A stretch of DNA of 64,000 nt. Source: Rhodovulum sp. MB263. GTDB lineage: Bacteria; Pseudomonadota; Alphaproteobacteria; Rhodobacterales; Rhodobacteraceae. Below, piece after piece: positions 1 to 64,000 of this stretch. Both the position numbers and the translations under genes were made by a program. Numbering within the stretch: the first letter of the stretch is position 1; each line of letters opens with the position of its first letter. The notes beneath the pieces are model-generated. The model saw only the letters and a list, made by a program, of their open reading frames with translations, searched no databases and was not told the DNA's origin. Location: positions 682,001 through 746,000 of the forward strand of contig NZ_CP020384.1 in assembly GCF_002073975.1 (NCBI RefSeq). Reading direction: 5' to 3'.

Positions 1-392
1 AGTGCCGGGCCACCGTCAATATCCGTTTCAACGAGGCGCACAGTTCGGAAAGCCTCGCCGACTGGCTGACCGCCGAGGCCGCCCGGGTGACCGAAGAGAC
101 CGGCATCGAGATCGGGATCGAGATCAAGGTCTCGGGCGAAAGCTTCGTCACGCCCCCGGGCCCGCTGTCCGGTCTGGTGGCCGATGCGGTCGAGGCCGAG
201 ACCGGCCGCCGTCCCGAGCTTTCCACCTCGGGCGGCACCTCGGATGCGCGTTTCGTCAAGGATCTGTGCCCGGTGGTCGAATTCGGGCTGGTGGGCAAGA
301 CCATGCATCAGGTCGACGAACGGGTCGAGACTGCCCAGATCGAAGAGCTGAAGCGGATCTATACGCGCATCCTCGGGGGTTATTTCGGCTGA
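1..392 (+). CDS. dapE: Succinyl-diaminopimelate desuccinylase, C-terminal part (cut by window start)
   Basis: This is the last ~130 residues of an M20-family peptidase, read in the frame that enters the window at base 3. The stretch [11 protein letters not shown] followed by [16 protein letters not shown] matches the conserved substrate and metal-binding end of DapE, where the histidine of MHQVDE is a zinc ligand. DapE removes succinate from N-succinyl-LL-diaminopimelate in the lysine and peptidoglycan precursor pathway in the cytoplasm. The 5' end lies outside the window. ArgE-like relatives share the fold, but the GTSDARF signature favours DapE. Confidence 0.85.
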
Positions 393-458
393 TCCGTTTC
401 GTCCCGGCGCTCGCGCTTTCCGGCTGACGGCGAAAGGGCTGCGTGATAGGTCTCGGCC

Positions 459-2714
459 ATGACCCGCATCCCCGCCAAGACCGAGATCCTCGACTGGATC
501 GCCGCCCATCCCGGCCAGACCTCCAAGCGCGACATCGCCAAGGCGTTCGGGCTGAAGGGGGCTGACCGCATCGACCTCAAGCGCCTGCTGAAGGAGCTCG
601 AGGACGAGGGCCATCTGGAAAAGCGCAAGCGCAGCTATCGCGACCCCGACCGGCTGCCGCCGGTGACAGTGCTGCAGATCCTCGCGCCCAATGCCGATGG
701 CGATCTTTTTGCCCGGCCGCTGGAATGGCATGGCGAGGGTGCGGCGCCGAAGGTGCTGTACCTACCCCGGCAAAGCGATGCGGCGCTGGGCGAGGGCGAC
801 CGGATCCTGGCCAAGCTGCAGGAGGTCCGCGCCGAGGATCACCAATACGAGGCGCGGCTGATCCGCAAGATCGGCGCGAACCCGAAACGCATCCTGGGGA
901 TCTTCCGCAAGGCCACCGAGGGCGGGCGGATCGTCCCAATCGACAAGGGCGCCGACAAGGAATGGACGGTCGCGGCCAGCCTGACCCATGGCGCGAAGGA
1001 TGGCGAACTGGTCGAGGCCGAACTGGCGGGGCCGCGCGGCCGGATGGGGCTGCCCAGGGCCCGCATCGTCGAGCGGCTGGGCGATCCGACCGCGCCGAAG
1101 GCGGTCAGCCTGATCGCCATTCATCAGCGCGGCATCCCCGACGACTTCCCCGACGAGGTGATCGCCGAGGCCGACCGCGCCAAGCCCGCCGGGCTGGGCA
1201 CCCGCGAGGATCTGCGTTCGCTGCCTCTGGTCACCATCGACCCGGCGGATGCGCGCGACCGCGACGATGCGGTGCTGGCGATGCCCGATGACGATCCGGC
1301 GAATCCGGGCGGGTATATCCTCTGGGTCGCCATCGCCGATGTGGCCCATTACGTGACCCCGGGCTCGCGGCTCGACCGCGAGGCGCGGCGGCGGGGCAAT
1401 TCCTCTTACTTCCCCGACCGGGTCGTGCCGATGCTGCCCGACCGGCTGTCGGGCGATCTGTGTTCGCTGCATGAGGGCGTGCCGCGCGCCTGCATGGCGG
1501 TCCGGATGAAGATCGACGCCTCGGGCCACAAGCTGTCGCACCGGTTCACCCGCGGGCTGATGCAATCGGCCGGTGCCTTCGCCTATGAGGAGGTGCAGGC
1601 GGCCGAGGATGGCACGCCCTCGGAGCGCATCGCGCCCTTGCTCGAGGAGGTGATCCACCCGCTTTACGCCGCCTATCGCGCGCTGATCCGGGCCCGCGAG
1701 GCGCGCCAGCCGCTGGATCTAGACCTGCCCGAGCGCCGGATCGAACTGTCCGACGAGGGCAAGGTGGCCTCGGTGAAGTTCCGCGACCGGCTGGATGCGC
1801 ACCGGCTGATCGAGGAATTCATGGTGCTGGCCAATGTCGCCGCCGCCGAGGAACTCACCCGGCTGCAACGCCCGCTTCTGTTCCGGGTCCATGAAGAGCC
1901 GAGCCCCGAAAAGCTCGATGCGCTGCGCGAGGTGGCGGGCGCCTCGGGCTTCACGCTGGCCAAGGGGCAGGTGCTGCATACCCGCCAGCTGAACGACCTG
2001 CTCGATCAGGCGATGGGGACCGAGTTTTCCGAGCTGATCAACCTCTCGACGCTGCGCTCGATGACCCAGGCCTATTACTTCCCCGAGAATTTCGGCCATT
2101 TCGGTCTGGCGCTGAAATCCTATGCCCATTTCACCTCGCCGATCCGGCGCTATGCCGATCTGATCGTGCACCGGGCGCTGATCTCGGCGCATGGCTGGGG
2201 CCGGGACGGGCTCAGCCCCGAGGATGTCGACGAGCTCGAGGCCACTGCCAAGCATATCAGCGAGACCGAGCGGCGCTCGATGGCGGCCGAACGCGACACC
2301 ACCGATCGCTATCTCGCCGCCTATCTCTCCGAGCGGGTGGGCAACGAATTCGGCGGCCGGATCTCGGGGATCGCGCGGTTCGGCGCCTTCGTCTCGCTTG
2401 ACGAGACAGGGGCGGACGGGCTTATCCCGATCCGCGAGCTGGGCCGGGAATATTTCCACCACGACCGCGATGCCCAGACCCTGATGGGCGCCGATACCGG
2501 GCTGGTGATCGGTATCGGCCAGCGGGTGACGGTGCGCCTCGCCGAGGCGGTGCCGGTGACCGGGGGCCTGACCTTCGAGCTTCTGTCGATCGAGGACCGG
2601 GCGGTGCCGCGCGGGCCCGGGCGCGGCCGGGGCAAGCCGGTGCGGCGCAAGGTGGCGCGGTCCAAGGCGAAATCGGACAAGGTCAGGCGCAAGGTCAAGC
2701 GGACGCGGCGCTGA
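459..2714 (+). CDS. rnr: Ribonuclease R
   Basis: A 751-residue processive 3'-5' exoribonuclease of the RNase II/RNB superfamily, acting on structured RNA and in rRNA and mRNA turnover. Visible domains in order: an N-terminal winged helix (about residues 8-60), cold-shock-like OB segments, the RNB catalytic domain with the acidic motif DPADARDRDDAV near residues 261-272, an S1 domain starting near residue 628 (GNEFGGRISGIARFGAFV), and a lysine/arginine-rich tail (about 715-751). The length is typical for the family. The ATG start fits the beginning of the winged helix. It lies 66 bases after dapE on the same strand and may be transcribed with it. Confidence 0.95.
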   Translation: MTRIPAKTEILDWIAAHPGQTSKRDIAKAFGLKGADRIDLKRLLKELEDEGHLEKRKRSYRDPDRLPPVTVLQILAPNADGDLFARPLEWHGEGAAPKVLYLPRQSDAALGEGDRILAKLQEVRAEDHQYEARLIRKIGANPKRILGIFRKATEGGRIVPIDKGADKEWTVAASLTHGAKDGELVEAELAGPRGRMGLPRARIVERLGDPTAPKAVSLIAIHQRGIPDDFPDEVIAEADRAKPAGLGTREDLRSLPLVTIDPADARDRDDAVLAMPDDDPANPGGYILWVAIADVAHYVTPGSRLDREARRRGNSSYFPDRVVPMLPDRLSGDLCSLHEGVPRACMAVRMKIDASGHKLSHRFTRGLMQSAGAFAYEEVQAAEDGTPSERIAPLLEEVIHPLYAAYRALIRAREARQPLDLDLPERRIELSDEGKVASVKFRDRLDAHRLIEEFMVLANVAAAEELTRLQRPLLFRVHEEPSPEKLDALREVAGASGFTLAKGQVLHTRQLNDLLDQAMGTEFSELINLSTLRSMTQAYYFPENFGHFGLALKSYAHFTSPIRRYADLIVHRALISAHGWGRDGLSPEDVDELEATAKHISETERRSMAAERDTTDRYLAAYLSERVGNEFGGRISGIARFGAFVSLDETGADGLIPIRELGREYFHHDRDAQTLMGADTGLVIGIGQRVTVRLAEAVPVTGGLTFELLSIEDRAVPRGPGRGRGKPVRRKVARSKAKSDKVRRKVKRTRR

Positions 2715-2860
2715 CGGGCAGGGCGCTGATCGGCAGGAGCGGGCCGGCAGGGCGCGGGCAGGCTCTGCGCGGCCCGGCGCCTCGGTCCGCAGAAACCCCG
2801 CTTTGCGGTTGAGTTGACCTGCGCTACACTGGCTCAAAGCCTGATAAAAGGTGCGAGCAG

Positions 2861-4195
2861 ATGACCCGATACAGATCCTTGGCCCCAAGCCTTGGGGTTG
2901 CCCTCGGGGTTGCCCTTGGCTTGGGCGGACCCGCCGATGCGATGCTGGAGCGCGTGCCGCGCCCCTTGCCCCGCCCGGACACGCTGGAAATGAGCAAGAG
3001 CCCCCGACCCGAGATCAGGTCCGCCGTTGTCGCTGCGCTGGCCAGGACGGGCGCGCCCGACACTGTCGCCGACGAGGCGCGGGGCTTTCCGGGCTGGGTC
3101 GCGGGCTTTCGCGGCCGGGCGCTGGCGCAGGGCATCGGCCCGGGCGTCTTCGACCGGGCCTTCGCGGACGCGAGCTTCCAGGCCGACGTGATCCGGCGCG
3201 ACCGCAACCAGTCGGAATTCGTCAGGCCGATCTGGGACTATCTCGACAATGCGGTGTCCGAGACCCGGGTCCGGAACGGCCGCGCGGCGCTGGCGCAATA
3301 TGGTGCGGTGCTGGACCGGATCGAGGCGCGCTACGGTGTCGACAAGGAGATCGTCGCCGCGATCTGGGGCATGGAGACCTCCTATGGCAGCTATCGCGGC
3401 TCGGCACCGATCGTCTCGTCTCTGGCGACGCTGGCCTATGAGGGGCGCCGCGCCGCCTTCTTCGAGGCCCAACTGATGGCGGCGCTGAAGATCATCCAGT
3501 CGGGCGATACCGATGCCCGGCACATGACCGGAAGCTGGGCGGGCGCGATGGGTCATACCCAGTTCATGCCGACCTCCTATCTTGACCATGCGGTCGATTT
3601 CGACGGCGACGGGCGGCGCGACATCTGGTCGGACGATCCGACCGACGCGCTGGCCTCGACCGCGGCCTATCTGGCGCATTTCGGCTGGACCAGAGGGCAG
3701 CCCTGGGGTGTCGAGGTGCAGCTGCCGCGCGGCTTCGATCACCGGCTGGCCGACCGTTCGGTCAAGCGGATGCCCTCGGACTGGGCGCGTCTCGGGGTGC
3801 GCGACATGGACGGCCGGGCGGTCCGCGATTATGGCCGCGCGGCGATCCTGCAGCCCGCGGGCGCGCGCGGCACGGCCTTCATGATCTTCGACAATTTCCG
3901 CGTGATCGCGCGCTATAACCCGGCCGACGCCTATGTGATCGGGGTGGGGCATCTGGCCGACCGGCTGAAGGGCGGCGGCCCGATCCGGGGCTCCTGGCCG
4001 CGCGACGACCGGGCGCTGGCTTCGGCCGAGCGCAAGGAGCTGCAGGAACGCCTGACCCGTGCCGGTTTCGATACCGGGGGGGTCGATGGCCGGATCGGCC
4101 CGAACACGGTCTCGGCGCTGCGGGCCTATCAGAGCGCGGTCGGGATGATCCCCGACGGTTATGCCAGCATGGCGGTGCTGCGGCGGCTGAGATAG
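2861..4195 (+). CDS. Lytic murein transglycosylase (MltB/SLT_3 family) with peptidoglycan-binding domain
   Basis: A 444-residue exported enzyme that cleaves the MurNAc-GlcNAc bond of peptidoglycan and forms 1,6-anhydro ends. It begins with a signal peptide (basic MTRYR, hydrophobic stretch, ...GPADA near residue 27). The catalytic domain follows; the WGMETSYG motif places the likely catalytic glutamate at residue 172, and MGHTQFMPTSYL is a typical downstream motif. Residues ~388-444 form a PG_binding_1 domain (FDTGGVDGRIGPNTVSALR). There is no lipobox, so it is probably periplasmic rather than a lipoprotein. The gene stands alone between rnr and a non-coding stretch. Confidence 0.9.
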   Translation: MTRYRSLAPSLGVALGVALGLGGPADAMLERVPRPLPRPDTLEMSKSPRPEIRSAVVAALARTGAPDTVADEARGFPGWVAGFRGRALAQGIGPGVFDRAFADASFQADVIRRDRNQSEFVRPIWDYLDNAVSETRVRNGRAALAQYGAVLDRIEARYGVDKEIVAAIWGMETSYGSYRGSAPIVSSLATLAYEGRRAAFFEAQLMAALKIIQSGDTDARHMTGSWAGAMGHTQFMPTSYLDHAVDFDGDGRRDIWSDDPTDALASTAAYLAHFGWTRGQPWGVEVQLPRGFDHRLADRSVKRMPSDWARLGVRDMDGRAVRDYGRAAILQPAGARGTAFMIFDNFRVIARYNPADAYVIGVGHLADRLKGGGPIRGSWPRDDRALASAERKELQERLTRAGFDTGGVDGRIGPNTVSALRAYQSAVGMIPDGYASMAVLRRLR

Positions 4196-4211
4196 CCCGG
4201 CAGGGCATTGG

Positions 4212-4230
4212 GGGGCCGCGTCACGGCCCC
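4212..4230. terminator. GC-rich hairpin after the transglycosylase gene
   Basis: A perfect 7-bp stem (GGGGCCG / CGGCCCC) with a 5-base loop starts 17 bases after the stop codon. No T-tract follows, so it may only protect the mRNA 3' end or be part of a Rho-type end. Confidence 0.35.
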
Positions 4231-4864
4231 TGCCGTGTCGACGCTTATGTGTGCTTTGCATCTGGCCCGGCGGCAAGGGCTGGTCCAGGTGCGAATCTTG
4301 TCGCCTCAGGTGTGGCGCCACACCGGGCGAAACTGGCGGTGCGCCCACCGGGCTGCGCATCGCGGGCGGTCGATCCGTCCAGCGCGTCGTGCGAGGGGCG
4401 CCCGTCAGGATTTCATCGGCAGTGGCGGAGTGTTGGCCTTTTCTCCTTTTCTTGCGGGGTGCCGCTTCCGCCCTCATGTGGTGCCGGCTTGCGGCGGGGG
4501 CGGTCGAGGCCACGGTCGCGAACCCGGCAGGCGGGCGCGGGCATGGACGTTGACCGTGCCGGTCCGCACCACTGATCGTTTCTCCTCGGGCAATGCGCTG
4601 CGCCCGGGCCGGAAGCGGTCGGAGCCGTCTTGGGGGGGCTTTGCTGCTTATATTGCCGAGGGGGCGCCTGTCGTGTCGTGGTCCTGTCCCGGACAGGGCG
4701 CAATGCGCGACGCGAAGGGTACAGCGCAGCCCAGGGGCAAATGAGCCTCCGAAGACCGGGGATCAGTCGTTTTTCCGTAGAGAACCCAGGGGCCGGTGGT
4801 CGAGGATCGTCCACCTACCGGATCGCATCGGGCGCGACGGATTTCCGGTTGCGGTCTCGTCCGG
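4231..4864. other. Non-coding stretch, no gene seen
   Basis: About 630 bases of GC-rich sequence between the transglycosylase gene and the end of the LysR gene. Several open frames exist on both strands, but none has a family-like protein sequence or a convincing ribosome binding site. It may hold decayed sequence. Confidence 0.5.
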
Positions 4865-5770
4865 CTACGGCGCCGGGCCGGCCCCGGCGGGATCGTCTGC
4901 GGCGATGTCCAGCCAGGCGCGGGCAGCATGGGGCAGATAGGCGCCGCGTCGCCAGAGCGTCGCCATTGCCCAGTCGGTGCCGGGTTCGTCCAGCGGCACC
5001 TGTGCGACCGGCACATGCACCCGCGCCCGGGCGATCAGCCGGGGCAGGAAGGCCACGCCCAGCCCTGCCGCGGCCAGCCGGATGATGAAGTCGATCTGGC
5101 TCGAGCGGGCCGTGACCTCGGGCTCGAAGCCATGCCGGGCGCAGGCGGCGCGGATGATCCGGTTGAGCGCGAACCCGCTGTCGAACAGGATGAAGGGCAT
5201 GTCGCGCAGATCGGCCAGGGTGAGCGGCCCGGGCACCTGCGCCAGCGCCGCATCGGGCGCCATCAGCGCGACCAGCGGATCGCGCCGCATCGCCAGCCAG
5301 TCGAATTCCTCCGATACCGGCAGCAGCGAGGCGGCGAGGTCGATCTCGCTGGCCCGCAGCAACTCCTCCAGCCGGTCGCTGCCATGCTCCACCAGCTTGA
5401 TGTCGACGCCGGGATAGCGCTGCCTGTAAAGCGTGAAAACCGGCGCGAAAAGCTCGCTCGACCCGATCGGCGGCAGCCCGATCCGCAACAGCCCCCGTTT
5501 CAGCCCGGCCAGCTCCTGCAGTTCGGTCTTCAGCGTCTCGCGTCCGGCCAGCAGGGTCTGCGCGCGCTGGAACACGATCTCGCCCGCCGCGGTAAGGGCG
5601 ATCCCCGCAGGGCCGCGGATCAGCAGCGGCATGCCGATCTCGTCCTCGAGCTGGCGCACCGCCTTGCTGATCGTTGACTGTGTCGCATTCACGCGCCCGG
5701 TGGCGGCCGAGAACCCTCCGGCACGGACCACCTCGACAAAGACCCTGAGCGTCCTGAATTCCATATCCAT
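4865..5770 (-). CDS. LysR-family regulator, probably of the adjacent cidA/lrgB pair
   Basis: A 301-residue LysR-type transcriptional regulator. The winged HTH (about residues 4-63) contains the typical VRAGGFSAATGRVNATQSTISKAVRQLE segment, given here by its key residues F-SAA-R-N-TQST-SK. The substrate-binding domain follows from ~90 to 295. I chose the ATG at 5770 (MDMEF...), because the region further upstream is a shadow of the cid gene on the other strand. It is divergent from the CidA/LrgB genes 111 bases away, the arrangement seen for CidR-type regulators. A LysR-type box lies in the shared intergenic region. The direct link to cidA is inferred. Confidence 0.85.
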   Translation of the reverse strand: MDMEFRTLRVFVEVVRAGGFSAATGRVNATQSTISKAVRQLEDEIGMPLLIRGPAGIALTAAGEIVFQRAQTLLAGRETLKTELQELAGLKRGLLRIGLPPIGSSELFAPVFTLYRQRYPGVDIKLVEHGSDRLEELLRASEIDLAASLLPVSEEFDWLAMRRDPLVALMAPDAALAQVPGPLTLADLRDMPFILFDSGFALNRIIRAACARHGFEPEVTARSSQIDFIIRLAAAGLGVAFLPRLIARARVHVPVAQVPLDEPGTDWAMATLWRRGAYLPHAARAWLDIAADDPAGAGPAP

Positions 5771-5782
5771 TCCAATATTGAC

Positions 5783-5795
5783 TGAATGACATTCA
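5783..5795. promoter_or_regulatory. T-N11-A LysR box between the regulator and cidA
   Basis: TGAATGACATTCA is a perfect 6-bp inverted repeat around one base, with the T-N11-A pattern of LysR binding sites. It sits 13 bases upstream of the LysR start and 87 bases upstream of the proposed cidA start. A partial second half-site (CATTTGAAGAATG) follows at about 5803-5815. Confidence 0.5.
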
Positions 5796-5881
5796 AACAA
5801 GTCATTTGAAGAATGCCGCGATTTGCCCACATGAAGTCCTGGCGGGGATGTCCCGCTGGCAGACCCCCTGGAGGATTTATC

Positions 5882-6304
5882 TTGACGACGCGCCTTCTTA
5901 CGAGACGGCTTCGCATTGCCGTGCGGCGGAGCCTGACGGTGCAGATCGGCATTCTGGTCGGTTTCTGGCTGGCCGGAGAGGCTGCGGTCCGGCTGAGCGG
6001 GCTGTCGCTTCCGGGCGGTCTGGTGGGGATGGCGGCGGCGCTGGCGCTGCTCGGTTCGGGGCTTCTGCGGACGGGGACGCTCCGGCGGGGCGCGAACTGG
6101 TTTCTGGCCGAGATGCTGTTGTTTTTCGTGCCGGCCGTTCTGGCGGTGCTGAACCACCGGGAGTTCCTCGGGTTGCTTGGTCTGCAGATCCTGCTGATCA
6201 TCGTCCTGGGGACGCTTTCGGTCATGGCGGTGACCGCGCTGACGGTCGAGCTGTGCTGCCGTTGGGGGATCGGGGGCGATGGACAGCCTTCTGCACTGGA
6301 TTGA
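5882..6304 (+). CDS. CidA/LrgA family holin-like membrane protein
   Basis: A 140-residue inner-membrane protein of the CidA/LrgA family, proposed holin-like or metabolite-export partners of LrgB/CidB that affect murein hydrolase activity and overflow metabolism. I prefer the TTG start at 5882, because a GGAGG sits 7 bases upstream of it (5870-5874) and the protein then begins TTRLLTRRLRIAVRR before the first membrane segment. An in-frame ATG further upstream at 5813 has no good ribosome site. Four hydrophobic segments are visible (about residues 17-35, 38-57, 71-90, 95-125). The 3' end overlaps the lrgB gene by 26 bases, which implies translational coupling. Confidence 0.8.
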   Translation: MTTRLLTRRLRIAVRRSLTVQIGILVGFWLAGEAAVRLSGLSLPGGLVGMAAALALLGSGLLRTGTLRRGANWFLAEMLLFFVPAVLAVLNHREFLGLLGLQILLIIVLGTLSVMAVTALTVELCCRWGIGGDGQPSALD

Positions 6305-7001
6305 GCCCTTCGGGCCGGTTTTGGGCTGGTCGCTGCTGACTGTCGGCTTCTATCTTCTGGCCAAGCGGGTCTACCGGCGCTGGCCGCGCTGGTGGCTTAT
6401 GCCGCTGGCGGTCGCGCCCGCGCTGCTGACGATCACGGTGCTGGCGCTGCACGAAACCTATCGCGACTATATCCGCGGCGCGGGCTGGCTGATGCTGATG
6501 CTGGGACCCGCGACCGTGGCCTTCGCGGTCCCGATCTATGAACAGCGCGCCCTGATCCGGCGCACCTGGCCGGTGCTGCTGGTCGGAATGGTGGCGGGCA
6601 GCGCGACGGCAGTGGCGGTCAGCTGGGGGCTGGCAAGCCTCTTCGGGCTGGACCAGAGTCTGCGGCTGAGCCTGCTGCCCCGGTCGATCAGCACGCCCTT
6701 CGCGATGGAGGTTTCGGCCGATATCGGCGGGTTGCCCGACCTGACGGCGGTCTTCGTTGTGATGACCGGCGTTCTGGGCGCGGCGCTGGGCGATCTGGTG
6801 CTGGCCTGGCTGCCGGTGCGTTCGGCCTTGGCGCGGGGCGCGTTGCTGGGGGTCGCCGCGCATGGTGCGGGCACCGCCCGGGCGCATCAGATCGGCCGGG
6901 CCGAAGGCTCGGTGGCGGGGCTGGTGATGGTTCTGGTGGGTTTGCTGAACGTCTGCCTGGCGCCGCTTGTGGTTTCGGCAGTCCGGGTCGTCTCGGGCTG
7001 A
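6279..7001 (+). CDS. lrgB: LrgB/CidB family membrane protein
   Basis: A 240-residue polytopic inner-membrane protein of the LrgB family. The diagnostic segment LLPRSISTPFAMEVSADIGG (about residues 131-150) and the later AHGAGTARAHQIG motif are both present. It partners the CidA-like protein encoded by the overlapping upstream gene. The pair is under probable control of the divergent LysR regulator. Family members have been linked to autolysis control and to export of pyruvate or glycolate; the substrate here cannot be told from sequence. Confidence 0.9.
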   Translation: MDSLLHWIEPFGPVLGWSLLTVGFYLLAKRVYRRWPRWWLMPLAVAPALLTITVLALHETYRDYIRGAGWLMLMLGPATVAFAVPIYEQRALIRRTWPVLLVGMVAGSATAVAVSWGLASLFGLDQSLRLSLLPRSISTPFAMEVSADIGGLPDLTAVFVVMTGVLGAALGDLVLAWLPVRSALARGALLGVAAHGAGTARAHQIGRAEGSVAGLVMVLVGLLNVCLAPLVVSAVRVVSG

Positions 7002-7039
7002 TGGGCGGAGCGCCCGCGTTTTCTTGGCAACTGTATCTC

Positions 7040-7560
7040 TCATGTGGCCCCTGGCTGCCGGATCTGGCGCCTTTTATACAGTGCATTGGCGATGATGACG
7101 CGCTTTCGCGCGACCGCAGTCACGATGACCTTGTGAGGCTTTCCGGCTGTACGAAGATGGTCAGCGGAGGCTTTGAGTGCAGGGTTGTGACGGGAGGCGA
7201 GCAGCGCGGGCTGGAACAGGACATGCCACAAGGTCCGCCGGCCGCCGGCAATGGCGCACTTCCCACGAAGTGTCCCTCTCTGATGTGCAACGGGCGACAG
7301 GCTTGTCAGCGCAGCGACGTCCTCTCCTGTTGGAGTGCCGAGTTCAGGAGGTTAGGCGTCGAACCGGGCACCGGTTCGATACCGGGCCGATCCCGGGTCC
7401 GGAGGGGGACGGACGGGCGATCATCTCGTTCAATCGGTCTTGCAGCTCTGCATCCAGATCCTCGAACAGCCCACGTGCCGCGTCCGGATCTGGGGCAGCA
7501 GCCTTTTGCGCGCCCCGACCCTCTGAGCCCTTCTGGTCGTCAAGTCCCTGAGACGCCGAA
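7040..7560 (-). pseudogene. IS110-family transposase remnant
   Basis: The minus strand encodes decayed pieces of an IS110-family transposase in several frames. From about 7349 down to 7040 one frame reads ELGTPTGEDVAALTSL, then SPVAHQRGTLRGK, then RNP- and AGKPHKVIVTAVARK-type motifs, matching the C-terminal half of the family. A frame upstream (about 7344-7470) holds DLDAELQDRLNEMI and a PGIGPV motif, and a third holds LRRLRDLTTRRAQRVGARKRL. An in-frame stop near 7350 and the frame changes show it is dead. It separates the lrgB gene from the purine operon. Confidence 0.7.
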
Positions 7561-7737
7561 GGTGTCGCTGGAAGTCTTCGCCCGGCACCGGGCCCGGACA
7601 CATTCTTCCCCGGGGTGGGCCCGGCCGCGATAAACTCCGACGGGACCGTCCTCCTATATGGATCTTCGCAGACCCAACCTGGCACACAGATGCCGTCGGG
7701 GGACGGTCACATCATTAGCGCCCCCGAGAGGCCGCAC

Positions 7738-7763
7738 GTCATGACAATTCCCGCTGTCATGAC
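7738..7763. repeat. Paired GTCATGAC palindromes
   Basis: Two copies of the self-complementary octamer GTCATGAC (7738-7745 and 7756-7763) are separated by 10 bases, 20 bases past the stop of the binding-protein gene. This could be an operator, a protein-binding site or an old element end. Function is unknown. Confidence 0.4.
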
Positions 7764-7783
7764 GGCCCCGGCGGCTTTCGGGC

Positions 7784-8857
7784 TTATTGCGGGATCTCGA
7801 CCGTCAGGCCCTCGACGAAGAAATTCATGCCGAGCAGGGTGTCGTCATCGGCGACTTCGCCTTCGGCCAGCCAGGGCGAGCCGTCCTGCTTGTTCAGCGG
7901 CCCGGTGAAGGGATGATACTCGCCGCTGGCGAGCGAGGCCTTCAGCGCCAGCGCCTCGGCCTTGACCTCCTCGGGCACCGCGCTCGAGATCTCGCCGATC
8001 TTGACCATTCCGGGGCCGATCCCGTCCCAGGTGTCGTCGCTTTCCCAGGTGCCGTCCAGCACGGCCTGGATGCGCTCGATGTAATAGGGGGCCCAGTTGT
8101 CGATGATCGAGGAGACCCGCGGCGAAGGCGCATATTCGGCCATGTCAGAGGCCTGACCGAAGGTGATGACATTGCCGGCCTTCTCGGCGGCAGCCTGCGG
8201 CGCGGTCGAGTCGGTATGCTGCAGGATCACATCGGCGCCCTGTTCGATAAGGGCGGTTGCGGCATCGGCCTCCTTGGCCGGATCGAACCAGGTATAGGCC
8301 CAGATCACCTTGAACTGGACATCGGGATTGACCTTCTTCGCATGGAGATAGGCCGCGTTGATGCCGCGCACGACCTCGGGGATCGGATAGGAGGCGATAT
8401 AGCCCACGATGTTCGATTTGGTCATGCGGCCGGCGATCAGCCCCTGCACGGCGCGGCCTTCGTAGAACCGGGCCGAATAGGTGCCGACATTTTCGGCGCG
8501 CTTGTAGCCGGTCGCGTGTTCGAACTTCACGTCCGGGAATTTCCGGGCGACGTTGATGGTCGGATCCATGTAGCCGAAAGAGGTGGTGAAGATCAGCTTG
8601 GCCCCCGACAGCGCCATCTGGGTCAGCACGCGCTCGGCATCGGCGCCTTCGGGGACGCTTTCCTGATAGACGGTCTCGATCCTGTCGCCGAATTCCTTCT
8701 CGACCGCCAGCCGGCCCTGGTTATGCTCGTAGGTCCAGCCGCCGTCGCCAATCGGGCCGACGAAGACGAAGCCGATCTTGGTCTTGTCCTGGGCCTGTGC
8801 CGCTCCGGCCAGCCCGAGGGCAAGCGCGGCACCGGCCAGAATCGCTTTGAGTTTCAT
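7784..8857 (-). CDS. BMP-family ABC transporter substrate-binding protein (nucleoside type)
   Basis: A 357-residue periplasmic binding protein of the BMP/PnrA family, whose members bind purine nucleosides or related bases. A Sec signal peptide is clear (MKLKAILAGAALALGLAGAA, then a QAQ|D cleavage near residue 22). It lacks a lipobox cysteine, so it is probably a soluble periplasmic protein. Family features include the GFVFVGPIGDGGWTYEHNQG region and the FTTSFGYMDP segment. It is the last gene of the purine operon, 61 bases after the second permease; a hairpin in that gap may stabilise its message for higher expression. Its substrate is inferred from the linked xanthine dehydrogenase genes. 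Confidence 0.9.
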   Translation of the reverse strand: MKLKAILAGAALALGLAGAAQAQDKTKIGFVFVGPIGDGGWTYEHNQGRLAVEKEFGDRIETVYQESVPEGADAERVLTQMALSGAKLIFTTSFGYMDPTINVARKFPDVKFEHATGYKRAENVGTYSARFYEGRAVQGLIAGRMTKSNIVGYIASYPIPEVVRGINAAYLHAKKVNPDVQFKVIWAYTWFDPAKEADAATALIEQGADVILQHTDSTAPQAAAEKAGNVITFGQASDMAEYAPSPRVSSIIDNWAPYYIERIQAVLDGTWESDDTWDGIGPGMVKIGEISSAVPEEVKAEALALKASLASGEYHPFTGPLNKQDGSPWLAEGEVADDDTLLGMNFFVEGLTVEIPQ

Positions 8858-8885
8858 GAATGGATACTCCCGATGATGGTGTTGC

Positions 8886-8901
8886 GGGCCGCGGTCGGCC
8901 C
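8886..8901 (-). promoter_or_regulatory. Intercistronic hairpin before the binding-protein gene
   Basis: A 6-bp GGGCCG/CGGCCC stem with a 4-base loop lies in the 61-base gap between the permease and binding-protein genes. Such hairpins often adjust relative expression of the binding protein. The role here is inferred. Confidence 0.35.
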
Positions 8902-8918
8902 CTGCTGATTGGGCGGCC

Positions 8919-9851
8919 TCAGGTCGAGGCGTGGAAGACCCGGCCGAGCGATGCCGGAGCGTTCAGGGCCGCGCGGCCGCGATCGGCCGACATGATGACC
9001 AGAACCAGAATCGTTACCAGATAGGGCGAAGCGGACAAGAGCTCGACGGGCACGGCCACGCCCGCCGCCTGCAGGTTCAGCTGCAGCACGGCGACGCCGC
9101 CGAAGAGATAGGCCCCGAGCAGCACCCGGGTCGGCCTCCAGGAGGCGAAGACCACGATCGCCAGCGCGATCCAGCCTGCGCCCGCGGTCATGCCTTCGGT
9201 CCATTGCGGCACCCGCACGAGGCTGAGATAGGCGCCGCCGAGCCCGGCGCAGGCGCCGCCGAAGGCGATGGCGGCCAGCCGGATGCGCACGACCTTGTAG
9301 CCGAGCGCATGGGCCGCGTCATGGTTCTCGCCGACCGCGCGCAGGATCAGCCCGGCCCGGGTGAAGCGCAGAAAGGCCCAGACGGCGGCCACTAGGGCAA
9401 GGCTGAGATAGACCACGAGATCATGCGAGAAGAGGATGCGGCCCAGGACCGGAATATCGGAGAGCGTGCCGAGATCGAGCCGCGCGGTCGCGGGCGGCTT
9501 GAGGCCGACATAGCGTTGCCCGATCAGCGCCGAGAGGCCGAGCCCGAACAGCGTCAGCGCCAGCCCGGTCGCGACCTGGTTCGACATCAGCACCTGGGTC
9601 AGAAGCCCGAAGACCAGCGACAGCAGCGCCGCCCCCAGCATCGCGGCGAGAAAGCCGATGGCGGGGCTTCCGGTCTCGACCGCGGCGGCAAAGCCGCAGA
9701 TCGCCCCGGTGATCATCATGCCCTCTACGCCGAGATTGAGCACGCCCGCCTTCTCGACCACCAGCTCGCCGAGGGCGGCCAGCAGGATCGGCGTCGCCGC
9801 GACCATCAGCGAGGCGATCAGCACGACCGGATTGATTGCCGAAAGATCCAT
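8919..9851 (-). CDS. ABC transporter permease (BMP-associated, second subunit)
   Basis: A 310-residue inner-membrane permease of the branched-chain/ribose-type family (BPD_transp_2). It has about eight to ten hydrophobic helices and the family motif ALGELVVEKAGVLNLGVEGMM, given here by its key residues GE-EKAGV-NLG-EG near the N-terminus. The EAA-like cytoplasmic segment (GENHDAAHALGYKV) should contact the ATPase. The ATG at 9851 overlaps the stop of the upstream permease (TGATG), so the two are translationally coupled. It forms the heterodimeric channel of the nucleoside importer with the upstream permease. Confidence 0.9.
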   Translation of the reverse strand: MDLSAINPVVLIASLMVAATPILLAALGELVVEKAGVLNLGVEGMMITGAICGFAAAVETGSPAIGFLAAMLGAALLSLVFGLLTQVLMSNQVATGLALTLFGLGLSALIGQRYVGLKPPATARLDLGTLSDIPVLGRILFSHDLVVYLSLALVAAVWAFLRFTRAGLILRAVGENHDAAHALGYKVVRIRLAAIAFGGACAGLGGAYLSLVRVPQWTEGMTAGAGWIALAIVVFASWRPTRVLLGAYLFGGVAVLQLNLQAAGVAVPVELLSASPYLVTILVLVIMSADRGRAALNAPASLGRVFHAST

Positions 9852-10936
9852 CACGCAACTCCCCGCCGGCCGAACCGGATGCGGTAATTGGACAAGACAT
9901 CGACCCCGAGCAGGAAGAAAAGCAGCATGCCCTGAAAGGCCTGGATCGCCGCGGCCGGAACGCCAAGCATGAATTGTGCAAGTTCGCCGCCGATATAGGT
10001 AAGCGCCATCAGAAGCCCGGCCAGCAGGATCCCGACCGGATGCAGCCGGCCGAGGAAGGCGACGATGATGGCGGTGAAGCCATAGCCCTGGTTGAAGTCG
10101 ATGCTGACCTGCCCGGCGGGCCCCGAGACCTCGAACAGCCCGGCAAGCCCCGCCAGCGCGCCCGAGGCGCCGAGGCAGATCACCACCAGCCGGTTCGGGT
10201 TGACCCCGGCAAAGCGGGCCGCACGCGGAGACTGGCCGGTCAGCCGGATCTGGAAGCCCAGCATGTGCCGGTTCAGGAGCACATAGGCCGCGATCACCGC
10301 GATGAAGGCCGCGACCACGCCCCAATGCATGCCGGTGCCCGCGATCAGCTCGGTATTCGCGGCGGCGGGGTATTGCTGCAGGTTGCGGCTGCCGGGAAAG
10401 CCGCCGCCCTCGGGATTGCGCATCAGGCCCAGCGCCATCGCCGCCAGGATCTGCTCGGCGACATAGACCAGGAGCAGCGAGACCAGGATCTCGTTGGTTC
10501 GGAACCGGGTCTTGAGTAGCGCCGGGATCATCGCCCAGGCCCAGCCGCCCAGCCCTCCGGCCAGTACCATCAGCGGAAAGACGATAAAGGACTCAAGCGG
10601 ATAAAGCGCCAATGCCACGCCTGCGCCGCAAAGCGCGCCGATGATGTATTGCCCCTCGGCGCCGATATTCCAGATACCCGCGCGAAAGCCGAGGCTGAGC
10701 CCGATCGCGATCAGGATCAGCGGTCCGGCCTTGACCAGAAGCTGCGGCCGCGAATAGCTGGCGAATTGCGCATTGAAGAGCGGATCCCAGAAGATGGTGC
10801 GGATTGCCGCGACCGGGTCCTTGCCCAGCATGGCAAACAGGATGCCACCCGCGACCATGGTCAGCGCCACCGCCAGAACCGGGGTCGCGACCGTCCAGGC
10901 GCGCGACGGCGAGGGTCGTTTCTCCAGCCTGATCAA
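9851..10936 (-). CDS. ABC transporter permease (BMP-associated, first subunit)
   Basis: A 361-residue inner-membrane permease homologous to the next gene, forming the other half of the channel. The N-terminal ~50 residues precede the conserved core, where GFRAGIWNIGAEGQYIIGAL is the family hallmark. A cytoplasmic coupling segment is seen at GQSPRAARFAGVNPNR. It starts 12 bases after the ATPase stop and ends in a TGATG overlap with the following permease. Its place in the xdh operon suggests uptake of purine nucleosides or bases. Confidence 0.9.
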   Translation of the reverse strand: MIRLEKRPSPSRAWTVATPVLAVALTMVAGGILFAMLGKDPVAAIRTIFWDPLFNAQFASYSRPQLLVKAGPLILIAIGLSLGFRAGIWNIGAEGQYIIGALCGAGVALALYPLESFIVFPLMVLAGGLGGWAWAMIPALLKTRFRTNEILVSLLLVYVAEQILAAMALGLMRNPEGGGFPGSRNLQQYPAAANTELIAGTGMHWGVVAAFIAVIAAYVLLNRHMLGFQIRLTGQSPRAARFAGVNPNRLVVICLGASGALAGLAGLFEVSGPAGQVSIDFNQGYGFTAIIVAFLGRLHPVGILLAGLLMALTYIGGELAQFMLGVPAAAIQAFQGMLLFFLLGVDVLSNYRIRFGRRGVA

Positions 10937-10948
10937 GGGGCTGTCTCC

Positions 10949-12469
10949 TCACTCGGCCACATGGGCCACCTCCATGCCATGGGCACCGCCCATCATCAGG
11001 CCGATCTCTTCGAGGCTCAGGCCCCGCGCCGGGCGCGGCGCCGACATCCGGCCCTCGTTCAGCGCGGTGAAGCGGTCGGAGATTTCCATCAGCTCGTCGA
11101 GATCCTGACTGATCACGACCACCGCGGTTCCCGAGGCGGCCAGATCCAGCAGCGACTGCCGGATCGCGGCGGCGGCCGAGGCGTCGACGCCCCAGGTCGG
11201 CTGGTTCACGACCAGAACCTCGGGGCGCTGCAGCACCTCGCGGCCGATGACGAATTTCTGAAGATTGCCGCCCGACAGCGAGCGCGCGGCGTTTTGCGGC
11301 CCGGGGGTGCGCACGTCGAAGGTCTCGATCACCCGCTCGGCGAAGGCGCGGGCGGCGGGCCATTTCAGGAAGCCGTGGCTGGCCAGCCCCTGCCGGATCG
11401 CGGCGGTCAGCATCGCATTCTCGGTCAGGCTCATGTCGGGCGCCGCGGCATGCCCCAGACGTTCCTCGGGCGCGGCCAGAACCGCGATCCGGCGTCTCAG
11501 GCTCGGCCCCAGCGCGCCGATCGGCTGGCCATGCAGCAGGACGGTTTCAGGCCCGACTGGCGCCTCGCCCGACAGCGCGTCGAGCAATTCGTCCTGGCCA
11601 TTGCCCGCGACCCCGCCGATGCCCATGATCTCGCCCGCCCGGACGGTGAAGGAGATATCGCGCAGGCTGGTCCCGAACGGGCTCGGCGAGGGCAGGCTGA
11701 GCGCCTTCACCTCGAGCACCGCCGCTCCCGGCGCCCCGCCCGCGCGGGCCGGGACGGCAAGCTTGGCGCCCACCATCATCTCGGCCAGTTCGGCGGCGCT
11801 TTTCTCGCGCGGGTCGCAGCTTTCGACCACCCGCCCCAGCCGCAGGATCGTCGCCCGGTCGCAGAGCGAGCGGATCTCTTCCAGCTTGTGCGAAATGTAT
11901 AGAATCGAGGTGCCCTCGGCGGCCAGCTTCCTCAGCGTCGCGAACAGGATCTCGACCTCCTGCGGCGTCAGCACGCTGGTCGGCTCGTCCATGATCAGCA
12001 GCCGCGGATCCTGCAGCAGACAGCGGATGATCTCGACCCGCTGCCGTTCGCCGGCCGAAAGATCGCCCACCAGCCGGTCGGGCTTGAGCGGCAGGCCGTA
12101 GGTTTCGCTGACCTCGCGGATCTGGCCGGCCAGCCGACGCATCGGCGGCGGCGTCTCCATCCCCAGCGCGATATTCTCGGCCACGCTCAGCGCGTCGAAC
12201 AGCGAGAAATGCTGGAACACCATGGCCACCCCGGCCCGGCGGGCGGCGCTGGGCTCGGAGGGCGCATAGGGCGCGCCGCGCAGGGTCATCCGGCCGGAAT
12301 CGGGCTGCACCAGCCCGTAGATCATCTTGACCAGGGTGGATTTTCCGGCACCGTTCTCGCCGAGAAGCGCATGCACCTCGCCCGCGCCGATCGAAAAGCC
12401 CACATGGTCATTGGCGACCACGCCGGGATAGGCCTTGCTCAGGCCCTCGACTGTCAATAGCGCTGTCAC
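10949..12469 (-). CDS. ABC transporter ATP-binding protein (duplicated domains, BMP-associated)
   Basis: A 506-residue protein with two tandem ABC domains, as in sugar and nucleoside importers. The first domain has Walker A GENGAGKST, signature LSAGERQRVEI and Walker B LLIMDEPTSVL. The second has a degenerate Walker A (GVAGNGQDE), signature LSGGNLQKFVI and NQPTWGVD in place of the usual DEP/EQP box, so only one site may be fully active, which is common in this subfamily. The GTG start at 12469 overlaps the xdhC stop (GTGA), tying import to xanthine oxidation genes. In-frame sequence further upstream is xdhC antisense and was excluded. Confidence 0.92.
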   Translation of the reverse strand: MTALLTVEGLSKAYPGVVANDHVGFSIGAGEVHALLGENGAGKSTLVKMIYGLVQPDSGRMTLRGAPYAPSEPSAARRAGVAMVFQHFSLFDALSVAENIALGMETPPPMRRLAGQIREVSETYGLPLKPDRLVGDLSAGERQRVEIIRCLLQDPRLLIMDEPTSVLTPQEVEILFATLRKLAAEGTSILYISHKLEEIRSLCDRATILRLGRVVESCDPREKSAAELAEMMVGAKLAVPARAGGAPGAAVLEVKALSLPSPSPFGTSLRDISFTVRAGEIMGIGGVAGNGQDELLDALSGEAPVGPETVLLHGQPIGALGPSLRRRIAVLAAPEERLGHAAAPDMSLTENAMLTAAIRQGLASHGFLKWPAARAFAERVIETFDVRTPGPQNAARSLSGGNLQKFVIGREVLQRPEVLVVNQPTWGVDASAAAAIRQSLLDLAASGTAVVVISQDLDELMEISDRFTALNEGRMSAPRPARGLSLEEIGLMMGGAHGMEVAHVAE

Positions 12470-13410
12470 CCGGCGATGTCCCTCGCTGCGATCCCTTCGA
12501 CGCCCTCGCTTAGTAACGCGGCCGCGACGCCAATCGCAATGGCTTGAGGATGTTTCCCCAAAGACTTCTGCCCAATCGGGCAGCAGATGCGCGCGATTTC
12601 GGCAGGGGTGTGGCCAAGCTGCTCCAGCCGGCTCCGGAACCGCGCCCATTTGCTGTCCGACCCGATCAGGCCCGCCGAAGCGAAGCCATGGCAGAGCAGC
12701 GCGTGGCAGAGCGCGAGATCGAGGGCATGCGAATGGGTCAGTACCAGATGGTGCGCGCCGGTGGGCGCCTCTGGCACCAGGGTGGCGGGATCGGGGGCGA
12801 CCCGTGGCAGCACGCCCTCGGGCAACTCGGCCGGAAAGCGCGCGGCGGCGGTGTCGATCCAGGTGATCCCGATGCCGGGCAGCGGAGCGAGCACGGCCGC
12901 CAGCGCCCGGCCGACATGGCCCGCCCCCCAGATCCAGAGTGGACGGGTCGGCGGGGCGACGGGTTCGAGAAGCCAGCCCTCGCGCAGCAGGACCGGCGGG
13001 GGGCCGAGGCCGCTCCGCGCCTCGCTCAGCGCCCGACGGATCGCGAGGGGCATCTCGGCATGCCCCTCGACCCGCCGCGCATGGGCATCCCCGGGCAGGG
13101 CGGCAAGCTCGCGAGGCGTGAAGATTTCCGTCACCAGCAGGACCGCGCCGCCGCAGCATTGTCCGAGACCCGGGCCGAGCGCGATCCGCGCAACCCGCGT
13201 GCCGCCGCCTGCCAGCAGCTGCCGGGCCTCGGCCGTGGCTTCGTATTCCAGCGTGCCGCCCCCGATGGTCCCCTGCTGGCCTTCCGCCCAGACCAGCATC
13301 GATGCGCCGGCCTCGCGGGGGGTCGAGCCGCGGGTCTCAGCCACGGCTACCCGCGCGACGCGGCCCCGGGCGCGGACCGCCCGCGCAAGGGCGTCCCGGT
13401 CGAGGCTCAT
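12466..13410 (-). CDS. xdhC: Xanthine dehydrogenase accessory protein XdhC
   Basis: A 314-residue XdhC-type chaperone that binds molybdenum cofactor, promotes its sulfuration and inserts it into the XdhB subunit. The N-terminal XdhC/CoxI domain contains VAETRGSTPREAGASM and the GTIGGGTLEYEA motif. The C-terminal Rossmann-like domain contains LWIWGAGHVGRAL and later IGSDSKWARF. The ATG start at 13410 overlaps the xdhB stop (ATGA), and its own stop overlaps the following ATPase start, so the operon is fully coupled here. Confidence 0.95.
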   Translation of the reverse strand: MSLDRDALARAVRARGRVARVAVAETRGSTPREAGASMLVWAEGQQGTIGGGTLEYEATAEARQLLAGGGTRVARIALGPGLGQCCGGAVLLVTEIFTPRELAALPGDAHARRVEGHAEMPLAIRRALSEARSGLGPPPVLLREGWLLEPVAPPTRPLWIWGAGHVGRALAAVLAPLPGIGITWIDTAAARFPAELPEGVLPRVAPDPATLVPEAPTGAHHLVLTHSHALDLALCHALLCHGFASAGLIGSDSKWARFRSRLEQLGHTPAEIARICCPIGQKSLGKHPQAIAIGVAAALLSEGVEGIAARDIAG

Positions 13411-15713
13411 GCCCGCACCCGCTCGATGGCGGCCAGCAGGCGCTCGGGCGTCGCGGGCGCGTCGAGCGCCGGATAACCTGGGCCGCAGGCTGCGACCGCA
13501 TCCGACAGCGCCATCAGGACCGAAATGCCCAGCATGAAGGGCGGCTCTCCAACCGCCTTCGAGCGGTGGATCGTTTCCTCCCGGTTTGGGCCGTCCCACA
13601 GCGCCACATTGAAGATCTCGGGGCGGTCGCCCACCGCCGGGATCTTGTAGGTCGAGGGTGCATGGGTCGAAAGCCGCCCCTTCGCGTCCCAGACCAGTTC
13701 CTCCATCGTCAACCATCCGGCGCCCTGCACGAAACCGCCCTCGATCTGGCCGAAGTCGAGCGCGGGGTTCAGACTGGCGCCGGCATCATGCAGGATATCG
13801 GTCCTCAGGATCCGGTTCTCGCCGGTCAGGGTGTCGAGCACCACCTCGCTCAGTGCGGCGCCATAGGCGAAATAGAGAAATGGCCGTCCGCGTCCCGCGA
13901 TCCGGTCCCAGCTCAGCTTCGGCGTGCGGTAGAAGCCGGTGGCACTCAGGCTGATCCGGGCCTGATAGGCGCGCTGCGCGGCCTCGGCAAAGCTCATCTC
14001 GGCGCCGCCCGCGAACACCCTTCCATCCGCGAAGCGAACCTGCGCCGGGTCGGTCTGGTGCTCGGCGGCCAGATGCGCGGCGATCCGGTCACGGATCTCG
14101 TCGCAGGCGGCCTTGACGGCCATCCCGTTCAGATCGCTGCCCGAGGAGGCGGCAGTGGCCGAGGTGTTGGGCACCTTGCCGGTATCGGTCGCGGTGATCT
14201 TCACCGCCGCCACCGGCAGCCCGAAGGCATGGGCCGCAACCTGCGCCACCTTCTGATACAGCCCCTGGCCCATCTCGGTGCCGCCATGGTTCAGCTGCAC
14301 CGACCCGTCCTGATAGACATGCACCAATGCGCCGGCTTGGTTCAGATGGGTCAGCGTGAAGGAAATCCCGAATTTCACGGGTGTGAGCGCAATTCCCTTC
14401 TTGAGCACCGCATGCCGCGCGTTCCACTCGGCCACCGCCGCCCGCCGAGCGGCATAGTCGGCGCGTTCGGCCAGTGCCGCGGTCATCTCGTCCAGGATGA
14501 AATCCTCGACCTCCATCCCATAGGGCGTGGTCGTCTTCTTCCTGGCGGACAGCCCCCCCGCCGCGTCCGGGGCACTGTCGTAATAGTTGATCCGGCGCAC
14601 CTGCAGCGGATCGCGGCCAAGCGCATGGGCGACATGGTCCATCACCCGCTCGATGCCCACCATCCCCTGCGGTCCGCCAAAGCCGCGAAAGGCGGTCGCG
14701 GACTGGGTATGGGTCTTCAACCGGTGGCTTTCGATCCGCAGCGCAGGCAGGAAATAGGCATTATCCGCATGCAGCATCGCACGGTCGGCCACCGCAAGGC
14801 TAAGGTCCTGGGCCCAGCCGCAACGCGTGTAATGCCGGAAGTCGACCCCCGCGATCCGGCCCTCGGTATCGACCCCGGCGCGATAGGCGATGCGGAAATC
14901 GTGGCGCTTGCCGGTGATGACCATGTCGTCGTCGCGGTCATAGCGCATCCGGCAGGGCCGCCCGGTCGCGCGCGCGGCCAGCGCGCAGGCGATGGCCAGC
15001 GCATTGCCCTGGCTCTCCTTGCCGCCGAAAGCCCCGCCCATGCGCCGCACCTCGACCCGGACCGCATGCATAGGCAGCCCCAGCGCGTCCGCGACCTTGT
15101 GCTGGATCTCGGAGGGGTGCTGGCTCGAGGCATGGACGACCATGTCGCCGCCTTCCTGCGGTAGGGCGAGCGCAGCCTGGCCTTCCAGATAGAAATGCTC
15201 CTGCCCGCCGATCTCGATCACGCCCTCGATCCGGTGGGCAGCCCCCGCGATGGCCGCGGCCGCATCGCCCCGTTCCCAGATCCGCGGCCCGTCCTCGAAC
15301 CGGCTGTTCGCGGCCAGCGCCTGCTCGATGGTCAGGATCGCGGGCCATTCCTCATGGCGGATCTCGGCCAGCCGCGCGGCCTTGCGGGCGGCAAGGTGGC
15401 TTTCGGCGATCACCAGGAAAAGCGGCTGGCCGCAATAGCTGACCTCTCCGGGGGCCAGCAACGGCTCGTCATGGGCCGAGGGCGAGCAGTCGGGCATCGG
15501 GGCGAGATCGTCGGGGCCGAGCACCGCCACCACGCCGGGGGCGGTGCGGACCGGGGCCAGATCCATCGCGAGGATCCGGCCATGGGCGATCTGCGACAGC
15601 CCGAAGGCCAGGTGCAGCGTGCCCGCGGGGGCCGGTATATCGTCGAGATAGCGCGCCGTACCGGTCACATGCAGGCGCGCCGCGTCATGGGGCAGGGGGC
15701 TCTTCACGCTCAC
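13407..15713 (-). CDS. xdhB: Xanthine dehydrogenase, molybdopterin-binding subunit
   Basis: A 768-residue molybdenum cofactor subunit that oxidises hypoxanthine to xanthine and xanthine to urate. Conserved segments include [34 protein letters not shown] and AVGEPPFML near the C-terminus, where the glutamate is the expected catalytic base. The length matches Rhodobacter-type XdhB. The GTG start at 15713 overlaps the xdhA stop (GTGA); another GTG six bases further in is possible. It works as an alpha2beta2 enzyme with XdhA in the cytoplasm. Confidence 0.95.
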
Positions 15714-17137
15714 GGGGCGACCTCGTCGATATCGGCGGGCTCGTTCCGGCTTTCGTGCCGGAGCCTGAGCAGCATGTTCCGGGCGGCCTGCAGCCGGTAT
15801 CCGGCCGAGGCGCGCATGTCGGACATCGGCTGGAAATCGGCGGCGAAGGCGGGCAGGGCGGCGTCGATCGTCGCCTGCGAGAAGAGCTGCCCGGTCAGTG
15901 CTGCCTCGACCGCGCGGGCGCGTTTCGGAATGCCCGCCATGCCGCCGAAGGCGATGCGTGCGGTCTCGATGCGACCTTCGCGGAGGACGAGGTTGAAGCA
16001 GCCCAGCACGGCCGAGATGTCCTGATCGCGGCGCTTCGAGAGCTTGTAGCAGCGCAGGCTGTCGGGCTGGCGCGGGATCGTCACCGCCTCGATGAATTCT
16101 CCGGGCGCGCGGTCCTGCTGGCGGTAGTCGAGGAAGAAGGCCTCGAGCGGCAGGGTGCGGCGGGTCTCGCCCTTGCGCAGGTGAAGGGTGGCACCCAGCG
16201 CGATCAGCGCGGGCGGGCTGTCGCCGATGGGCGATCCGTTGGCGATATTGCCGCCGAGCGTCGCGGCGGCCCGGACCTGGGCCGAGCCGAAGCGGGTCAG
16301 CATCCTTGCGAAATGCGGGTGATATGCGCGCATCGCCTCGCGCAGCCGGGCGATGGTGATGCCTGCGCCGAGGCGGATGTCGGTTTCGGTGATCTCGATC
16401 CGGGTGAGATCCTCGCAGTCCGACAGGAAGGCCACCTTGCCGAGATCCTGCAGGCCCTTGGTGACCCGGAGGCCGATATCGGTGGCGCCCGCGATCAGCG
16501 TGGCATCGGGATGGGCGTCGTACCAGGCGGCAAGCGCGTCGGCCGTGGCCGGGCGGAAGGCGGAGGGGCGGAAGATGGGGGGGCTGTCCGCCCCCCGCCG
16601 GTCCTGCGGACCGGCCCCCCCCGAGGGTATTTCGGCCAAGAAGAAATTGGCATCTTCGTCGATCCAGTCGGGAACCGGGGCGCCCTGGGCGGCCTCGGCC
16701 GCGCGCAGGATCGGCGCATAGCCCGTGCAGCGGCAGAGATTGCCGGCGAGCGCGGCATCGAGATCGGTTTCGCCGGTCTTCTGGGCGGTGGCCATCGAGA
16801 TCGCGAAACCGGGCGTGCAGAAGCCGCACTGGCTGGCGTGATGGTCGATCAGGGCCTGTTGCACGGGGTGCAGCCGGCCATCGGGTGCGGCAAGCCCCTC
16901 GACGGTGCGGATCGCCTTGCCGTGGATCTGCGGCAGGAAGAGGATGCAGGCATTGAGCGCGCGGCTGCCCCCGGCATCGGTCACCATCACCGTGCAGGCG
17001 CCGCAATCGCCTTCGCGGCAGGCCTCCTTGGTGCCGGTGAGGCCGCGGGCCTCGCGCAGCCAGTCGAGCAGCGTCGCGGTGGGCGCAACCCCCGTCAAAG
17101 CCACTCTTTCTCCGTTCAGAAGAAAGGCGATGTCCAT
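15710..17137 (-). CDS. xdhA: Xanthine dehydrogenase, iron-sulfur/FAD subunit
   Basis: A 475-residue subunit carrying two [2Fe-2S] clusters and FAD. Cluster cysteines are in [13 protein letters not shown] and in CGFCTPGF plus CRCTGY. The FAD domain follows from about residue 190 ([13 protein letters not shown], then [18 protein letters not shown]). Between them the linker [18 protein letters not shown] (about residues 169-186) is encoded by a GC-rich hairpin that looks like an inserted repeat (see 16575-16650). It is the first gene of the seven-gene purine operon. No purine-responsive regulatory site could be recognised upstream. Confidence 0.95.
16575..16650. repeat. Palindromic repeat embedded in-frame in xdhA
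   Basis: A perfect 8-bp hairpin (GCCGGTCC TGC GGACCGGC, 16597-16615) is flanked by runs of G and C and followed by a segment rich in GGCCAAGAAGAA. The composition differs from the surrounding coding DNA and falls exactly in the linker between the FeS and FAD domains. It resembles dispersed intergenic palindromic elements seen in many Rhodobacteraceae; that identity is inference. Confidence 0.45.
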
Positions 17138-17415
17138 GCCGTGATTCCGCCGCCTTACCGGGTTCTTGCGGGTGTCCCCGGGCCGGGCCCCCTCGATGCG
17201 GCGTAGAAGGGGCGGCCCTGTGCGGGAGCGTCGGTCAGGAGAGCGGGCGGGGCGGCTCTTGGCAAGGAAAAACCGGGCGGGGATGGGCGGCGATGTCGGG
17301 ATCTGCCCGGAAAAGGTGCAACCGATGCGGGTCCTCGGGGCGTCGCGACTTGGCAGCGGGCGGCTCGCGGCCCTATGCTGGCGGATGTCGGGGCAAGGAA
17401 GGACCGGGGGAGGCC

Positions 17416-17778
17416 ATGTATCCGCACGCGCTGCATCACGTTCAGCTGGCGATGCCCGAGGGCCGCGAGGACGAGGCGCGGGCCTTTTACGCTGCGCTGC
17501 TCGGGCTTGAGGAGGAGGAAAAGCCCGAGGCGCTGGCGGCGCGCGGCGGGGTCTGGTTCCGGCGCGGCGAGTTGCGGCTGCATCTGGGGGTGGAAACGCC
17601 CTTTGTTGCCGCGCGCAAGGCGCATCCGGCGCTGGAGGTGCGCGGTCTCGGCGCGCTGGCCGACCGGCTGGAGCGCGCCGGGCTGGCGCCACGCTGGGAC
17701 GGGGCTTTGCCGGGCATGCGGCGGTTCTATATCGACGATCCCTTCGGCAACCGGATCGAGTTTCTGGAGCCGGTCTGA
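17416..17778 (+). CDS. Glyoxalase/VOC-family protein
   Basis: A 120-residue single-domain vicinal-oxygen-chelate protein. It begins [19 protein letters not shown], typical of the first beta-alpha module, and ends [18 protein letters not shown], typical of the second. Putative metal ligands are the early histidine and the final glutamate. The ATG at 17416 is preceded by a GGGGGAGG site, which decides the start over longer upstream readings. The substrate is unknown; relatives include lactoylglutathione lyases and antibiotic-resistance proteins. It lies 38 bases before dnaE. Confidence 0.8.
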
Positions 17779-17816
17779 GGCTTTCGCCCGGCGCGGCGGA
17801 GCGCTAGGGTCGGCCC

Positions 17817-20800
17817 ATGTCCGCGCCCCGATTCATCCATCTCCGAGTTCATACCGAATATTCGCTGCTCGAGGGCGCGGTTCGGGTCAAGAAACTGCCC
17901 GGTCTCTGCGCGGCGGCGGGCATGCCTGCCGTTGCCGTCACCGATACCAACAACATGTTCTGTGCGCTGGAATTCTCGGTGATGGCGACCGGCGCGGGGA
18001 TCCAGCCGATCATCGGCTGCCAGGTCGATCTCAGCTATGATCCGGCGGCGCCTGGCGAAGCCCCGCGCGCGCCCGCGCCGGTCGTGCTCCTGGCCCAGAA
18101 CGAGACCGGCTACGGCAATCTGATGAAGCTGAACTCGTGTCTCTATCTCGATACGGGCGGGCAGTTGCCGCAGGTGACGCTCGACGAGCTTGCGGACCAT
18201 GCGGACGGGGTGATCTGCCTCAGTGGCGGCCCGGACGGTCCGGTGGGGCGGCTGTTGCGGGCCGGGCAGCGCCCGAAGGCCGAGGCACTGTTGACCCGGC
18301 TGGCGGCGGCCTTTCCGACCCGGCTTTATGTCGAGCTTCAGCGCCATCCGGGCGAGGGCGGGCAGCCGACCGAGGCCGAGCGCGAGACCGAGCGCGGCCA
18401 TGTCGAGATGGCCTATGCCATGGACCTGCCGTTGGTCGCGACCAATGACGTCTATTTCCCCAAATCCGACATGTACGAGGCCCATGACGCGCTTCTGTGC
18501 ATCGCCGACGGGGCTTATGTGGACCAGGCCCAGCCGCGCCGCCGGCTGACGCCGCAGCATTATTTCAAGACTCCCGAAGAGATGGCGGCGCTGTTCGCCG
18601 ATCTTCCCGAGGCGTTGGAAAATACCGTCGAGATCGCGCGGCGCTGCGCGGTCAAGTCGGAAAAGCGCAAGCCGATCCTGCCGCGCTTCGCCGATGACGA
18701 GGTCGAGGAGCTGCGCCGCCAGGCCTGGGAGGGGCTCGAGGCCCGGCTGGCCGTCATCCCGCATGCCGCGCCGGTCGAGGATTACGAGAAACGGCTGCAG
18801 TTCGAGCTGGACATCATCGAGGGAATGGGGTTCCCGGGCTACTTCCTGATCGTGTCCGACTTCATCAAATGGGCCAAGGAACATGGCATTCCGGTGGGGC
18901 CGGGGCGGGGCTCGGGCGCGGGCTCGCTGGTGGCCTATGCGCTGACCATCACCGATCTCGATCCCTTGCGCTATTCGCTGCTGTTCGAACGCTTCCTGAA
19001 TCCCGAACGGGTCTCGATGCCCGACTTCGACATCGACTTCTGCATGGATCGCCGCGAGGAGGTGATCCATTACGTGCAGCAGAAATACGGCCGCGAGAAG
19101 GTGGCCCAGATCATCACCTTCGGCGCGCTCCTGTCCAAGGCCGCGGTGCGCGACGTGGGCCGGGTGCTGCAGATGCCCTATGGCCAGGTCGACAAGCTGT
19201 CGAAGCTGATCCCGGTCGAAGGGGTCAAGCCGGTCTCGATTGCCCAGGCCCTGACCGACGAGCCCCGCCTGCGCGAGGCCGCGAAGAACGAGGAAGTCGT
19301 CGACAGGCTGCTGACCTATGGCCAGCAGGTCGAGGGGCTCTTGCGCAACGCCTCGACCCACGCCGCGGGCGTGGTGATCGGCGACCGGCCGCTCGATGAG
19401 CTGGTGGCGCTGTACCAGGACCCGCGCTCGGACATGCCCGCGACCCAGTTCAACATGAAATGGGTCGAGCAGGCCGGTCTGGTGAAGTTCGACTTCCTCG
19501 GGCTGAAGACGCTGACGGTGATCCGCAATGCGGTCGACCTGATCCATCGCGGCGGACGGTCGCTGCATCAGGCGGCCGACGGCACGGTGCTGTACCAGCC
19601 GCCGCCCGGGGCCGAGGAGGATATCGGGCATATCCCGCTGGATGACGAGAAGACCTACCAGCTTTACTCCTCGGCGCGCACGGTCGCGGTGTTCCAGGTG
19701 GAAAGCTCGGGGATGATGGATGCGCTGAGGCGCATGAAGCCCACCTGCATCGAGGACATCGTCGCTCTGGTGGCGCTTTACCGTCCCGGTCCGATGGAGA
19801 ACATCCCCACCTATTGCGAGGTCAAGCAGGGGCTGAGACCGCTCGAATCGGTGCACCCGACCATCGACCACATCCTGGCCGAGACCCAGGGCATCATCGT
19901 CTATCAGGAACAGGTGATGCAGATCGCCCAGGTGATGGCGGGCTACAGTCTGGGCGGCGCCGACCTGCTGCGCCGCGCCATGGGCAAGAAGATCAAGGAG
20001 GCGATGGACGCGGAGCGTCCGAAATTCGTGGACGGCGCCAAGAAGAACGGCGTCGATGCGAAAAAGGCGACCGAGGTCTTCGACCTTCTCGAGAAATTCG
20101 CGAATTACGGCTTCAACAAGTCCCACGCCGCTGCCTATGCGGTGGTCAGCTACCAGACCGCCTGGCTGAAGGCGAACCATCCGGTCGAGTTCATGGCTGG
20201 CATCATGAACTGCGATATCCACCTGACCGACAAGCTGGCGGTCTATGCCGAGGAGGTTCGGCGCGGGCTCGATCTGGAAATCGTGCCGCCTTGCGTGAAC
20301 CGTTCGCTCGCGACCTTCGACGTTCAGGACGGAGCACTGGTCTACGCGCTGGGCGCGCTCAAGAACGTCGGGATCGAGGCGATGAAGATGATCGTCGCGG
20401 CGCGCGAGGACCGGCCCTTCGCCTCGCTCTTCGATTTCGCCCGGCGCGTCGACATGAAGCATGTCGGCAAGCGGCCGCTGGAAATGCTGGCCCGCGCCGG
20501 GGCCTTCGATACGCTCGATGGCAACCGCCGCCGGGTCTTCGAAAGCCTCGACGCGCTGGTGGGCTATTCGGCCGCGATCCACGATCAGCGCGCCTCGGCG
20601 CAGGTCTCGCTGTTCGGCGAGGCGGGCGAGGATCTGCCCGAGCCGCGTCTGGCGCAGACCCCGGACTGGCTACCGAACGAACGCCTGGCAGAGGAACAGA
20701 AGGCCATCGGCTTCTACCTGTCGGGGCATCCGCTCGACGATTACATGCCCGCGCTCAGGCGCAAGAAGGTGATGACCAAGGCCGAGGTCGAGGAAAAGAC

Positions 20801-21320
20801 CAAGGCGGGACCGGCCCTCGTCCAGATGGCGGGCGCCGTTGCCGCGCGGCAGGAGAGGAAGTCCGCAAAGGGCAATCGTTTCGCCTTCGTGCAGATGTCG
20901 GACCCGACGGGGCTGTTCGAGGTGACGCTGTTCTCGGACGTGCTCGAGGTTGCGCGCGATCAGCTGGAGCCGGGCATGAATGTGGTGATCCAGGTCGAGG
21001 CCAATCTGGAGAACGAGCAACTGAAGCTTCTGGGCCGGTCGGTGAAGCCGATCGATAAAGTCGTGGCCGAAGCCGGGGTGACCGGGCTCAAGGTGGTGCT
21101 CGAGACCGAGGCTGCGGTCGAGGCGGTCGCGGCGCTGCTCGACCGGGCACGGGGCGAAAGCGGGGCGCGCGGCGGTCGCGGCCCGATCGAATTCAGCCTG
21201 CTTGCCCCCGACCTGCCCGGCGAGGTCCGGATGACGCTGAACGACCGCTACCCGGTCAATCCTCAGATCAAGGGCGCGCTGCGCAGCCTGCCCGGTGTCG
21301 CCATGGTCGAAGAGGTCTGA
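17817..21320 (+). CDS. dnaE: DNA polymerase III subunit alpha
   Basis: The 1167-residue replicative polymerase catalytic subunit. An N-terminal PHP domain starts at FIHLRVHTEYSLLEGA. The polymerase active-site aspartates are in PDFDIDFCMD (about residues 402-411), and the PGRGSGAGSLVAYAL motif precedes them. A helix-hairpin-helix region and an OB-fold (about residues 990-1070) lie in the C-terminal third, followed by a tau/beta-interaction region. The length is normal for DnaE1 of this group. A long antisense open frame opposite it is an artefact of GC-rich codon bias. Confidence 0.97.
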   Translation: MSAPRFIHLRVHTEYSLLEGAVRVKKLPGLCAAAGMPAVAVTDTNNMFCALEFSVMATGAGIQPIIGCQVDLSYDPAAPGEAPRAPAPVVLLAQNETGYGNLMKLNSCLYLDTGGQLPQVTLDELADHADGVICLSGGPDGPVGRLLRAGQRPKAEALLTRLAAAFPTRLYVELQRHPGEGGQPTEAERETERGHVEMAYAMDLPLVATNDVYFPKSDMYEAHDALLCIADGAYVDQAQPRRRLTPQHYFKTPEEMAALFADLPEALENTVEIARRCAVKSEKRKPILPRFADDEVEELRRQAWEGLEARLAVIPHAAPVEDYEKRLQFELDIIEGMGFPGYFLIVSDFIKWAKEHGIPVGPGRGSGAGSLVAYALTITDLDPLRYSLLFERFLNPERVSMPDFDIDFCMDRREEVIHYVQQKYGREKVAQIITFGALLSKAAVRDVGRVLQMPYGQVDKLSKLIPVEGVKPVSIAQALTDEPRLREAAKNEEVVDRLLTYGQQVEGLLRNASTHAAGVVIGDRPLDELVALYQDPRSDMPATQFNMKWVEQAGLVKFDFLGLKTLTVIRNAVDLIHRGGRSLHQAADGTVLYQPPPGAEEDIGHIPLDDEKTYQLYSSARTVAVFQVESSGMMDALRRMKPTCIEDIVALVALYRPGPMENIPTYCEVKQGLRPLESVHPTIDHILAETQGIIVYQEQVMQIAQVMAGYSLGGADLLRRAMGKKIKEAMDAERPKFVDGAKKNGVDAKKATEVFDLLEKFANYGFNKSHAAAYAVVSYQTAWLKANHPVEFMAGIMNCDIHLTDKLAVYAEEVRRGLDLEIVPPCVNRSLATFDVQDGALVYALGALKNVGIEAMKMIVAAREDRPFASLFDFARRVDMKHVGKRPLEMLARAGAFDTLDGNRRRVFESLDALVGYSAAIHDQRASAQVSLFGEAGEDLPEPRLAQTPDWLPNERLAEEQKAIGFYLSGHPLDDYMPALRRKKVMTKAEVEEKTKAGPALVQMAGAVAARQERKSAKGNRFAFVQMSDPTGLFEVTLFSDVLEVARDQLEPGMNVVIQVEANLENEQLKLLGRSVKPIDKVVAEAGVTGLKVVLETEAAVEAVAALLDRARGESGARGGRGPIEFSLLAPDLPGEVRMTLNDRYPVNPQIKGALRSLPGVAMVEEV

Positions 21321-21677
21321 GCCGGGCCGCCATTCTCCCCGAATAGGCGCCGCTCGTAGCCGGGGATGGTGGTCCCGTGATTGTCTCCGCGGCTGGTGGC
21401 GGGGTCGGCCGTTCTCGCGGTGGGGCCTGCGGGCCGCTGCGCCCGCAAGGCGATACGCGCGGCCGACGAAAGCCGAGGATGGCACGCCCTTTCCCGTCCG
21501 GTCGGGTGCAGTCTTGCCAAGGTCGGCAAAGTTGCCGACGCCTTCCTATCCTTGGCAGGCTCCTGGAAAATGATCCGCACCGCGCCCTCTCGCCGGGCCG
21601 GCCGATGTCAGCCCCGACAGTCCGTCATCAGCCTTGCGATAAGCAGCAAAAAAGCCGGATCTTTGCGCAACAAGGCA
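21321..21677. other. Non-coding stretch after dnaE, no gene seen
   Basis: About 360 bases without a convincing gene. No terminator with a T-tract was found. It leads into IS debris. Confidence 0.5.
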
Positions 21678-21704
21678 AAGCCGGAGTTTTTCAGCGGCCT
21701 GTTA
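21678..21704. repeat. IS terminal-repeat-like end
   Basis: GGAGTTTTTCAGCGGCCTGT abuts the stop codon of the IS481-like fragment. It closely matches the ends of the small element at 51427-51574 (GGAGTTTTTCAGCAGCCTGC), so an element of that family once ended here. Confidence 0.5.
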
Positions 21705-21905
21705 GGTGTTCAGTCCCGGCATCTGGTGGATCCGAGCGACATTGAATCTGTCTGGCTCTGAGGTCCGGACTTTGCAGATGTATTCGTAGGGCGTGAGACC
21801 GCTGAGCGTCTTGAGGCGGCTTGCGAAGTTGTCGGTGAGGAGGGAACAGGCGGCCGTCCGGTGGACTGTCGACCCCGACGCAAGATGAAGTCGGCGAGGG
21901 GGTGT
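21702..21905 (-). pseudogene. IS481-like transposase, C-terminal fragment
   Basis: The minus strand reads LLTDNFASRLKTLSGLTPYE followed by YICKVRTSEPDRF and ends IHQMPGLNT, the standard C-terminus of this integrase-type transposase group. Only the last ~55 residues remain; the catalytic core is missing. It is joined upstream to a different IS fragment. Confidence 0.7.
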
Positions 21906-21939
21906 CGTAGTGGAGGCGTTTGACGTTCAGCGGGGAGAG

Positions 21940-22135
21940 AGCTCGACCATTCTCCAAACGCTTCGGGCAGGTCGCGCCACGGCACGCCGGTGCGGGAGAT
22001 CCGGAAAATTCCATCCGGAACAAGGCGATGGCTGGTCTGTTTGCGCCCGTTTGGCGCGCGGACAGTCAGGATGAAACGCTCAAAGAACGCCCATTCCTCG
22101 CCCGACATAAGGGCGCGTGCCAAGCTGGTCTCCAT
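21940..22135 (-). pseudogene. IS5-family transposase, N-terminal fragment
   Basis: The minus strand encodes an N-terminal piece: [17 protein letters not shown], then RLVPDGIFRISRTGVPWRDL and PEAFGEWSS, typical of the IS427 group of IS5. The rest is gone and the frame runs into the IS481-like fragment, so this is a composite scar of two elements. Confidence 0.65.
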
Positions 22136-22340
22136 CGCCGATACCAGCTTCGATCATACTTGCCGCGCGGGGCGAACCCCTTTTGTCAAAACAGCCTCGG
22201 GCAGGAGCAAAGCCCTCCGGCAGCGCTGTGTCCAGCTGTCCCGAACGTCGTGCTCCGGTGCCTTCTTCCTGGCGCAAATACCCATTTCACGAGGCCCGCC
22301 CCCGTCCCGGCGGCCCGGATCGGTGCCCGGCCTCGCACCT

Positions 22341-22502
22341 TTATGGCCGGTCGCGTTCGGCGCCCCGGGCCAGTGTCGTGGCCACCAGATGGCGGAACCG
22401 GTCGATCTCCTTTCCCTGCTGTTCTATGGCACGGCTCAGCCCGGCAAGTTCGCCCGTCAGCCGGTCGATCCGGTTGTCCAATAGGGTCAGTTCCCGTTCC
22501 AT
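22341..22502 (-). CDS. Small coiled-coil protein, SlyX-like
   Basis: A 53-residue reading frame starting [20 protein letters not shown] with heptad-like spacing of leucines and isoleucines, then EIDRFRHLV. It resembles the short SlyX-type coiled-coil proteins, but similarity is weak at this size. It is divergent from hisS with 85 bases between the two starts. It could instead be chance coding in GC-rich DNA. Confidence 0.4.
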
Positions 22503-22587
22503 GCGTCCTCCGGACCTTGCGCGACCTTGCCCCCCGGCCCCCCTTCCGCTAGACCCCGCGCGACGCGTAGGCAGTGGCGAGAGACCG

Positions 22588-24084
22588 ATGGCCAAGGACA
22601 AGAAACCCCGCCGCCCCAGGGCCGAGACGCCCAAGGGGTTCCGCGACTATTTCGGAATCGATGTCACCGAACGAAAGGCGATGCTCGACCGTATCGCCGA
22701 GGTCTACCACCGCTATGGTTACGATCCTCTTGAGACCTCCGCGGTCGAGACCGTCGAGGCGCTTGGCAAGTTCCTGCCCGATGTCGACCGCCCGAATGAA
22801 GGCGTCTTCGCCTGGCAGGAGGAGGACAGCGACTGGGTCGCGCTCCGCTATGACTTGACCGCGCCGCTGGCACGCGTCGCGGCGCAGTTCCGCAACGATC
22901 TGCCCAGCCCCTACCGGCGCTATGCCATGGGGCCGGTCTGGCGCAATGAAAAGCCGGGGCCGGGGCGGTTTCGTCAGTTCTATCAATGCGACGCCGACAC
23001 CGTGGGCGCCGCGAGCGTCGCCGCCGATGCCGAGATCTGCGCCATGCTCTCGGATGCGCTGGAAACCGTCGGCATCCCGCGCGGCGACTATGTCGTCCGG
23101 GTGAATAACCGCAAGGTCCTGAACGGGGTGATGGAGGTCGCGGGCGTGCTCGACCCGGCCGATCCCTCGAAATTCGAGGCCGAACGCGGCATCGTGCTGC
23201 GCGCCATCGACAAGCTCGACCGGCTGGGCGAGGCGGGCGTGCGGGCGCTTTTGGGCGAGGGCCGCAAGGACGATTCGGGCGATTTCACCGACGGCGCGAA
23301 GCTGTCGGAGGCGCAGGCCGAGGTGGTGATGGGTTTCATGGCCGCCCGCCGCGAGAGCGGCGCCGGGACCTGCGCGCGGCTGCGCGAGCTGGTGGCGGGC
23401 TCGGCCATGGGTACCGCGGGCGTCGACGAGCTGGAAACCATCGCGACCCTGCTCGACGCGCAGGGCTATGGCCCCGACCGCATCATCCTCGATCCGTCCG
23501 TCGTGCGGGGCTTGGGCTATTATACCGGCCCTGTCTTCGAGGCCGAACTGACCTTCGAGATCCTCGACGAGAAGGGGCGGCCGCGGCAATTCGGCTCGGT
23601 CGCGGGCGGCGGGCGCTATGACGATCTGGTCAAGCGCTTCACCGGGCAGGACGTGCCTGCGACCGGCGTCTCGATCGGCGTCGACCGGCTGCTGGCGGCG
23701 CTGCGCGCCAAGGGCCGCGCCGGGGCCGGCATGGACGGGCCGGTGATCGTGACCGTGATGGATCGCGACCGGATGGCCGAGTATCAGACCATGGTGGGCG
23801 AGCTGCGCAATGCGGGCATCCGCGCCGAGGTCTATCTGGGCAATCCGAAGAATTTCGGCAACCAGCTCAAATATGCCGACAAGCGCCAATCGCCGGTCGC
23901 CATCATCCAGGGCAGCGACGAGGCGGCGCGCGGCGTCGTCCAGATCAAGGATCTGGTGCTGGGCGCGAAGATCGCCGAAAGCGCCAGCCTCGAGGAATGG
24001 AAGTCCCAGCCAGCCCAGTTCGAGGCGGCGCGCGCCGATCTTGTGGCCGAGGTCCGGCGGCTGCTCGCGCAGGGCGAGGGCTGA
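22588..24084 (+). CDS. hisS: Histidyl-tRNA synthetase
   Basis: A 498-residue class II aminoacyl-tRNA synthetase charging tRNA-His. Motif 1 region (GFRDYF...), motif 2 ([23 protein letters not shown] by key residues RY-GPVWR-E-P--GR-RQF) and the histidine A box ([12 protein letters not shown]) are present, with the C-terminal anticodon-binding domain from about residue 400. The ATG at 22588 starts at the conserved [21 protein letters not shown] leader. It is directly followed by hisZ and hisG, so tRNA charging is coupled with histidine biosynthesis. Confidence 0.95.
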
Positions 24085-24087
24085 GCG

Positions 24088-25194
24088 GTGCGGGACAAGG
24101 GCCGCATCCTCGCACAGGCCGAACGGCTGCATGTCTTCTTCCGGGGGGCCGGGGCCGAGCCCGTGCAGACCGCGATCCTGCAACCGGCCGAGACCCTTCT
24201 CGACCTTTACGGCGAGGATATCCGGGCGCGGGCCTATGTGACCTCGGATGCGCTGCGGGGCGAACAGATGCTGCGCCCCGACTTCACCGTGCCGGTGGTG
24301 CAGATGCATATGGACAGTGCTGCCGACCCGGCCCGCTATACCTATTGCGGCGAGGTGTTCCGGCGGCAGGAGCGCGACCCGTCCCGGCCCAACGAATACA
24401 TCCAGGTGGGCTATGAGCTCTTCGGCGGCGAGAGCCCGGCCGATGCCGATGCCGAGGTCTTTGCGCTGTTTTCCGAGGCGCTATCGCCGCTCGACCTGCG
24501 GGCCGCGACCGGCGATATCGGGCTGATCCTTGCTGCCGTCGATGGGCTTTCGACCACCGACAAGCGCAAGGCGGCGCTGCGGCGCCATGTCTGGCGTCCG
24601 CGTCGCTTCCGCGCGCTGCTGGAACGTTTCGCCGGGCGGATGCCGCTTCCGGAAAGCCGCAAGCGGCTGCTGTCCGAGATCGAGACCCATGGGATCGAGG
24701 CGGTGCTGGATGCCGCCGCGCCGGAAATCGGACTGCGCTCGCGCGCCGATGTGGCCCAGAGGCTGCATGCGCTGGTGCAGGATGCGGCCGAGCCGCCGGT
24801 TTCGACCGGCGAGACGGAACTCCTGGAGGATCTGTTGTCGATCCGCGAGACCTCGGTCAATGCGCTGGCGCATCTGCGCGACATCGCGGTGGATCTCAAG
24901 ACCATCGGCCCGGCGGTCGACCGGATGCAGGCGCGGCTGGATGCGCTGGCGGGGCAGGGGATCGATGTCGATCTCCTGGATTTCGAGGCAAGCTACGGCC
25001 GCACCACGATGGAATATTATGACGGCTTCGTCTTCGGTTTCTATGCCGAGGGCCAGCCGGGCTTGCCGCCGGTGGCCACGGGGGGGCGCTATGACGCGCT
25101 GACCCGCATTCTGGGGCGCGGCCGCGAGGTGCCCGCGGTCGGCGGCGTGGTCCGGCCGGAACTGGTGCTGTCTCTGACGGAGGCGATGGCATGA
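24088..25194 (+). CDS. hisZ: ATP phosphoribosyltransferase regulatory subunit
   Basis: A 368-residue paralogue of histidyl-tRNA synthetase that lacks aminoacylation activity and serves as the regulatory partner of short-form HisG. It shows the class II fold (YTYCGEVFRRQERDPSRPNE; later GFVFGFYAEG and VATGGRYDALTRILGRG) but no C-terminal anticodon domain. The GTG start at 24088 is 3 bases after the hisS stop. Its TGA overlaps the hisG ATG. Confidence 0.93.
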   Translation: MRDKGRILAQAERLHVFFRGAGAEPVQTAILQPAETLLDLYGEDIRARAYVTSDALRGEQMLRPDFTVPVVQMHMDSAADPARYTYCGEVFRRQERDPSRPNEYIQVGYELFGGESPADADAEVFALFSEALSPLDLRAATGDIGLILAAVDGLSTTDKRKAALRRHVWRPRRFRALLERFAGRMPLPESRKRLLSEIETHGIEAVLDAAAPEIGLRSRADVAQRLHALVQDAAEPPVSTGETELLEDLLSIRETSVNALAHLRDIAVDLKTIGPAVDRMQARLDALAGQGIDVDLLDFEASYGRTTMEYYDGFVFGFYAEGQPGLPPVATGGRYDALTRILGRGREVPAVGGVVRPELVLSLTEAMA

Positions 25195-25889
25195 CGCTGA
25201 AGCTCGGGGTGCCGTCCAAGGGGCGGCTGATGGAAAAGACCTTCGACTGGTTCGCCGAACGCGGCATCTCGATCGCCCGCACCGGGTCCGAACGCGAATA
25301 TTCCGGAGCGGTCGAGGGGGTGGACGGGATCGAGCTGGTGCTGCTCTCGGCGGGCGAGATCCCGCGCGAACTGGCCTCGGGACGGATCCATCTGGGCGTG
25401 ACCGGCTCGGACCTGGTGCAGGAGCGGATCGCCGACTGGGAAAACCGGGTGCTGGAACTCGAGCCGATGGGATTCGGCTTTGCCGATCTGATCATCGCGG
25501 TGCCGCGCTGCTGGGCCGATGTCGATACGCTGGACGATCTCGACGCGGCGGCGGCGGCCTTCCGGGCCGCTCATGGCCACCGGCTGCGGATCGCGACCAA
25601 GTATCACCGCCTGGTGCGGGTGTTCCTGCGCGATGCGGGTGTGGCCGATTATCAGCTGGTCGACAGCCAGGGCGCGACCGAGGGCACGGTCAAGAACCTG
25701 ACCGCCGAAGCCATCGCCGATATCACCTCGACCGGCGAGACGCTGCGGGCCAATCACCTGAAGATCCTGTCCGACGGGCTGATCCATCGCAGTCAGGCGA
25801 CGCTGTTCAAGTCGCGCCTCGCCGCGTTCAGCGATATCGACCGCACCAACTTGCATGCCATGCTGGACCGCCTGGGGCTCGCGGCCTGA
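25191..25889 (+). CDS. hisG: ATP phosphoribosyltransferase catalytic subunit (short form)
   Basis: A 232-residue short-form HisG that condenses ATP with PRPP, the first step of histidine biosynthesis. It starts LKLGVPSKGRLMEKT, contains TGSDLVQER and the PRPP-binding signature DSQGATEGTVKNLTAEAIAD by its key residues ATEGT. It lacks the C-terminal allosteric ACT-like domain of long HisG, which fits its dependence on HisZ encoded by the overlapping upstream gene (ATGA). Confidence 0.95.
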   Translation: MTLKLGVPSKGRLMEKTFDWFAERGISIARTGSEREYSGAVEGVDGIELVLLSAGEIPRELASGRIHLGVTGSDLVQERIADWENRVLELEPMGFGFADLIIAVPRCWADVDTLDDLDAAAAAFRAAHGHRLRIATKYHRLVRVFLRDAGVADYQLVDSQGATEGTVKNLTAEAIADITSTGETLRANHLKILSDGLIHRSQATLFKSRLAAFSDIDRTNLHAMLDRLGLAA

Positions 25890-26103
25890 CGGCCGGCTCG
25901 CGGCGGCCATGCTTAGGCTCGGCTGCCGCTGCGGGGCGCGCGTGCGCAGGGAGCCCGTGCATCGGGCTGGGCAACGACCGGCCTGTCCCCCTGGTGTTCG
26001 CTGTCGCGCCCCTCGCAGGCGGCCATTGCCCTGAAGTGCAGGTTTCGGTCCCTGGACGGCGTTTCGCCAGTGCAAACTTGCCGCAGCGGCAGGCAAGTCC
26101 GGT

Positions 26104-26538
26104 CTACCTGACCCCGATCTCGGCCAGTGCGGCCATCAATTGCGGCGGCAGCTCGTCTTCCTCGGCGCGGGCGGCGGGCAGATCGCGGGGCGCATCGCCC
26201 GCTTCGAGATACCGCCAGCCCTGGAACGGACGCCGCGGCACCGCCTCGGTTCGGATCACTTCGGGGTCGAGCACGATGGCGCAGCGCGTGATGCCGTCCT
26301 CGCCGGTGACCTCGTCAAGCCGCAGCACGCGCTGCCGGGCCAGGATCATGCCCTTGAACACCCAGTAGAGCGCGCCGCCATCCAGCAGCTCGGCCGCGCG
26401 TTTGGGCCACATCCGGGTGACATGGCGGGGCAGCCCGTCGGGCAGGCTGGCACGGCGCGCGGCCTGCCAGTCGATCAGGTCCTCGACCCGCTCTGCGCCG
26501 ACGCAGAGCTTTACCAGATTGACATGGCCCCTCGCCAT
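26104..26538 (-). CDS. DUF1489 family protein
   Basis: A 144-residue conserved alphaproteobacterial protein of unknown function. Family-like segments are HVNLVKLCVGAERVEDL, TRMWPKRAAELLDGGALYWV and FQGWRYLEAGDAP. The size matches the family. It is divergent from nrdJ with a 137-base intergenic region. No enzyme motif is recognisable. Confidence 0.85.
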   Translation of the reverse strand: MARGHVNLVKLCVGAERVEDLIDWQAARRASLPDGLPRHVTRMWPKRAAELLDGGALYWVFKGMILARQRVLRLDEVTGEDGITRCAIVLDPEVIRTEAVPRRPFQGWRYLEAGDAPRDLPAARAEEDELPPQLMAALAEIGVR

Positions 26539-26675
26539 CGTGCATCCACCAGATTCTGTTGATGAGACCCCAAACTAAGCTATCTGTTGCGGAGTTCAAG
26601 GAACAGCGTCGGTACTCTCGACCCCACCGACCTCCTTTGCCGAGTAATCTTCCGCGCGCATCCGAGGATCCCCAA

Positions 26676-28946
26676 ATGAGCCGTTTCGCCGCCCCCATCG
26701 CCGAGCAGATCTGGGACATGAAATACCGTCTGAAAGGCTCGGACGGGACGCCCGTCGACATGACGGTCGAGGACAGCTGGCGCCGCATCGCCAGGGCGCT
26801 GGCCGAGGCCGAGCCCGAGGCGGAGCGGGATGCCCGCGAGGCGGAATTCTTTGCCGCGCTCGAGGATTTCAGGTTCCTGCCCGCGGGCCGGATCACCGCG
26901 GGCGCGGGCACGGGCCGGGCTGTGACGCTGTTCAACTGCTTCGTGATGGGCACGATCCCCGACAGCATGGCCGGCATCTTCGACATGCTGAAGGAAGCCG
27001 CGCTGACGATGCAGCAGGGCGGGGGCATCGGCTATGATTTCTCGACGATCCGGCCCAAGGGCGCGGATGTGAAGGGCGTGGCGGCGGATGCCTCGGGGCC
27101 GCTCTCCTTCATGGATGTCTGGGACGCGATGTGCCGCACGATCATGTCGGCAGGCTCGCGCCGCGGCGCGATGATGGCGACGATGCGCTGCGACCACCCC
27201 GATATCGAGCAGTTCATCACCGCCAAGCAGGACCCGGCACGGCTGCGGAACTTCAACCTTTCGGTGCTGGTGACCGATGCCTTCATGGAGGCGGTGAAGG
27301 CTGACGGCACCTGGGATCTGCAATTCGGCGGCAAGGTCTATCACACGCTCGAGGCGCGCGATCTGTGGAACCGGATCATGCAGGCGACCTATGACTATGC
27401 CGAGCCGGGCGTGATCTTCATCGACCGCATCAACCAGATGAACAACCTCGCCTATTGCGAGACCATCGCCGCCACCAATCCCTGCGGCGAGCAGCCCCTG
27501 CCGCCCTATGGCGCCTGCCTGCTGGGCTCGATCAACCTCGCGCGCCTTGTCGCCAACCCCTTCGAGGAGGGGGCAGCGCTCGAGGAGGCCGAGCTCGAGG
27601 CGCTGGTCGCGACCGCGGTCCGGATGATGGATAACGTGGTCGACATCTCGCGCTTTGCGCTCGACGCGCAGCGTCACGAGGCCAAGGCCAAGCGCCGGAT
27701 CGGTCTTGGCGTCACCGGGCTTGCCGATGCGCTGCTGATGGTGGGCCTGCGGTACGGCTCGGAAGAGGCGGCGCGTCAGACCTCGCGCTGGTTGCACCGG
27801 ATCGCCCGCGCCGCCTATCTGGCCTCGGTGCAACTGGCCAAGGAGAAGGGCGCGTTTCCGCTTTTCGATGCCGAGCAATATCTCGGAAGCGGTGCGCTGG
27901 CGCATATGGATGCCGATGTGCGTGCGGCCATTGCCGAGCATGGGATCCGGAACGCTCTGCTTACCTCAATCGCGCCCACGGGGACGATCAGCCTTTACGC
28001 GGGCAATGTCTCGTCGGGGATCGAGCCGGTCTTTGCCTACAGCTACAAGCGCAAGGTGCTGCAGCGCGACGGCAGCCGGACCGAGGAGGAAGTGGTCGAC
28101 TACGCCGTCCAGCTCTGGCGCGACAAGTTCGGCGATGCCGAGCTGCCCGAGTATTTCGTGAATGCCCAGACCCTGCCGCCCTCCGAGCATGTGCGGATGC
28201 AGGCGGCGGCCCAGACTTGGGTCGATTCCTCGATTTCCAAGACCATCAACTGCCCCGAGGACATCGCCTTCGATGCCTTCAAGGACGTCTACATGCAGGC
28301 CTATGAAACCGGCTGCAAGGGCTGCACGACCTACCGGCCGAATGACGTGACCGGCTCGGTGCTGAGCGTGTCGGAGAGCTCGGAGAAGACGCCCGAGGCC
28401 GAGACCGGCGCCGATGTCGTCTATCTGTCCGATCCGCTCGACCGGCCGCACGAGCTGGAGGGCAACACCTACAAGCTGAAATGGCCCGACAGCGAGCATG
28501 CGATCTACATCACCATCAATGACATCGTCATCGCCGGTCGCCGCCGCCCCTTCGAGGTCTTCATCAATTCGAAGAACATGGAGCATTTCGCCTGGACGGT
28601 AGCGCTGACGCGGATGATCTCGGCGGTGTTCCGGCGGGGCGGCGATGTGAGCTTCGTGGTCGAGGAACTGAAGGCCGTCTTCGATCCGCGCGGCGGGGCC
28701 TGGATGCAGGGCAAGTATATTCCCTCGATCCTTGCGGCCATCGGCGGCGTGATCGAGCGCCATCTGGTGACCATCGGCTTCATCGAGGCCGAGGGCAAGG
28801 GCCTGAAGATCGATCCGAAATACGAGGAGATGGCGGTTGGCGACACCCCCCGCGGCCCGTCCTGCCCGAGCTGCGGTGCCTATGAGATACGGATGGTGGA
28901 AGGTTGCAGAACATGCATGAGCTGTGGCTATTCGAAATGCCAGTAA
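26676..28946 (+). CDS. nrdJ: Adenosylcobalamin-dependent (class II) ribonucleoside-diphosphate reductase
   Basis: A 756-residue ribonucleotide reductase that uses coenzyme B12 to make the thiyl radical and produces deoxyribonucleotides with or without oxygen. Conserved features are FNCFVMG, the MQQGGGIGYDFS loop, NPCGEQPLPPYGACLLGSIN by its key cysteines, and APTGTIS. The C-terminus has a cysteine-rich tail (CPSCG, CRTCMSCGYSKC) that relays reducing equivalents or binds zinc. I chose ATG 26676, where the family alignment begins (MSRFAAPIAEQIWDMKY); an upstream in-frame extension looks non-coding. No cobalamin riboswitch or clear NrdR box was seen upstream. It is the last backbone gene before the island. 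Confidence 0.93.
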   Translation: MSRFAAPIAEQIWDMKYRLKGSDGTPVDMTVEDSWRRIARALAEAEPEAERDAREAEFFAALEDFRFLPAGRITAGAGTGRAVTLFNCFVMGTIPDSMAGIFDMLKEAALTMQQGGGIGYDFSTIRPKGADVKGVAADASGPLSFMDVWDAMCRTIMSAGSRRGAMMATMRCDHPDIEQFITAKQDPARLRNFNLSVLVTDAFMEAVKADGTWDLQFGGKVYHTLEARDLWNRIMQATYDYAEPGVIFIDRINQMNNLAYCETIAATNPCGEQPLPPYGACLLGSINLARLVANPFEEGAALEEAELEALVATAVRMMDNVVDISRFALDAQRHEAKAKRRIGLGVTGLADALLMVGLRYGSEEAARQTSRWLHRIARAAYLASVQLAKEKGAFPLFDAEQYLGSGALAHMDADVRAAIAEHGIRNALLTSIAPTGTISLYAGNVSSGIEPVFAYSYKRKVLQRDGSRTEEEVVDYAVQLWRDKFGDAELPEYFVNAQTLPPSEHVRMQAAAQTWVDSSISKTINCPEDIAFDAFKDVYMQAYETGCKGCTTYRPNDVTGSVLSVSESSEKTPEAETGADVVYLSDPLDRPHELEGNTYKLKWPDSEHAIYITINDIVIAGRRRPFEVFINSKNMEHFAWTVALTRMISAVFRRGGDVSFVVEELKAVFDPRGGAWMQGKYIPSILAAIGGVIERHLVTIGFIEAEGKGLKIDPKYEEMAVGDTPRGPSCPSCGAYEIRMVEGCRTCMSCGYSKCQ

Positions 28947-29075
28947 TCATGCTCTAGGCTCAAGTCAGAGAAAGCAGATGAATGCGCAAACGGAAGCATA
29001 AGTCTGCGCAAGGGGTGTCAAGGGCGAAACGTATCGCCTGGTGTCCCCGGGCTGCTCTCTGAAGGACGGTGATAG

Positions 29076-29108
29076 AGGCGCTGGGGCGGACGCTCCGGCG
29101 TCTTTTAC
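29076..29108 (+). terminator. Conserved hairpin with T-tract in direct repeat copy 1
   Basis: A 9-bp stem (AGGCGCTGG / CCGGCGTCT) with a 10-base loop is followed by TTTTACTT. In copy 2 the same stem reads AGGCGCCGG / CCGGCGCCT. Both differences keep pairing (G-U and U-G here, G-C and C-G there), which supports a real RNA structure, either a terminator or an attenuator before the 82-residue ORF. Confidence 0.55.
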
Positions 29109-29261
29109 TTATGGAGGGGATGTGCGGTTCGTGGCATGAAGCGGCGGATCCGGCTTAGGGCCGTTGTGCCCTCCCTGTATGAGCCTGAGCATGGCGCATT
29201 GGGGCGGCTTGCGATGGTGAGACCCTGGACACGAGTTCGCTTAGAAGCGGTGGGAACTCCG

Positions 29262-29510
29262 ATGAAGACCATTAAGTCGACGCAAGCTGTCGCTGCGATC
29301 CTAGCCCGATATCAGCGTCGGAAAAATTGTCAGGTGCCCGTCACAGCAACAGACGTCTACGCCTATACCCTTGCTCGCGCCTGTGGAGACGACGTTGACC
29401 TCGACCCGTTCGAACGGGGCCTCATCCACCTCAAGCGCCAGAAGGTGATTTCCGGCCGAAGACTGGTCACCCTTCTTGCTCGCCATCAGCGGGAGATCAG
29501 ACCGGAGTGA
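29262..29510 (+). CDS. 82-residue protein of unknown function (direct repeat copy 1)
   Basis: A small basic protein beginning MKTIKSTQAVAAILARYQRR. I do not recognise its family. A paralogue of the same length is encoded at 58175-58423. The C-terminal thirty residues (from RGLIHLKRQKVISGRR to the IRP near the end) are identical between the copies although their codons differ at nine or so silent positions, so the protein is under selection. The N-terminal half differs at about 15 residues. An alternative start upstream at 29136 exists but the ATG at 29262 is shared by both copies. Confidence 0.6.
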   Translation: MKTIKSTQAVAAILARYQRRKNCQVPVTATDVYAYTLARACGDDVDLDPFERGLIHLKRQKVISGRRLVTLLARHQREIRPE

Positions 29511-29664
29511 CGCCTCCCGAGGGCTTCCCAGGGTACTGGGCTTAAAACCAGATACCAATACACGAAGCGTCATCATTCTTGGGAGCGAATGGTTTGCTTC
29601 AAGGGGCCATAGTCATTGCTCACGTCCGGCGCTGCATGATGACCTGCCCTGGCGCGAAGGGCGG

Positions 29665-29861
29665 ATTCCGGACCTTCTCTGCATGTGCCCACGCACCCTA
29701 GACTGAGAACCAAAACGGACATTCCGCCAAGCTCGCTTCGCCGAACTCGACATACCTACAAGGGGGCGGGAATTCATTGCAACCGCGAGTCTCTCACCTT
29801 TCTGGGGAAGGGCCGACACCTATCCTTTCGGGAAGCTCTTTCACATTTCGGGCCAAAAAAA
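29665..29861. other. Non-coding stretch between repeat copy 1 and the Pycsar genes
   Basis: No gene is seen. It includes short AAAACGGACATTCCGCCAAG-like sequence reminiscent of the dispersed repeats further right. Confidence 0.45.
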
Positions 29862-30584
29862 TCAGTTCGAACCGGGTTTTCGCCAATAACTGGATCGATA
29901 GATCGTGATATTCTCGTCGCAGAAATCCCAATCACGTTTCTCCCAGATGTCCGAACTTCCATCAAGCCGTTGCTTTTGGAGTTTATTAGTTCTGTCGTAA
30001 ACTGATTTCGTGGCGAATGTTGTATATTCACCCTCGCGCAGATCGCTCAGTTTGGCAGCCAGATTTGGGGCCCTGCCAATTGAAATCAATTCGTTACTCC
30101 CGTAGATACCGCCCCGGACCACGAACACAGTTCCAGTATCAACGCCTGTTGCATGCCGGATTTTGAAACCAGCGTTCTTGACTGTGTCATACTTTGATTC
30201 AAATTTAGGTCTGATAAGTTGGGTTACTGAATATGCAATAGAGAACGAGCACTTTATTGCCGAGCTATTCTTGGCGTCGCCCATAAAGGCCCCCATCACC
30301 CTGTCGCCATCGAAACTCATGATGGTTCCACCAAAGTGACTTATCAATCTTGATGAGGACGCAAGAAAAGATTTGAGAATTTTTGCCGTAACCCTCCGGT
30401 CGAGTTCCTTTGCCATGCGCGACGAATTCGCCATATCGGCATATAGATATGTTGCATCTATTTCAACTGCACCGTTCGATAGAGTAACATCTCCAGGGGA
30501 GGGGACTTTAGAGCCGCTCCTCTTATTCCAATCCGCGTCTCTAATTCTCATAACATCAGAAGAAATGTCGTCGTTGATACTCAT
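29862..30584 (-). CDS. Class III nucleotidyl cyclase, Pycsar cyclase (PycC-like)
   Basis: A 240-residue single-domain adenylate/guanylate cyclase-fold protein. The N-terminal pattern RIRDADWNKRSGSKVPSP plus IDATYLYADMANSS matches the PycC group, which makes cCMP or cUMP on phage infection. Predicted metal-binding aspartates are D50 (LYADMANS) and D94 (SFDGDRVMGAF). IGRAPNLAAKLSDL matches the conserved asparagine/alanine helix of class III cyclases. It lies 46 bases downstream of, and on the same strand as, a gene for a cyclic-nucleotide-binding membrane protein, which is the expected effector. GC is clearly lower than the backbone. Which nucleotide it makes cannot be read from sequence. Confidence 0.85.
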   Translation of the reverse strand: MSINDDISSDVMRIRDADWNKRSGSKVPSPGDVTLSNGAVEIDATYLYADMANSSRMAKELDRRVTAKILKSFLASSSRLISHFGGTIMSFDGDRVMGAFMGDAKNSSAIKCSFSIAYSVTQLIRPKFESKYDTVKNAGFKIRHATGVDTGTVFVVRGGIYGSNELISIGRAPNLAAKLSDLREGEYTTFATKSVYDRTNKLQKQRLDGSSDIWEKRDWDFCDENITIYRSSYWRKPGSN

Positions 30585-30630
30585 GCCTTACCTTACCTAA
30601 GAAGCGCCGCGGTCTAATCACTTGGCATCT

Positions 30631-31530
30631 CTATCGCTTAGTGGTGTCGATCCAAAATAGATACGCGGCCAATGCGCCAAGAACTATTGGGGCCAACAGA
30701 GCCGTTGCCTGCTGCGGGTCCCCACTTGAAGAGATTTGATACTGAAATTCGGCCCCCATAAAGCTTCCTCGAACCTGCCACTGCAACGCCTCGTCGACCA
30801 GGATCGCACCTACACACAAGGTCCCCAAGCGAAAGAACCGATAGACGGGATCCGCCAGCAGAGTAAGCAGGAAAATCGTCAGACCCACAACGAGTGGCAA
30901 AAGCACGCGAACAAAAACAGGATTTCCGTCCACCCTTAGGGTATACCAGATCGCTGCGGCTGAAAGCACGCCAGCAGTCAGAGAAATGACCGTCCAATTC
31001 CATCCTGAAGTTCTACGCGAAATTCCGGTCGCCAAAATTGCTTGCCTTCCACGTCCAGAAAAGTCCTCATGCACGCGACGAAGAAATTCTCTATTTTCTC
31101 CTACGACCTTTCGAAACGTCTCACCCTCGACTTTAAGAGCGACAAGCTGTCTTGAAGCTGCCCGAACCGTCGCACTTCTCTTCTGGGCTGGGTTAAGGGC
31201 CGACATTTCTCCAACAGTGATCGGAGCTGTTCTTTGGATGTCATCGCGACGTTTTCCATTTACGAAGACATCCGCCGCACCTGAAAGTAAGAAGTAGACG
31301 CTATCATCCTCGACGTCGCCTTGACTGACGATATCTTCGCCTCTCTTAAATGACACGAGTTCCCCTGCTTCCAAAAAGGAATTGGCAATGACCTCGTCAC
31401 CTCCGACCATGGGATTGCGTATTAGGACAGCTCGTATTCTGCCCCACCCTAGCTCCCCCTCAAACCGCGTGATGGAAGGAACATCGCCACCATTTCTTAG
31501 AACCAGCTTTATCCAATTTATCCACTTCAA
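30631..31530 (-). CDS. Cyclic-nucleotide-binding transmembrane effector (Pycsar, PycTM-like)
   Basis: A 299-residue protein. Residues ~48-145 form a CRP-like cyclic-nucleotide-binding domain, with the phosphate-binding cassette at TVGEMSALNPAQKRSATVRA (about 105-124). Four hydrophobic segments follow (about 178-197, 206-225, 235-250, 276-294), so the sensor is N-terminal and the membrane part C-terminal. The gene precedes the cyclase and is probably co-transcribed. In the Pycsar model, binding of the cyclic pyrimidine leads to membrane damage and growth arrest of the infected cell. That function is inferred from domain pairing. Confidence 0.8.
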   Translation of the reverse strand: MKWINWIKLVLRNGGDVPSITRFEGELGWGRIRAVLIRNPMVGGDEVIANSFLEAGELVSFKRGEDIVSQGDVEDDSVYFLLSGAADVFVNGKRRDDIQRTAPITVGEMSALNPAQKRSATVRAASRQLVALKVEGETFRKVVGENREFLRRVHEDFSGRGRQAILATGISRRTSGWNWTVISLTAGVLSAAAIWYTLRVDGNPVFVRVLLPLVVGLTIFLLTLLADPVYRFFRLGTLCVGAILVDEALQWQVRGSFMGAEFQYQISSSGDPQQATALLAPIVLGALAAYLFWIDTTKR

Positions 31531-32105
31531 TGCGTGACCTCTTTTTCGCTGCTTCTCGGAGCTCGCTCAGTCAATCTGATTTCTGTATCGAATTCAACGC
31601 TCTACCGTGCGAGCGTAGCCTGAATAGGTCCAAATTGCGCTGTTGCTATCTCTTGCTTGCGCAACGTCAGTCCACGCTGAACACGCTTTACCTCAGCACG
31701 CCCAGGGATGGCCGAGCATGGATCTGCATCCTGTGCCTCCTCGACGCTGGCCTCAAGCACTTTCCCCCTTCGAGGGCGTTCTCGCAGTCATTGCTGCAGT
31801 TCATCCTGCCAGCTGGCTTGACGCCCCTCTCTCTGTCGGGATTTCCAATCACCAAGTCCAAAGCGAGGTGGCCTCTAGGCGAGGTTTACATACTGCGATT
31901 GTAGTGAATGGCGGCTTCGGGGAAGCTGCGCTGCGGCGCTTTCGGCCTAAGTGAAAGTCCGGAAAGGGCCGCCTGGCCATGTAGACCCACCCACTCTTGG
32001 CTTGGAGAACGCTGAGCCGCCCAGGACCTGCTCCGAACTCATACATTTTGAAGCTTCTATGTGACAAATGGCAGCGCACCCCTCTACTGCGAACGTCGAA
32101 GCCTT
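31531..32105. other. Non-coding stretch, no gene seen
   Basis: About 575 bases upstream of the Pycsar effector and downstream of the HEPN gene. The open frames present have no recognisable protein character. The Pycsar promoter should lie at the left edge of this stretch, but no clear -35/-10 pair stands out. Confidence 0.45.
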
Positions 32106-32862
32106 TCATTGGGCGTATTTAGCTTCGACCTTTTCGTCTACAGCTCTAAGCATGTTCCTCAAACTTGCAGTCAGAGAAAGGAGCCAAGTGTTAGAAATTT
32201 CTAGTTCTCCGCCGGTCTCTCGATCTTTACCATTTCGATGGACGCAATCGTGACGTTGCTTGATTGCAGTTTCTATTTTTTTCAACTCCACTTCCCTAGG
32301 AAGTATGTCGACGCCGAGTCCGACCTGGAAGAGCTTGGCTACCTTAGCTATGTCATGAAAAGAAACTGCACGCAGATAGCTGACCAGCTTCTCCTTCGCA
32401 AACTCTGGTTTTCCGGCGGCATCCGAAAGCCTAAATTGCGCCTCTCCAATTCCTATTGACTTTGATTTCAGCAGCCGCTCTTGCACTTCCACGCTCGCAG
32501 CCGCCGCCGGTATGAGTGTGTCAGAAAAGAAGATCTCCATTGCCGTGATGCTTTGAGCAAGCAGCATTCTTCTCAAAATCTTGGACTGTTGTTCATCCAC
32601 CCTTAGCTGGCAAAGTTCCTCAATATTGTCGAGTGTCTGGCAGAGCGTACGGAAAATTTCCCTATGGGGCCGCTCCTGCTGCTCAAGCCATTCGTAATAA
32701 TCATGATCGTAGTCATCATAGTCGTTGAAGTACCCTCTCGCAGGCTCCGCCTCAACTAAGGTGTTTGGATAGTCATCTAATTCTATCTCGCAGGTGTCCC
32801 AATCGGTTGAGACCCAAGCATTGTATGGCGTAGAGCACACACTGCACAGAATCGAGACGGGG
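32106..32862 (-). pseudogene. HEPN-type gene truncated at its 5' end by IS insertion
   Basis: The reading frame contains ~250 residues of a host gene; upstream of 32862 it runs into IS3 antisense sequence, so the original start is lost. The segment IETAIKQRHDCVHRNGKDRE near the C-terminus has the Rx4H motif (R-HDCV-H) of RiboL-PSP-type HEPN domains, which are often RNases in toxin and defence systems. The surviving N-terminal part has CSVC, possibly half of a zinc ribbon, and an acidic tyrosine/aspartate-rich stretch. The rest of the protein (LLKSKSIGIGEAQFRLSD...) is alpha-helical. GC is low compared with the backbone. It may still be expressed as a truncated form. Confidence 0.6.
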
Positions 32863-32925
32863 TGCTGTGCCCCCCGATAACTCGTGCATCTGATGCTAGA
32901 GTCCGTTCCAATGAGAGGACCGGAT

Positions 32926-33192
32926 ATGAAGAGATCGAAGTTCACCGAAGAGCAGATCATTTCGATCCTGCGTGAGCAGGAAGCAGGGGCTAAGACGGCA
33001 GAGGTCTGTCGCAGGCATGGGATCAGTAGCGCAACGTTCTATTCCTGGAAGGCGAAGTTTGGCGGCATGGAGCCGTCAGAAGCAAAGCGTCTGAAGGCCC
33101 TGGAAGACGAGAACGCCAAGCTGAAGCGGCTGCTTGCCGAAACGATGCTCGACAACACCGCGCTGAAGGATCTGCTGTCAAAAAAATGGTGA
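32926..33192 (+). CDS. IS3-family transposase OrfA
   Basis: An 88-residue HTH and leucine-zipper protein beginning [20 protein letters not shown], typical of IS407-group OrfA. It binds the terminal repeats. The run of seven A bases at 33180-33186 just before its stop is a -1 slippage site that would give the OrfAB transposase; OrfB overlaps its end. Confidence 0.92.
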
Positions 33193-34112
33193 CGCCCGCC
33201 GCCAGGCGCGAGGCCGTCGCCCATCTCAAACAGAGCTATGAGATGAGCGAGCGGCGGGCGTGTTCCGTGATCGGGGCAGATCGGTCCTCGGTGCGGTATC
33301 AGCATCGGCGACCAGATGATGCTGCCTTGCGCGATGTGCTGCGTGCCGCCGCAGAGACGCACCGAAGGTTCGGGTATCGACGCCTGCATGTCATCCTGCG
33401 CCGCGATGGCCATGTGCTGAACCGCAAGCGCACGCAGCGGCTCTACAGAGAAGAGGGCCTGGCCGTGCGGCGGCGTCGCAGCCGCAAACGCGCCATCGGC
33501 ACACGGGCACCGCTGGTGACCGAGGCTGTGGCGAATGCTCGCTGGTCGGTCGATTTTGTCCAAGACCAGTTCGCCGACGGACGGCGTTTCCGCATTCTGA
33601 ACGTGATCGACGATGTCACCAAGGAGAGCCTGGCTGCGGTCGTCGACACCTCGATTTCCGGCCGCCGCGTTGCCCGGGAACTGACAACGCTGATCGCGCG
33701 GCGCGGAAAGCCAGGTGTGATCGTCTCGGACAATGGCACCGAGTTCACCTCGAACGCGATCCTCGAATGGGCCGAGAAGATGCAGGTGAAGTGGCACTAT
33801 ATCGCGCCTGGCAAGCCCATGCAAAACGGCAACTGCGAGGCGTTCAACGGCCGGATGCGCGACGAGCTGCTGAACGAGACCCTGTTCTTCGGCATCGACC
33901 ATGCGCGCGCGGCTGTCGCCCGCTGGACCCACATCTACAACACCGAGCGACCGCATTCGGCCCTCGGTTATCAGGCCCCGGCGGCCTTCGCCGCCCAACT
34001 CAACGCAATGGGCGATCAGCTTCGCGCAACTGAACTGCTGCGCAGATCGCCCATTGCTCCGTCGGCGCAACCGCGCCAAATTCAGCAAAAGACTCTGGTT
34101 TCAGCTGGATGA
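33186..34112 (+). CDS. IS3-family transposase OrfB (DDE integrase core)
   Basis: A 308-residue catalytic part of the transposase. The DDE triad is visible in [20 protein letters not shown] and [14 protein letters not shown], and a conserved [13 protein letters not shown] follows. The frame is open throughout, so the element could be active. It is expressed as an OrfAB fusion by frameshifting at 33180-33186, or alone from the ATG at 33186. Confidence 0.92.
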
Positions 34113-34181
34113 ACATCGGGGGTCACAGCAATCGGCCAGTGAAATGACGCGCCGAGGGAGCCGGCGCGTCATGCAGGGTGA

Positions 34182-34937
34182 TCAGATCGTCTGGCCGCCC
34201 GACACCTCAATGCGCTGTGCAGTCACCCAGCGATTATCGTCCCGCAGAAGGCTGGCGATCATCGGACCGATGTCGTCCGGCAGCCCGACGCGGCCGAGCG
34301 CCGTCATCCCCGCGAACTGAGCGTTCACCTCGGGGTTGTCGCGGACCAGTCCGCCGCCGAAATCCGTCTCGATGGCGCCCGGCGCAACCGTGTTTGCCGC
34401 GATGCCCCGCGCTCCGAATTCCCGCGCCATGTAAACCGTGAGCATCTCGACCGCCGCCTTTGCCGCCGAATAGGCCGCGAAGCCGGGGAAGGAGATCCGC
34501 GTCAGGCCGGACGAAAAATTCACGATCCGCCCCCCGTCGGCCAGGAGCGGCAGAAGGGCTTGAGCGAGGAAGAAGACGCCCTTCACATGGACTGCGAACA
34601 GGCGATCGAACTGCGCTTCGGTGGTCTCCTCGATCAGGGCGAATTCGCCATGCCCGGCATTGTTGACGAGATGATCGAAGCTGTCGCGGCACCAAGTGTT
34701 GCGCAAATCCGAGCGCAGGCTTTCGACGAAGGCCCGAAAACTTGCGGTGTCGGCAACGTCGAGGGGCAGCGCCACGGCCTGGCGCCCCATCTCGCGGATG
34801 AGGGTCACGACCTCCTGTGCTTGCCCGGCGTTCGACCGATAGGTGACGATGACGTCGCCGCCGCTTTTGGCGATGGCGAGAGCGGTGTTGCGACCGAGGC
34901 CGCGATTGGCGCCGGTGACGAGAGCGATCTTGCTCAT
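34182..34937 (-). CDS. Short-chain dehydrogenase/reductase (SDR)
   Basis: A 251-residue NAD(P)-dependent classical SDR. The cofactor motif TGANRGLG is at residues 8-15, NNAG at the usual place, and the catalytic serine and YxxxK are in VNFSSGLTR and YSAAK. The arginine after the first strand (TYRSN) suggests NADPH preference. Substrate unknown. It is divergent from an AraC regulator 140 bases away, a frequent pairing in which the regulator controls the reductase. High GC makes it look like backbone DNA carried into the island. Confidence 0.9.
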   Translation of the reverse strand: MSKIALVTGANRGLGRNTALAIAKSGGDVIVTYRSNAGQAQEVVTLIREMGRQAVALPLDVADTASFRAFVESLRSDLRNTWCRDSFDHLVNNAGHGEFALIEETTEAQFDRLFAVHVKGVFFLAQALLPLLADGGRIVNFSSGLTRISFPGFAAYSAAKAAVEMLTVYMAREFGARGIAANTVAPGAIETDFGGGLVRDNPEVNAQFAGMTALGRVGLPDDIGPMIASLLRDDNRWVTAQRIEVSGGQTI

Positions 34938-35077
34938 GGGAGTGTCCTTTCAGGGTGTCATGGTGTCACTCTGAAATAAAAGCGCGCCGGCGCTTGTAGT
35001 TGCCTGAACCTCGCCAAGACTTGCCTGTTTCCATTATTCCCTTCCCCGACAGGCCAATCCAGAACATAAGGTATTGC

Positions 35078-35980
35078 ATGACCATTGCCCAAAGCAGTTC
35101 GCCCCTTGCTCAGTTGCTCGTCCATTGCCGCCGGTTCGCCGACGCCAATGCCGGGCCCGACGGTTCGGCGCCGACTCCGGCCCGGGGCCTGTCCGTAGTG
35201 CGTGCCCTGCACCCGGGAGAGCTGATGGTTGCCGTCCAGAAGCCCGTGATCGCCATGCTGCTGCAGGGAAGGAAGCGTGTGACGACGCTGGGCGCGAGCT
35301 TCGAATATGCGCCGGGGGAGGCGATGGTCATCGCGGCGGATATCCCGACAGTCAGCCGGATCGCCCACGCCAGCATCGCGGAACCCTACTACGCGCTCGT
35401 GCTCGAACTCGACCCCGCGATCCTGCGAGCATTGCGCCCGGCCGTCTCCGTGCGGTCGGGTAAAGCGCCGCCCGTGAGGGTGGAGCCGATTGACACAGAG
35501 GTCATCGATGCCTCCCTTCGACTTGCGCGCCTGCTGGATCGGCCCGAGGCCCTCTCGGTCCTTGCCGACGGCCTGCTGCGCGAGCTGCATTACTGGCTTC
35601 TCATGGGGGTTCACGGCCCCGCCATCGCTGCGCTCGGGGTGCCGGACAGCCACGCGGGACGGATCGCGCGCGCGGTCGATATCCTGCGGCGGGAGTACGC
35701 CCGTCCGATCAGGGTCGAGGAACTCGCGGAGGCCGCCGCAATGAGTGAGCCCGCGTTCCACAAGCACTTCCGCGCCATCACGACCCTGTCGCCTCTCCAG
35801 TTCCAGAAGCAGCTTCGCCTGATTGAAGCGAGGCGGCTCATGCTGGCAGAGGGTGCGAAGATCGCGCAGGCAGCCCACACGGTCGGTTACGCTAGCGTGA
35901 CGCAGTTCACTCGGGAATACGGCCGTCTTTTCGATGCACCTCCTGGGAGGGACATACGCATCGCGAATGCCGTCGCCTGA
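35078..35980 (+). CDS. AraC-family transcriptional regulator
   Basis: A 300-residue regulator with an N-terminal AraC_N-type cupin domain (AVQKPVIAMLLQGRKRVTTLG; PGEAMVIAADIPTVSRI) and two C-terminal HTH motifs (RVEELAEAAAMSEPAFHKHF and IAQAAHTVGYASVTQFTREY). The ATG at 35078 is preferred over in-frame codons upstream, because the cupin alignment begins just after it. It probably regulates the divergent SDR gene. The ligand is unknown. Confidence 0.88.
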   Translation: MTIAQSSSPLAQLLVHCRRFADANAGPDGSAPTPARGLSVVRALHPGELMVAVQKPVIAMLLQGRKRVTTLGASFEYAPGEAMVIAADIPTVSRIAHASIAEPYYALVLELDPAILRALRPAVSVRSGKAPPVRVEPIDTEVIDASLRLARLLDRPEALSVLADGLLRELHYWLLMGVHGPAIAALGVPDSHAGRIARAVDILRREYARPIRVEELAEAAAMSEPAFHKHFRAITTLSPLQFQKQLRLIEARRLMLAEGAKIAQAAHTVGYASVTQFTREYGRLFDAPPGRDIRIANAVA

Positions 35981-35999
35981 GTGCTCGGGATGCACTTCT

Positions 36000-36480
36000 G
36001 CGGATAGACCAGCGTCAGCTTCGTCCGCACAGCGGACCTCAGGGCATTGGACGATGCTGCGCAGAGCCTTAAAGGTCCGCTACTGTGCGGGCCGTGGTGC
36101 GTGACAACAAAGGTCCTGCCACTACCGGCGAAATGTGGGGTCGCCAGTCGTTCTTCCAGCCAAGCGCGGTGTTCCCAATGCACGGCGATTATGTCCTCAG
36201 GTGTAATCGGGACAATGCGGCGCGGCAGCACCTCGTCCGGGTCAAGCAACTCATGACCGGGCACTTCGATGGAGATCATGTCGAAGTCGCGCATGAACCG
36301 TGGGGCGAAGTTCTTGGCGGCCTCCCGATCCCCCAGAAGGTCGAAGTCCGTCCATAACGTCGCGCAGAGGAACCGGTCGCTGCGGTGGCGGAGTTCGGTC
36401 TTCTGCGCGAACCAACTCCCGCTGGCGTGAACCAGGTCACGGAGCCGGTTCTCGTCGTCCAAGGTCGCCTTGCCCGTCAC
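36000..36480 (-). pseudogene. Metallophosphoesterase fragment
   Basis: The minus-strand frame contains LCATLWTDFDLLGD, then DEVLPRRI...HWEHRAWLEERL and TFVVTHHGPHSSG, matching the middle to C-terminal part of calcineurin-like phosphoesterases. The N-terminal DxH and GNH motifs are missing and the 3' end is altered, so this is a remnant. It meets a fragment of another gene head-on at 36470. Confidence 0.55.
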
Positions 36481-36619
36481 CGAAACCGGCTATCGCTCGC
36501 ACTTCCTGCCGGTCGGCATTGTCGCCGAGCATGGCGGCGCGGTCCCCTTTGTCTCCGCATGGCTGGAGCATGAAGCTGCGCGCATGGGCTGGAATGACGC
36601 GCAGCTAAGCCTTTTTTGA
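36470..36619 (+). pseudogene. C-terminal fragment of a conserved hypothetical protein
   Basis: The plus-strand frame reads VTETGYRSHFLPVGIVAEHG then FVSAWLEHEAARMGW and ends QLSLF. TGYRSHF...QLSLF endings occur on plasmid-associated hypothetical proteins. Only ~48 residues remain, with no start. Confidence 0.45.
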
Positions 36620-36721
36620 CGCAGGGGAAAATTTGCGTCCCCTCCGGCGGACGCTCCCTTCTTCAGATTCGAAGACAAGAAAAATCTTTCAAGAGGCACT
36701 CAGCACGCGTTTGCGCGTTTA

Positions 36722-36763
36722 ATGCGCGCTCAGTTGACGTGTGGCGCGCATATGTGAGATAAT
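36722..36763 (+). promoter_or_regulatory. parDE promoter with inverted-repeat operator
   Basis: TTGACG (36734-36739) and GATAAT (36758-36763) with an 18-base spacer form a good sigma-70-type promoter. The -35 lies between the arms of a perfect inverted repeat, ATGCGCGC (36722-36729) and GCGCGCAT (36744-36751). This fits autorepression by the ribbon-helix-helix antitoxin. Confidence 0.65.
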
Positions 36764-36790
36764 GGTTCCAACGCTGAAAGGAGCGCCGCT

Positions 36791-37066
36791 ATGGAAAACG
36801 CATCTGAAAACAAGATGGTAAAGCGCCTAAACACCACACTGCCAGACCCTCTGGCACACTATGTCGGTGAGATCACCGGCAAGGGCGCGCTCTATGAGAC
36901 ACCGAGCGAGTTCATCCGCGATCTGATCCGCAGGCACATGGAAAAAGCCCAGGACGTGGAGCGCGGCCAGATCAACGCCATGCTGGCGCAGTCCTTAAGT
37001 GAAAACGACTATTCCGACTGGACGAACAGCGATCTTGCCGATGCCCGCAAGGCGGCACGCGAATAG
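36791..37066 (+). CDS. parD: ParD-type antitoxin
   Basis: A 91-residue protein with an N-terminal ribbon-helix-helix (KRLNTTLPDPLAHYVGEITG; YETPSEFIRDLIRRHME) and an acidic flexible tail that would bind the toxin. A GGAG ribosome site precedes the ATG. It is transcribed with the ParE gene that starts right after it. It should neutralise ParE and repress the shared promoter through the inverted repeat upstream. Confidence 0.88.
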   Translation: MENASENKMVKRLNTTLPDPLAHYVGEITGKGALYETPSEFIRDLIRRHMEKAQDVERGQINAMLAQSLSENDYSDWTNSDLADARKAARE

Positions 37067-37072
37067 GTGCCC

Positions 37073-37390
37073 ATGAATCGTATCGTCCGCAGTGCTCTCT
37101 TCAAACGACAGCTTCTCGACATCACGGCCAGCTACCGCGAGCGCGCGGGCACGGCCATTGCCCTGAAATTTGTCGATCAGATTGAAAGCAGCATTGGCTT
37201 CATCGCCGCCACGCCGCTGGCCTGTGCGATCTACACCCAGCTTGAGGGCAAGGACTTTCGCAAATGGGGCCTGAAGGACTTCCCGGTGTCGGTTTTCTTC
37301 CGGCTGGATGAGAGCGGCACAATCATCCTCGAAGCGCTCTATGCCCACCGTATGGATATTGGGCAAAGACTGCCCAAGGATATTGAATAG
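37073..37390 (+). CDS. parE: ParE/RelE-superfamily toxin
   Basis: A 105-residue toxin of the ParE/RelE fold (SALFKRQLLDITASYRERAG; GLKDFPVSVFFRLDESGTII; ALYAHRMDIGQRLP). ParE members poison DNA gyrase, but some in this fold cut mRNA, so the target is not certain. The ATG at 37073 was chosen; a GTG at 37067 directly after the parD stop is an alternative. The pair probably stabilises the island. Confidence 0.88.
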   Translation: MNRIVRSALFKRQLLDITASYRERAGTAIALKFVDQIESSIGFIAATPLACAIYTQLEGKDFRKWGLKDFPVSVFFRLDESGTIILEALYAHRMDIGQRLPKDIE

Positions 37391-37438
37391 CTGGAAAGGC
37401 GCGGCGGCACACCGTAGAGGGCGGCCAACCGCTTTGGG

Positions 37439-37519
37439 TTAGGGACGCGGCGAACGTATCACCAGTTCGTCTTCGGCGGTGCTCAGCGCTGCCGCCTCAA
37501 ATCGGGAAACGAGTTTCAT
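37439..37519 (-). CDS. 26-residue ORF with strong ribosome site
   Basis: The frame starts MKLVSRFEAAALSTAEDEL and ends RSPRP. An AAAGGAGG lies 5 bases upstream of its ATG. It may be the 5' stub of a longer gene truncated by rearrangement. A hairpin (GGCCCTGAAC / GTTCGGGGCC) precedes it. Confidence 0.35.
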   Translation of the reverse strand: MKLVSRFEAAALSTAEDELVIRSPRP

Positions 37520-37764
37520 GTCATCCTCCTTTTGACTTCAAGGAGGCCCCGAACCGTTCAGGGCCTTTCGGCCCCGGCTCACACCATCATCGGCTCAGGA
37601 AGCAGCGCGCTCATCAGCCGGATGGGCGCAGCCGAAAAAGCTGAGATCTTCCGCAAGCAGCTCTACGTCGATTGCTTTCTCGAAGCGGAGGAGAATGGCG
37701 AGGTAAACCGCTCCAATGACCCCTGCGTCGCATTCCTCCCTCAGTTGGAAAAACGTGTCGATGC

Positions 37765-38220
37765 ATGGCACACCATTCCGGCTGGATTGCCGAATGCGCG
37801 TGGAACTTCGCTCGCCGTTTGGGAAGCGACCATCCGAGAATTGCGGCGGTCGAACAAGGCAGCCGCACGCCTCCATATCGAGGTCGTCGATGCCGCCCTC
37901 AGGTCCTTGGCCTTGTGGCGCGTTACTGCGACAGGGCGAAGGTGCAGCGTGACGACGATGTCAGGGAGGCGGAGTTCGCGTCACGTCTCATGCACGCGGC
38001 GGACTACGAGTTCGGGTTGCTCGCTCAGTTCATCGTCGAGGCGCTGACGCGTGCTCTCCGGGCCGACGGCCTCGAGGCATGTCTGTCGTCCAGGAAGCAT
38101 TTCGCGGAGGTCTACCACATGCGGACAGCTGTAGGCCCCGGACTGAACCCGTTTCTCGCTGAGGATTTCCGCCGGATCGATCCGCGTCAGTGTTTCGATG
38201 ACGGGGATGAGGATGCATGA
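37765..38220 (+). CDS. Hypothetical protein
   Basis: A 151-residue frame whose second half has strong GC at third positions and a protein-like sequence (HAADYEFGLLAQFIVEAL, then HFAEVYHMRTAVGPG). I do not recognise the family. Other frames overlap the first half (from 37532), so the true start is uncertain and a frameshift is possible. It is followed by a tiny overlapping frame. Confidence 0.4.
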   Translation: MAHHSGWIAECAWNFARRLGSDHPRIAAVEQGSRTPPYRGRRCRPQVLGLVARYCDRAKVQRDDDVREAEFASRLMHAADYEFGLLAQFIVEALTRALRADGLEACLSSRKHFAEVYHMRTAVGPGLNPFLAEDFRRIDPRQCFDDGDEDA

Positions 38221-38317
38221 GTTGCTCTTGGCCATTTGCGATGTCGATGTGGAAACTGCGGAGTATCATGAGCTACGAGTGCAGCTGCTTCGCGAATTCG
38301 TTCGTTTACGGGCTTGA
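38213..38317 (+). CDS. 34-residue ORF overlapping the hypothetical gene
   Basis: It starts ATGCATGA across the stop of the previous frame and reads MHELLLAICDVDVETAEYHE, ending LREFVRLRA. The overlap suggests coupling, but the size gives little support. Confidence 0.25.
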   Translation: MHELLLAICDVDVETAEYHELRVQLLREFVRLRA

Positions 38318-38488
38318 CAGAACCTGCTCGAACGCCTGCGACCGATCCAGGATCAGGTTGACCGCATGGGGGCGCGAGACCCCGATTTCGATCTCAAGAG
38401 CTTCTTGGATGACAGTTGGGAGTAGCAAGCGAAGGCGCTTCGTCGCGTCGTCCCTGGACGGCACGAAATTGCAGAAAACGTCGAGCGC

Positions 38489-38640
38489 ACGCTGAGCCGC
38501 GCAGGGCGCTCCCTGCCGATTGCGGACTTTGACGCCTCGGTCCCATTCCCCCGGCGGATCACAAAAGCGGCAGTTGATCACTGCTGCAGCGTGCCCTGAA
38601 GCTGCCAAGGTTCGGAGAGGAGACTTCACAGACAGCAGAG
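38489..38640. repeat. Dispersed repeat, copy A
   Basis: Core pattern CTCCCTGCCGATTGCGGA, then CGGATCACAAAAGCGGCAG and a tail GCCCTGAAGCTGCCAAGG. The same order of blocks recurs at 39846, 42034 and 42661. An inverted piece (GGCGGCTATCGGCAGG) follows at about 38657. Confidence 0.6.
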
Positions 38641-38816
38641 GCCGGAGCGTTCAACGGCGGCTATCGGCAGGAAACGACTGGCAGGATTTCGCGGTGCCGC
38701 GGACGTGGCGAGGTGAGCGTCCGGCGATGCGCCGGCCCCGGCGCAACGCGCCGAAATCTTGCCGTATTGTTTCGGCAGTCTTCCGTGAAATGCGATGAAA
38801 TCGGGGATTTGCATTG

Positions 38817-39488
38817 ATGTCTCGGTTGGCGGTTTTGGTCGATGGCGACAACATCAGTGGCTTCCCTGCCGAGAGGATCCTCTCGATCGCCTCGCGGCAG
38901 GGAAGCCCGACCGTCGTCAGGGTCTACACCAACGCCCGGCGCACCTCCGAATGGCATGGCGCCTGCGGCTTCCGGATGATCCACGCCGGCACCGGGAAGA
39001 ATGCCTCGGACGTGCTTCTGGTGATCGATGCCATGGAATTGGCGCTGTCTGGCGGGATCGATCGGTTCGTCATTGCCAGTTCGGATGGCGATTTTACCCA
39101 TCTTGCCCATCGCCTGCGCGAGCATGGCGCCATGGTCACGGGCGTTGGCGAGGGCAAGGCTCCCAGCGGGTTTCGCGGTGCCTGTTCCGACTTCGTCCTG
39201 ATCGATCCCGGTTCGTCGATCAGGCTGGTGACAAGCGCCCCGGCCGTCGACGATCTGGATCTGAAGATCCGCGCGATCATTGCCGCGGCCAGCACGAAAG
39301 GCGCGGGGATGCGGCTGGCGACCCTCGGGGCGACCATGCACTCCAAGCACGGGATCAGGATCGGCGCCCTCCCTGAACAAACCTGGCGGGCTTATCTCGC
39401 GGCGCGGCCGCATCTTTACGATCTCGGTCCGCGCGGGCCCGACAGCATGGTTCGCTTCAAGCCGGAAGGCTTCCCGGTCGCGGCCTGA
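38817..39488 (+). CDS. NYN-domain RNase-like protein with C-terminal LOTUS-like domain
   Basis: A 223-residue protein. The N-terminal NYN/PIN-like domain has the acidic set LVDGDNISG, SDVLLVIDAMELAL and IASSDGDFTHLA, as in LabA/DUF88 proteins that are metal-dependent ribonucleases. Residues ~145-215 (LDLKIRAIIAAASTKGAGMR, then LPEQTWRAYLAARPHLYDL) fit an OST-HTH/LOTUS-type module that binds RNA. I took the ATG at 38817, one codon after a TTG. It stands alone between two dispersed repeats. Its target is unknown; a role in conflict is only suggested by the setting. Confidence 0.8.
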   Translation: MSRLAVLVDGDNISGFPAERILSIASRQGSPTVVRVYTNARRTSEWHGACGFRMIHAGTGKNASDVLLVIDAMELALSGGIDRFVIASSDGDFTHLAHRLREHGAMVTGVGEGKAPSGFRGACSDFVLIDPGSSIRLVTSAPAVDDLDLKIRAIIAAASTKGAGMRLATLGATMHSKHGIRIGALPEQTWRAYLAARPHLYDLGPRGPDSMVRFKPEGFPVAA

Positions 39489-40445
39489 CGGCCGGTGCCA
39501 GACGCCCTTCGGCCGCCCGCGGCGCAATATGCGGTGACATGCCGCCTGCAACACCGGCGCGTCTCCTTCGGATCTTGACGCGTTTCGAGATGGTCAGTGC
39601 GTCCTCCAGCTCGACGCCGAGAGAGCGGACCGTGCTGTCCATCTTGGTGTGATCAGGCAGGTGCTGCACGGCCCCGGACTGCCCGTCTTCCGGTAGATCT
39701 GCGCGACCTTCATCGGGTGCATGGAACGCGTGCCGCAGGCCGTCCGGTGCGGCCCGACGGCCCCGAGAACTGTTTCCCAAAATATGGCATCCTGCAGACG
39801 CTCAAGCGAGTTTTTCAAGGGCGGCTATCGGCAGCGAGCGCCCAGACTAGGGCGCCAGGCGTTTAAGCGCCTCGGGCCGCCCGCTCGGACGCTCTCTGCC
39901 GATAGCCGACGTACAGCGCTCCAAGCCTGAGCAGCCAGAAAATGACAGAAGTGACCGTTCATCCTCGCCGCGGCACGCCCTCAAGCCGCTGGAGTCCGAA
40001 GATCGGAGAAACTGTTGAAAAGCTCTTTTCTAGGACCACAGAGCATCCAGTCGGGGGGGGGATGGTTCCGGTTTTTCGCGCCCCTGTCTCGCATTCCGAC
40101 CTCTTTGTCCCTATGGGGAGTGGCATTCCAAAAGCAGGCGATCTCTCGACCGCCGCCGGAGTTTTCAACACGATCCGGACGAAGCGGGCATTCGGACCGC
40201 AGTTATGAGGTCGGCATCAATACTCCGTTGTAATGGCATCCAAGAGCGTCGCATCTATGACCGCCCCCCCCCCACAGCATGGAAATAAGATTAGGTGGAC
40301 ACATGATCTCAATGCGGTTGAGGCGCCGGCAAGCGCTATCCAGGGCGGAAAACGCTTGTTCGCGTGGCCTGGCTGAGCAATTCTGAGGTCCAACGGCAAG
40401 CTGCTTGGATAATGTGCATCTGGCGATATTCGGAAAGGGATCAAC
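39489..40445. other. Non-coding stretch with repeat copy D
   Basis: About 950 bases without a convincing gene. It includes dispersed repeat copy D and inverted partial copies (GGGCGGCTATCGGCAGCGAG near 39820). Confidence 0.45.
39846..40010. repeat. Dispersed repeat, copy D
   Basis: Blocks CCGCCCGCTCGGACGCTCTC, TGCCGATAGCCGACG, GTGACCGTTCATCC and CGCCCTCAAGCCGCTGGAG occur in the same order as in copies A, B and C. It is the most diverged copy. Confidence 0.5.
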
Positions 40446-41462
40446 ATGTCGCGGATCTGGCTGACTCTATTGATGTCGACTGCCTTAACAACATCTGCCT
40501 TGGCGGACAGGATGCTTTCAACGGAGGAATTACTTGAGATTATTCCAGAAATGATCCGAAGCGGTTGCCAAACTTCATGTTCCGTGCGGGAATACAGTTA
40601 CCGCTCGGCTCGACTTCCCTCCGATATTTTTGTGGGATCTCGGAAGGTATTCGTGGTCAGGAACACATATATGTGTGGAAGTGCCGGTTGCCCCACAGCG
40701 ATTATCGCCGTTGGAGACGACGGCGTTTTCTATTTGGGCAACAGGTTTGGCGGGACTGAAAGAACGATCCCGACAATGAACGTTTCGGATCGGACGCGCA
40801 TTGCAGATAAGCCCGCGGGAATTGGTCCGATCCCTACCGGAAGCGGCGTGCTTGGCAGGGAGACCTCTGAAGGAGCCGAGGTTCAAGAAGCCGGTGGATA
40901 CGGCTTGTCTGATTCAGATATCCTTAAATTTGTGAATTCCTTGCAGCGCCTTCCAGTTCTGATCGATAGATCTCACTACGGTCAGGAAGATCGAATTAAG
41001 GTGGGAGAGTTCGAAGAGCATCTGAGAGTGTCCGGCGCTCTCGCCAGAGAAGGAATTTTCATTGAAACGTTCCAATCGGCACGGAGGCCAGCCTCCTCCG
41101 GTGGCTGCGAGCCGGGCGCACGTTTTTGCATGAAATTGAATGATAACAGCATCTGGAGCGAAGATAGGAGAGTTTATTATGAGATCGCCGGGCCCTACAG
41201 GAAACATCTAATTGCAGACTACGGCGAGCTAATTTCTTTGTCGATGGGAAGGCCAAGTGTCACCAAAATTGTTCTTTCACGTGCGGTAGGCTCCGCCACA
41301 TGTGAAAGAAGAGTTACCTTTCGCTCCTGGTTTGACGCACCGACCGAAATTGGTAAGGCGATTATGCGCCATCAGCGAAGTGATGGATATATTTGGCAGG
41401 CATGCCTCAGCCAAAGTCGAGATGGTTTAATTATCAAGTATGGTCCCTTTTCCAGTTTTTGA
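40446..41462 (+). CDS. Exported protein of unknown function
   Basis: A 338-residue protein with a signal peptide (MSRIWLTLLMSTALTTSALA|D). It has several paired cysteines (GCQTSCS, MCGSAGCP, GGCEPGARFC, AVGSATCE...QACLS), which would fit disulfides in the periplasm. No family was recognised and no active-site motif stands out. Codon use is AT-richer than the backbone. It stands alone; an ATG with an AAAGGGA-type site upstream sets the start. Confidence 0.6.
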   Translation: MSRIWLTLLMSTALTTSALADRMLSTEELLEIIPEMIRSGCQTSCSVREYSYRSARLPSDIFVGSRKVFVVRNTYMCGSAGCPTAIIAVGDDGVFYLGNRFGGTERTIPTMNVSDRTRIADKPAGIGPIPTGSGVLGRETSEGAEVQEAGGYGLSDSDILKFVNSLQRLPVLIDRSHYGQEDRIKVGEFEEHLRVSGALAREGIFIETFQSARRPASSGGCEPGARFCMKLNDNSIWSEDRRVYYEIAGPYRKHLIADYGELISLSMGRPSVTKIVLSRAVGSATCERRVTFRSWFDAPTEIGKAIMRHQRSDGYIWQACLSQSRDGLIIKYGPFSSF

Positions 41463-41637
41463 CCTTGGCGAGGTCCCCTTGCGCAAAGCCCACAACGGAA
41501 TTACTCGCAAACCCAGTGTGATGGAAGGAGGGCATGAGCAGACTGACACCTAAGACTTGCAGGCCGCGGAAAAACTCCGACCTCGATGTAACTCTCGGAA
41601 CGTGAAACACCGCCACCACCGCTGAGGTGAGGTTGCG

Positions 41638-41935
41638 GTGCGCGGGTCGGACAAGGTGGCGAGATCGTTGTTCCGCTACATCGATTTCGAAGAGTGCATC
41701 CCGGCGCGGCATCCGCTGAGCAAGATCAGGGCGATCGTCAACGATGCGCTGCGCGCCTTGTATGCCGAGGTCGGTCGGCTCCACGTTAGCGGAGAACGCC
41801 CCTCGATTGCTCCGGAACGGCTGATCCGGGGCAAACTGCTGTTCCTCCGGTTCGTGGGACTCGGGATCGGCGATATGGTTTGAGACCCCACCGTGTTCAC
41901 GAACTGCCGGTCGATACGCTGAGCGCGTCGCTGCG
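41638..41935 (+). pseudogene. IS5/IS1182-like transposase fragment with internal deletion
   Basis: The frame begins with GTG and reads MRGSDKVARSLFRYIDFEEC, then HPLSKIRAIVNDALRAL and RPSIAPERLIRGKLL, the N-terminus of DUF772 transposases. It then jumps to RFVGLGIGDMV, a later motif, and stops; WDPTVFT-like sequence follows the stop. The internal deletion removed about 25-30 residues. Confidence 0.7.
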
Positions 41936-42033
41936 CGTGCAAAATCGGTCTGGCGCGCTCTGGTCAGTTTGGGCTCGTAGCGGACCTGCGGAGGCGAGGC
42001 ATAGCGCCTGAACGCCTGCCGCCAGCGACTCGT

Positions 42034-42154
42034 GCGCTCCCTGCCGTGAGCGGCCATTCGACGCCCCAAGCCCGAACTGCCTGCGGCTCACGAAAGCGGC
42101 CGTTCATCCCCGCTGCAACATGCACTCAGGCCGCCAAGGTCCGGAGAGCGGGAC
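42034..42154. repeat. Dispersed repeat, copy B
   Basis: Contains CGCTCCCTGCCGTGAGCGG, CCATTCGACGCCCCAAGCCC, CGAAAGCGGCCGTTCATC and GGCCGCCAAGGTCCGGAGAG. It also has the upstream block TCGTAGCGGACCTGCGGAGG (about 41978), shared with copy C. Confidence 0.6.
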
Positions 42155-42165
42155 GGAGCTGCCGC

Positions 42166-42621
42166 TTATCGCTTGCTTTTCAGGAGTGCCTTCAGACCTG
42201 TCGGATAGAGTTGAGGCTGTCCAGGACCGTCCAGCTCTTCTAGAGCAAACCATTCGGCGAAACACTCCACACCGCTATCCTCTCGAAACGCGATACGGGT
42301 CTGTCCGGCGAAAGCCTCAGGCGGAAACGTCACGTCGAAAATTGCCAGCATCTCGTGCCCGAGGCTCCCCTCGTGAACGTAGATGTTTTCAATGAAAGTC
42401 GGGCTGCCAACGATTTTCACCGTTATCCCAAGTTCTTCCTGAAACTCTCGGATGACAGCGGTCTGTGCTGTTTCGCCAAACTCCACCGTACCGCCAAGCG
42501 GGCGCACACCCTTTAGCCGCCCTGAGTCCTCATATACTTCGGAGGCGAGCAGCCGATTGCCTCGCCAGTGCAGACCCAAAGCCTTAAAGCGAATTCCGGA
42601 TGCAGGGCGCCATGTGTTCAT
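42166..42621 (-). CDS. Nudix hydrolase
   Basis: A 151-residue Nudix enzyme. The Nudix box GTVEFGETAQTAVIREFQEELGI is visible by its key residues G-E-----RE-QEE-G at about residues 44-66. The class cleaves nucleoside diphosphates linked to another moiety; the substrate cannot be predicted. The gene stands alone between two copies of the dispersed repeat and is oriented against its neighbours. In the island it could sanitise or degrade unusual nucleotides. Confidence 0.88.
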   Translation of the reverse strand: MNTWRPASGIRFKALGLHWRGNRLLASEVYEDSGRLKGVRPLGGTVEFGETAQTAVIREFQEELGITVKIVGSPTFIENIYVHEGSLGHEMLAIFDVTFPPEAFAGQTRIAFREDSGVECFAEWFALEELDGPGQPQLYPTGLKALLKSKR

Positions 42622-42660
42622 GTTGGCGGGATACGCCCAGGACTAAACGGCTGCAATGGG

Positions 42661-42810
42661 CTCGGAGCGGACCTGCGGCGGCGCAGCATGGAGCTGGAGC
42701 CCCTTGGGCCGCCCGCTCGGGCGCTTGCTGCCGATAGCGGCCGTTCGGTCCCCCAAGCCCGATCCGGCAGCGGATCACGGAAGCGGCCTTTCATCGCGGT
42801 TGCAGCCCCC
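42661..42810. repeat. Dispersed repeat, copy C
   Basis: Contains TCGGAGCGGACCTGCGGCGG, CCGCCCGCTCGGGCGCTTGC, TGCCGATAGCGGCCGTTCGG and CGGATCACGGAAGCGGCC. It is the best-preserved copy and ends where a transposase remnant starts. Confidence 0.6.
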
Positions 42811-42821
42811 TTGGATCTGCC

Positions 42822-43154
42822 TATAAGGGCGTGCTGACGGATAACGGTCGCGAGTTCTGCGGTACCGAAAAGCACCCATACGAACTCCATCTCGATCTGA
42901 ACACCATCGAGCATCGCCGCACCAAGGTCCACACGTCGAAGACCAACGGCTTCGTCGAGTAGTTCAACGGCACGGGGCTGGAGGAGTTCTCTCGCGAAAA
43001 ATGCGAGACCTTCTAAGAGGCGGTCGAGGCGCTCCAGGCCAATCTCGACGCCTGACTCGTCCATTACAACAACGAACGCCCGCATTTGGGTTGTCGAAAC
43101 ATGGGGCGCAGGTCGCTCGAAAATGTCATGTCATTTGTTAGCCAAGAAGGTTAA
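42822..43154 (+). pseudogene. Integrase-type transposase C-terminal remnant with three in-frame stops
   Basis: The frame reads YKGVLTDNGREFCGTEKHPY and ends NVMSFVSQEG, an intact C-terminus of an IS3/IS481-like DDE core. Three stops interrupt it: TAG at 42960 (in FVE*FNG), TAA at 43014 and TGA at 43053, each one base from the expected codon. There is no frameshift, so the copy decayed by point mutation. Confidence 0.75.
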
Positions 43155-43311
43155 GTAGGCACTATAAGCTATAGCGCTCCCAGTAACCGTTTTTAGTAGC
43201 CATGAGTCCTGCCCCTAGCCTGACACACTGCGCCATAGTACTCATTGCACTCAGGAAGCGCCTGCGTGGACTTTATTACCAAATTTTACGAGACATTCTG
43301 AGAGACTAGTC

Positions 43312-44418
43312 ATGAGCTCTTCGAGAAACACGATAGATGAAACCGACATATGGCTTGCGCTGAAAGCAATTCCGCAATCCCAGATTTCCACTTCGATTGG
43401 TGAAAGCGAGGTTATCGAAGAGTTTTGCCCCTTGGGTCGCCAGTTCGGCGCCGCCCTCCCAAAAAACGTGCCAGAACCGCTTGATGATCTTCTGTTCGAT
43501 GTGACTTCGAATGCGAGCCTACAAACTGATTCTCCTGAACAATGCTATGCCGTGCTTGATGCAGCCCGCTTGCCAGATTTGCCCGACATCTTAGCAGCTT
43601 CGGGCCTTTCACATCAGTGTCTATTTCAGGGAGAGGCAGTTCAGGAAATTGGTGATCGGGCTCCGTGGCTGGTAGCACTGACGGAGGATAATAGCATGAC
43701 GCGGCGGCTGTTCAGCTTATCGGATGCGCCATGGCATCTCTGGCGGTATAGGCCCGGAATATTCCTGCGTACAAAACTGGAGTTTTCGGCACTGCGACGT
43801 CATCTACGACGTTTCACACGACTGCGTGACACTGAAGGAAAGTGGTTTCATGTGCGTTTCTGGGAGCCCGGATTTCTTGAGGCGGGCGCATCAGTCGAAG
43901 CGGATGCGTTGTTCAGGTCGCTGATCGCGCCAATGTCTCTGCTCCTTTGGGCTGCAGATCATCGTTCTTTGCATTATCTGCAGCCGACCTCTGGAATGGA
44001 GGATCCCGGGCAACCGTTGCCTCAATTGAGCACGAGGCTGCTGCACCACCTTTCCATCATGCGCAGAGAACAAGCGTTTTTGCAAATTGCTGAGGCGCTG
44101 TGGCACGATAACCCCGTTCTGACAGCAGGCCCCGAAGCGGCAGCCATGGAATGGGCCGTGCGTCCAGGCTGGCGCACTTGGCGCAGCTACGCCATGGGCT
44201 GGTGCAATGAAGCAAGCAACCGCTACGGTCTGGTAACAGTGAAGTATGTCCATGCTTATTGCCTGTTTCGCCTGCACCTGCCGTGGGCTTTTGAAACGCC
44301 GGAACATAGCGCGCAGATAGAGGCGGTTCTGGCGGGCCCCGGCGATGAGAGCAAGCGAATGAAAGGGCTGGCTGACCGCCTGAAAGAAATGACCACAATC
44401 CGGGAGCATAACGCATGA
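43312..44418 (+). CDS. DUF4123 protein, type VI secretion effector adaptor
   Basis: A 368-residue protein. The DUF4123 domain spans about residues 78-200: CYAVLDAARLPDLPDIL, LSHQCLFQGEA, APWLVALTED and WFHVRFWEPGFL are the family marks. Such proteins (Tap/Tec chaperones) load effectors onto VgrG spikes. The next two genes overlap or follow closely and encode a candidate immunity protein and a lipase effector, giving a typical cargo module. No VgrG, Hcp or structural T6SS gene is in the window, so it must use an apparatus encoded elsewhere. Confidence 0.8.
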   Translation: MSSSRNTIDETDIWLALKAIPQSQISTSIGESEVIEEFCPLGRQFGAALPKNVPEPLDDLLFDVTSNASLQTDSPEQCYAVLDAARLPDLPDILAASGLSHQCLFQGEAVQEIGDRAPWLVALTEDNSMTRRLFSLSDAPWHLWRYRPGIFLRTKLEFSALRRHLRRFTRLRDTEGKWFHVRFWEPGFLEAGASVEADALFRSLIAPMSLLLWAADHRSLHYLQPTSGMEDPGQPLPQLSTRLLHHLSIMRREQAFLQIAEALWHDNPVLTAGPEAAAMEWAVRPGWRTWRSYAMGWCNEASNRYGLVTVKYVHAYCLFRLHLPWAFETPEHSAQIEAVLAGPGDESKRMKGLADRLKEMTTIREHNA

Positions 44419-45092
44419 CGCGAAATAGAGCCATTGCGTGGGGTGCGCGGGCAAGTGCAACAGCACTTCTGGCTGCGCTATTTCTTGTTGCGTGGAACAA
44501 GATTGGTGCATCTCAGCCCTACGATGTAGCGCTTGCGACAGAGGCCGCGAAAGGATGGCCGATCCTGCTTAACCTTAGCGGCAACGGCAAACCTCTTCCG
44601 CAACAAATTGTTCAGGGCGGCTCAGATGATCCAGTGCCAGGAGGGGGGCGTCAAATGCTCGTATCGTTTCCCGCAGCCGATGATTTGGTATTCGATATCC
44701 ACTGGCGTGAACTGCGCAGCGGGCGAAGCTATGAGGCGCAGGTGCGGCTGACAACCTCAGATCTTGCCAACCAACTTGCATTGATACATGACGGAATTAA
44801 CCTCCCTCTTGTTCTGCGTTTCGGCGCGCATGGTGCCGTTTCCATCTATACGCTTTCAGCGCAACGTTTGCATTTGAATGCGAGGCTTGCAAACAGCATG
44901 GCCCCCATCGCAGCAGAGGACTACCCGCGCATTGCTTCGGTCTGTGCGCAACGTACGCCGGCCCCGCCCGTTGCCCGCGATCCGGTTAACGAATTCGGTA
45001 GGAGCTTTGATGTCGTGTTTGACGTCAAGCGCTATCAGAAAGAAAGGGCACTGCCGCCCCCGACCAGTCCCTGCCCTGACCCCCAACACTGA
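44415..45092 (+). CDS. Membrane-anchored protein, DUF2931-like, candidate immunity protein
   Basis: A 225-residue protein with one N-terminal membrane or signal segment (about residues 10-28) and a periplasmic domain. The segment FPAADDLVFDIHWRELRSGR followed by SYEAQVRL resembles DUF2931 proteins, which are found beside Tle lipases. Its ATG overlaps the stop of the adaptor gene (ATGA). Location between adaptor and lipase and predicted periplasmic exposure fit an immunity protein against a phospholipase acting in the periplasm. The family call is tentative. Confidence 0.55.
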   Translation: MTRNRAIAWGARASATALLAALFLVAWNKIGASQPYDVALATEAAKGWPILLNLSGNGKPLPQQIVQGGSDDPVPGGGRQMLVSFPAADDLVFDIHWRELRSGRSYEAQVRLTTSDLANQLALIHDGINLPLVLRFGAHGAVSIYTLSAQRLHLNARLANSMAPIAAEDYPRIASVCAQRTPAPPVARDPVNEFGRSFDVVFDVKRYQKERALPPPTSPCPDPQH

Positions 45093-45134
45093 AATCATGA
45101 CGCGCGCAGATTAACCTTGGAAGGACGACAACCA

Positions 45135-46412
45135 ATGGCCGATGGATCTTGGGCAGACTCGATTTTCAACGCGACGGATGCGATCATGGCGGACGCGTCC
45201 CCGCAAGCTAACGCCCGAGTAGATGCGCTTTCTGCCAGTTGCCCTAACGTTGCGCTTAACGTCGGTATATTTTTTGATGGCACCTTCAACAATGCCGCCA
45301 ACGTAACTGCATTCAACATGAAGCAAACAGACGAAATGGGTGGAAGCTACAACAATTTTCACACCAATGTTTATCGTCTCTCTTTGCTGTATTTCGGGTA
45401 TGAAGACATGGTCCGGGCTCCGTGCGGCGGGCCTGATACAGTTTATCATTCGGCATATGTGGAGGGCATTGGGACCGAAGTTGGTGGCGCAGACAGTGCG
45501 TATACGGGCGCAACCGGGATGGGCGGTAGTGGGTTGGAGGAAAAACTCCAAAAGGGCACGGCAGTGCTGCGTAGCTTTATCAATAGATACGGTGGAATTG
45601 AGCATTTGCGCTCAGTTCAGGTCGATGTCTTCGGCTTCTCACGCGGAGCGGCTACGGCACGGGTTTTCTGCAATGCTGTCGCCGGAATGGGGCAACCGAA
45701 GATAAAAGTTCGGTTTCTGGGAATGTATGACACAGTCGGAAGCTTTGGAATTCCGGGCAATGCGAAAGAGATGGACCCAGTCACCGAAGTCGCCAGCGCC
45801 TATTGCAGTCTATATCGCCTTCTGACACCAACTTGTTGGCTCGTCCCTAGCGAAAGCATGATTGATTTGAATATTACAAAGGAGTCGGCTGAAGTTGTCT
45901 ATCATGTGGTTGCCGATGATGAGTTTCGTTTATTTTTCCCCTCGACCAGTGCGCTTCCCGGGCATGCGACCGAAGTGTTGATGCCCGGCTGTCACGGGGA
46001 CGTTGCCGGATGCACCCCCGGTGTCGGCGTGACCGAGAGGCATATTGATCCGCCACAATTTCTTCTGGATCGGGGCTTTTTTGAGAATGACAGTGTTCTC
46101 ACGATAAACCGCCACTTGTTTAACGAGGGCGATAAGGTGTATATACGTAATGTGGAGACGGGTCTGGCCGCGCCGTCATTTAATGGCATGATGCATCAGG
46201 CTATCCAGGCGGGTGTGCCGCTCCGAGAAAGATACATGGATGTAGTGCGCGATTTGACGGACTTGGATGGCGCGATGAGGTCAGGTAGCAGTCTTCCTGA
46301 GCCGCGCCGCAGACAAATTGCTGGGCGCTATGCACATAGCTCACATGGAGGGGTTGGATCAAATATGCTCGCGCCGAACGGCAGGAGAGAGTCCTACTCA
46401 AATAATCCATAA
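45135..46412 (+). CDS. Type VI secretion lipase effector, Tle1-like (DUF2235)
   Basis: A 425-residue alpha/beta-hydrolase of the DUF2235/Tle1 type. NVGIFFDGTFNNAANV near the N-terminus and VFGFSRGAATARVF carry the family signature; the nucleophile serine is in GFSRG. A later aspartate (MYDTVGSFG) and histidine (MPGCHGDVAGC) may complete the triad. Tle1 members are phospholipases A delivered into rival cells. The ATG at 45135 is chosen over the TTG at 45117, because GGAAGGA lies 9 bases before it. There is no N-terminal signal, as expected for a T6SS cargo. Confidence 0.82.
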   Translation: MADGSWADSIFNATDAIMADASPQANARVDALSASCPNVALNVGIFFDGTFNNAANVTAFNMKQTDEMGGSYNNFHTNVYRLSLLYFGYEDMVRAPCGGPDTVYHSAYVEGIGTEVGGADSAYTGATGMGGSGLEEKLQKGTAVLRSFINRYGGIEHLRSVQVDVFGFSRGAATARVFCNAVAGMGQPKIKVRFLGMYDTVGSFGIPGNAKEMDPVTEVASAYCSLYRLLTPTCWLVPSESMIDLNITKESAEVVYHVVADDEFRLFFPSTSALPGHATEVLMPGCHGDVAGCTPGVGVTERHIDPPQFLLDRGFFENDSVLTINRHLFNEGDKVYIRNVETGLAAPSFNGMMHQAIQAGVPLRERYMDVVRDLTDLDGAMRSGSSLPEPRRRQIAGRYAHSSHGGVGSNMLAPNGRRESYSNNP

Positions 46413-47025
46413 ATATTTCTCTTCACCGAAATTCAAAATTATTAAGCATTGTATAGATTTTTCAAACGGATGGGCGCGACCCACCACAGTCGATCCTTGG
46501 GTTGCGGTAAAATATAGCAGCCACAGACGAATGCAGGCAATATCGATGAACCCAAGATAACTGGCGGCAGGCCGTGGTAGAGTTACCAAGTTTCCTGTCT
46601 GGCTCCAGAACTCTTATGCTGCTTTGTCTGACCTACACCTTCGCATCTCAGGTCTTGGGATGCGTAGCTTTCGGCCTTCCATCCATGGCTAGGACGTCCT
46701 TCCTGCATGGGTACGTAGGGAAGATTGATTTGGCATATTGAAATTTCGAAAGTTGAATGCAATCATTGGCTGATTGCGGTAACTTCTTAGCTAGAATTCG
46801 CGCGGCTGACGCCTACCGGCTCCGGAATTCAGGCAGCCAGTGCAGCTTTTGAGGAAGCCTATGCGATACGTAGCGTCAACCTAGTAGGGCCTCTGTCCGC
46901 CCAGACTTCCTGGATTCAGCCGACGCGGCGTTGGGGCGCGGTGAAGGTCCGGTTCGGGGAAGCTCGGCCGATGCTTCGGAATGGTCGCGAAGGTCCGCTC
47001 CCCGCCCTTGCACCGCGTTTGAGCG
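46413..47025. other. Non-coding stretch, AT-rich on the left
   Basis: About 610 bases. No gene is seen. The right half (from 46920) is GC-rich, with open frames that do not look like proteins. Confidence 0.45.
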
Positions 47026-50000
47026 TTATCTCCGGCCGGGCTTGCCCAAAGGGCGCTGCCGCTTTCCGGCGTCTAGTTCGCCACTTGTTCGCTTGCCTAC
47101 TTGGCGTTCCTTCTTCGACTTTCCGGTGCAATCTGGGAAACGGACGCAGCCCAGGAAGGTCCCGTATCGTCCTTTGCGTTCCACGAGCCAGCCGTCGGTA
47201 CATTCCGGACATGGCTCCTGGACGGCTCCGCACTCCCCGCAAATCTTCTCACCTTTCGGTTCCTTTCGAACCGGAAGCCCGGTGCCGCAAGCTGGGCACG
47301 GGGGCATGCGGTTGCCGCAGTGTTTGATGTGCTCGCAGCGGTACCAGCCTGGCCCTTCACCGCCGGGCAGAAATAGCAGGCGCCCGCCACATTGCCCGCA
47401 GGTGTGAGTGCGCTCCTGAGCCTCGCGTGGGGTGGCTACGTCATAGGCGGGATCTTTCATTAGTTCGGTGACGAAAGTTGACGGGCGTGCCTCGGACGCC
47501 AAGATCGTGACCGTGCTCCGCGCTCGGGTCATGGCGACATACATCACGCGGCGCTCTTCAGCGTTGGCGAAAGGTTCCGCTTCGGGCGAGACAAGGGCGA
47601 GAAGGGGGTCGTCAACGATCATCGATGGAAAGCCCATGCGTGCGCTATCGGCGCCGAGCAGGATAACGTGGTCGGCCTCCAGACCCTTTGAGGCATGGAT
47701 GGTCTTGAAGGTGATCGTCAGGTCCGAATGCCGCCGCCGGAGGTTGTGCATGTCGGGCTCGACAAAGCGGTAACGGCCCAGCAAGAGCACCGTGGCCTTG
47801 CGACCGGGAGGAGCGGGCTCTGCCGCCAGAGCTTTCAGGGTTTCGTTCAGTACCTGGTCGCCGGACTCGCGCCGGGTCCATGCGATCCGGATCGCGGGAT
47901 GCTCTGCCTCGCCGGCAGGAACAACCGTCTTGGTGATCTGCGCCGGGTTGCAAAGCACGAAGCGCCGGGCGACCAGGGCGATCTTGTCGACCGATCGGAA
48001 CGTCCGTCCGAGGTCCACCGTGCGGTGGACACCTGAGTGCGCTGCGAAGACGCCGCCGAACTCGCGACCGAAGTTGCGCATGATGTGGATGTCGGATCCG
48101 GCAAACCGGTAGATGGACTGCCAGTCGTCGCCTACGGCAAATATCCTCGCCTCCGCATGCTGGTTCTTGAGCGCCTGGATCAGCCGCGCCCGGCCGGTCG
48201 AGATGTCCTGGAATTCGTCGACAAGGATATGGCGGAATGGGCTGTCGTAGCGCCCGCTTTCCACCAGCGCGGTCGCGCGATTCACCATGTCTTCGAAATC
48301 GATGCGCTCGCCCAGCCTGTCCTGATACTCGCGATACACCGCCCCGAATATCTTGAGAAAGGCCTCGCCGCGTTTGCCCATCTTCAGGGTCGCGGCCTTC
48401 GTCTCGCAATCATCCAGGTGATACCCACCATTCTTGAAGTGACGCAGGAAGGTCGCGATCAGTGAGGTGAAGCCGTCCACGACACCAAGGGACGTAACGC
48501 TGTCGTAGATTTCGAGGGCCGGGCGCGGGCGGAGCGTGACATGCGGCGCGACCTTCTCTGCCAGCGCCTCGAGCAGGCGGCCGTCCTCGTTCTCCCAGCT
48601 ATAGGTTTCGATCAGGATCGTCTCGTGTTCGGCATGGACCTGGCGCTTCCACGCCATGCTCTCCAAGTAGGCATCGCGGTCGATGAAGGGGGCGGTCGTC
48701 AGCTCCTCCGAACCGTCCTTCCGCGTCGTCTTGCGGACGCCGAAATGCTCAAGATAGACGCCGCTCTCAGTGAGCCGGAAGTCCGGCGTGTAGGCGCGCC
48801 TGCCGGTCCCGCCCAGTTTGTGCTCGTAGGTCGGCTCGTATTCGTAGGCGATGCCGTTCAGGTACAGCCAGTTGGCGATCATCAGCTCCTCGAAGCTGGC
48901 GACGGTGTCGCCCTTCAGGCTTCGCAGGTTCCGACTTTCAACCTCGGAATACCACTTGTGGGCGGAGTCGTAGTCCCATGCATTGGGGATGTCTTCGAAG
49001 AAGCCGGCGAACCAGCCCACCACGGTTCCGGCGATGTCGGCCATCCGGCTCACGATGTCGCGCAGGATGTCCTTGATCAATTGGAGGAAGGCCTTGTCGT
49101 CGGTCGCCGTCGGTGCGAGGGGCGGCTTTTCGCCCTCGACCGTGCCGATGATCTCGTAGGCCAGGGCGTGGAAGGTGCGCGCCATGATCGGCACGCCGCA
49201 CCGAGCCTCGATGCGCTCGGACATTTCGGTGGCGGCATCCTTGGCAAAGGCCAGGAGCAGAAGCTCATGCGGCTGCCTGATACCGGCCTTCACCAGATAG
49301 GCGGCCTTGGCGGTGATGACCGAGGTCTTGCCCGAGCCCGCGCCAGCGAGGACCAGCGTTGCATCCTCGTCGACCACGACGGACAGCCGCTGCTCCGGCG
49401 TCAGCGGCATGGACTCGACGGTATCGAAGAACTCTTTCCAGTCCGTCAGCTGCTGGTCGACGAAGGCCGCGATCGCCGCATCGCGGAGTTGCTCTGGATT
49501 ACGCGCGAGCTCCGTGATCGGAGCCAGCCGCGCCATCGTCTCCTCGCCCAGGGCTGCCGGGGTGAGCTTCTTCAGGACGCGGGCGTCGAGGTCGGCGGCC
49601 TGGCTTGCGGCCGGGGCTACCAGGCAGGCGGCGGGATATCTCGCCGGTGCCTTCAATCCCTCAATCGCCGTCATCAGAGACGCAATTGCGTCGTCTTCCT
49701 TGGAAAGCTGGGCAAGATTGTAGCCTGACCAGGCTGTCTCGACAGCTTGCGCGAATGCTCTGGCGGCGGCCTCCTGGACCCCGGGCAGCAGGACGCAGGG
49801 CTGGATGCCGAGATTTAGGGTGAGGCGGGCTGAGACACGACCACGCTGCACGACGGGAGCTGCTGTGATCTCCGAGAGGTGAATCCTGGCATTCGCGCCG
49901 CCGGACGTCGCAATCGTGTCGTCCTCGAGTGCCAGCGCTCGCGGGTGCTTGCGGAAGGGGTCAGACAGGAAGGCGGGCAGTGGGCGCGATACAAGTTTCA

Positions 50001-50034
50001 TCGAAATCCAGAGGTCGAGTTCCATCTCCGACAT
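47026..50034 (-). CDS. UvrD/Rep-family helicase with inserted nuclease-like segment and zinc ribbons
   Basis: A 1002-residue superfamily 1 helicase related to DNA helicase IV. Motifs: Walker A LAGAGSGKTS (about residues 231-240), Walker B LVDEFQDIS, GDDWQSIYRFAGSD, and motif VI VMYVAMTRARS. Between helicase motifs the segment YEYEPTYEHKL, then YTPDFRLTESGVYLEHFGV, looks like a PD-(D/E)xK-type nuclease insertion. The C-terminus (about 880-975) has three topoisomerase-type cysteine pairs (CGQCGG, CPACG...CGECG, CPECTDG). A lysine/arginine tail follows. The N-terminal ~220 residues are not recognised. It stands alone. A role in defence or repair is possible. Confidence 0.82.
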   Translation of the reverse strand: MSEMELDLWISMKLVSRPLPAFLSDPFRKHPRALALEDDTIATSGGANARIHLSEITAAPVVQRGRVSARLTLNLGIQPCVLLPGVQEAAARAFAQAVETAWSGYNLAQLSKEDDAIASLMTAIEGLKAPARYPAACLVAPAASQAADLDARVLKKLTPAALGEETMARLAPITELARNPEQLRDAAIAAFVDQQLTDWKEFFDTVESMPLTPEQRLSVVVDEDATLVLAGAGSGKTSVITAKAAYLVKAGIRQPHELLLLAFAKDAATEMSERIEARCGVPIMARTFHALAYEIIGTVEGEKPPLAPTATDDKAFLQLIKDILRDIVSRMADIAGTVVGWFAGFFEDIPNAWDYDSAHKWYSEVESRNLRSLKGDTVASFEELMIANWLYLNGIAYEYEPTYEHKLGGTGRRAYTPDFRLTESGVYLEHFGVRKTTRKDGSEELTTAPFIDRDAYLESMAWKRQVHAEHETILIETYSWENEDGRLLEALAEKVAPHVTLRPRPALEIYDSVTSLGVVDGFTSLIATFLRHFKNGGYHLDDCETKAATLKMGKRGEAFLKIFGAVYREYQDRLGERIDFEDMVNRATALVESGRYDSPFRHILVDEFQDISTGRARLIQALKNQHAEARIFAVGDDWQSIYRFAGSDIHIMRNFGREFGGVFAAHSGVHRTVDLGRTFRSVDKIALVARRFVLCNPAQITKTVVPAGEAEHPAIRIAWTRRESGDQVLNETLKALAAEPAPPGRKATVLLLGRYRFVEPDMHNLRRRHSDLTITFKTIHASKGLEADHVILLGADSARMGFPSMIVDDPLLALVSPEAEPFANAEERRVMYVAMTRARSTVTILASEARPSTFVTELMKDPAYDVATPREAQERTHTCGQCGGRLLFLPGGEGPGWYRCEHIKHCGNRMPPCPACGTGLPVRKEPKGEKICGECGAVQEPCPECTDGWLVERKGRYGTFLGCVRFPDCTGKSKKERQVGKRTSGELDAGKRQRPLGKPGRR

Positions 50035-50876
50035 ATCAGACGCTCCCTAGGTGGGAAGCCTTCGCGTCCAGGTGGCATTGACTGGTTCCGAGTACTTGTC
50101 GCCTGCAATGCTGTACGTCACTTCGGCGACATACCTTTGTTCTCAAGCGTGCAGTGTCCGGATGCAGTGGTAGCGCGCTACAGGGCGCGGGCCCCAAGGT
50201 CCCGGCCACCTTTCTCTATGCGGCCGGATGTCGAGGTTTGCGATTTGGCTGGTTTGTCCCCGCCAAGGGAACAAACTCGCCGATCTCCAAACCGCCTTAA
50301 CAGCGGCTCCCATCGACACGCCCCCAGCCGCCGAGGTCTGGGCAGCGGTGCAGAAGCGGCGACCGGTCCCCGCTGTGCAGCTCTGGGGCGAGCTGGTGGA
50401 AGCCTCGTTGCCTCAGGGGATGATCACTCCAAGACGCATCGCAACTTTCTTCTCGCGATGTCCTGCTCATCACCTTGCGAGAACATGGCCGCGCTCGTCC
50501 TGCAGGCCCCGGAAACGTGGCGCCGATGGCCCCCGAAGTGGTCATCTGAAGAAAATTTAGAGGATATTTTTTCGCATTTTCAGGGGGTTGACTCCAATTT
50601 AGCGAAAGCCTTGAAGGCCGGGCGCATTTTTCTGTTTTGGATTTTCAGCGGATTCGCGGACCTTCACCATGTGCAGGGTCGGCGGTCCATGAGGACCAGG
50701 CTCTGCGCAAAAGAAAACGCGCACCCTCGGGTGCGCGCCTGGAAGTTGGGGCAAAGATCGCCCGTGTATCACTTGCCACGCTAGAGGCCGAGAACGGTCC
50801 GGGCAAGCGCGGTCTGAGCTCCAGGATGAAAAGATGACTAGCCCGGAAACGCCTCGTTTCCGGGAACGGAGACGGC
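50035..50876. other. Non-coding stretch, no gene seen
   Basis: About 840 bases between the helicase and TnsA-like genes, which diverge from it. Open frames here do not read as proteins. It should hold both promoters and contains the hairpin at 50709-50738. Confidence 0.45.
50709..50738 (-). terminator. Intrinsic terminator-like hairpin (minus-strand reading)
   Basis: A 9-bp stem CGCGCACCC / GGGTGCGCG with a tight loop is followed, read on the minus strand, by TTTTCTTTT. No minus-strand gene was found upstream of it, so its transcript is unknown. It could be a small RNA terminator. Confidence 0.5.
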
Positions 50877-51419
50877 ATGTCGAATTACGAAGACTGGTTG
50901 CAGGACCAACCGGCACCCAAGAAGGAACAGCCAGCCCTGGTGGTGGCGCCGATCCACGGGGTTCTGCCCTATGCAGGTGACCGCAATCCGTTGACTCGAA
51001 GCGACACAGTCAAGCGTGTGTCGACAGCTCTCGCAACGCCGATGACGGGCGGCATCCGGCAGGTTTACCATTTCGATGGCGAGTCCGAATACGCCGTCGC
51101 CCTGGATGCCCTTCGCAGCCCCGAACTCTATGGACTGGAAGTGCAGCTTGCCCCTGTTTACTACTATTGCCGTCGCCAGAGGGGTGTGTACCCCCATCAT
51201 TTCGATTTGCGGCTGACCTTCAAGGATGGGTACCGGCGTGCGGTCTTCGTGCGCAACGCGACGAGCTTGGCGAAGCGCGAAACCCAAGACGAGATCGACG
51301 ACATCTTCGCCGCAGTGACCGAGGACTTCGCTGACGACGCCATGGTCGTCTGGCTATTGCTACGCTTTGAGGAGTGTTTCGGAAGCATCGGGACAAGACT
51401 CTCCGCCGGCCTTCACTGA
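50877..51419 (+). CDS. TnsA-like nuclease-fold protein (possibly inactive)
   Basis: A 180-residue protein. HFDGESEYAVALDALRSPEL, EVQLAPVYYYC and HHFDLRLTFKDGYRRAVFVR have the spacing of TnsA-type endonucleases (acidic residue, Q-P-like strand, D in the FDL strand, then the basic position). The expected lysine of the VEVK strand is replaced (VFVRN), so catalysis is doubtful. No TnsB or TnsC partner is nearby. The stop lies 8 bases before a small inverted-repeat element, so the C-terminus could be altered. The family call is tentative. Confidence 0.4.
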   Translation: MSNYEDWLQDQPAPKKEQPALVVAPIHGVLPYAGDRNPLTRSDTVKRVSTALATPMTGGIRQVYHFDGESEYAVALDALRSPELYGLEVQLAPVYYYCRRQRGVYPHHFDLRLTFKDGYRRAVFVRNATSLAKRETQDEIDDIFAAVTEDFADDAMVVWLLLRFEECFGSIGTRLSAGLH

Positions 51420-51426
51420 GTCTCCC

Positions 51427-51574
51427 AACAGGCCGCTGAAAAAGGTCTGACACGCGCAGCTCTCGCCTCGCTCGTCAGGTCCCGATGCGACGAGTTTTCA
51501 TCACCTCGACGAGAGAAGTAAATGAAGGGCCTTGGCGTCGAAATCGACTTCGCCGGAGTTTTTCAGCAGCCTGC
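51427..51574. mobile_element. Small inverted-repeat (MITE-like) element
   Basis: About 148 bases bounded by AACAGGCCGCTGAAAAA (51427-51443) and TTTTTCAGCAGCCTGCTAG (about 51556-51574), an imperfect terminal inverted repeat. It has no ORF. The right end matches the sequence at 21680-21704. It could be a non-autonomous derivative or a solo remnant of an IS with such ends. Confidence 0.55.
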
Positions 51575-51611
51575 TAGGGTGGGAGTGTACAGGGTAGGAA
51601 CGCGTTGCTGC

Positions 51612-52310
51612 CTAGGAATGCAAATGCAACTCACTGCGCCGCATCGCGGAGAACAGGTCAGGCTCAAGGTCTTCCATGACATCCGCATATAGGCTCTCCA
51701 TCGTTGCCAAGAACTCGCTTTGCCCGCCATAACTGGGGTGGCGAACCTTTGAGACATTCCCACACGAGACCGCTGAGGAAACAACCTTATAGGCATCGTT
51801 TCCAACGGCGATTATACGTTTTGGCCTCAAATACTCTACGATGTGAACAAGTATATCGGTCCCAGCCCTTCGCTCCTTTGCGTTATGGGCGCGATTAGTG
51901 AATGGCTTATTTTCTTCGAAAGGGTGGAGCGGGAAGACATTCCACAAAAAAATGGGCACCTGAACCTGAAGCAAGATATTCCAAATCACCGAGGCGGTCC
52001 GCTCTGCCACTGGCTCTCCATACGTTGGCCGTTCAGGCTCCAGACCCCAGCGACTCAAATGGCTCGAAAAATGGACATCATCTGTGAGAGCAAGTCCGGT
52101 TCTTCTGCCGCCACGATAGCCGAGATCACGTCCGACCCAGATAGCATCAAGATCGGCTACGGCTGCGCGTTCTAACATTGCGTGCAGATAAAACCGCCTG
52201 ATTTCAGGGGCTTCTTTGGAATCGTGATCGGGGCATCGCTCGAAGTAGGGGTTGAAGGTGTTCTCAAAATCTAGGTGTTCTAAGGCCTTAAGTATATCAT
52301 CCGCGCTCAC
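51612..52310 (-). CDS. Uracil-DNA glycosylase superfamily protein
   Basis: A 232-residue UDG-fold protein. IWVGRDLGYRGGRRTGLALT is the expected active-site loop region, FLWNVFPLHPFE follows the second strand, and VRHPSYGG carries the HPS motif. It may excise uracil or another damaged or modified base from DNA; some members of the superfamily act only in defence contexts. It starts 2 bases after the MazG-like gene and is the last of the four-gene minus-strand operon. The exact UDG family is unclear. Confidence 0.75.
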   Translation of the reverse strand: MSADDILKALEHLDFENTFNPYFERCPDHDSKEAPEIRRFYLHAMLERAAVADLDAIWVGRDLGYRGGRRTGLALTDDVHFSSHLSRWGLEPERPTYGEPVAERTASVIWNILLQVQVPIFLWNVFPLHPFEENKPFTNRAHNAKERRAGTDILVHIVEYLRPKRIIAVGNDAYKVVSSAVSCGNVSKVRHPSYGGQSEFLATMESLYADVMEDLEPDLFSAMRRSELHLHS

Positions 52311-52312
52311 AG

Positions 52313-53461
52313 CTACGTTCCTTTCAGCGGCCTGTACTCAATGGTCCTCCTATCTCGATCTCCGACCACGATACCACCATTATTCTCACGCATCTGACGA
52401 AAGACCCCATACCCCTGTAGGATGGCAGTCTCCCAAAGATTAAGCGGGCATCTCTCAACCTCGTAACCGCGAACGAAGTTGCTCACAGCCTTCAGTAAAT
52501 CGAAGGAGACGGAGGTCTGATTTTCAAAGAAGTTCAATGCTTTAGCATGCGCGAAGATGTAGGCGGATACGCCCTCATCGACAACAATTGCTCGGCCACT
52601 GTCCTGCGCCTCATCAACATTGGGATCACTCTTGCGCTTATGTTTGATCAATGCTCTGAAGGTCGGGGACCAGTGCAGAATGGCTGCGTTCGAAAAATGG
52701 AAAACGTCATGAAAGCGATAACCGTCTGGGTCCGCGATATTGTCCGTGAGCGGGTCCCCGATAAAAACTCCATTCCATCTAAGGTAGCTTCTTCCATTCG
52801 ACCTTTGCGTGATCTCTATCTCAAATCGACGCGGAAGTTGCTCCTCTGTTGGAAAGCCGGAATCGAAGTCAGGAAGAGACTCTGGAGACGGTTTCAGGAA
52901 GCGTCCAGTAGACTTTCGAATGTTTGATTTCAAGACTTCAGAGAAGGACACTCCTGACGCCTGCACGGCCTGAATGTAGGCGCGTACAAATTCAATCATT
53001 ATGGGCTTGGCAATCTTCTCATCAGACTCGATGCCAAGAAGTCGGGCGGATTCTTCTCCTAGTTTTAATAAGACGTCGTCGAGTGGTCCAAGGCCTTTTG
53101 CTGTCATCACACGTGCTATGGGGGCGCTTGGATCCGAATTTGCGGTGATATCTGCGGCAAACTGATCGTCTGAAGTCCCCTCAACGAAAAGCTCGGACAA
53201 GCTGAGTTTGAGCCTCCTGCAAAGCGCAGCAACATACCAAAGCGTGTCGCCCAGCTCTTCTTCAACGTCGCGTCGATACCCAGCTTCAAAGGCGCCCTTC
53301 TCCCGATGAAGCTTCTTGGAAGTGCTCATGACGCTGCCGACTTCACCAAAAAGACCGAGCAATATCGGCGTAATCTCATCGTCAGTAAAACGATCTGTGA
53401 GCGCAACGGATTTCTCGTAATCAGAAATTGAAATCTGGGGCATGCTTCTTAAATTTATCAT
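52313..53461 (-). CDS. MazG-like nucleoside triphosphate pyrophosphohydrolase
   Basis: A 382-residue protein. The N-terminal all-alpha NTP pyrophosphohydrolase domain has GLFGEVGSVMSTSKKLH and VEEELGDTLWYVAALCRR, the metal-binding acidic set of MazG-like enzymes. The C-terminal part (GYRFHDVFHFSNAAILHWSP; SGRAIVVDEGVSAYIFAHAK) matches a MazG_C-type domain with an HxxxH. It should hydrolyse NTPs or dNTPs to the monophosphate. The ATG at 53461 overlaps the stop of the upstream Nmad2-like gene (ATGA), and the UDG gene follows 2 bases after its stop. Confidence 0.82.
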   Translation of the reverse strand: MINLRSMPQISISDYEKSVALTDRFTDDEITPILLGLFGEVGSVMSTSKKLHREKGAFEAGYRRDVEEELGDTLWYVAALCRRLKLSLSELFVEGTSDDQFAADITANSDPSAPIARVMTAKGLGPLDDVLLKLGEESARLLGIESDEKIAKPIMIEFVRAYIQAVQASGVSFSEVLKSNIRKSTGRFLKPSPESLPDFDSGFPTEEQLPRRFEIEITQRSNGRSYLRWNGVFIGDPLTDNIADPDGYRFHDVFHFSNAAILHWSPTFRALIKHKRKSDPNVDEAQDSGRAIVVDEGVSAYIFAHAKALNFFENQTSVSFDLLKAVSNFVRGYEVERCPLNLWETAILQGYGVFRQMRENNGGIVVGDRDRRTIEYRPLKGT

Positions 53462-54084
53462 TTCCGTTTTCGTGCCTCTTCTATCATGTCATATGGTCGA
53501 CCTTGATAGCCTTGGATGCCAAGATCGGCTAACCAAACTTCAAAACTATCTATCACATCCTGGTGGCAAATTTTCTTGCGCCCGACCCCAGAGTGTATGA
53601 GGCCGGCATCGCGTAATTCCTGAGGAATCAGCGGCCCTTCAGCACCGAAATAGATGAATTCAGAGGAAATAAGAACCCGGTTCACTGAGGTGCCGCGGTT
53701 AATATGCTTCTGAACAGGCTTTCCATCCATGGTGCTGTGGTACGAGTTGAGCTGATCCCAGCGTCCGTTGCCAGGGTCAGGGCTGTATATATTATCTCCG
53801 CATGCCTTCCGGTAACTGCTGTGCAGATTGGGCTTTTTGCCAGAAAAGCGTGGATCATTCCAGTACTCGAAGAATGTCAATGCTTCCTGGACCCTCATCG
53901 CATGGACGAGATGCCCTCCACGTCGCACCCCTTTGCGATTGCTGCCGGTGCCAACGACCCAGTCCCCAATAGCGGCATGCTGCCTGATGCTAGGCTTGCA
54001 GGTTGCCAAAGTGCAAAATCCATAAAATGGATTGGGTGCAAACCCACTATCGAAGCGCACAACGTAGCTGTGGAGGGCTTTCAT
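53458..54084 (-). CDS. Nmad2-like (nucleotide-modification-associated domain 2) protein
   Basis: A 208-residue protein. Its opening, YVVRFDSGFAPNPFYGFCTL then ATCKPSIRQHAAIGDWVVGT, and later ACGDNIYSPDP, match the Nmad2 group first described computationally in operons for modified DNA bases. No activity is established. It starts 9 bases after the TIR-like gene and overlaps the MazG-like gene by 4 bases, so all four genes of this operon are likely co-translated. Role in sensing or handling a modified base is inferred. Confidence 0.75.
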   Translation of the reverse strand: MKALHSYVVRFDSGFAPNPFYGFCTLATCKPSIRQHAAIGDWVVGTGSNRKGVRRGGHLVHAMRVQEALTFFEYWNDPRFSGKKPNLHSSYRKACGDNIYSPDPGNGRWDQLNSYHSTMDGKPVQKHINRGTSVNRVLISSEFIYFGAEGPLIPQELRDAGLIHSGVGRKKICHQDVIDSFEVWLADLGIQGYQGRPYDMIEEARKRK

Positions 54085-54093
54085 TCTATACCC

Positions 54094-54570
54094 TCATGCG
54101 CACGGATGGCGGCGAATAGCGCGGGGTGGGAGAGGCTGACCTTTTGGGTCCTCAAAGCGCTCGTATTCTCCATTAATCGCATCGATGATCCTATCAGCGT
54201 TCCAGCCGACGATCGCGTCGCCGTACTCATCAAGCGCTTCCGGAACTTCACAACCGTTCGATCCCTGCTCCCAAACACCGACGATGGTCTTGCCTTTTTC
54301 ACGAGCCCGCTCGATCTCCCAAGTCACCCACTCACTGTTTTTTGTTTCCGGAGTGATATAAACTATAAGTGTGCTAGCCCAATCAATTCTGGGCGCAAGA
54401 ATTTGAGATTTAATGTAGTCTGGAGATTTTGCGTTGTTGGGCTTGTCTGAGTTTATGGAGCCGTCCCTGACCTCCATCCCCTTACTTTTCAGAAGATTCT
54501 TCAGATCGGCTAATCCTGCATCGTCTTCGTGGATGTGGCTAATAAAAACATTTTTGCTGCCCTTGCTCAT
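54094..54570 (-). CDS. TIR-like (MTH538/DUF1863) domain protein
   Basis: A 158-residue single-domain protein. KNVFISHIHEDDAGLADLKN, then STLIVYITPETKNSEWVTWE, give the flavodoxin-like TIR core; E85 in SEWVTWEIERA is the position of the catalytic glutamate in NAD-cleaving TIRs. This is the family of the Thoeris ThsB sensor. The ATG at 54570 was chosen, because the alignment begins right after it. It heads the four-gene operon. Its start is 107 bases from that of the divergent TIR-SLOG pair, so the two operons share a promoter region. Confidence 0.82.
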   Translation of the reverse strand: MSKGSKNVFISHIHEDDAGLADLKNLLKSKGMEVRDGSINSDKPNNAKSPDYIKSQILAPRIDWASTLIVYITPETKNSEWVTWEIERAREKGKTIVGVWEQGSNGCEVPEALDEYGDAIVGWNADRIIDAINGEYERFEDPKGQPLPPRAIRRHPCA

Positions 54571-54677
54571 TGATGGTATCCTCTGCTTCACACTACATGC
54601 TGACGTCCGCGCAGTCACTTCCACGATATCATGTGTCCGGCGCGCGCTCAGATCAAGTCCGATAGTCAAGGAAATCG

Positions 54678-55931
54678 ATGCTACCGCCAATCATCGAAGT
54701 TTTCATCGTCTGGCATCCGCAGGATACGTCGGGTCTCCAGACGGCTGATGCGATATTCAAACACTTCATGCATGGCCCGACATTCTCAGGTGTCATTGGG
54801 GGAGGGATTCAGGTCTCCTTTCGCAGCACGCCTTGGGAAGGCTCCGGAACCGCACCAAGGCCGATCTACAATAGCGCTCATCCTGCTCCGAACGGTATCC
54901 GACCGGCCAGGTTCACTGTGATCGTTCCTCTACTTGGCACAGAACTCGCCGCTAGCGTCGAGGACGAAACGTCGAGTTGGTGTCGATACATCGCTGCGCT
55001 CCAAGAGGATCAGGCGCGAGCACCCGGTGAAATCGGAATCTACCCCTTTTTGCTGTCAGGCGGTGCCACGAATGGTACGAAGTTAGGCGATATTTTGGGG
55101 GGCTATCAGTTCGTCGCTGCCGGGAGGCCTGAGCAGCTTGGTGAAAGCCAACTGAGCATGCTGTGCCGCGATCTAACGCAAGGAATAGCTCAGCTGGTCT
55201 CGCCGGATGAGATGGATCGATTGACAACCTTCATTAGCCACACCAAGCGTCATAGCAGCTCTGAAGGTGAAGACGTTGACGCCTTGGTCGATTTAGTGCG
55301 TGAAGTCATTGGGAATACGCGGCTGCGCGAGTATTTCGATGCCAGTGACCTTCAGCCAGGCTCTGACTGGGATGCTGAGCTCAGAGGGAATGCTAGTCAG
55401 AGCGCGATGCTGGCCATTCGTACCGATCTCTACGCCAGCCGCTCGTGGTGTCAGCGCGAAATTGCCTTGGCGAAAACCAATGGCATGCCGGTGATAATGA
55501 TGGACGCTATCGGCTTTGGTGAGGAGCGCGGCTCCTTTCTGATGGATCATGTCCCACGAGTGGCGGTTCGAAAAGTCGATGGCCGCTGGCAGAAAAGGGA
55601 TGTCTATCGTGCCCTCAATCTGCTCGTAGACGAGTGCCTTAAGAGGGCGCTCTGGCTACACCAAAAAGATCTATCCGGCGAGCGCCCGGAGCTGGATATA
55701 GCCTGGTGGGCACCCCATGCGCCCGAGCCGCTAACCCTACTCCATTGGATCGGCTCTCAGCTCGCGTCCGGAGTTCTGAGGGAGGCAGAGGGTGCCTTGC
55801 GCATACTGCATCCTGATCCGCCTCTCGGAGAGGCCGAGCGGGAGGTACTACAAGAATATGCAAAGAGCACACAGCTGGGCCGTGATATCGACATAATGAC
55901 ACCACGCCAGCTTGCGACCAGAGGAGGTTAA
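54678..55931 (+). CDS. TIR-domain protein
   Basis: A 417-residue protein with a TIR domain in residues ~185-300: TTFISHTKRHSSSEGEDVD, YFDASDLQPGSDWDAELRG and YASRSWCQREIALAK, with E261 as the likely catalytic glutamate. The first 170 residues (IEVFIVWHPQDTSGLQTADA; RFTVIVPLLGTELAASVED) may form a second, degenerate TIR-like Rossmann fold. The C-terminal 100 residues are not recognised. An AAGGAA site precedes the ATG. It is coupled to the SLOG gene, which starts one base after its stop. NADase or cyclic-ADP-ribose-type activity is inferred. Confidence 0.82.
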   Translation: MLPPIIEVFIVWHPQDTSGLQTADAIFKHFMHGPTFSGVIGGGIQVSFRSTPWEGSGTAPRPIYNSAHPAPNGIRPARFTVIVPLLGTELAASVEDETSSWCRYIAALQEDQARAPGEIGIYPFLLSGGATNGTKLGDILGGYQFVAAGRPEQLGESQLSMLCRDLTQGIAQLVSPDEMDRLTTFISHTKRHSSSEGEDVDALVDLVREVIGNTRLREYFDASDLQPGSDWDAELRGNASQSAMLAIRTDLYASRSWCQREIALAKTNGMPVIMMDAIGFGEERGSFLMDHVPRVAVRKVDGRWQKRDVYRALNLLVDECLKRALWLHQKDLSGERPELDIAWWAPHAPEPLTLLHWIGSQLASGVLREAEGALRILHPDPPLGEAEREVLQEYAKSTQLGRDIDIMTPRQLATRGG

Positions 55932-55932
55932 A

Positions 55933-56784
55933 GTGGCCGACGATAAGCAAAGGGCCGAACTGCTGCCTGCAGATGCCTTGAAAGGCAAGCGCTTAGGAAT
56001 TTCTGTCTCGAATAGCCCGGACCTCGATCGTCTAGGCCTCACTGAGACCCACTTCCGCATGACCTTGGGAGAACTCGTGCGCTCCGTTGTCATCGCGGGC
56101 GGTGACCTCTATTACGGTGGGCACTTGCAGCCCGAAGGCATCACGACTTTCCTCATCGAAGAACTTCATCGCTATGGTCGCCGTGACAGGCCTCTGAAGG
56201 TTTGCTTGGCGTGGAGCATTCATCGGTCGATGAGCAAGGAACAGATCGCCGAACAGAAAGACTTCCTTGGTCTCTTTGGTGAGATTCACTTCTTGGACAG
56301 CGATGGGGTTCGTCTGGAGGGCCCTCTGAATGAGCAGCCAGTAAGCGAGTTCTCTTCCACAGAAAGGGCCATGGCGCTCAGTGGCTTGCGCAATTACATG
56401 GCAAAGAACACCGACGCCCGCATTGTAGTCGGTGGAAAACGCGATGGTTTTGAAGGCGCTATGCCTGGCATCGTAGAAGAAGTCTTGCTCTCTCTTGAAA
56501 ATAAACAGCCTGTCTTCTTGGCGGGTGGGTTCGGCGGCGCCACGGTGGACATTATCCGCGTTCTCCATCCTGGAAGTGCAGAATGGCTTCCTGTGAGCCC
56601 AGAGCCAAAATATGATTCCCGCTTATTGGATAGTCTTGAACGGGTTGCAGAAGTTGCCACCCGGATGGAATGGGATGGTTTGGAGAATGGCTTGAGTGAA
56701 GAGGAGAATAGCCTCCTCGCAGCCTCATATCGGCCAAGCGAAATAGCAGCTCTCGTAGGGCGCGGACTCGGGAGGGTTCTATAA
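55933..56784 (+). CDS. SLOG-domain (LSDAT-type) protein, TIR-associated
   Basis: A 283-residue protein. LGISVSNSPDLDRLGLTETH, then IAGGDLYYGGHLQPEGITT, and RIVVGGKRDGFEGAMPGIVE with PVFLAGGFGGATVDI, are typical of LSDAT-like SLOG domains that bind nucleotide-derived ligands, here linked to TIR proteins. No effector domain is fused to it. The GTG at 55933 is chosen, because GAGGAGG lies 5 bases upstream; a TTG at 55912 inside the TIR gene is the alternative. It would sense or process the nucleotide made by the TIR protein. Confidence 0.78.
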   Translation: MADDKQRAELLPADALKGKRLGISVSNSPDLDRLGLTETHFRMTLGELVRSVVIAGGDLYYGGHLQPEGITTFLIEELHRYGRRDRPLKVCLAWSIHRSMSKEQIAEQKDFLGLFGEIHFLDSDGVRLEGPLNEQPVSEFSSTERAMALSGLRNYMAKNTDARIVVGGKRDGFEGAMPGIVEEVLLSLENKQPVFLAGGFGGATVDIIRVLHPGSAEWLPVSPEPKYDSRLLDSLERVAEVATRMEWDGLENGLSEEENSLLAASYRPSEIAALVGRGLGRVL

Positions 56785-57133
56785 GACTGACGTTCCCTTA
56801 AGATATATACTTCGCCTCGAATGATGGGCGCCAAAAATGTCAAGGAGCACTTGACTAGTCGATCATACAAAAAAGGCGTGACGGGCGATGATTGATTGAC
56901 CGCATTCTCCGCCTCTGAGATATCTGATTTAACTGTGTAGCGGAGGTTTTAGGCTCATCAAGGCCACCAAGGAGTGGAACTCAAGAAAGCAATAATGCCG
57001 ACCCCAATAAGCTGAGGCGATGGTAAAGGGACATTTTCTGGCGTACGCGGGAGCATCATTCGTCTGAGGAGAAGACCTCCATCGTGTTGGAATGGCTGCG
57101 TGCGACGGGCGCTGCCTGCCAAGCGCAGCGCTT
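56785..57133. other. Non-coding stretch, no gene seen
   Basis: About 350 AT-richer bases after the SLOG gene. No hairpin terminator with a T-tract was found. Confidence 0.45.
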
Positions 57134-57625
57134 TCAACTGAGCTCGTTCCCGTGCTCCACATCATGCCAGTGCTTGTTTACGGGCAGTTTCGCAGCCCGA
57201 CTGACGATGTCGGAAACCCGCACGGGGCGAAAGTCCCACTGGTCGACGCCTACGTTCACGCTGTTGCGGGAGCCGGGCCATTGGTCGTGAACATGGCCGA
57301 AGAGCTGCAAAGCACCCCGCCGAGCGCCGTTCCATGTGATCATCGGGTAATGGCACAGGACGAGGCTTTGATCGCCGTCCTTGATCTCTGCCATGTACTC
57401 GGTGCTTGCCCAGGGTAGCGAGATCACCGCTTCATCATCGTGGTTGCCGATGATCAGGTGCTTGCGCCCAGGGAGGCTGTGAAACCAGCTTTCGAACTGT
57501 GCTGTATCCTCGGCGCGTCCGAACGCGAAATCCCCCAGAATCCACAGGTCATCGTCATGACGGACGCAGGCCTGGAAGTTTGCGATCAACGCGGCGTTCA
57601 TCTCGGATGTCGAGGCATGCTGCAT
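57134..57625 (-). CDS. Metallophosphoesterase lacking its N-terminal motif
   Basis: A 163-residue calcineurin-like phosphoesterase. LWILGDFAFG, HLIIGNHDDE, VLCHYPMITW and LFGHVHDQ give the GD, GNHD, H and GHxH motifs. The first motif (DxH), expected ~15 residues before the ATG, is missing; upstream sequence in frame reads NLTRTGISLL instead. So the 5' end was lost or mutated, and activity is doubtful. It lies just inside the right direct repeat. Confidence 0.7.
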   Translation of the reverse strand: MQHASTSEMNAALIANFQACVRHDDDLWILGDFAFGRAEDTAQFESWFHSLPGRKHLIIGNHDDEAVISLPWASTEYMAEIKDGDQSLVLCHYPMITWNGARRGALQLFGHVHDQWPGSRNSVNVGVDQWDFRPVRVSDIVSRAAKLPVNKHWHDVEHGNELS

Positions 57626-57868
57626 GAGGAGACTGATGCCCGTTCTTGTGAGGTTGGGCAGCCGAGATGACTGCCCCGGCTAACGCGGAACGCTCTGCCG
57701 CTCCTCAGCGAAGGCAGGGAGTTGCGCTCCTTAACCGCACCAAACTCTTTGGATGAAGGTCATTTATTATGAAATTTTGTGTCAATAAGCTGTGCCGGTG
57801 GGACCAAAGCGAATTGAAAAGAAAAGAGTTTTTTAGATGCTGATAGGTAATGTCAGGTGGAGCGCCAC
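57626..57868. other. AT-rich non-coding stretch before repeat copy 2
   Basis: No gene is seen. It ends at the start of the right direct repeat. Confidence 0.45.
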
Positions 57869-57981
57869 AGTCAGAGAAAGCAGATGAATGCGCAAACGGA
57901 AGCATAAGTCTGCGCAAGGGGTGTCAAGGGCGAAACGTACCGCCTGGTGCCCCTGGGCTGCTCTCTGAAGGACGATGATAG

Positions 57982-58009
57982 AGGCGCCGGGGCAGACGCT
58001 CCGGCGCCT
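57982..58009 (+). terminator. Conserved hairpin in direct repeat copy 2
   Basis: A perfect 9-bp stem AGGCGCCGG / CCGGCGCCT with a 10-base loop, followed by TTTCG. See the matching stem at 29076; changes between copies keep pairing. Confidence 0.5.
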
Positions 58010-58174
58010 TTCGTGTATGAAGGGGATGTGCGGTTCGTGGCATGAAGCGACGGATCCGGCGGAGGGCCGTTGCGCCCTCCCTGTATGAGCCTGAGCCTGA
58101 GCATGGCGCAGTGGGGCTGGCTTGCGATGGTAAGACCCTGGACACGAGGTCGCTTAGAAGCAATGGGAACTCCG

Positions 58175-58423
58175 ATGAAGACCATTCAGCCGACGCAAGC
58201 TGTCGCTACGATCCTGAGCCGATATCAGCGTCGGAGAAAATGTCAGGTGCCCGTCACCGGAGCCGATGTCTACGCCAACAACATTGCTCGCGTCTGTGGA
58301 GACGACGTTGAACTCGACCCGGTCGAACGGGGCCTAATACACCTCAAGCGCCAGAAGGTAATTTCCGGCCGGAGACTGGTCACGCTTCTTGCGCGCCATC
58401 AGCGCGAGATCAGACCTGATTGA
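58175..58423 (+). CDS. 82-residue protein of unknown function (direct repeat copy 2)
   Basis: Paralogue of the protein at 29262. It starts MKTIQPTQAVATILSRYQRR. About 15 of 82 residues differ, nearly all in the N-terminal half, while the last thirty residues are identical save the final one. A possible second frame starts in the overlap TTGA at 58420 (TPPEDFLGYWAQ...) and is interrupted by a stop in copy 1 after GYWA. No family was recognised. Confidence 0.6.
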   Translation: MKTIQPTQAVATILSRYQRRRKCQVPVTGADVYANNIARVCGDDVELDPVERGLIHLKRQKVISGRRLVTLLARHQREIRPD

Positions 58424-58621
58424 CGCCCCCCGAGGACTTCTTGGGGTACTGGGCTCAAAGCTACCAACGAAGACACGGAGTGTCACAGTTCTGGGAAGGG
58501 AATTGTGGCTTTATGCGGCCCATAGATACCCCTCACGCCCGGCGCAGAAAGGCGATGCGCCCTGGCTCGAAGGGCGGTGAGCATTCGTTCACGGCATGGA
58601 TGGCTACGGTCAGTTTGGGGA

Positions 58622-59100
58622 TTACGCCGCGAGCAGGTTCAAGTCTTCGGGTCCGTGGTAGACGACATCAAGGTATTGGTTGTCCGGCGCGACTCGCGCT
58701 GTGGTTATGCCCTGCGACATCATGATGAGCGGCTCGGCAAGTCGACCAATTTTTTCCATCTTGGCAGAAAGGATCAGAATTTCGTTTCCATGATCGACAA
58801 GTTTTACAGCCACCCCAGTCGCAGGCACATTTTCTGGGTTGAGCCATTCAGCTTCGAAGGTTGCAGATTGCGTACTCCAGATACTCCGCTCGGGGGGCAC
58901 ATAGCTGGTGGTGAAATCCAGCCATAGCTCATGGCTCTCTGGCGTTGGCCACTCGGCGTCTTGGCCAAGTTCAACGACTGCCTCAGAATCCATCCAAGCT
59001 CTCATGTCAGCGGCATTCTCAAAATTCGCGCCAGTGTCATTGACGGCTTTGATCGCGGCCAACCGTGAAGTGAACCCGGCCTGCATCAATATCGCCGCAC
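58622..59100 (-). pseudogene. C-terminal fragment, resembling a large DEAD/DEAH helicase tail
   Basis: The minus-strand frame ends AGFTSRLAAIKAVNDTGANF, then ESHELWLDFTTSYVPPERS and a beta-rich tail to the stop. RAGFSSR-AAI-AV-DT type sequences are found near the ends of very large helicases. The frame loses coherence above ~59100, where a membrane-protein gene on the other strand begins, so the gene is a 3' remnant. The helicase assignment is weak. Confidence 0.4.
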
Positions 59101-59852
59101 TACGGTTGAGCTGGGCGGCGCTGATCGAGGTGCTTGGGGTCGTCGCCTTCATGTGTGTGGCGATCGGCGGGCTGCACCTGGTGTTCGACATCCCGCTACT
59201 CAGCGCGGTCATGATCGCGGCGATCATTGCCTGCGTCCTGTGGACAGCGCTCCAGGCGCGACAGGCGGGGGGGACGGTCCGGGGCGCAATCACCCAACGG
59301 GGGCGGATGTGCCGGGACACCGATTTCGTCCGTGCGATCCCCGAGATCGCATCCCTGGGGGCCGCGGGGTTCATGGCCGCCGCAGTGGCACCGCTCTTGC
59401 CGCAGGATTGGTTGGAGGCGGTGATGGGCCCCCTGGTCGAAAATCGCTATGTCCTTTACCCCGGCGTCGCCGTCGCCCTTACCGTATTCTCGGCTGCGGG
59501 CCTCAACCCTCTGGTCGCAGCTTCGCTGATTGCCGGGACCTTTACCGCCATTCCCTCGGAGGCGCTGGAGCCGAACCTGCTGGCATTTTCGCTTGCCGCG
59601 GGGTGGGGTGTCGCCTTCGGGGCATCGCCGTTCACGACGGGCTCGGTCGTCCTGGCCGGAGCCTTAGGGGTCGAGCCCGCACAGATCACCCTTGCGTGGA
59701 ACGGCCTGTTCACCATCGTTGCGATGACATTCGTGGTGCTTGTAATTCTGGCCGCCGTCGTATTGACCGAGCGCGGCGTGGAGAACGGCATTGGCATCGT
59801 CCCTGTTGGTGAAACAGCCCAAGGCAGCGTCCGTTTCGAGCAGTCCCGCTGA
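59100..59852 (+). pseudogene. Multi-pass membrane protein, 5'-truncated (permease-like)
   Basis: The plus-strand frame encodes about 250 residues with six or so hydrophobic helices (EVLGVVAFMCVAIGGLHLVF; YPGVAVALTVFSAAGLNPLV; GWGVAFGASPFTTGSVVLAG). The repeated GLNP...P-TT pattern recalls ion-transporter-superfamily permeases. The N-terminus is replaced by the helicase remnant at ~59100. No function is assigned. Confidence 0.55.
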
Positions 59853-59933
59853 GGTGCAGGCGCACCGATCGGTGCATCGGGCCGCGGTGGGGACGGAGCG
59901 CCGGGTTCGGGTAAATGGAAGAGCAGCTGCCTC

Positions 59934-60726
59934 ATGGAACTCAAGTGGCTTGAAGACTTTCTCAGCCTCGCGGCGACGCGCAGCTTTTCGGCATCGGCCG
60001 AGGAGCGGCATGTCACGCAATCCGCCTTCAGCCGCCGTATCCGTGCGCTGGAAAGCTGGGTGGGCGCCGAGCTTCTCGACCGGTCGACCTATCCCGTCGC
60101 CCTGACCGAGAGTGGGCTCGCCTTTCAGGAAACGGCCGAAGAAGTCGTCCAGCTGCTTCATGCGAGCCGGGCCAAGCTGGGCGGCCACGGTGGCGCGATG
60201 CTGGCCCCTGTGACGATTGCGATTGCGGCGCTGCATAGCCTGACCATGACCTTCCTGCCCAACTGGCTGACGCAGATGCGGCAGCGGCTGGGCGATCTGT
60301 CCAGCAGGGTGCTGCCCGAGAACCACGCGCAGTGCCTTCAGGCGCTTACCGAGGGCGGTTATGACTTCATGCTGACCTACCACCACGACAGCCTGCCGTT
60401 GGCGCTGGACCCGGTGCAGTATCCGCATCTGACCATCGGGCAGGACAATCTGACCGCGGTGGCGAACCCGCTGCACTTCCCGCTCGACCGGCCGTGCCAG
60501 AGTCTGCCGCTCTTGCAATACTCACGCGGGTCGTTCCTCTTCCGGCTGAGTTCGTTGGCGCGTGGCCGTGACGGCACGCCGGACATGCATGTCGTCCACA
60601 TCAATGAAACGTCTTTGGCCGAAGCGCTGAAGTTCATGGTGCTCGAGGGGCATGGCGTCGCCTGGGTGCCGGAGGCGCTGGTCACCACCGAACTGGCGGA
60701 TGGGTGGCTGGTCCGCATGTCCTGGA
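59934..60726 (+). pseudogene. LysR-family regulator truncated by an IS110 fragment
   Basis: The first ~264 residues are a normal LysR protein: HTH MELKWLEDFLSLAATRSFSA then VTQSAFSRRIRALE, and a ligand-binding domain to GHGVAWVPEALVTTELADGW. After LVRMSWTD the frame enters transposase sequence in a wrong frame, so the last ~30-40 residues are foreign. It may still bind DNA. Confidence 0.75.
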
Positions 60727-61267
60727 CGGATCTGAGCCGGACATTCCCGAGATCGGGCAGGACGTCATTCGCGTCCTTTGCCGGCAGCTTCTGTCGACCG
60801 ATTACCTCGTGCGCTGGCATGACCTGCGGCTGCAGGCCGTGGCGCGGGCGGACCGCCGGATGAAACTGCTGCAGACCATTCCGGGCGTCGGACCGGTTAC
60901 GGCCTCGGCAATCGTCGCCACCATCGGCAGCGGCCGTCAGTTCCGCAACGGACGTGAGTTTGCTGCATGGCCAGGGCTGACACCAAGGAACAATTCCAGC
61001 GGGGGCAAGGAAAGGCTGGGCAGGATCACGAAGATGGGGGATCAGTACCTGCGCAAACTTCTCGTGGTCGGCATGACCTCGCGCGCCATGCAGGTGAAGG
61101 TCCGGCCGGACAAGGGAGACCCGTGGCTGAGAAAGCTGCTGGAGAGAAAGCCGTTCCGGCTGGCAACCATCGCCATGGCCAACAAGACGGCCAGGATCAT
61201 CTGGGCCGTCTTGACACGGGAGGAAGCCTGGTCGCCGCGACCTGCATGTGCATGTGCATGTGCATGA
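60720..61267 (+). pseudogene. IS110-family transposase, C-terminal half
   Basis: The frame reads PEIGQDVIRVLCRQLLS, RRMKLLQTIPGVGPVTASAI, REFAAWPGLTPRNNSSGGKE and RITKMGDQYLRKLLV, the C-terminal transposase_20 half of the IS1111/IS110 group. The N-terminal DEDD domain is absent. It ends in cysteine-methionine-like codons from a hexamer repeat. Confidence 0.8.
61243..61266. repeat. Short tandem repeat (TGCATG)x4
   Basis: Four perfect copies of the hexamer TGCATG at the 3' end of the IS110 fragment. Such short repeats often vary in copy number. Confidence 0.8.
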
Positions 61268-61489
61268 TGCGGGAAGCCCGACACATAGAATAGCAAGACC
61301 GACGAGATGATGGAGACACCCACAGCCGCGAAACCGGGAGAACCCGCCGAACGTCCGGGGCGCTATAGCCCGCAAAGTTGACAGGGACCCGGGCCGCGGA
61401 AGCCATCAGGGCCAGCGGTTGCAAGGCCGCGCAAACAGGCCGGACACACGACCTCCTCTGAATGGGTGAATTAAAGTCATTTCCCGCTT

Positions 61490-61862
61490 GCTATGCAGGA
61501 GCCATCCACACATGACGTTCTGGGCAAGCGCGCCGGGCGCGGGGCCCTCAAATTGCTCAAGCGTCCGGTGCGCTTCGAGTGGCGTCTTGTTTCCCAGAGA
61601 CGAGTGCGGTCTGACGGCGTTGTAATCGTAGCGCCAGAGCGCCAGCTTCCGGCGGGCGTCGTCCAGGCTATCGAAGATCTCCTCGTTCAAGAGCTCGTCG
61701 CGCAGGCTGCCATTGAAGCTTTCGATGAAGGCGTGCTGCTGCGGTTTGCCCGGGTCGATGTAATGCCAGGGCACCTCGTTCTTGTCGGCCCACTTCAGGA
61801 TGGCGCGGCTGGTGAACTCGGTGCCGTTGTCGCTGACGATGCAAGCGGGCTTTCGCGTCTAA
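61490..61862 (-). pseudogene. IS3-family OrfB, C-terminal fragment
   Basis: The minus-strand frame reads [40 protein letters not shown] and [20 protein letters not shown], holding the second D and the E of the DDE triad. The 5' half is missing from ~61862 and the 3' end reads through into other DNA. It is a different IS3 member from the one at 32863. Confidence 0.75.
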
Positions 61863-62232
61863 GTGCCGTCACCGGTGATGGGAGTGAACGCTGAGTGGCC
61901 GCTATCGGCAGCGGGTGATGGGCGCACGGCAGAGTGTACCTCGCCATCAGGGGGAGAGTCTGCTTGAGTTCACCGACGCGCTCAGTGGCGGGCGAATGCG
62001 ACCATCGAAGGTTGCTCAGCCCCGAGGATCACAAGTGAGGGAAGCTTGGTGCGTTCAGCCGTAAGAAAAGAATCCTTGCATTGGCAGGCCTTGGCCTTCA
62101 TACACGAAGCGCTAACGTTTTTTCTCTTCGAAATGCTGCTGCCGCTGACCCGGTTTCGGTTGATCGACTTGGATCGACTTTTGCCGGGCTGTCGCGATCC
62201 TGTGGGCAGCATTACTTTAGGAGAACACGGAT
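61863..62232. other. Intergenic stretch with repeat piece and cold-shock 5' leader
   Basis: An inverted piece of the dispersed repeat (GGCCGCTATCGGCAGCGGG, about 61897) lies at the left. The right part, upstream of the cold-shock gene, probably contains its promoter and 5' leader. No other gene is seen. Confidence 0.45.
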
Positions 62233-62439
62233 ATGGCCAATGGCACCGTGAAATGGTTCAACAGCACCAAAGGTTTCGGCTTCATTCAACCGGAACACGG
62301 CAGTAAGGATATCTTCCTTCATATTTCGGCCGTCGAGCGTGCAGGCATCAGCCACATCGAAGACGGTCAGAAGGTTACCTTCGACATCGAAACCGGCCGT
62401 GACGGCCGCGAGTCCGCCAGCAACCTGGCGCTCGCGTAA
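62233..62439 (+). CDS. Cold-shock protein (CspA family)
   Basis: A 68-residue single CSD protein. NGTVKWFNSTKGFGFIQPE contains RNP1 (KGFGFI) and DIFLHISAVE contains RNP2. It binds single-stranded RNA and DNA and acts as an RNA chaperone. TAGGAGA is the ribosome site. A hairpin without T-tract lies after the stop (62449-62474). It is intact, unlike most of its neighbours. Confidence 0.95.
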   Translation: MANGTVKWFNSTKGFGFIQPEHGSKDIFLHISAVERAGISHIEDGQKVTFDIETGRDGRESASNLALA

Positions 62440-62448
62440 AGCCTTCGC

Positions 62449-62474
62449 AGCGACACGCGCTCGCGGGTGTCGCT
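62449..62474 (+). terminator. Hairpin after the cold-shock gene
   Basis: An 8-bp stem AGCGACAC / GTGTCGCT with a 10-base GC-rich loop begins 10 bases after the stop. It lacks a T-tract. Confidence 0.4.
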
Positions 62475-62843
62475 GGTTCAGGCGGGAAACATCAGGGCCT
62501 ATCCAGCCTTCGCGTTTCCGCCTGCACCGCAATAGCAGCATGAGCTTCAGGATCCTGAAGTGCCCGTTGGAAGAGTGCACCAGGCAAAGGCTGCGCTCTG
62601 CCGACGTAACTCAGCGGCATCCGAAGCGCCTGGCATGCCCGGCTCCGCCGATACGGCGGAGCTGATCGCAGCCAGACTTGTCTCCGCTCAGATGTGCCGC
62701 GCACCCTATCCGCATGGATGGGTATCGACCGGGACGAGGTCGGCGCGATCCCCTTCTGTTTCCGCGCCGGGCGGCACGGGGTGGCGAAGCAATGCCTGCC
62801 CGTATGCGCCGGCCGCGATCACCTGAAAAGAAAGACTTTACGA
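62475..62843. other. Non-coding stretch, no gene seen
   Basis: About 370 bases. A frame in phase with the DUF982 gene extends back to 62694 but lacks family-like sequence. Confidence 0.4.
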
Positions 62844-63095
62844 ATGATGGAAATCCAATGGGGCCACCCCATGGTGCTGATGACCTCGCATGATGGCGAC
62901 ACCGAACGCTTTGCAACGATCGAGAAAGCCCGCTACTGGCTGCGTCGCAGATGGCCGGTCTCGGACGGGGCCCGACACACGGCACTTGCCAAGGTTGAAT
63001 CCGCTATGGAATGCATGAGTTCCGTTGAGGATGCGCGCCAGGCCTTCCTCGTCGCGGCCCTGTCCGCCGGGTTCGCACCGGCCTGCGCAGGATAG
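62844..63095 (+). CDS. DUF982 family protein
   Basis: An 83-residue protein beginning MMEIQWGHPMVLMTSHDGDT, with KARYWLRRRWPVSDGARHTA and DARQAFLVAALSAGF, the DUF982 pattern of short alphaproteobacterial proteins. Function unknown; such genes are often multicopy and on mobile regions. An AAAGAAAG stretch before the ATG is a weak ribosome site. The second ATG (62847) is an alternative. Confidence 0.75.
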   Translation: MMEIQWGHPMVLMTSHDGDTERFATIEKARYWLRRRWPVSDGARHTALAKVESAMECMSSVEDARQAFLVAALSAGFAPACAG

Positions 63096-63107
63096 TTCCC
63101 CGAAAAA

Positions 63108-63440
63108 TCTGTTCGCTTCAGTGTTGCCGGGCGCTCGTCCCTTGCCGCGGGCGCGGACGCGGATCTGGGGCGCGCCGCTGGGGAAGAGATCGCGGTCGTA
63201 ATCGGCCTCGAAGTAGACATGGGCCACGCCGCGCAGCCGATGCGCCTCGGTCCATTCGCGCGCCGCCGCGACATAGCGGGCCTCGGCCGCCTGATCCTCG
63301 CGGCCATTATTGACCTTCAGGCGCACCTTGCCCCGGTAATCGCTTTCGACCTGACCCCAATGGTACGGATCGCCCGTGCCTTCGGCCGCGTCGCGGCGGT
63401 ATAGGGCGCGAACCAGCGGCCATGGCGCACCGCGCAGCCC
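63108..63440 (-). pseudogene. Phage tail protein fragment
   Basis: The minus-strand frame reads YRRDAAEGTGDPYHWGQVES, DYRGKVRLKVNNG and GVAHVYFEADYDRDLFPSGA, then PQIRVRARGKGR. RGVAHVYF...LFPSG-P-I-V--RGK is characteristic of phage tail/host-specificity proteins. Only ~105 residues remain with no start. Confidence 0.55.
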
Positions 63441-63650
63441 GAGGGCGTCAGAGTCGAGCCGCCAGCAGCTCGGCCCGGGTGTCGAGGCAGTCGCCGTCCG
63501 GATCCGTCCAGCCCGAGCCGAAGGCTGCGCGGGTGTAGGGCGCGGCCGGTGCAACGCTCTGCGGCGCCTGCGCGACCGGCGCGCAGGTCAGGAGCGTCAT
63601 GTCCCGCACACGTGCCATGGGATAGCGTGCTTCCGGCTTTTGCAAGTGGA
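63440..63650 (-). pseudogene. HNH/GmrSD-C-like (DUF1524) protein fragment
   Basis: A minus-strand frame reads YTRAAFGSGWTDPDGDCLDT then RAELLAARL and stops. YxRxxFGxGWxDxDGDCxDTRxExL is the start of secreted or restriction-type HNH domains. The catalytic HNH part is missing, replaced by the phage tail fragment. Confidence 0.6.
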
Positions 63651-63719
63651 TGGGTTGTGGAGCTGAGCCAGGTGAAAGATGCCCAGCAGGTCACATCTGG
63701 CGGGTCACCTTCCTGGAGG

Positions 63720-63952
63720 CAAACGGCAAGGTCCGGTCGGTGAAGGAGCTTGGCAACCTTATCGCAGAATCAGCCCGGACCGCAGGCATCAGAAAGTCTG
63801 CACACGGCCTTCGAAAATCGCGACTGACAGCCATCGCTGAAGCGGGCGGAACTGCGCATGCGATTATGGTATGGCGTGGTCACCAGACCCTTCAAGAGGC
63901 CGAGCGTTACACGCGCGCGGCGCAGCTGAAAAATCTGGTCATGGGTGATTAA
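63720..63952 (+). pseudogene. Tyrosine recombinase (phage integrase), C-terminal fragment
   Basis: The frame reads NLIAESARTAGIRKSAHGLR, then AIMVWRGHQTLQEAERYTRA. It holds HxxR, the W-GH motif and the catalytic tyrosine (ERYTRAA). The N-terminal and first catalytic arginine regions are missing, so it is inactive alone. It may be what is left of an island integrase. Confidence 0.7.
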
Positions 63953-63960
63953 CATGCAAG

Positions 63961-64000
63961 TGCTGTGCCCCCCGATAACTCGTGCATCTGATGCTAGAGT
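63961..64000 (+). mobile_element. Left end of a second IS3-family copy (cut by window end)
   Basis: The last 40 bases are identical to 32863-32902, the left end of the complete IS407-group element, in the same orientation. The rest lies outside the window. Confidence 0.9.

Follow-up and report, generated by a model that had tools for sequence, protein, structure and literature searches.

In a 64,000-nucleotide stretch of Rhodovulum sp. MB263 DNA (hereafter the window), we find a mobile cassette of six genes, in which a constant four-gene core stands beside a TIR2-SLOG pair that is one of several plug-in partners. The core unites a ThsB-type TIR gene with genes for Nmad2, MazG/MazG_C and UDG-superfamily proteins. 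On balance, we lean towards reading the cassette as a Thoeris-like immune system, with the core as its sensor and signal maker and the partner as its exchangeable effector. An immune role is probable because a mobile ThsB-type TIR and base-handling genes occur together with many interchangeable killing modules, and the trigger may be phage DNA with chemical modifications.

Organization of the cassette

The core is encoded on the minus strand and starts with a ThsB-type TIR protein, the predicted signal maker (54094..54570, 158 aa, ATG start codon at 54570; PF08937, 80.7 bits). It continues with Nmad2, a predicted PUA-like modified-base reader (53458..54084, 208 aa; PF18753, 250.2 bits), a protein with a MazG domain and a MazG C-terminal domain (52313..53461, 382 aa; PF18722, 277.7 bits) and a UDG-superfamily protein (51612..52310, 232 aa; PF03167, 27.3 bits against a cut-off of 24.3). 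Divergently, on the plus strand, lie TIR2, the predicted effector enzyme (54678..55931, 417 aa; TIR_2, 28.7 bits against a cut-off of 28, residues 185-267), and a SLOG cluster2 protein with a GTG start, the predicted signal receptor for TIR2 (55933..56784, 283 aa; PF18163, 193.6 bits). Pfam searches bore out all six domain calls of the initial annotation, although the MazG domain itself (PF03819), at 19.9 bits, narrowly missed its cut-off of 22. The coordinates also confirm the tight packing described there: a 2-base gap between UDG and MazG, a 4-base overlap between MazG and Nmad2, a 9-base gap between Nmad2 and the core TIR, a single base between TIR2 and SLOG, and 107 bases between the starts of the two units. 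The GAGGAGG motif is present, but at 55921-55927, inside the last codons of TIR2, and not in the 1-base gap between TIR2 and SLOG where it had been placed.

The region between the divergent units (54571..54677, 107 bases) ranges from 89 to 112 bases in 14 aligned loci and is poorly conserved, with a mean column identity of 52%. No conserved operator was found in this region of the aligned loci, and promoter and terminator scans yielded no more than they did in shuffled sequences.

The core is conserved and the cassette is mobile

With blastn, the six genes form one block (51575..56856) that matches a contig of Rhodobacter sp. NTK016B (L039, 7230-12510) at 91.6%, with edges just beyond the gene ends. 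Beyond the UDG side, that contig holds a 77-base match to window positions 51348-51424, followed by an 80% match to window positions 26665-28807, so the cassette sits in different insertion places in the two genomes. Its distribution within the genus is patchy: none of 15 congeners carries Nmad2, and 1 of 16 genus genomes has the cassette.

We then compared 87 Nmad2 loci, of which 80 are the closest of 542 Nmad2 relatives and the set is hence biased to close kin, and defined neighbor families from the genes within 8.5 kb of Nmad2. Two loci sharing a contig with another (L018 with L049, L016 with L066) were excluded from this set; the residue counts given below take in L016, L066 and the window itself, and the L112 Nmad2 was omitted from the Nmad2 alignment (A5) because of a stop within its frame. 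A TIR gene lies immediately before Nmad2 in 84 of the 87 loci, the three without a TIR over threshold being L086 (at a contig end), L104 and L027; MazG is found near Nmad2 in 82 loci and UDG in 69. All four core genes fall within 3.5 kb of one another in 68/87 loci, with strand and order kept in 66 of these 68, an association far above chance. The distant Nmad2 proteins of four genomes (L130-L133) had no TIR match nearby; one of them, L133, has a weak SIR2-STALD match (72 bits).

We reject the idea of Nmad2 as a gene common in phages, since it occurred in 0 of 50,697 phage records. It was present in 18 of 72,556 plasmids, and four Nmad2 loci lie in viral contigs. One of these four, L134, is an element that carries an integrase along with the complete core and partners of the ThcA/ThcB4 type. 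A DNA search of E. coli genomes with a Pseudomonas core (L083) gave no match.

The core is combined with exchangeable partner modules

The partner of the core varies from locus to locus. TIR2 and SLOG fill this place in 23/87 loci, and in all 23 the SLOG gene adjoins TIR2 on the same strand, the two being separated or overlapping by no more than 25 bases. More frequent is the type III Thoeris pair ThcA and ThcB4 (module B, 28/87), for which both NCBIfam models matched in 28/28 loci with E <= 1e-20. A SIR2-STALD protein is the partner in six loci, and PADLOC calls ThsA in all six. Nine loci (group E) have a patatin, accompanied by SLOG in seven. Group C comprises 13 loci, two of which, L084 and L090, have proteins of 860-887 aa; that of L084 has a patatin match below cut-off, and that of L090 matches the L084 protein. 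A CBASS-type lipase is also among the partners. Effector families A-E occur within 5 kb in 71/87 loci, or 57/69 after removal of Nmad2 sequences at least 90% identical. Membrane proteins of the 8xMP/PDC-M50A-like or SLATT kind in five further loci raise the total to 76/87 (62/69 dereplicated). The effector was unrecognised in the other 11 loci, six of which are short or end near the core. Matches to accessory families thin out with distance, their density being 0.54 per kb in the first kb of flank and below 0.01 at 6-8 kb. At least 18 changes of partner type can be counted along the Nmad2 tree, a count that ignores six rows without a recognised effector (24 with these as a state of their own) and in which multi-module loci carry a single label assigned by fixed priority.

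The exact divergent layout of the window is kept in 14/87 loci only, which rules out the six genes as an indivisible unit; L092 also appears divergent by eye, its TIR2 being split over two frames. The coupling of the two units proposed in the initial annotation holds in the sense that they are linked as one block, but they are separable: partners vary, and TIR and SLOG pairs exist without the core.

TIR2 is predicted from the secondary structure of its model (pLDDT 81.4) to consist of an N-terminal Rossmann/TIR-like domain, a TIR domain and a C-terminal alpha/beta domain, and its Foldseek matches include TIR folds. A likeness to two-lobed sugar isomerases was dismissed as a chance pairing of two Rossmann-like lobes (TM-scores below 0.25). 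The glutamate singled out earlier as potentially catalytic, E261, is invariant in 21/21 aligned rows.

The core encodes a ThsB-type TIR and predicted base-handling proteins

The core TIR matches the PADLOC ThsB model (PDLC00418) with 221.4 bits over residues 5-157, and a profile of its relatives matches the structures 6lhy and 9b7d, of which 9b7d bears the name ThsB1. Its candidate catalytic residue E85 proved conserved, being glutamate in 83 of 84 cluster sequences including the window, with L111 as the sole exception. In three loci (L081, L088 and L097), we found no TIR besides that of the core, and no SLOG effector besides a SIR2-STALD protein, within the stretches read; since PADLOC assigns this partner family to ThsA (6/6), the ThsB of these loci is evidently the core TIR.

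The AlphaFold2 model of Nmad2 is of high confidence (pLDDT 93.1). Its top 15 Foldseek matches are mostly ASCH, EVE-type, THYN1, McrB-N or YTH proteins, with a best E of 0.037 and none reaching 0.001, which points weakly to a PUA/EVE/ASCH-like fold. The protein may instead bind RNA or nucleotides. In the MazG/MazG_C protein, E40, E69, D72, H251, D252 and H255 are invariant (81/81). Position 43 is G in 47 homologs, S in 28, A in 3 and E in 3; because it is thus not glutamate in 78/81, pyrophosphohydrolase activity is uncertain. Matches to phage MazG proteins (6 records) span the MazG domain only, covering 15-23% of the query.

Eight aligned relatives of the UDG protein, at 38-59% identity, share invariant RDLGYRGGRRTG and RHPSYGGQ motifs. 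Within its cluster of 68 sequences, R61 and D62 are kept in 67, N124 in all 68, and H191-P192-S193 in 67 with one gap. It falls well short of the NCBIfam models for family 4, scoring 14.8 bits with UDG_fam4 (cut-off 125.3) and 15.8 bits with Arch_udg (cut-off 250). A HMUDK_hel protein lies near the core in 10 of the 18 loci without UDG, of which L085 and L101, at least, are truncated by a contig end close to where UDG would lie, versus 0 of the 69 with UDG (Fisher, 1e-8). The HMUDK_hel protein need not be a kinase, because that of L052 (348 aa) matches the helical domain alone. A search of 50,697 phage records gave relatives of it in 485, and among the 25 matches listed, one is annotated as alpha-glutamyl/putrescinyl thymine pyrophosphorylase. 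Among the six window genes, Pfam revealed no thymidylate synthase, hydroxylase or kinase family, and hence no recognised enzyme that makes a modified base.

Relation to known defense systems

The core TIR is ThsB-like by PF08937, PDLC00418 and E85, and the cassette resembles type I Thoeris in having such a TIR with a conserved glutamate and a SLOG receptor, and in the ThsA partner of six relatives. It differs in that the SLOG and the enzyme are separate proteins in the window and that the TIR shares an operon with Nmad2, MazG_C and UDG. Among the ten window proteins scanned, there was no SIR2/STALD or ThsA match and, with Pfam, no macro-domain match, which sets the cassette apart from type I and from type II, whose ThsA has transmembrane and macro domains, respectively. 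Type III Thoeris (ThcA, NF058525; ThcB4, NF058526) likewise pairs a separate SLOG with a large TIR protein. However, the window SLOG belongs to LD_cluster2 and not LD_cluster3 and had no NCBIfam match, and TIR2 scored 14 bits with the ThcB4 model, whose cut-off is 220. Another resemblance is to the PADLOC candidate system PDC-M50 (membrane protein A with TIR protein B), as a PDC-M50A-like protein lies beside the L109 core, next to a ThsB_TIR-type protein. This is a candidate system only, and its definition as seen here is without the Nmad2 core. The statement in the initial annotation that no described system has this gene content holds in part only: the partners in the relatives include the known ThcA/ThcB4 (28/28) and ThsA (6/6), and the domain names of the core recur in a published list of predicted defense systems (see below).

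Searches of the open-licence literature for Nmad2 returned unrelated matches only, and an earlier description of the gene neighborhood is possible, most likely in Burroughs 2015 or in a base-modification paper of 2013. Searches for Thoeris with MazG and for type III Thoeris found nothing in this literature, and for Thoeris with UDG only the paper on Brig1. According to the available text of that paper, Brig1 is a glycosylase of the UDG superfamily that protects against T4 by excising alpha-glucosyl-hmC (PMC11078745). The likeness to the window is at superfamily level and extends to the defense island and a ThsA-like gene nearby; Brig1, however, conferred immunity alone, whereas the window UDG is one of four coupled genes. 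In the portions available, DefensePredictor (2026) lists MazG, MazG-C, an NMAD and UDG among predicted defense systems, domain names in its text and figure legends that are the same as those of the window core, and validates 5hmU kinase/thymidylate synthase systems (PMC13092281). TIR, Thoeris and SLOG are absent from its main text, and the window core may overlap its Fig. 6F. PADLOC 2.0.0 gave no match for the Nmad2, MazG_C and UDG proteins of the window; if the proposed reading holds, these would be new marker genes for gene-finding tools.

Proposed mechanism and alternative explanations

We infer the trigger, the signal, the order of action and the anti-phage role as follows. Nmad2 would bind a modified base or nucleotide that arises when a phage infects the cell. 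This ligand is probably a uracil substituted at position 5, for instance 5-hydroxymethyluracil, or else a hypermodified thymine. UDG would excise the modified base and MazG/MazG_C would act on the matching nucleotide, actions that may either expose the trigger or add a direct attack. The ThsB-type TIR, thereby turned on, would make an NAD-derived signal; the separate SLOG protein would bind it and turn on TIR2, which would deplete NAD or otherwise halt the cell. In relatives, the role of TIR2 would be filled by ThsA (SIR2-SLOG), ThcA/ThcB4, patatin-SLOG or membrane proteins. The initial annotation had already suggested a TIR/SLOG conflict system tied to base or nucleotide modification, and the analysis supports this, although the NAD-derived signaling that it included is still a prediction.

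How Thoeris TIR proteins detect infection is, to our knowledge, largely an open question in the field. A TIR gene that almost always stands immediately ahead of the gene for a base-reader-like protein, accompanied by that of a nucleotide hydrolase and in most loci that of a glycosylase, offers a candidate modified-base trigger for one branch. If the mechanism is true, base modification, by which phages escape restriction, would itself trigger nucleotide-signaled immunity, the fields of phage DNA hypermodification and TIR signaling would be joined, and it would be understandable that one four-gene core is accompanied by type I Thoeris effectors in some loci and by type III effectors in others. 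A more specific version is possible and put forward tentatively: the core would be a reader of phage base chemistry, in which Nmad2 and UDG, or a captured HMUDK_hel protein that is plausibly kin to phage thymine-hypermodification enzymes, sense hmU-derived hypermodified thymines and, through their product or complex, activate the ThsB-type TIR, whose signal could feed type I, type III or other effectors.

Other explanations assign the central role differently. UDG, or its HMUDK_hel substitute, might be the true weapon, excising or altering modified phage bases in the manner of Brig1, with TIR and SLOG as back-up or regulator, as the precedent of Brig1, a UDG-superfamily glycosylase near a ThsA-like gene (PMC11078745, from the available text) and the UDG motifs conserved in 67/68 would suggest. 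We consider this unlikely: UDG was not found in 18/87 loci, 15 of which nevertheless have the TIR, and effector modules are retained beside the core in most loci.

It is also rather improbable that MazG/MazG_C monitors modified or depleted (d)NTPs and that this, instead of phage DNA, triggers the TIR. Nmad2 weakly resembles base readers, and the UDG family acts on DNA bases. This nucleotide-pool sensing would nevertheless fit the MazG_C-type MazG in 82/87 loci, with its H/D residues invariant in 81/81, and the dCTP deaminase-like gene adjoining L104, a locus without TIR; nucleotide-based triggers are known from other systems.

We see little chance that the two units are independent neighbors, a TIR-SLOG NADase defense pair and a nucleotide-pool or base-hygiene operon sharing a defense island. 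TIR2-SLOG does occur without a core match in the stretches read of L126-L128 (L127 being a short contig), TIR and SLOG cluster3 pairs exist in genomes without an Nmad2 match (7/7 loci over cut-off), and the core is found with other partners. However, the first gene of the core is itself a TIR, directly before Nmad2 in 84/87 loci, and the six genes form a single block whose edges coincide with the gene ends, in a divergent layout that 14 loci keep. Furthermore, MazG_C was located at 15 places in class genomes: each of the eight that also hold Nmad2 includes a TIR gene, degenerate in one case, and a TIR/SLOG-type partner was found at none of the seven without Nmad2.

Finally, it is very improbable that the operon hypermodifies or repairs the cell's own DNA under a TIR-type regulator and plays no part in immunity: MazG_C relatives without TIR do lie beside HMUDK_hel genes (L025, L028, L029) or, in L020, beside a weak thymidylate-synthase match (15 bits, below cut-off), but Pfam recognised no base-synthesising enzyme in the window cassette, the distribution is patchy in the genus (1/16 genomes), and the partners of the core include ThsA and a CBASS-type lipase.

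Layout of the six-gene cassette

Re-examining the window, we found that the positions and gaps given for all six genes in the initial annotation held, and Pfam agreed with its domain assignments: UDG, MazG_C, Nmad2 and ThsB_TIR for the minus-strand core genes at 51612-54570, and TIR_2 and SLOG cluster2 for the divergent pair beside them, TIR2 (54678-55931, plus strand) and SLOG (55933-56784, plus strand). A GAGGAGG motif that it had placed between TIR2 and SLOG actually lies inside the last TIR2 codons. The MazG domain of the MazG_C protein scored just under its own Pfam cut-off. PADLOC recognized the core TIR as ThsB (PDLC00418, 221.4 bits), the sole strong match among the six genes; TIR2 gave a single weak match (E 0.008), and the window's UDG, MazG_C, Nmad2 and SLOG proteins gave none. 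GC content is 0.51-0.57 across 52-57 kb, compared with 0.60-0.66 in most of 47-51 kb and 59-64 kb, and is also low (0.53) at 45-47 kb.

A constant core with exchangeable partners

Genome contigs were scanned with an Nmad2 alignment, yielding 542 relatives, of which the best 80 were retained. With the window itself and a further six loci found by searching whole genomes, the set came to 87 loci, and 69 non-redundant loci remained once Nmad2 proteins at least 90% identical were dropped. Record titles, many for metagenome-assembled genomes, name Proteobacteria, Bryobacterales and Vicinamibacteraceae (Acidobacteria-type groups), Gemmatimonadetes, Chloroflexi (Dehalococcoidia), Ignavibacteriae, Poribacteria, Omnitrophota and Binatota.

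Among these 87 loci (the best 80 of 542, plus seven), a ThsB-type TIR gene immediately precedes Nmad2 on the same strand in 84 (66/69 non-redundant), and MazG and UDG lie within about 5 kb of Nmad2 in 82 and 69, respectively. All four core genes fall inside 3.5 kb at 68/87 loci, and in 66 of those 68 they follow the order TIR-Nmad2-MazG-UDG on a single strand. The initial annotation had made its signalling model depend on conserved catalytic residues, and E85 of the core TIR is indeed present in 83/84 sequences. UDG residues R61 and D62 occur in 67/68 sequences and N124 in 68/68, while MazG residues E40, E69 and D72 each occur in 81/81; MazG position 43, which we take to be the site of the second Glu of MazG proteins, is Glu in just 3/81. 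The exceptional UDG homologue (locus L100, 5417-6109) carries Glu-Ala in place of Arg-Asp at 61-62, unique among the 68. Two loci, L102 (7621-10624) and L107 (7805-10639), each hold two divergent TIR-Nmad2 pairs, as if two sensors of differing specificity used one effector set. In two viral-collection contigs (L135 and L137), Nmad2, MazG and UDG are present, and the expected TIR place beside Nmad2 holds a protein of 144-165 aa with no Pfam match.

Partners within 5 kb were identified by neighbour clustering, Pfam, PADLOC and NCBIfam. In the same set (best 80 of 542, plus seven), five partner types, modules A to E, together account for 71/87 loci (57/69 non-redundant). Module A, the window's TIR2 with SLOG cluster2, occurs at 23 loci, 14 of which have the window's divergent layout by a scripted count. 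Module B (28 loci) pairs a TIR with SLOG cluster3; against NCBIfam Thoeris type III, its SLOG is ThcA and its TIR ThcB4, both in 28/28. Module C is a roughly 228-aa membrane protein (13 loci, counting L084 and L090, whose proteins are 860-887 aa), module D a SIR2-STALD protein (6 loci, PADLOC ThsA in 6/6), and module E a patatin (9 loci, with a SLOG domain in 7). Five more loci have a membrane protein: 8xMP/PDC-M50A-like in L068, L109, L054 and L106, the last two assigned solely via similarity to the first two, and SLATT in L026. No effector was recognized within 5 kb of the core in 11/87 loci, six of which (L065, L076, L080, L085, L086 and L111) are on short contigs or close to where a contig stops. 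Matches to accessory TIR, SLOG and effector families, which were themselves defined within 8.5 kb, thin out quickly away from the core. Across the Nmad2 tree, partner type switches at least 18 times; one core has thus met many partners.

Core and partners apart

The initial annotation had proposed all six genes as one system. Its core part stands, the core being constant, while TIR+SLOG proved to be a separate module that also occurs in genomes without Nmad2. SLOG cluster2 was found in 6/385 genomes of the class, adjoining the core in three. SLOG cluster3 was found in 8/398 genomes of the phylum, none of them among the six of 398 with Nmad2, and the seven loci exceeding the cut-off all keep a TIR partner; TIR+SLOG is therefore a module of its own, joined by the core. 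MazG_C occurs at 15 places in 13/385 class genomes. Where Nmad2 is present a TIR gene lies alongside in 8/8 (the copy in genome G091 is degenerate), and at the seven places without Nmad2, two of them (L019 and L023) near a contig end, the stretches read contain no TIR, SLOG or effector match. Three MazG_C loci, L025, L028 and L029, contain an HMUDK_hel protein, and L025 and L029 additionally encode a fusion of an IrrE-type peptidase (PF06114) with a chagasin-like domain, possibly another conflict system built from the same base-handling genes.

Three loci (L081, L088 and L097) show, in the stretches read, no TIR besides that of the core and no SLOG effector besides SIR2-STALD, which is most simply explained if the core TIR takes the ThsB role there. 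No TIR match was found near the distant Nmad2 of four other genomes (L130-L133), which counts against a fixed Nmad2-TIR bond. At L131 and L132 this Nmad2 adjoins an Nmad3 protein (PF18754, 213 and 278 bits), and the two may form a distinct system for base modification.

What the core may sense

The structure model of Nmad2 is confident (pLDDT 93.1). A Foldseek search with it returned nothing at E 0.001; the top 15 matches nearly all belong to the PUA-like group (ASCH, EVE-type, THYN1 with 5mC DNA, McrB N-terminal domain and YTH). The HMUDK_hel domain takes its name from the helical domain of 5-hmdU DNA kinases; the protein at locus L052 carries it (355.7 bits), with no match to a kinase domain. 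UDG and HMUDK_hel proteins are mutually exclusive (best 80 of 542, plus seven): HMUDK_hel occurs in none of the 69 loci with UDG and in 10 of the 18 without it, some of which are truncated by contig ends. The L052 protein has relatives in 485 of 50,697 phage records, among them records of Salmonella, Pseudomonas and Escherichia phages, and one of the 25 matches listed is annotated as alpha-glutamyl/putrescinyl thymine pyrophosphorylase; Nmad2 had no match in these 50,697 records. Taken together, the weak PUA-like resemblance of Nmad2, the UDG/HMUDK_hel exclusion and the phage relatives of the HMUDK_hel protein point to a core that may handle modified pyrimidines, most simply hmU-derived thymines.

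We think it quite probable that the cassette confers immunity through signalling and that the core TIR makes the signal; should that hold, a modified pyrimidine as trigger is an evenly balanced proposal. Nmad2 would read a modified phage base or nucleotide, which UDG (or the HMUDK_hel protein) and MazG would process, whereupon the core TIR would be switched on to make an NAD-derived signal. SLOG would then activate TIR2, with ThsA, ThcA/ThcB4, patatin or a membrane protein as responder elsewhere, and NAD loss or membrane damage would halt the cell. With the UDG and MazG alternatives left open, we lean slightly towards this scheme as a whole.

The Thoeris logic is already described (PMC11204291, PMC12948488), and Brig1 is a UDG-superfamily glycosylase that defends against modified DNA (PMC11078745). 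The DefensePredictor paper (PMC13092281) reports validated systems that contain a 5-hmU kinase and a thymidylate synthase and names an NMAD in the legend of the validated-systems figure. With a citation of Burroughs 2015, it also places MazG, MazG-C and an NMAD, plus UDG in a legend, in systems that it predicts and leaves untested. Searches of open-licence literature turned up no paper that joins such base-handling genes to TIR, SLOG and exchangeable Thoeris effectors.

The cassette as a mobile block

A search of 15 further genomes in the genus, and of nine other family members alongside them, turned up no Nmad2. Window positions 51575-56856 match Rhodobacter sp. NTK016B (L039) at 91.6%, the match ending 37 bases beyond the UDG stop and 72 bases beyond that of SLOG. 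Past the UDG end, L039 continues with a 77-base match to 51348-51424 and then with DNA 80% matching window region 26665-28807; the block thus occupies a different site in each of these two related chromosomes.

Positions 57109-57617 are also common to L039, yet their distance to the cassette differs. Here a metallophosphatase-like gene (57134-57625, minus strand; Pfam and NCBIfam scores under cut-offs) is 93% identical to L039 4247-4807; set against the L039 frame of 186 aa, the window copy appears truncated at its 5' end. Pieces of an IS110-type transposase (PF02371, 93.5 bits) and an integrase-core transposase (rve_3, 99.9 bits) lie at 60704-61774, a region that includes four perfect TGCATG units (61243-61266). 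Left of the cassette are a Tle1-like T6SS lipase-type protein (45117-46412; PF09994, 59 bits) and a UvrD-type helicase bearing a topoisomerase-type zinc ribbon (47026-50034).
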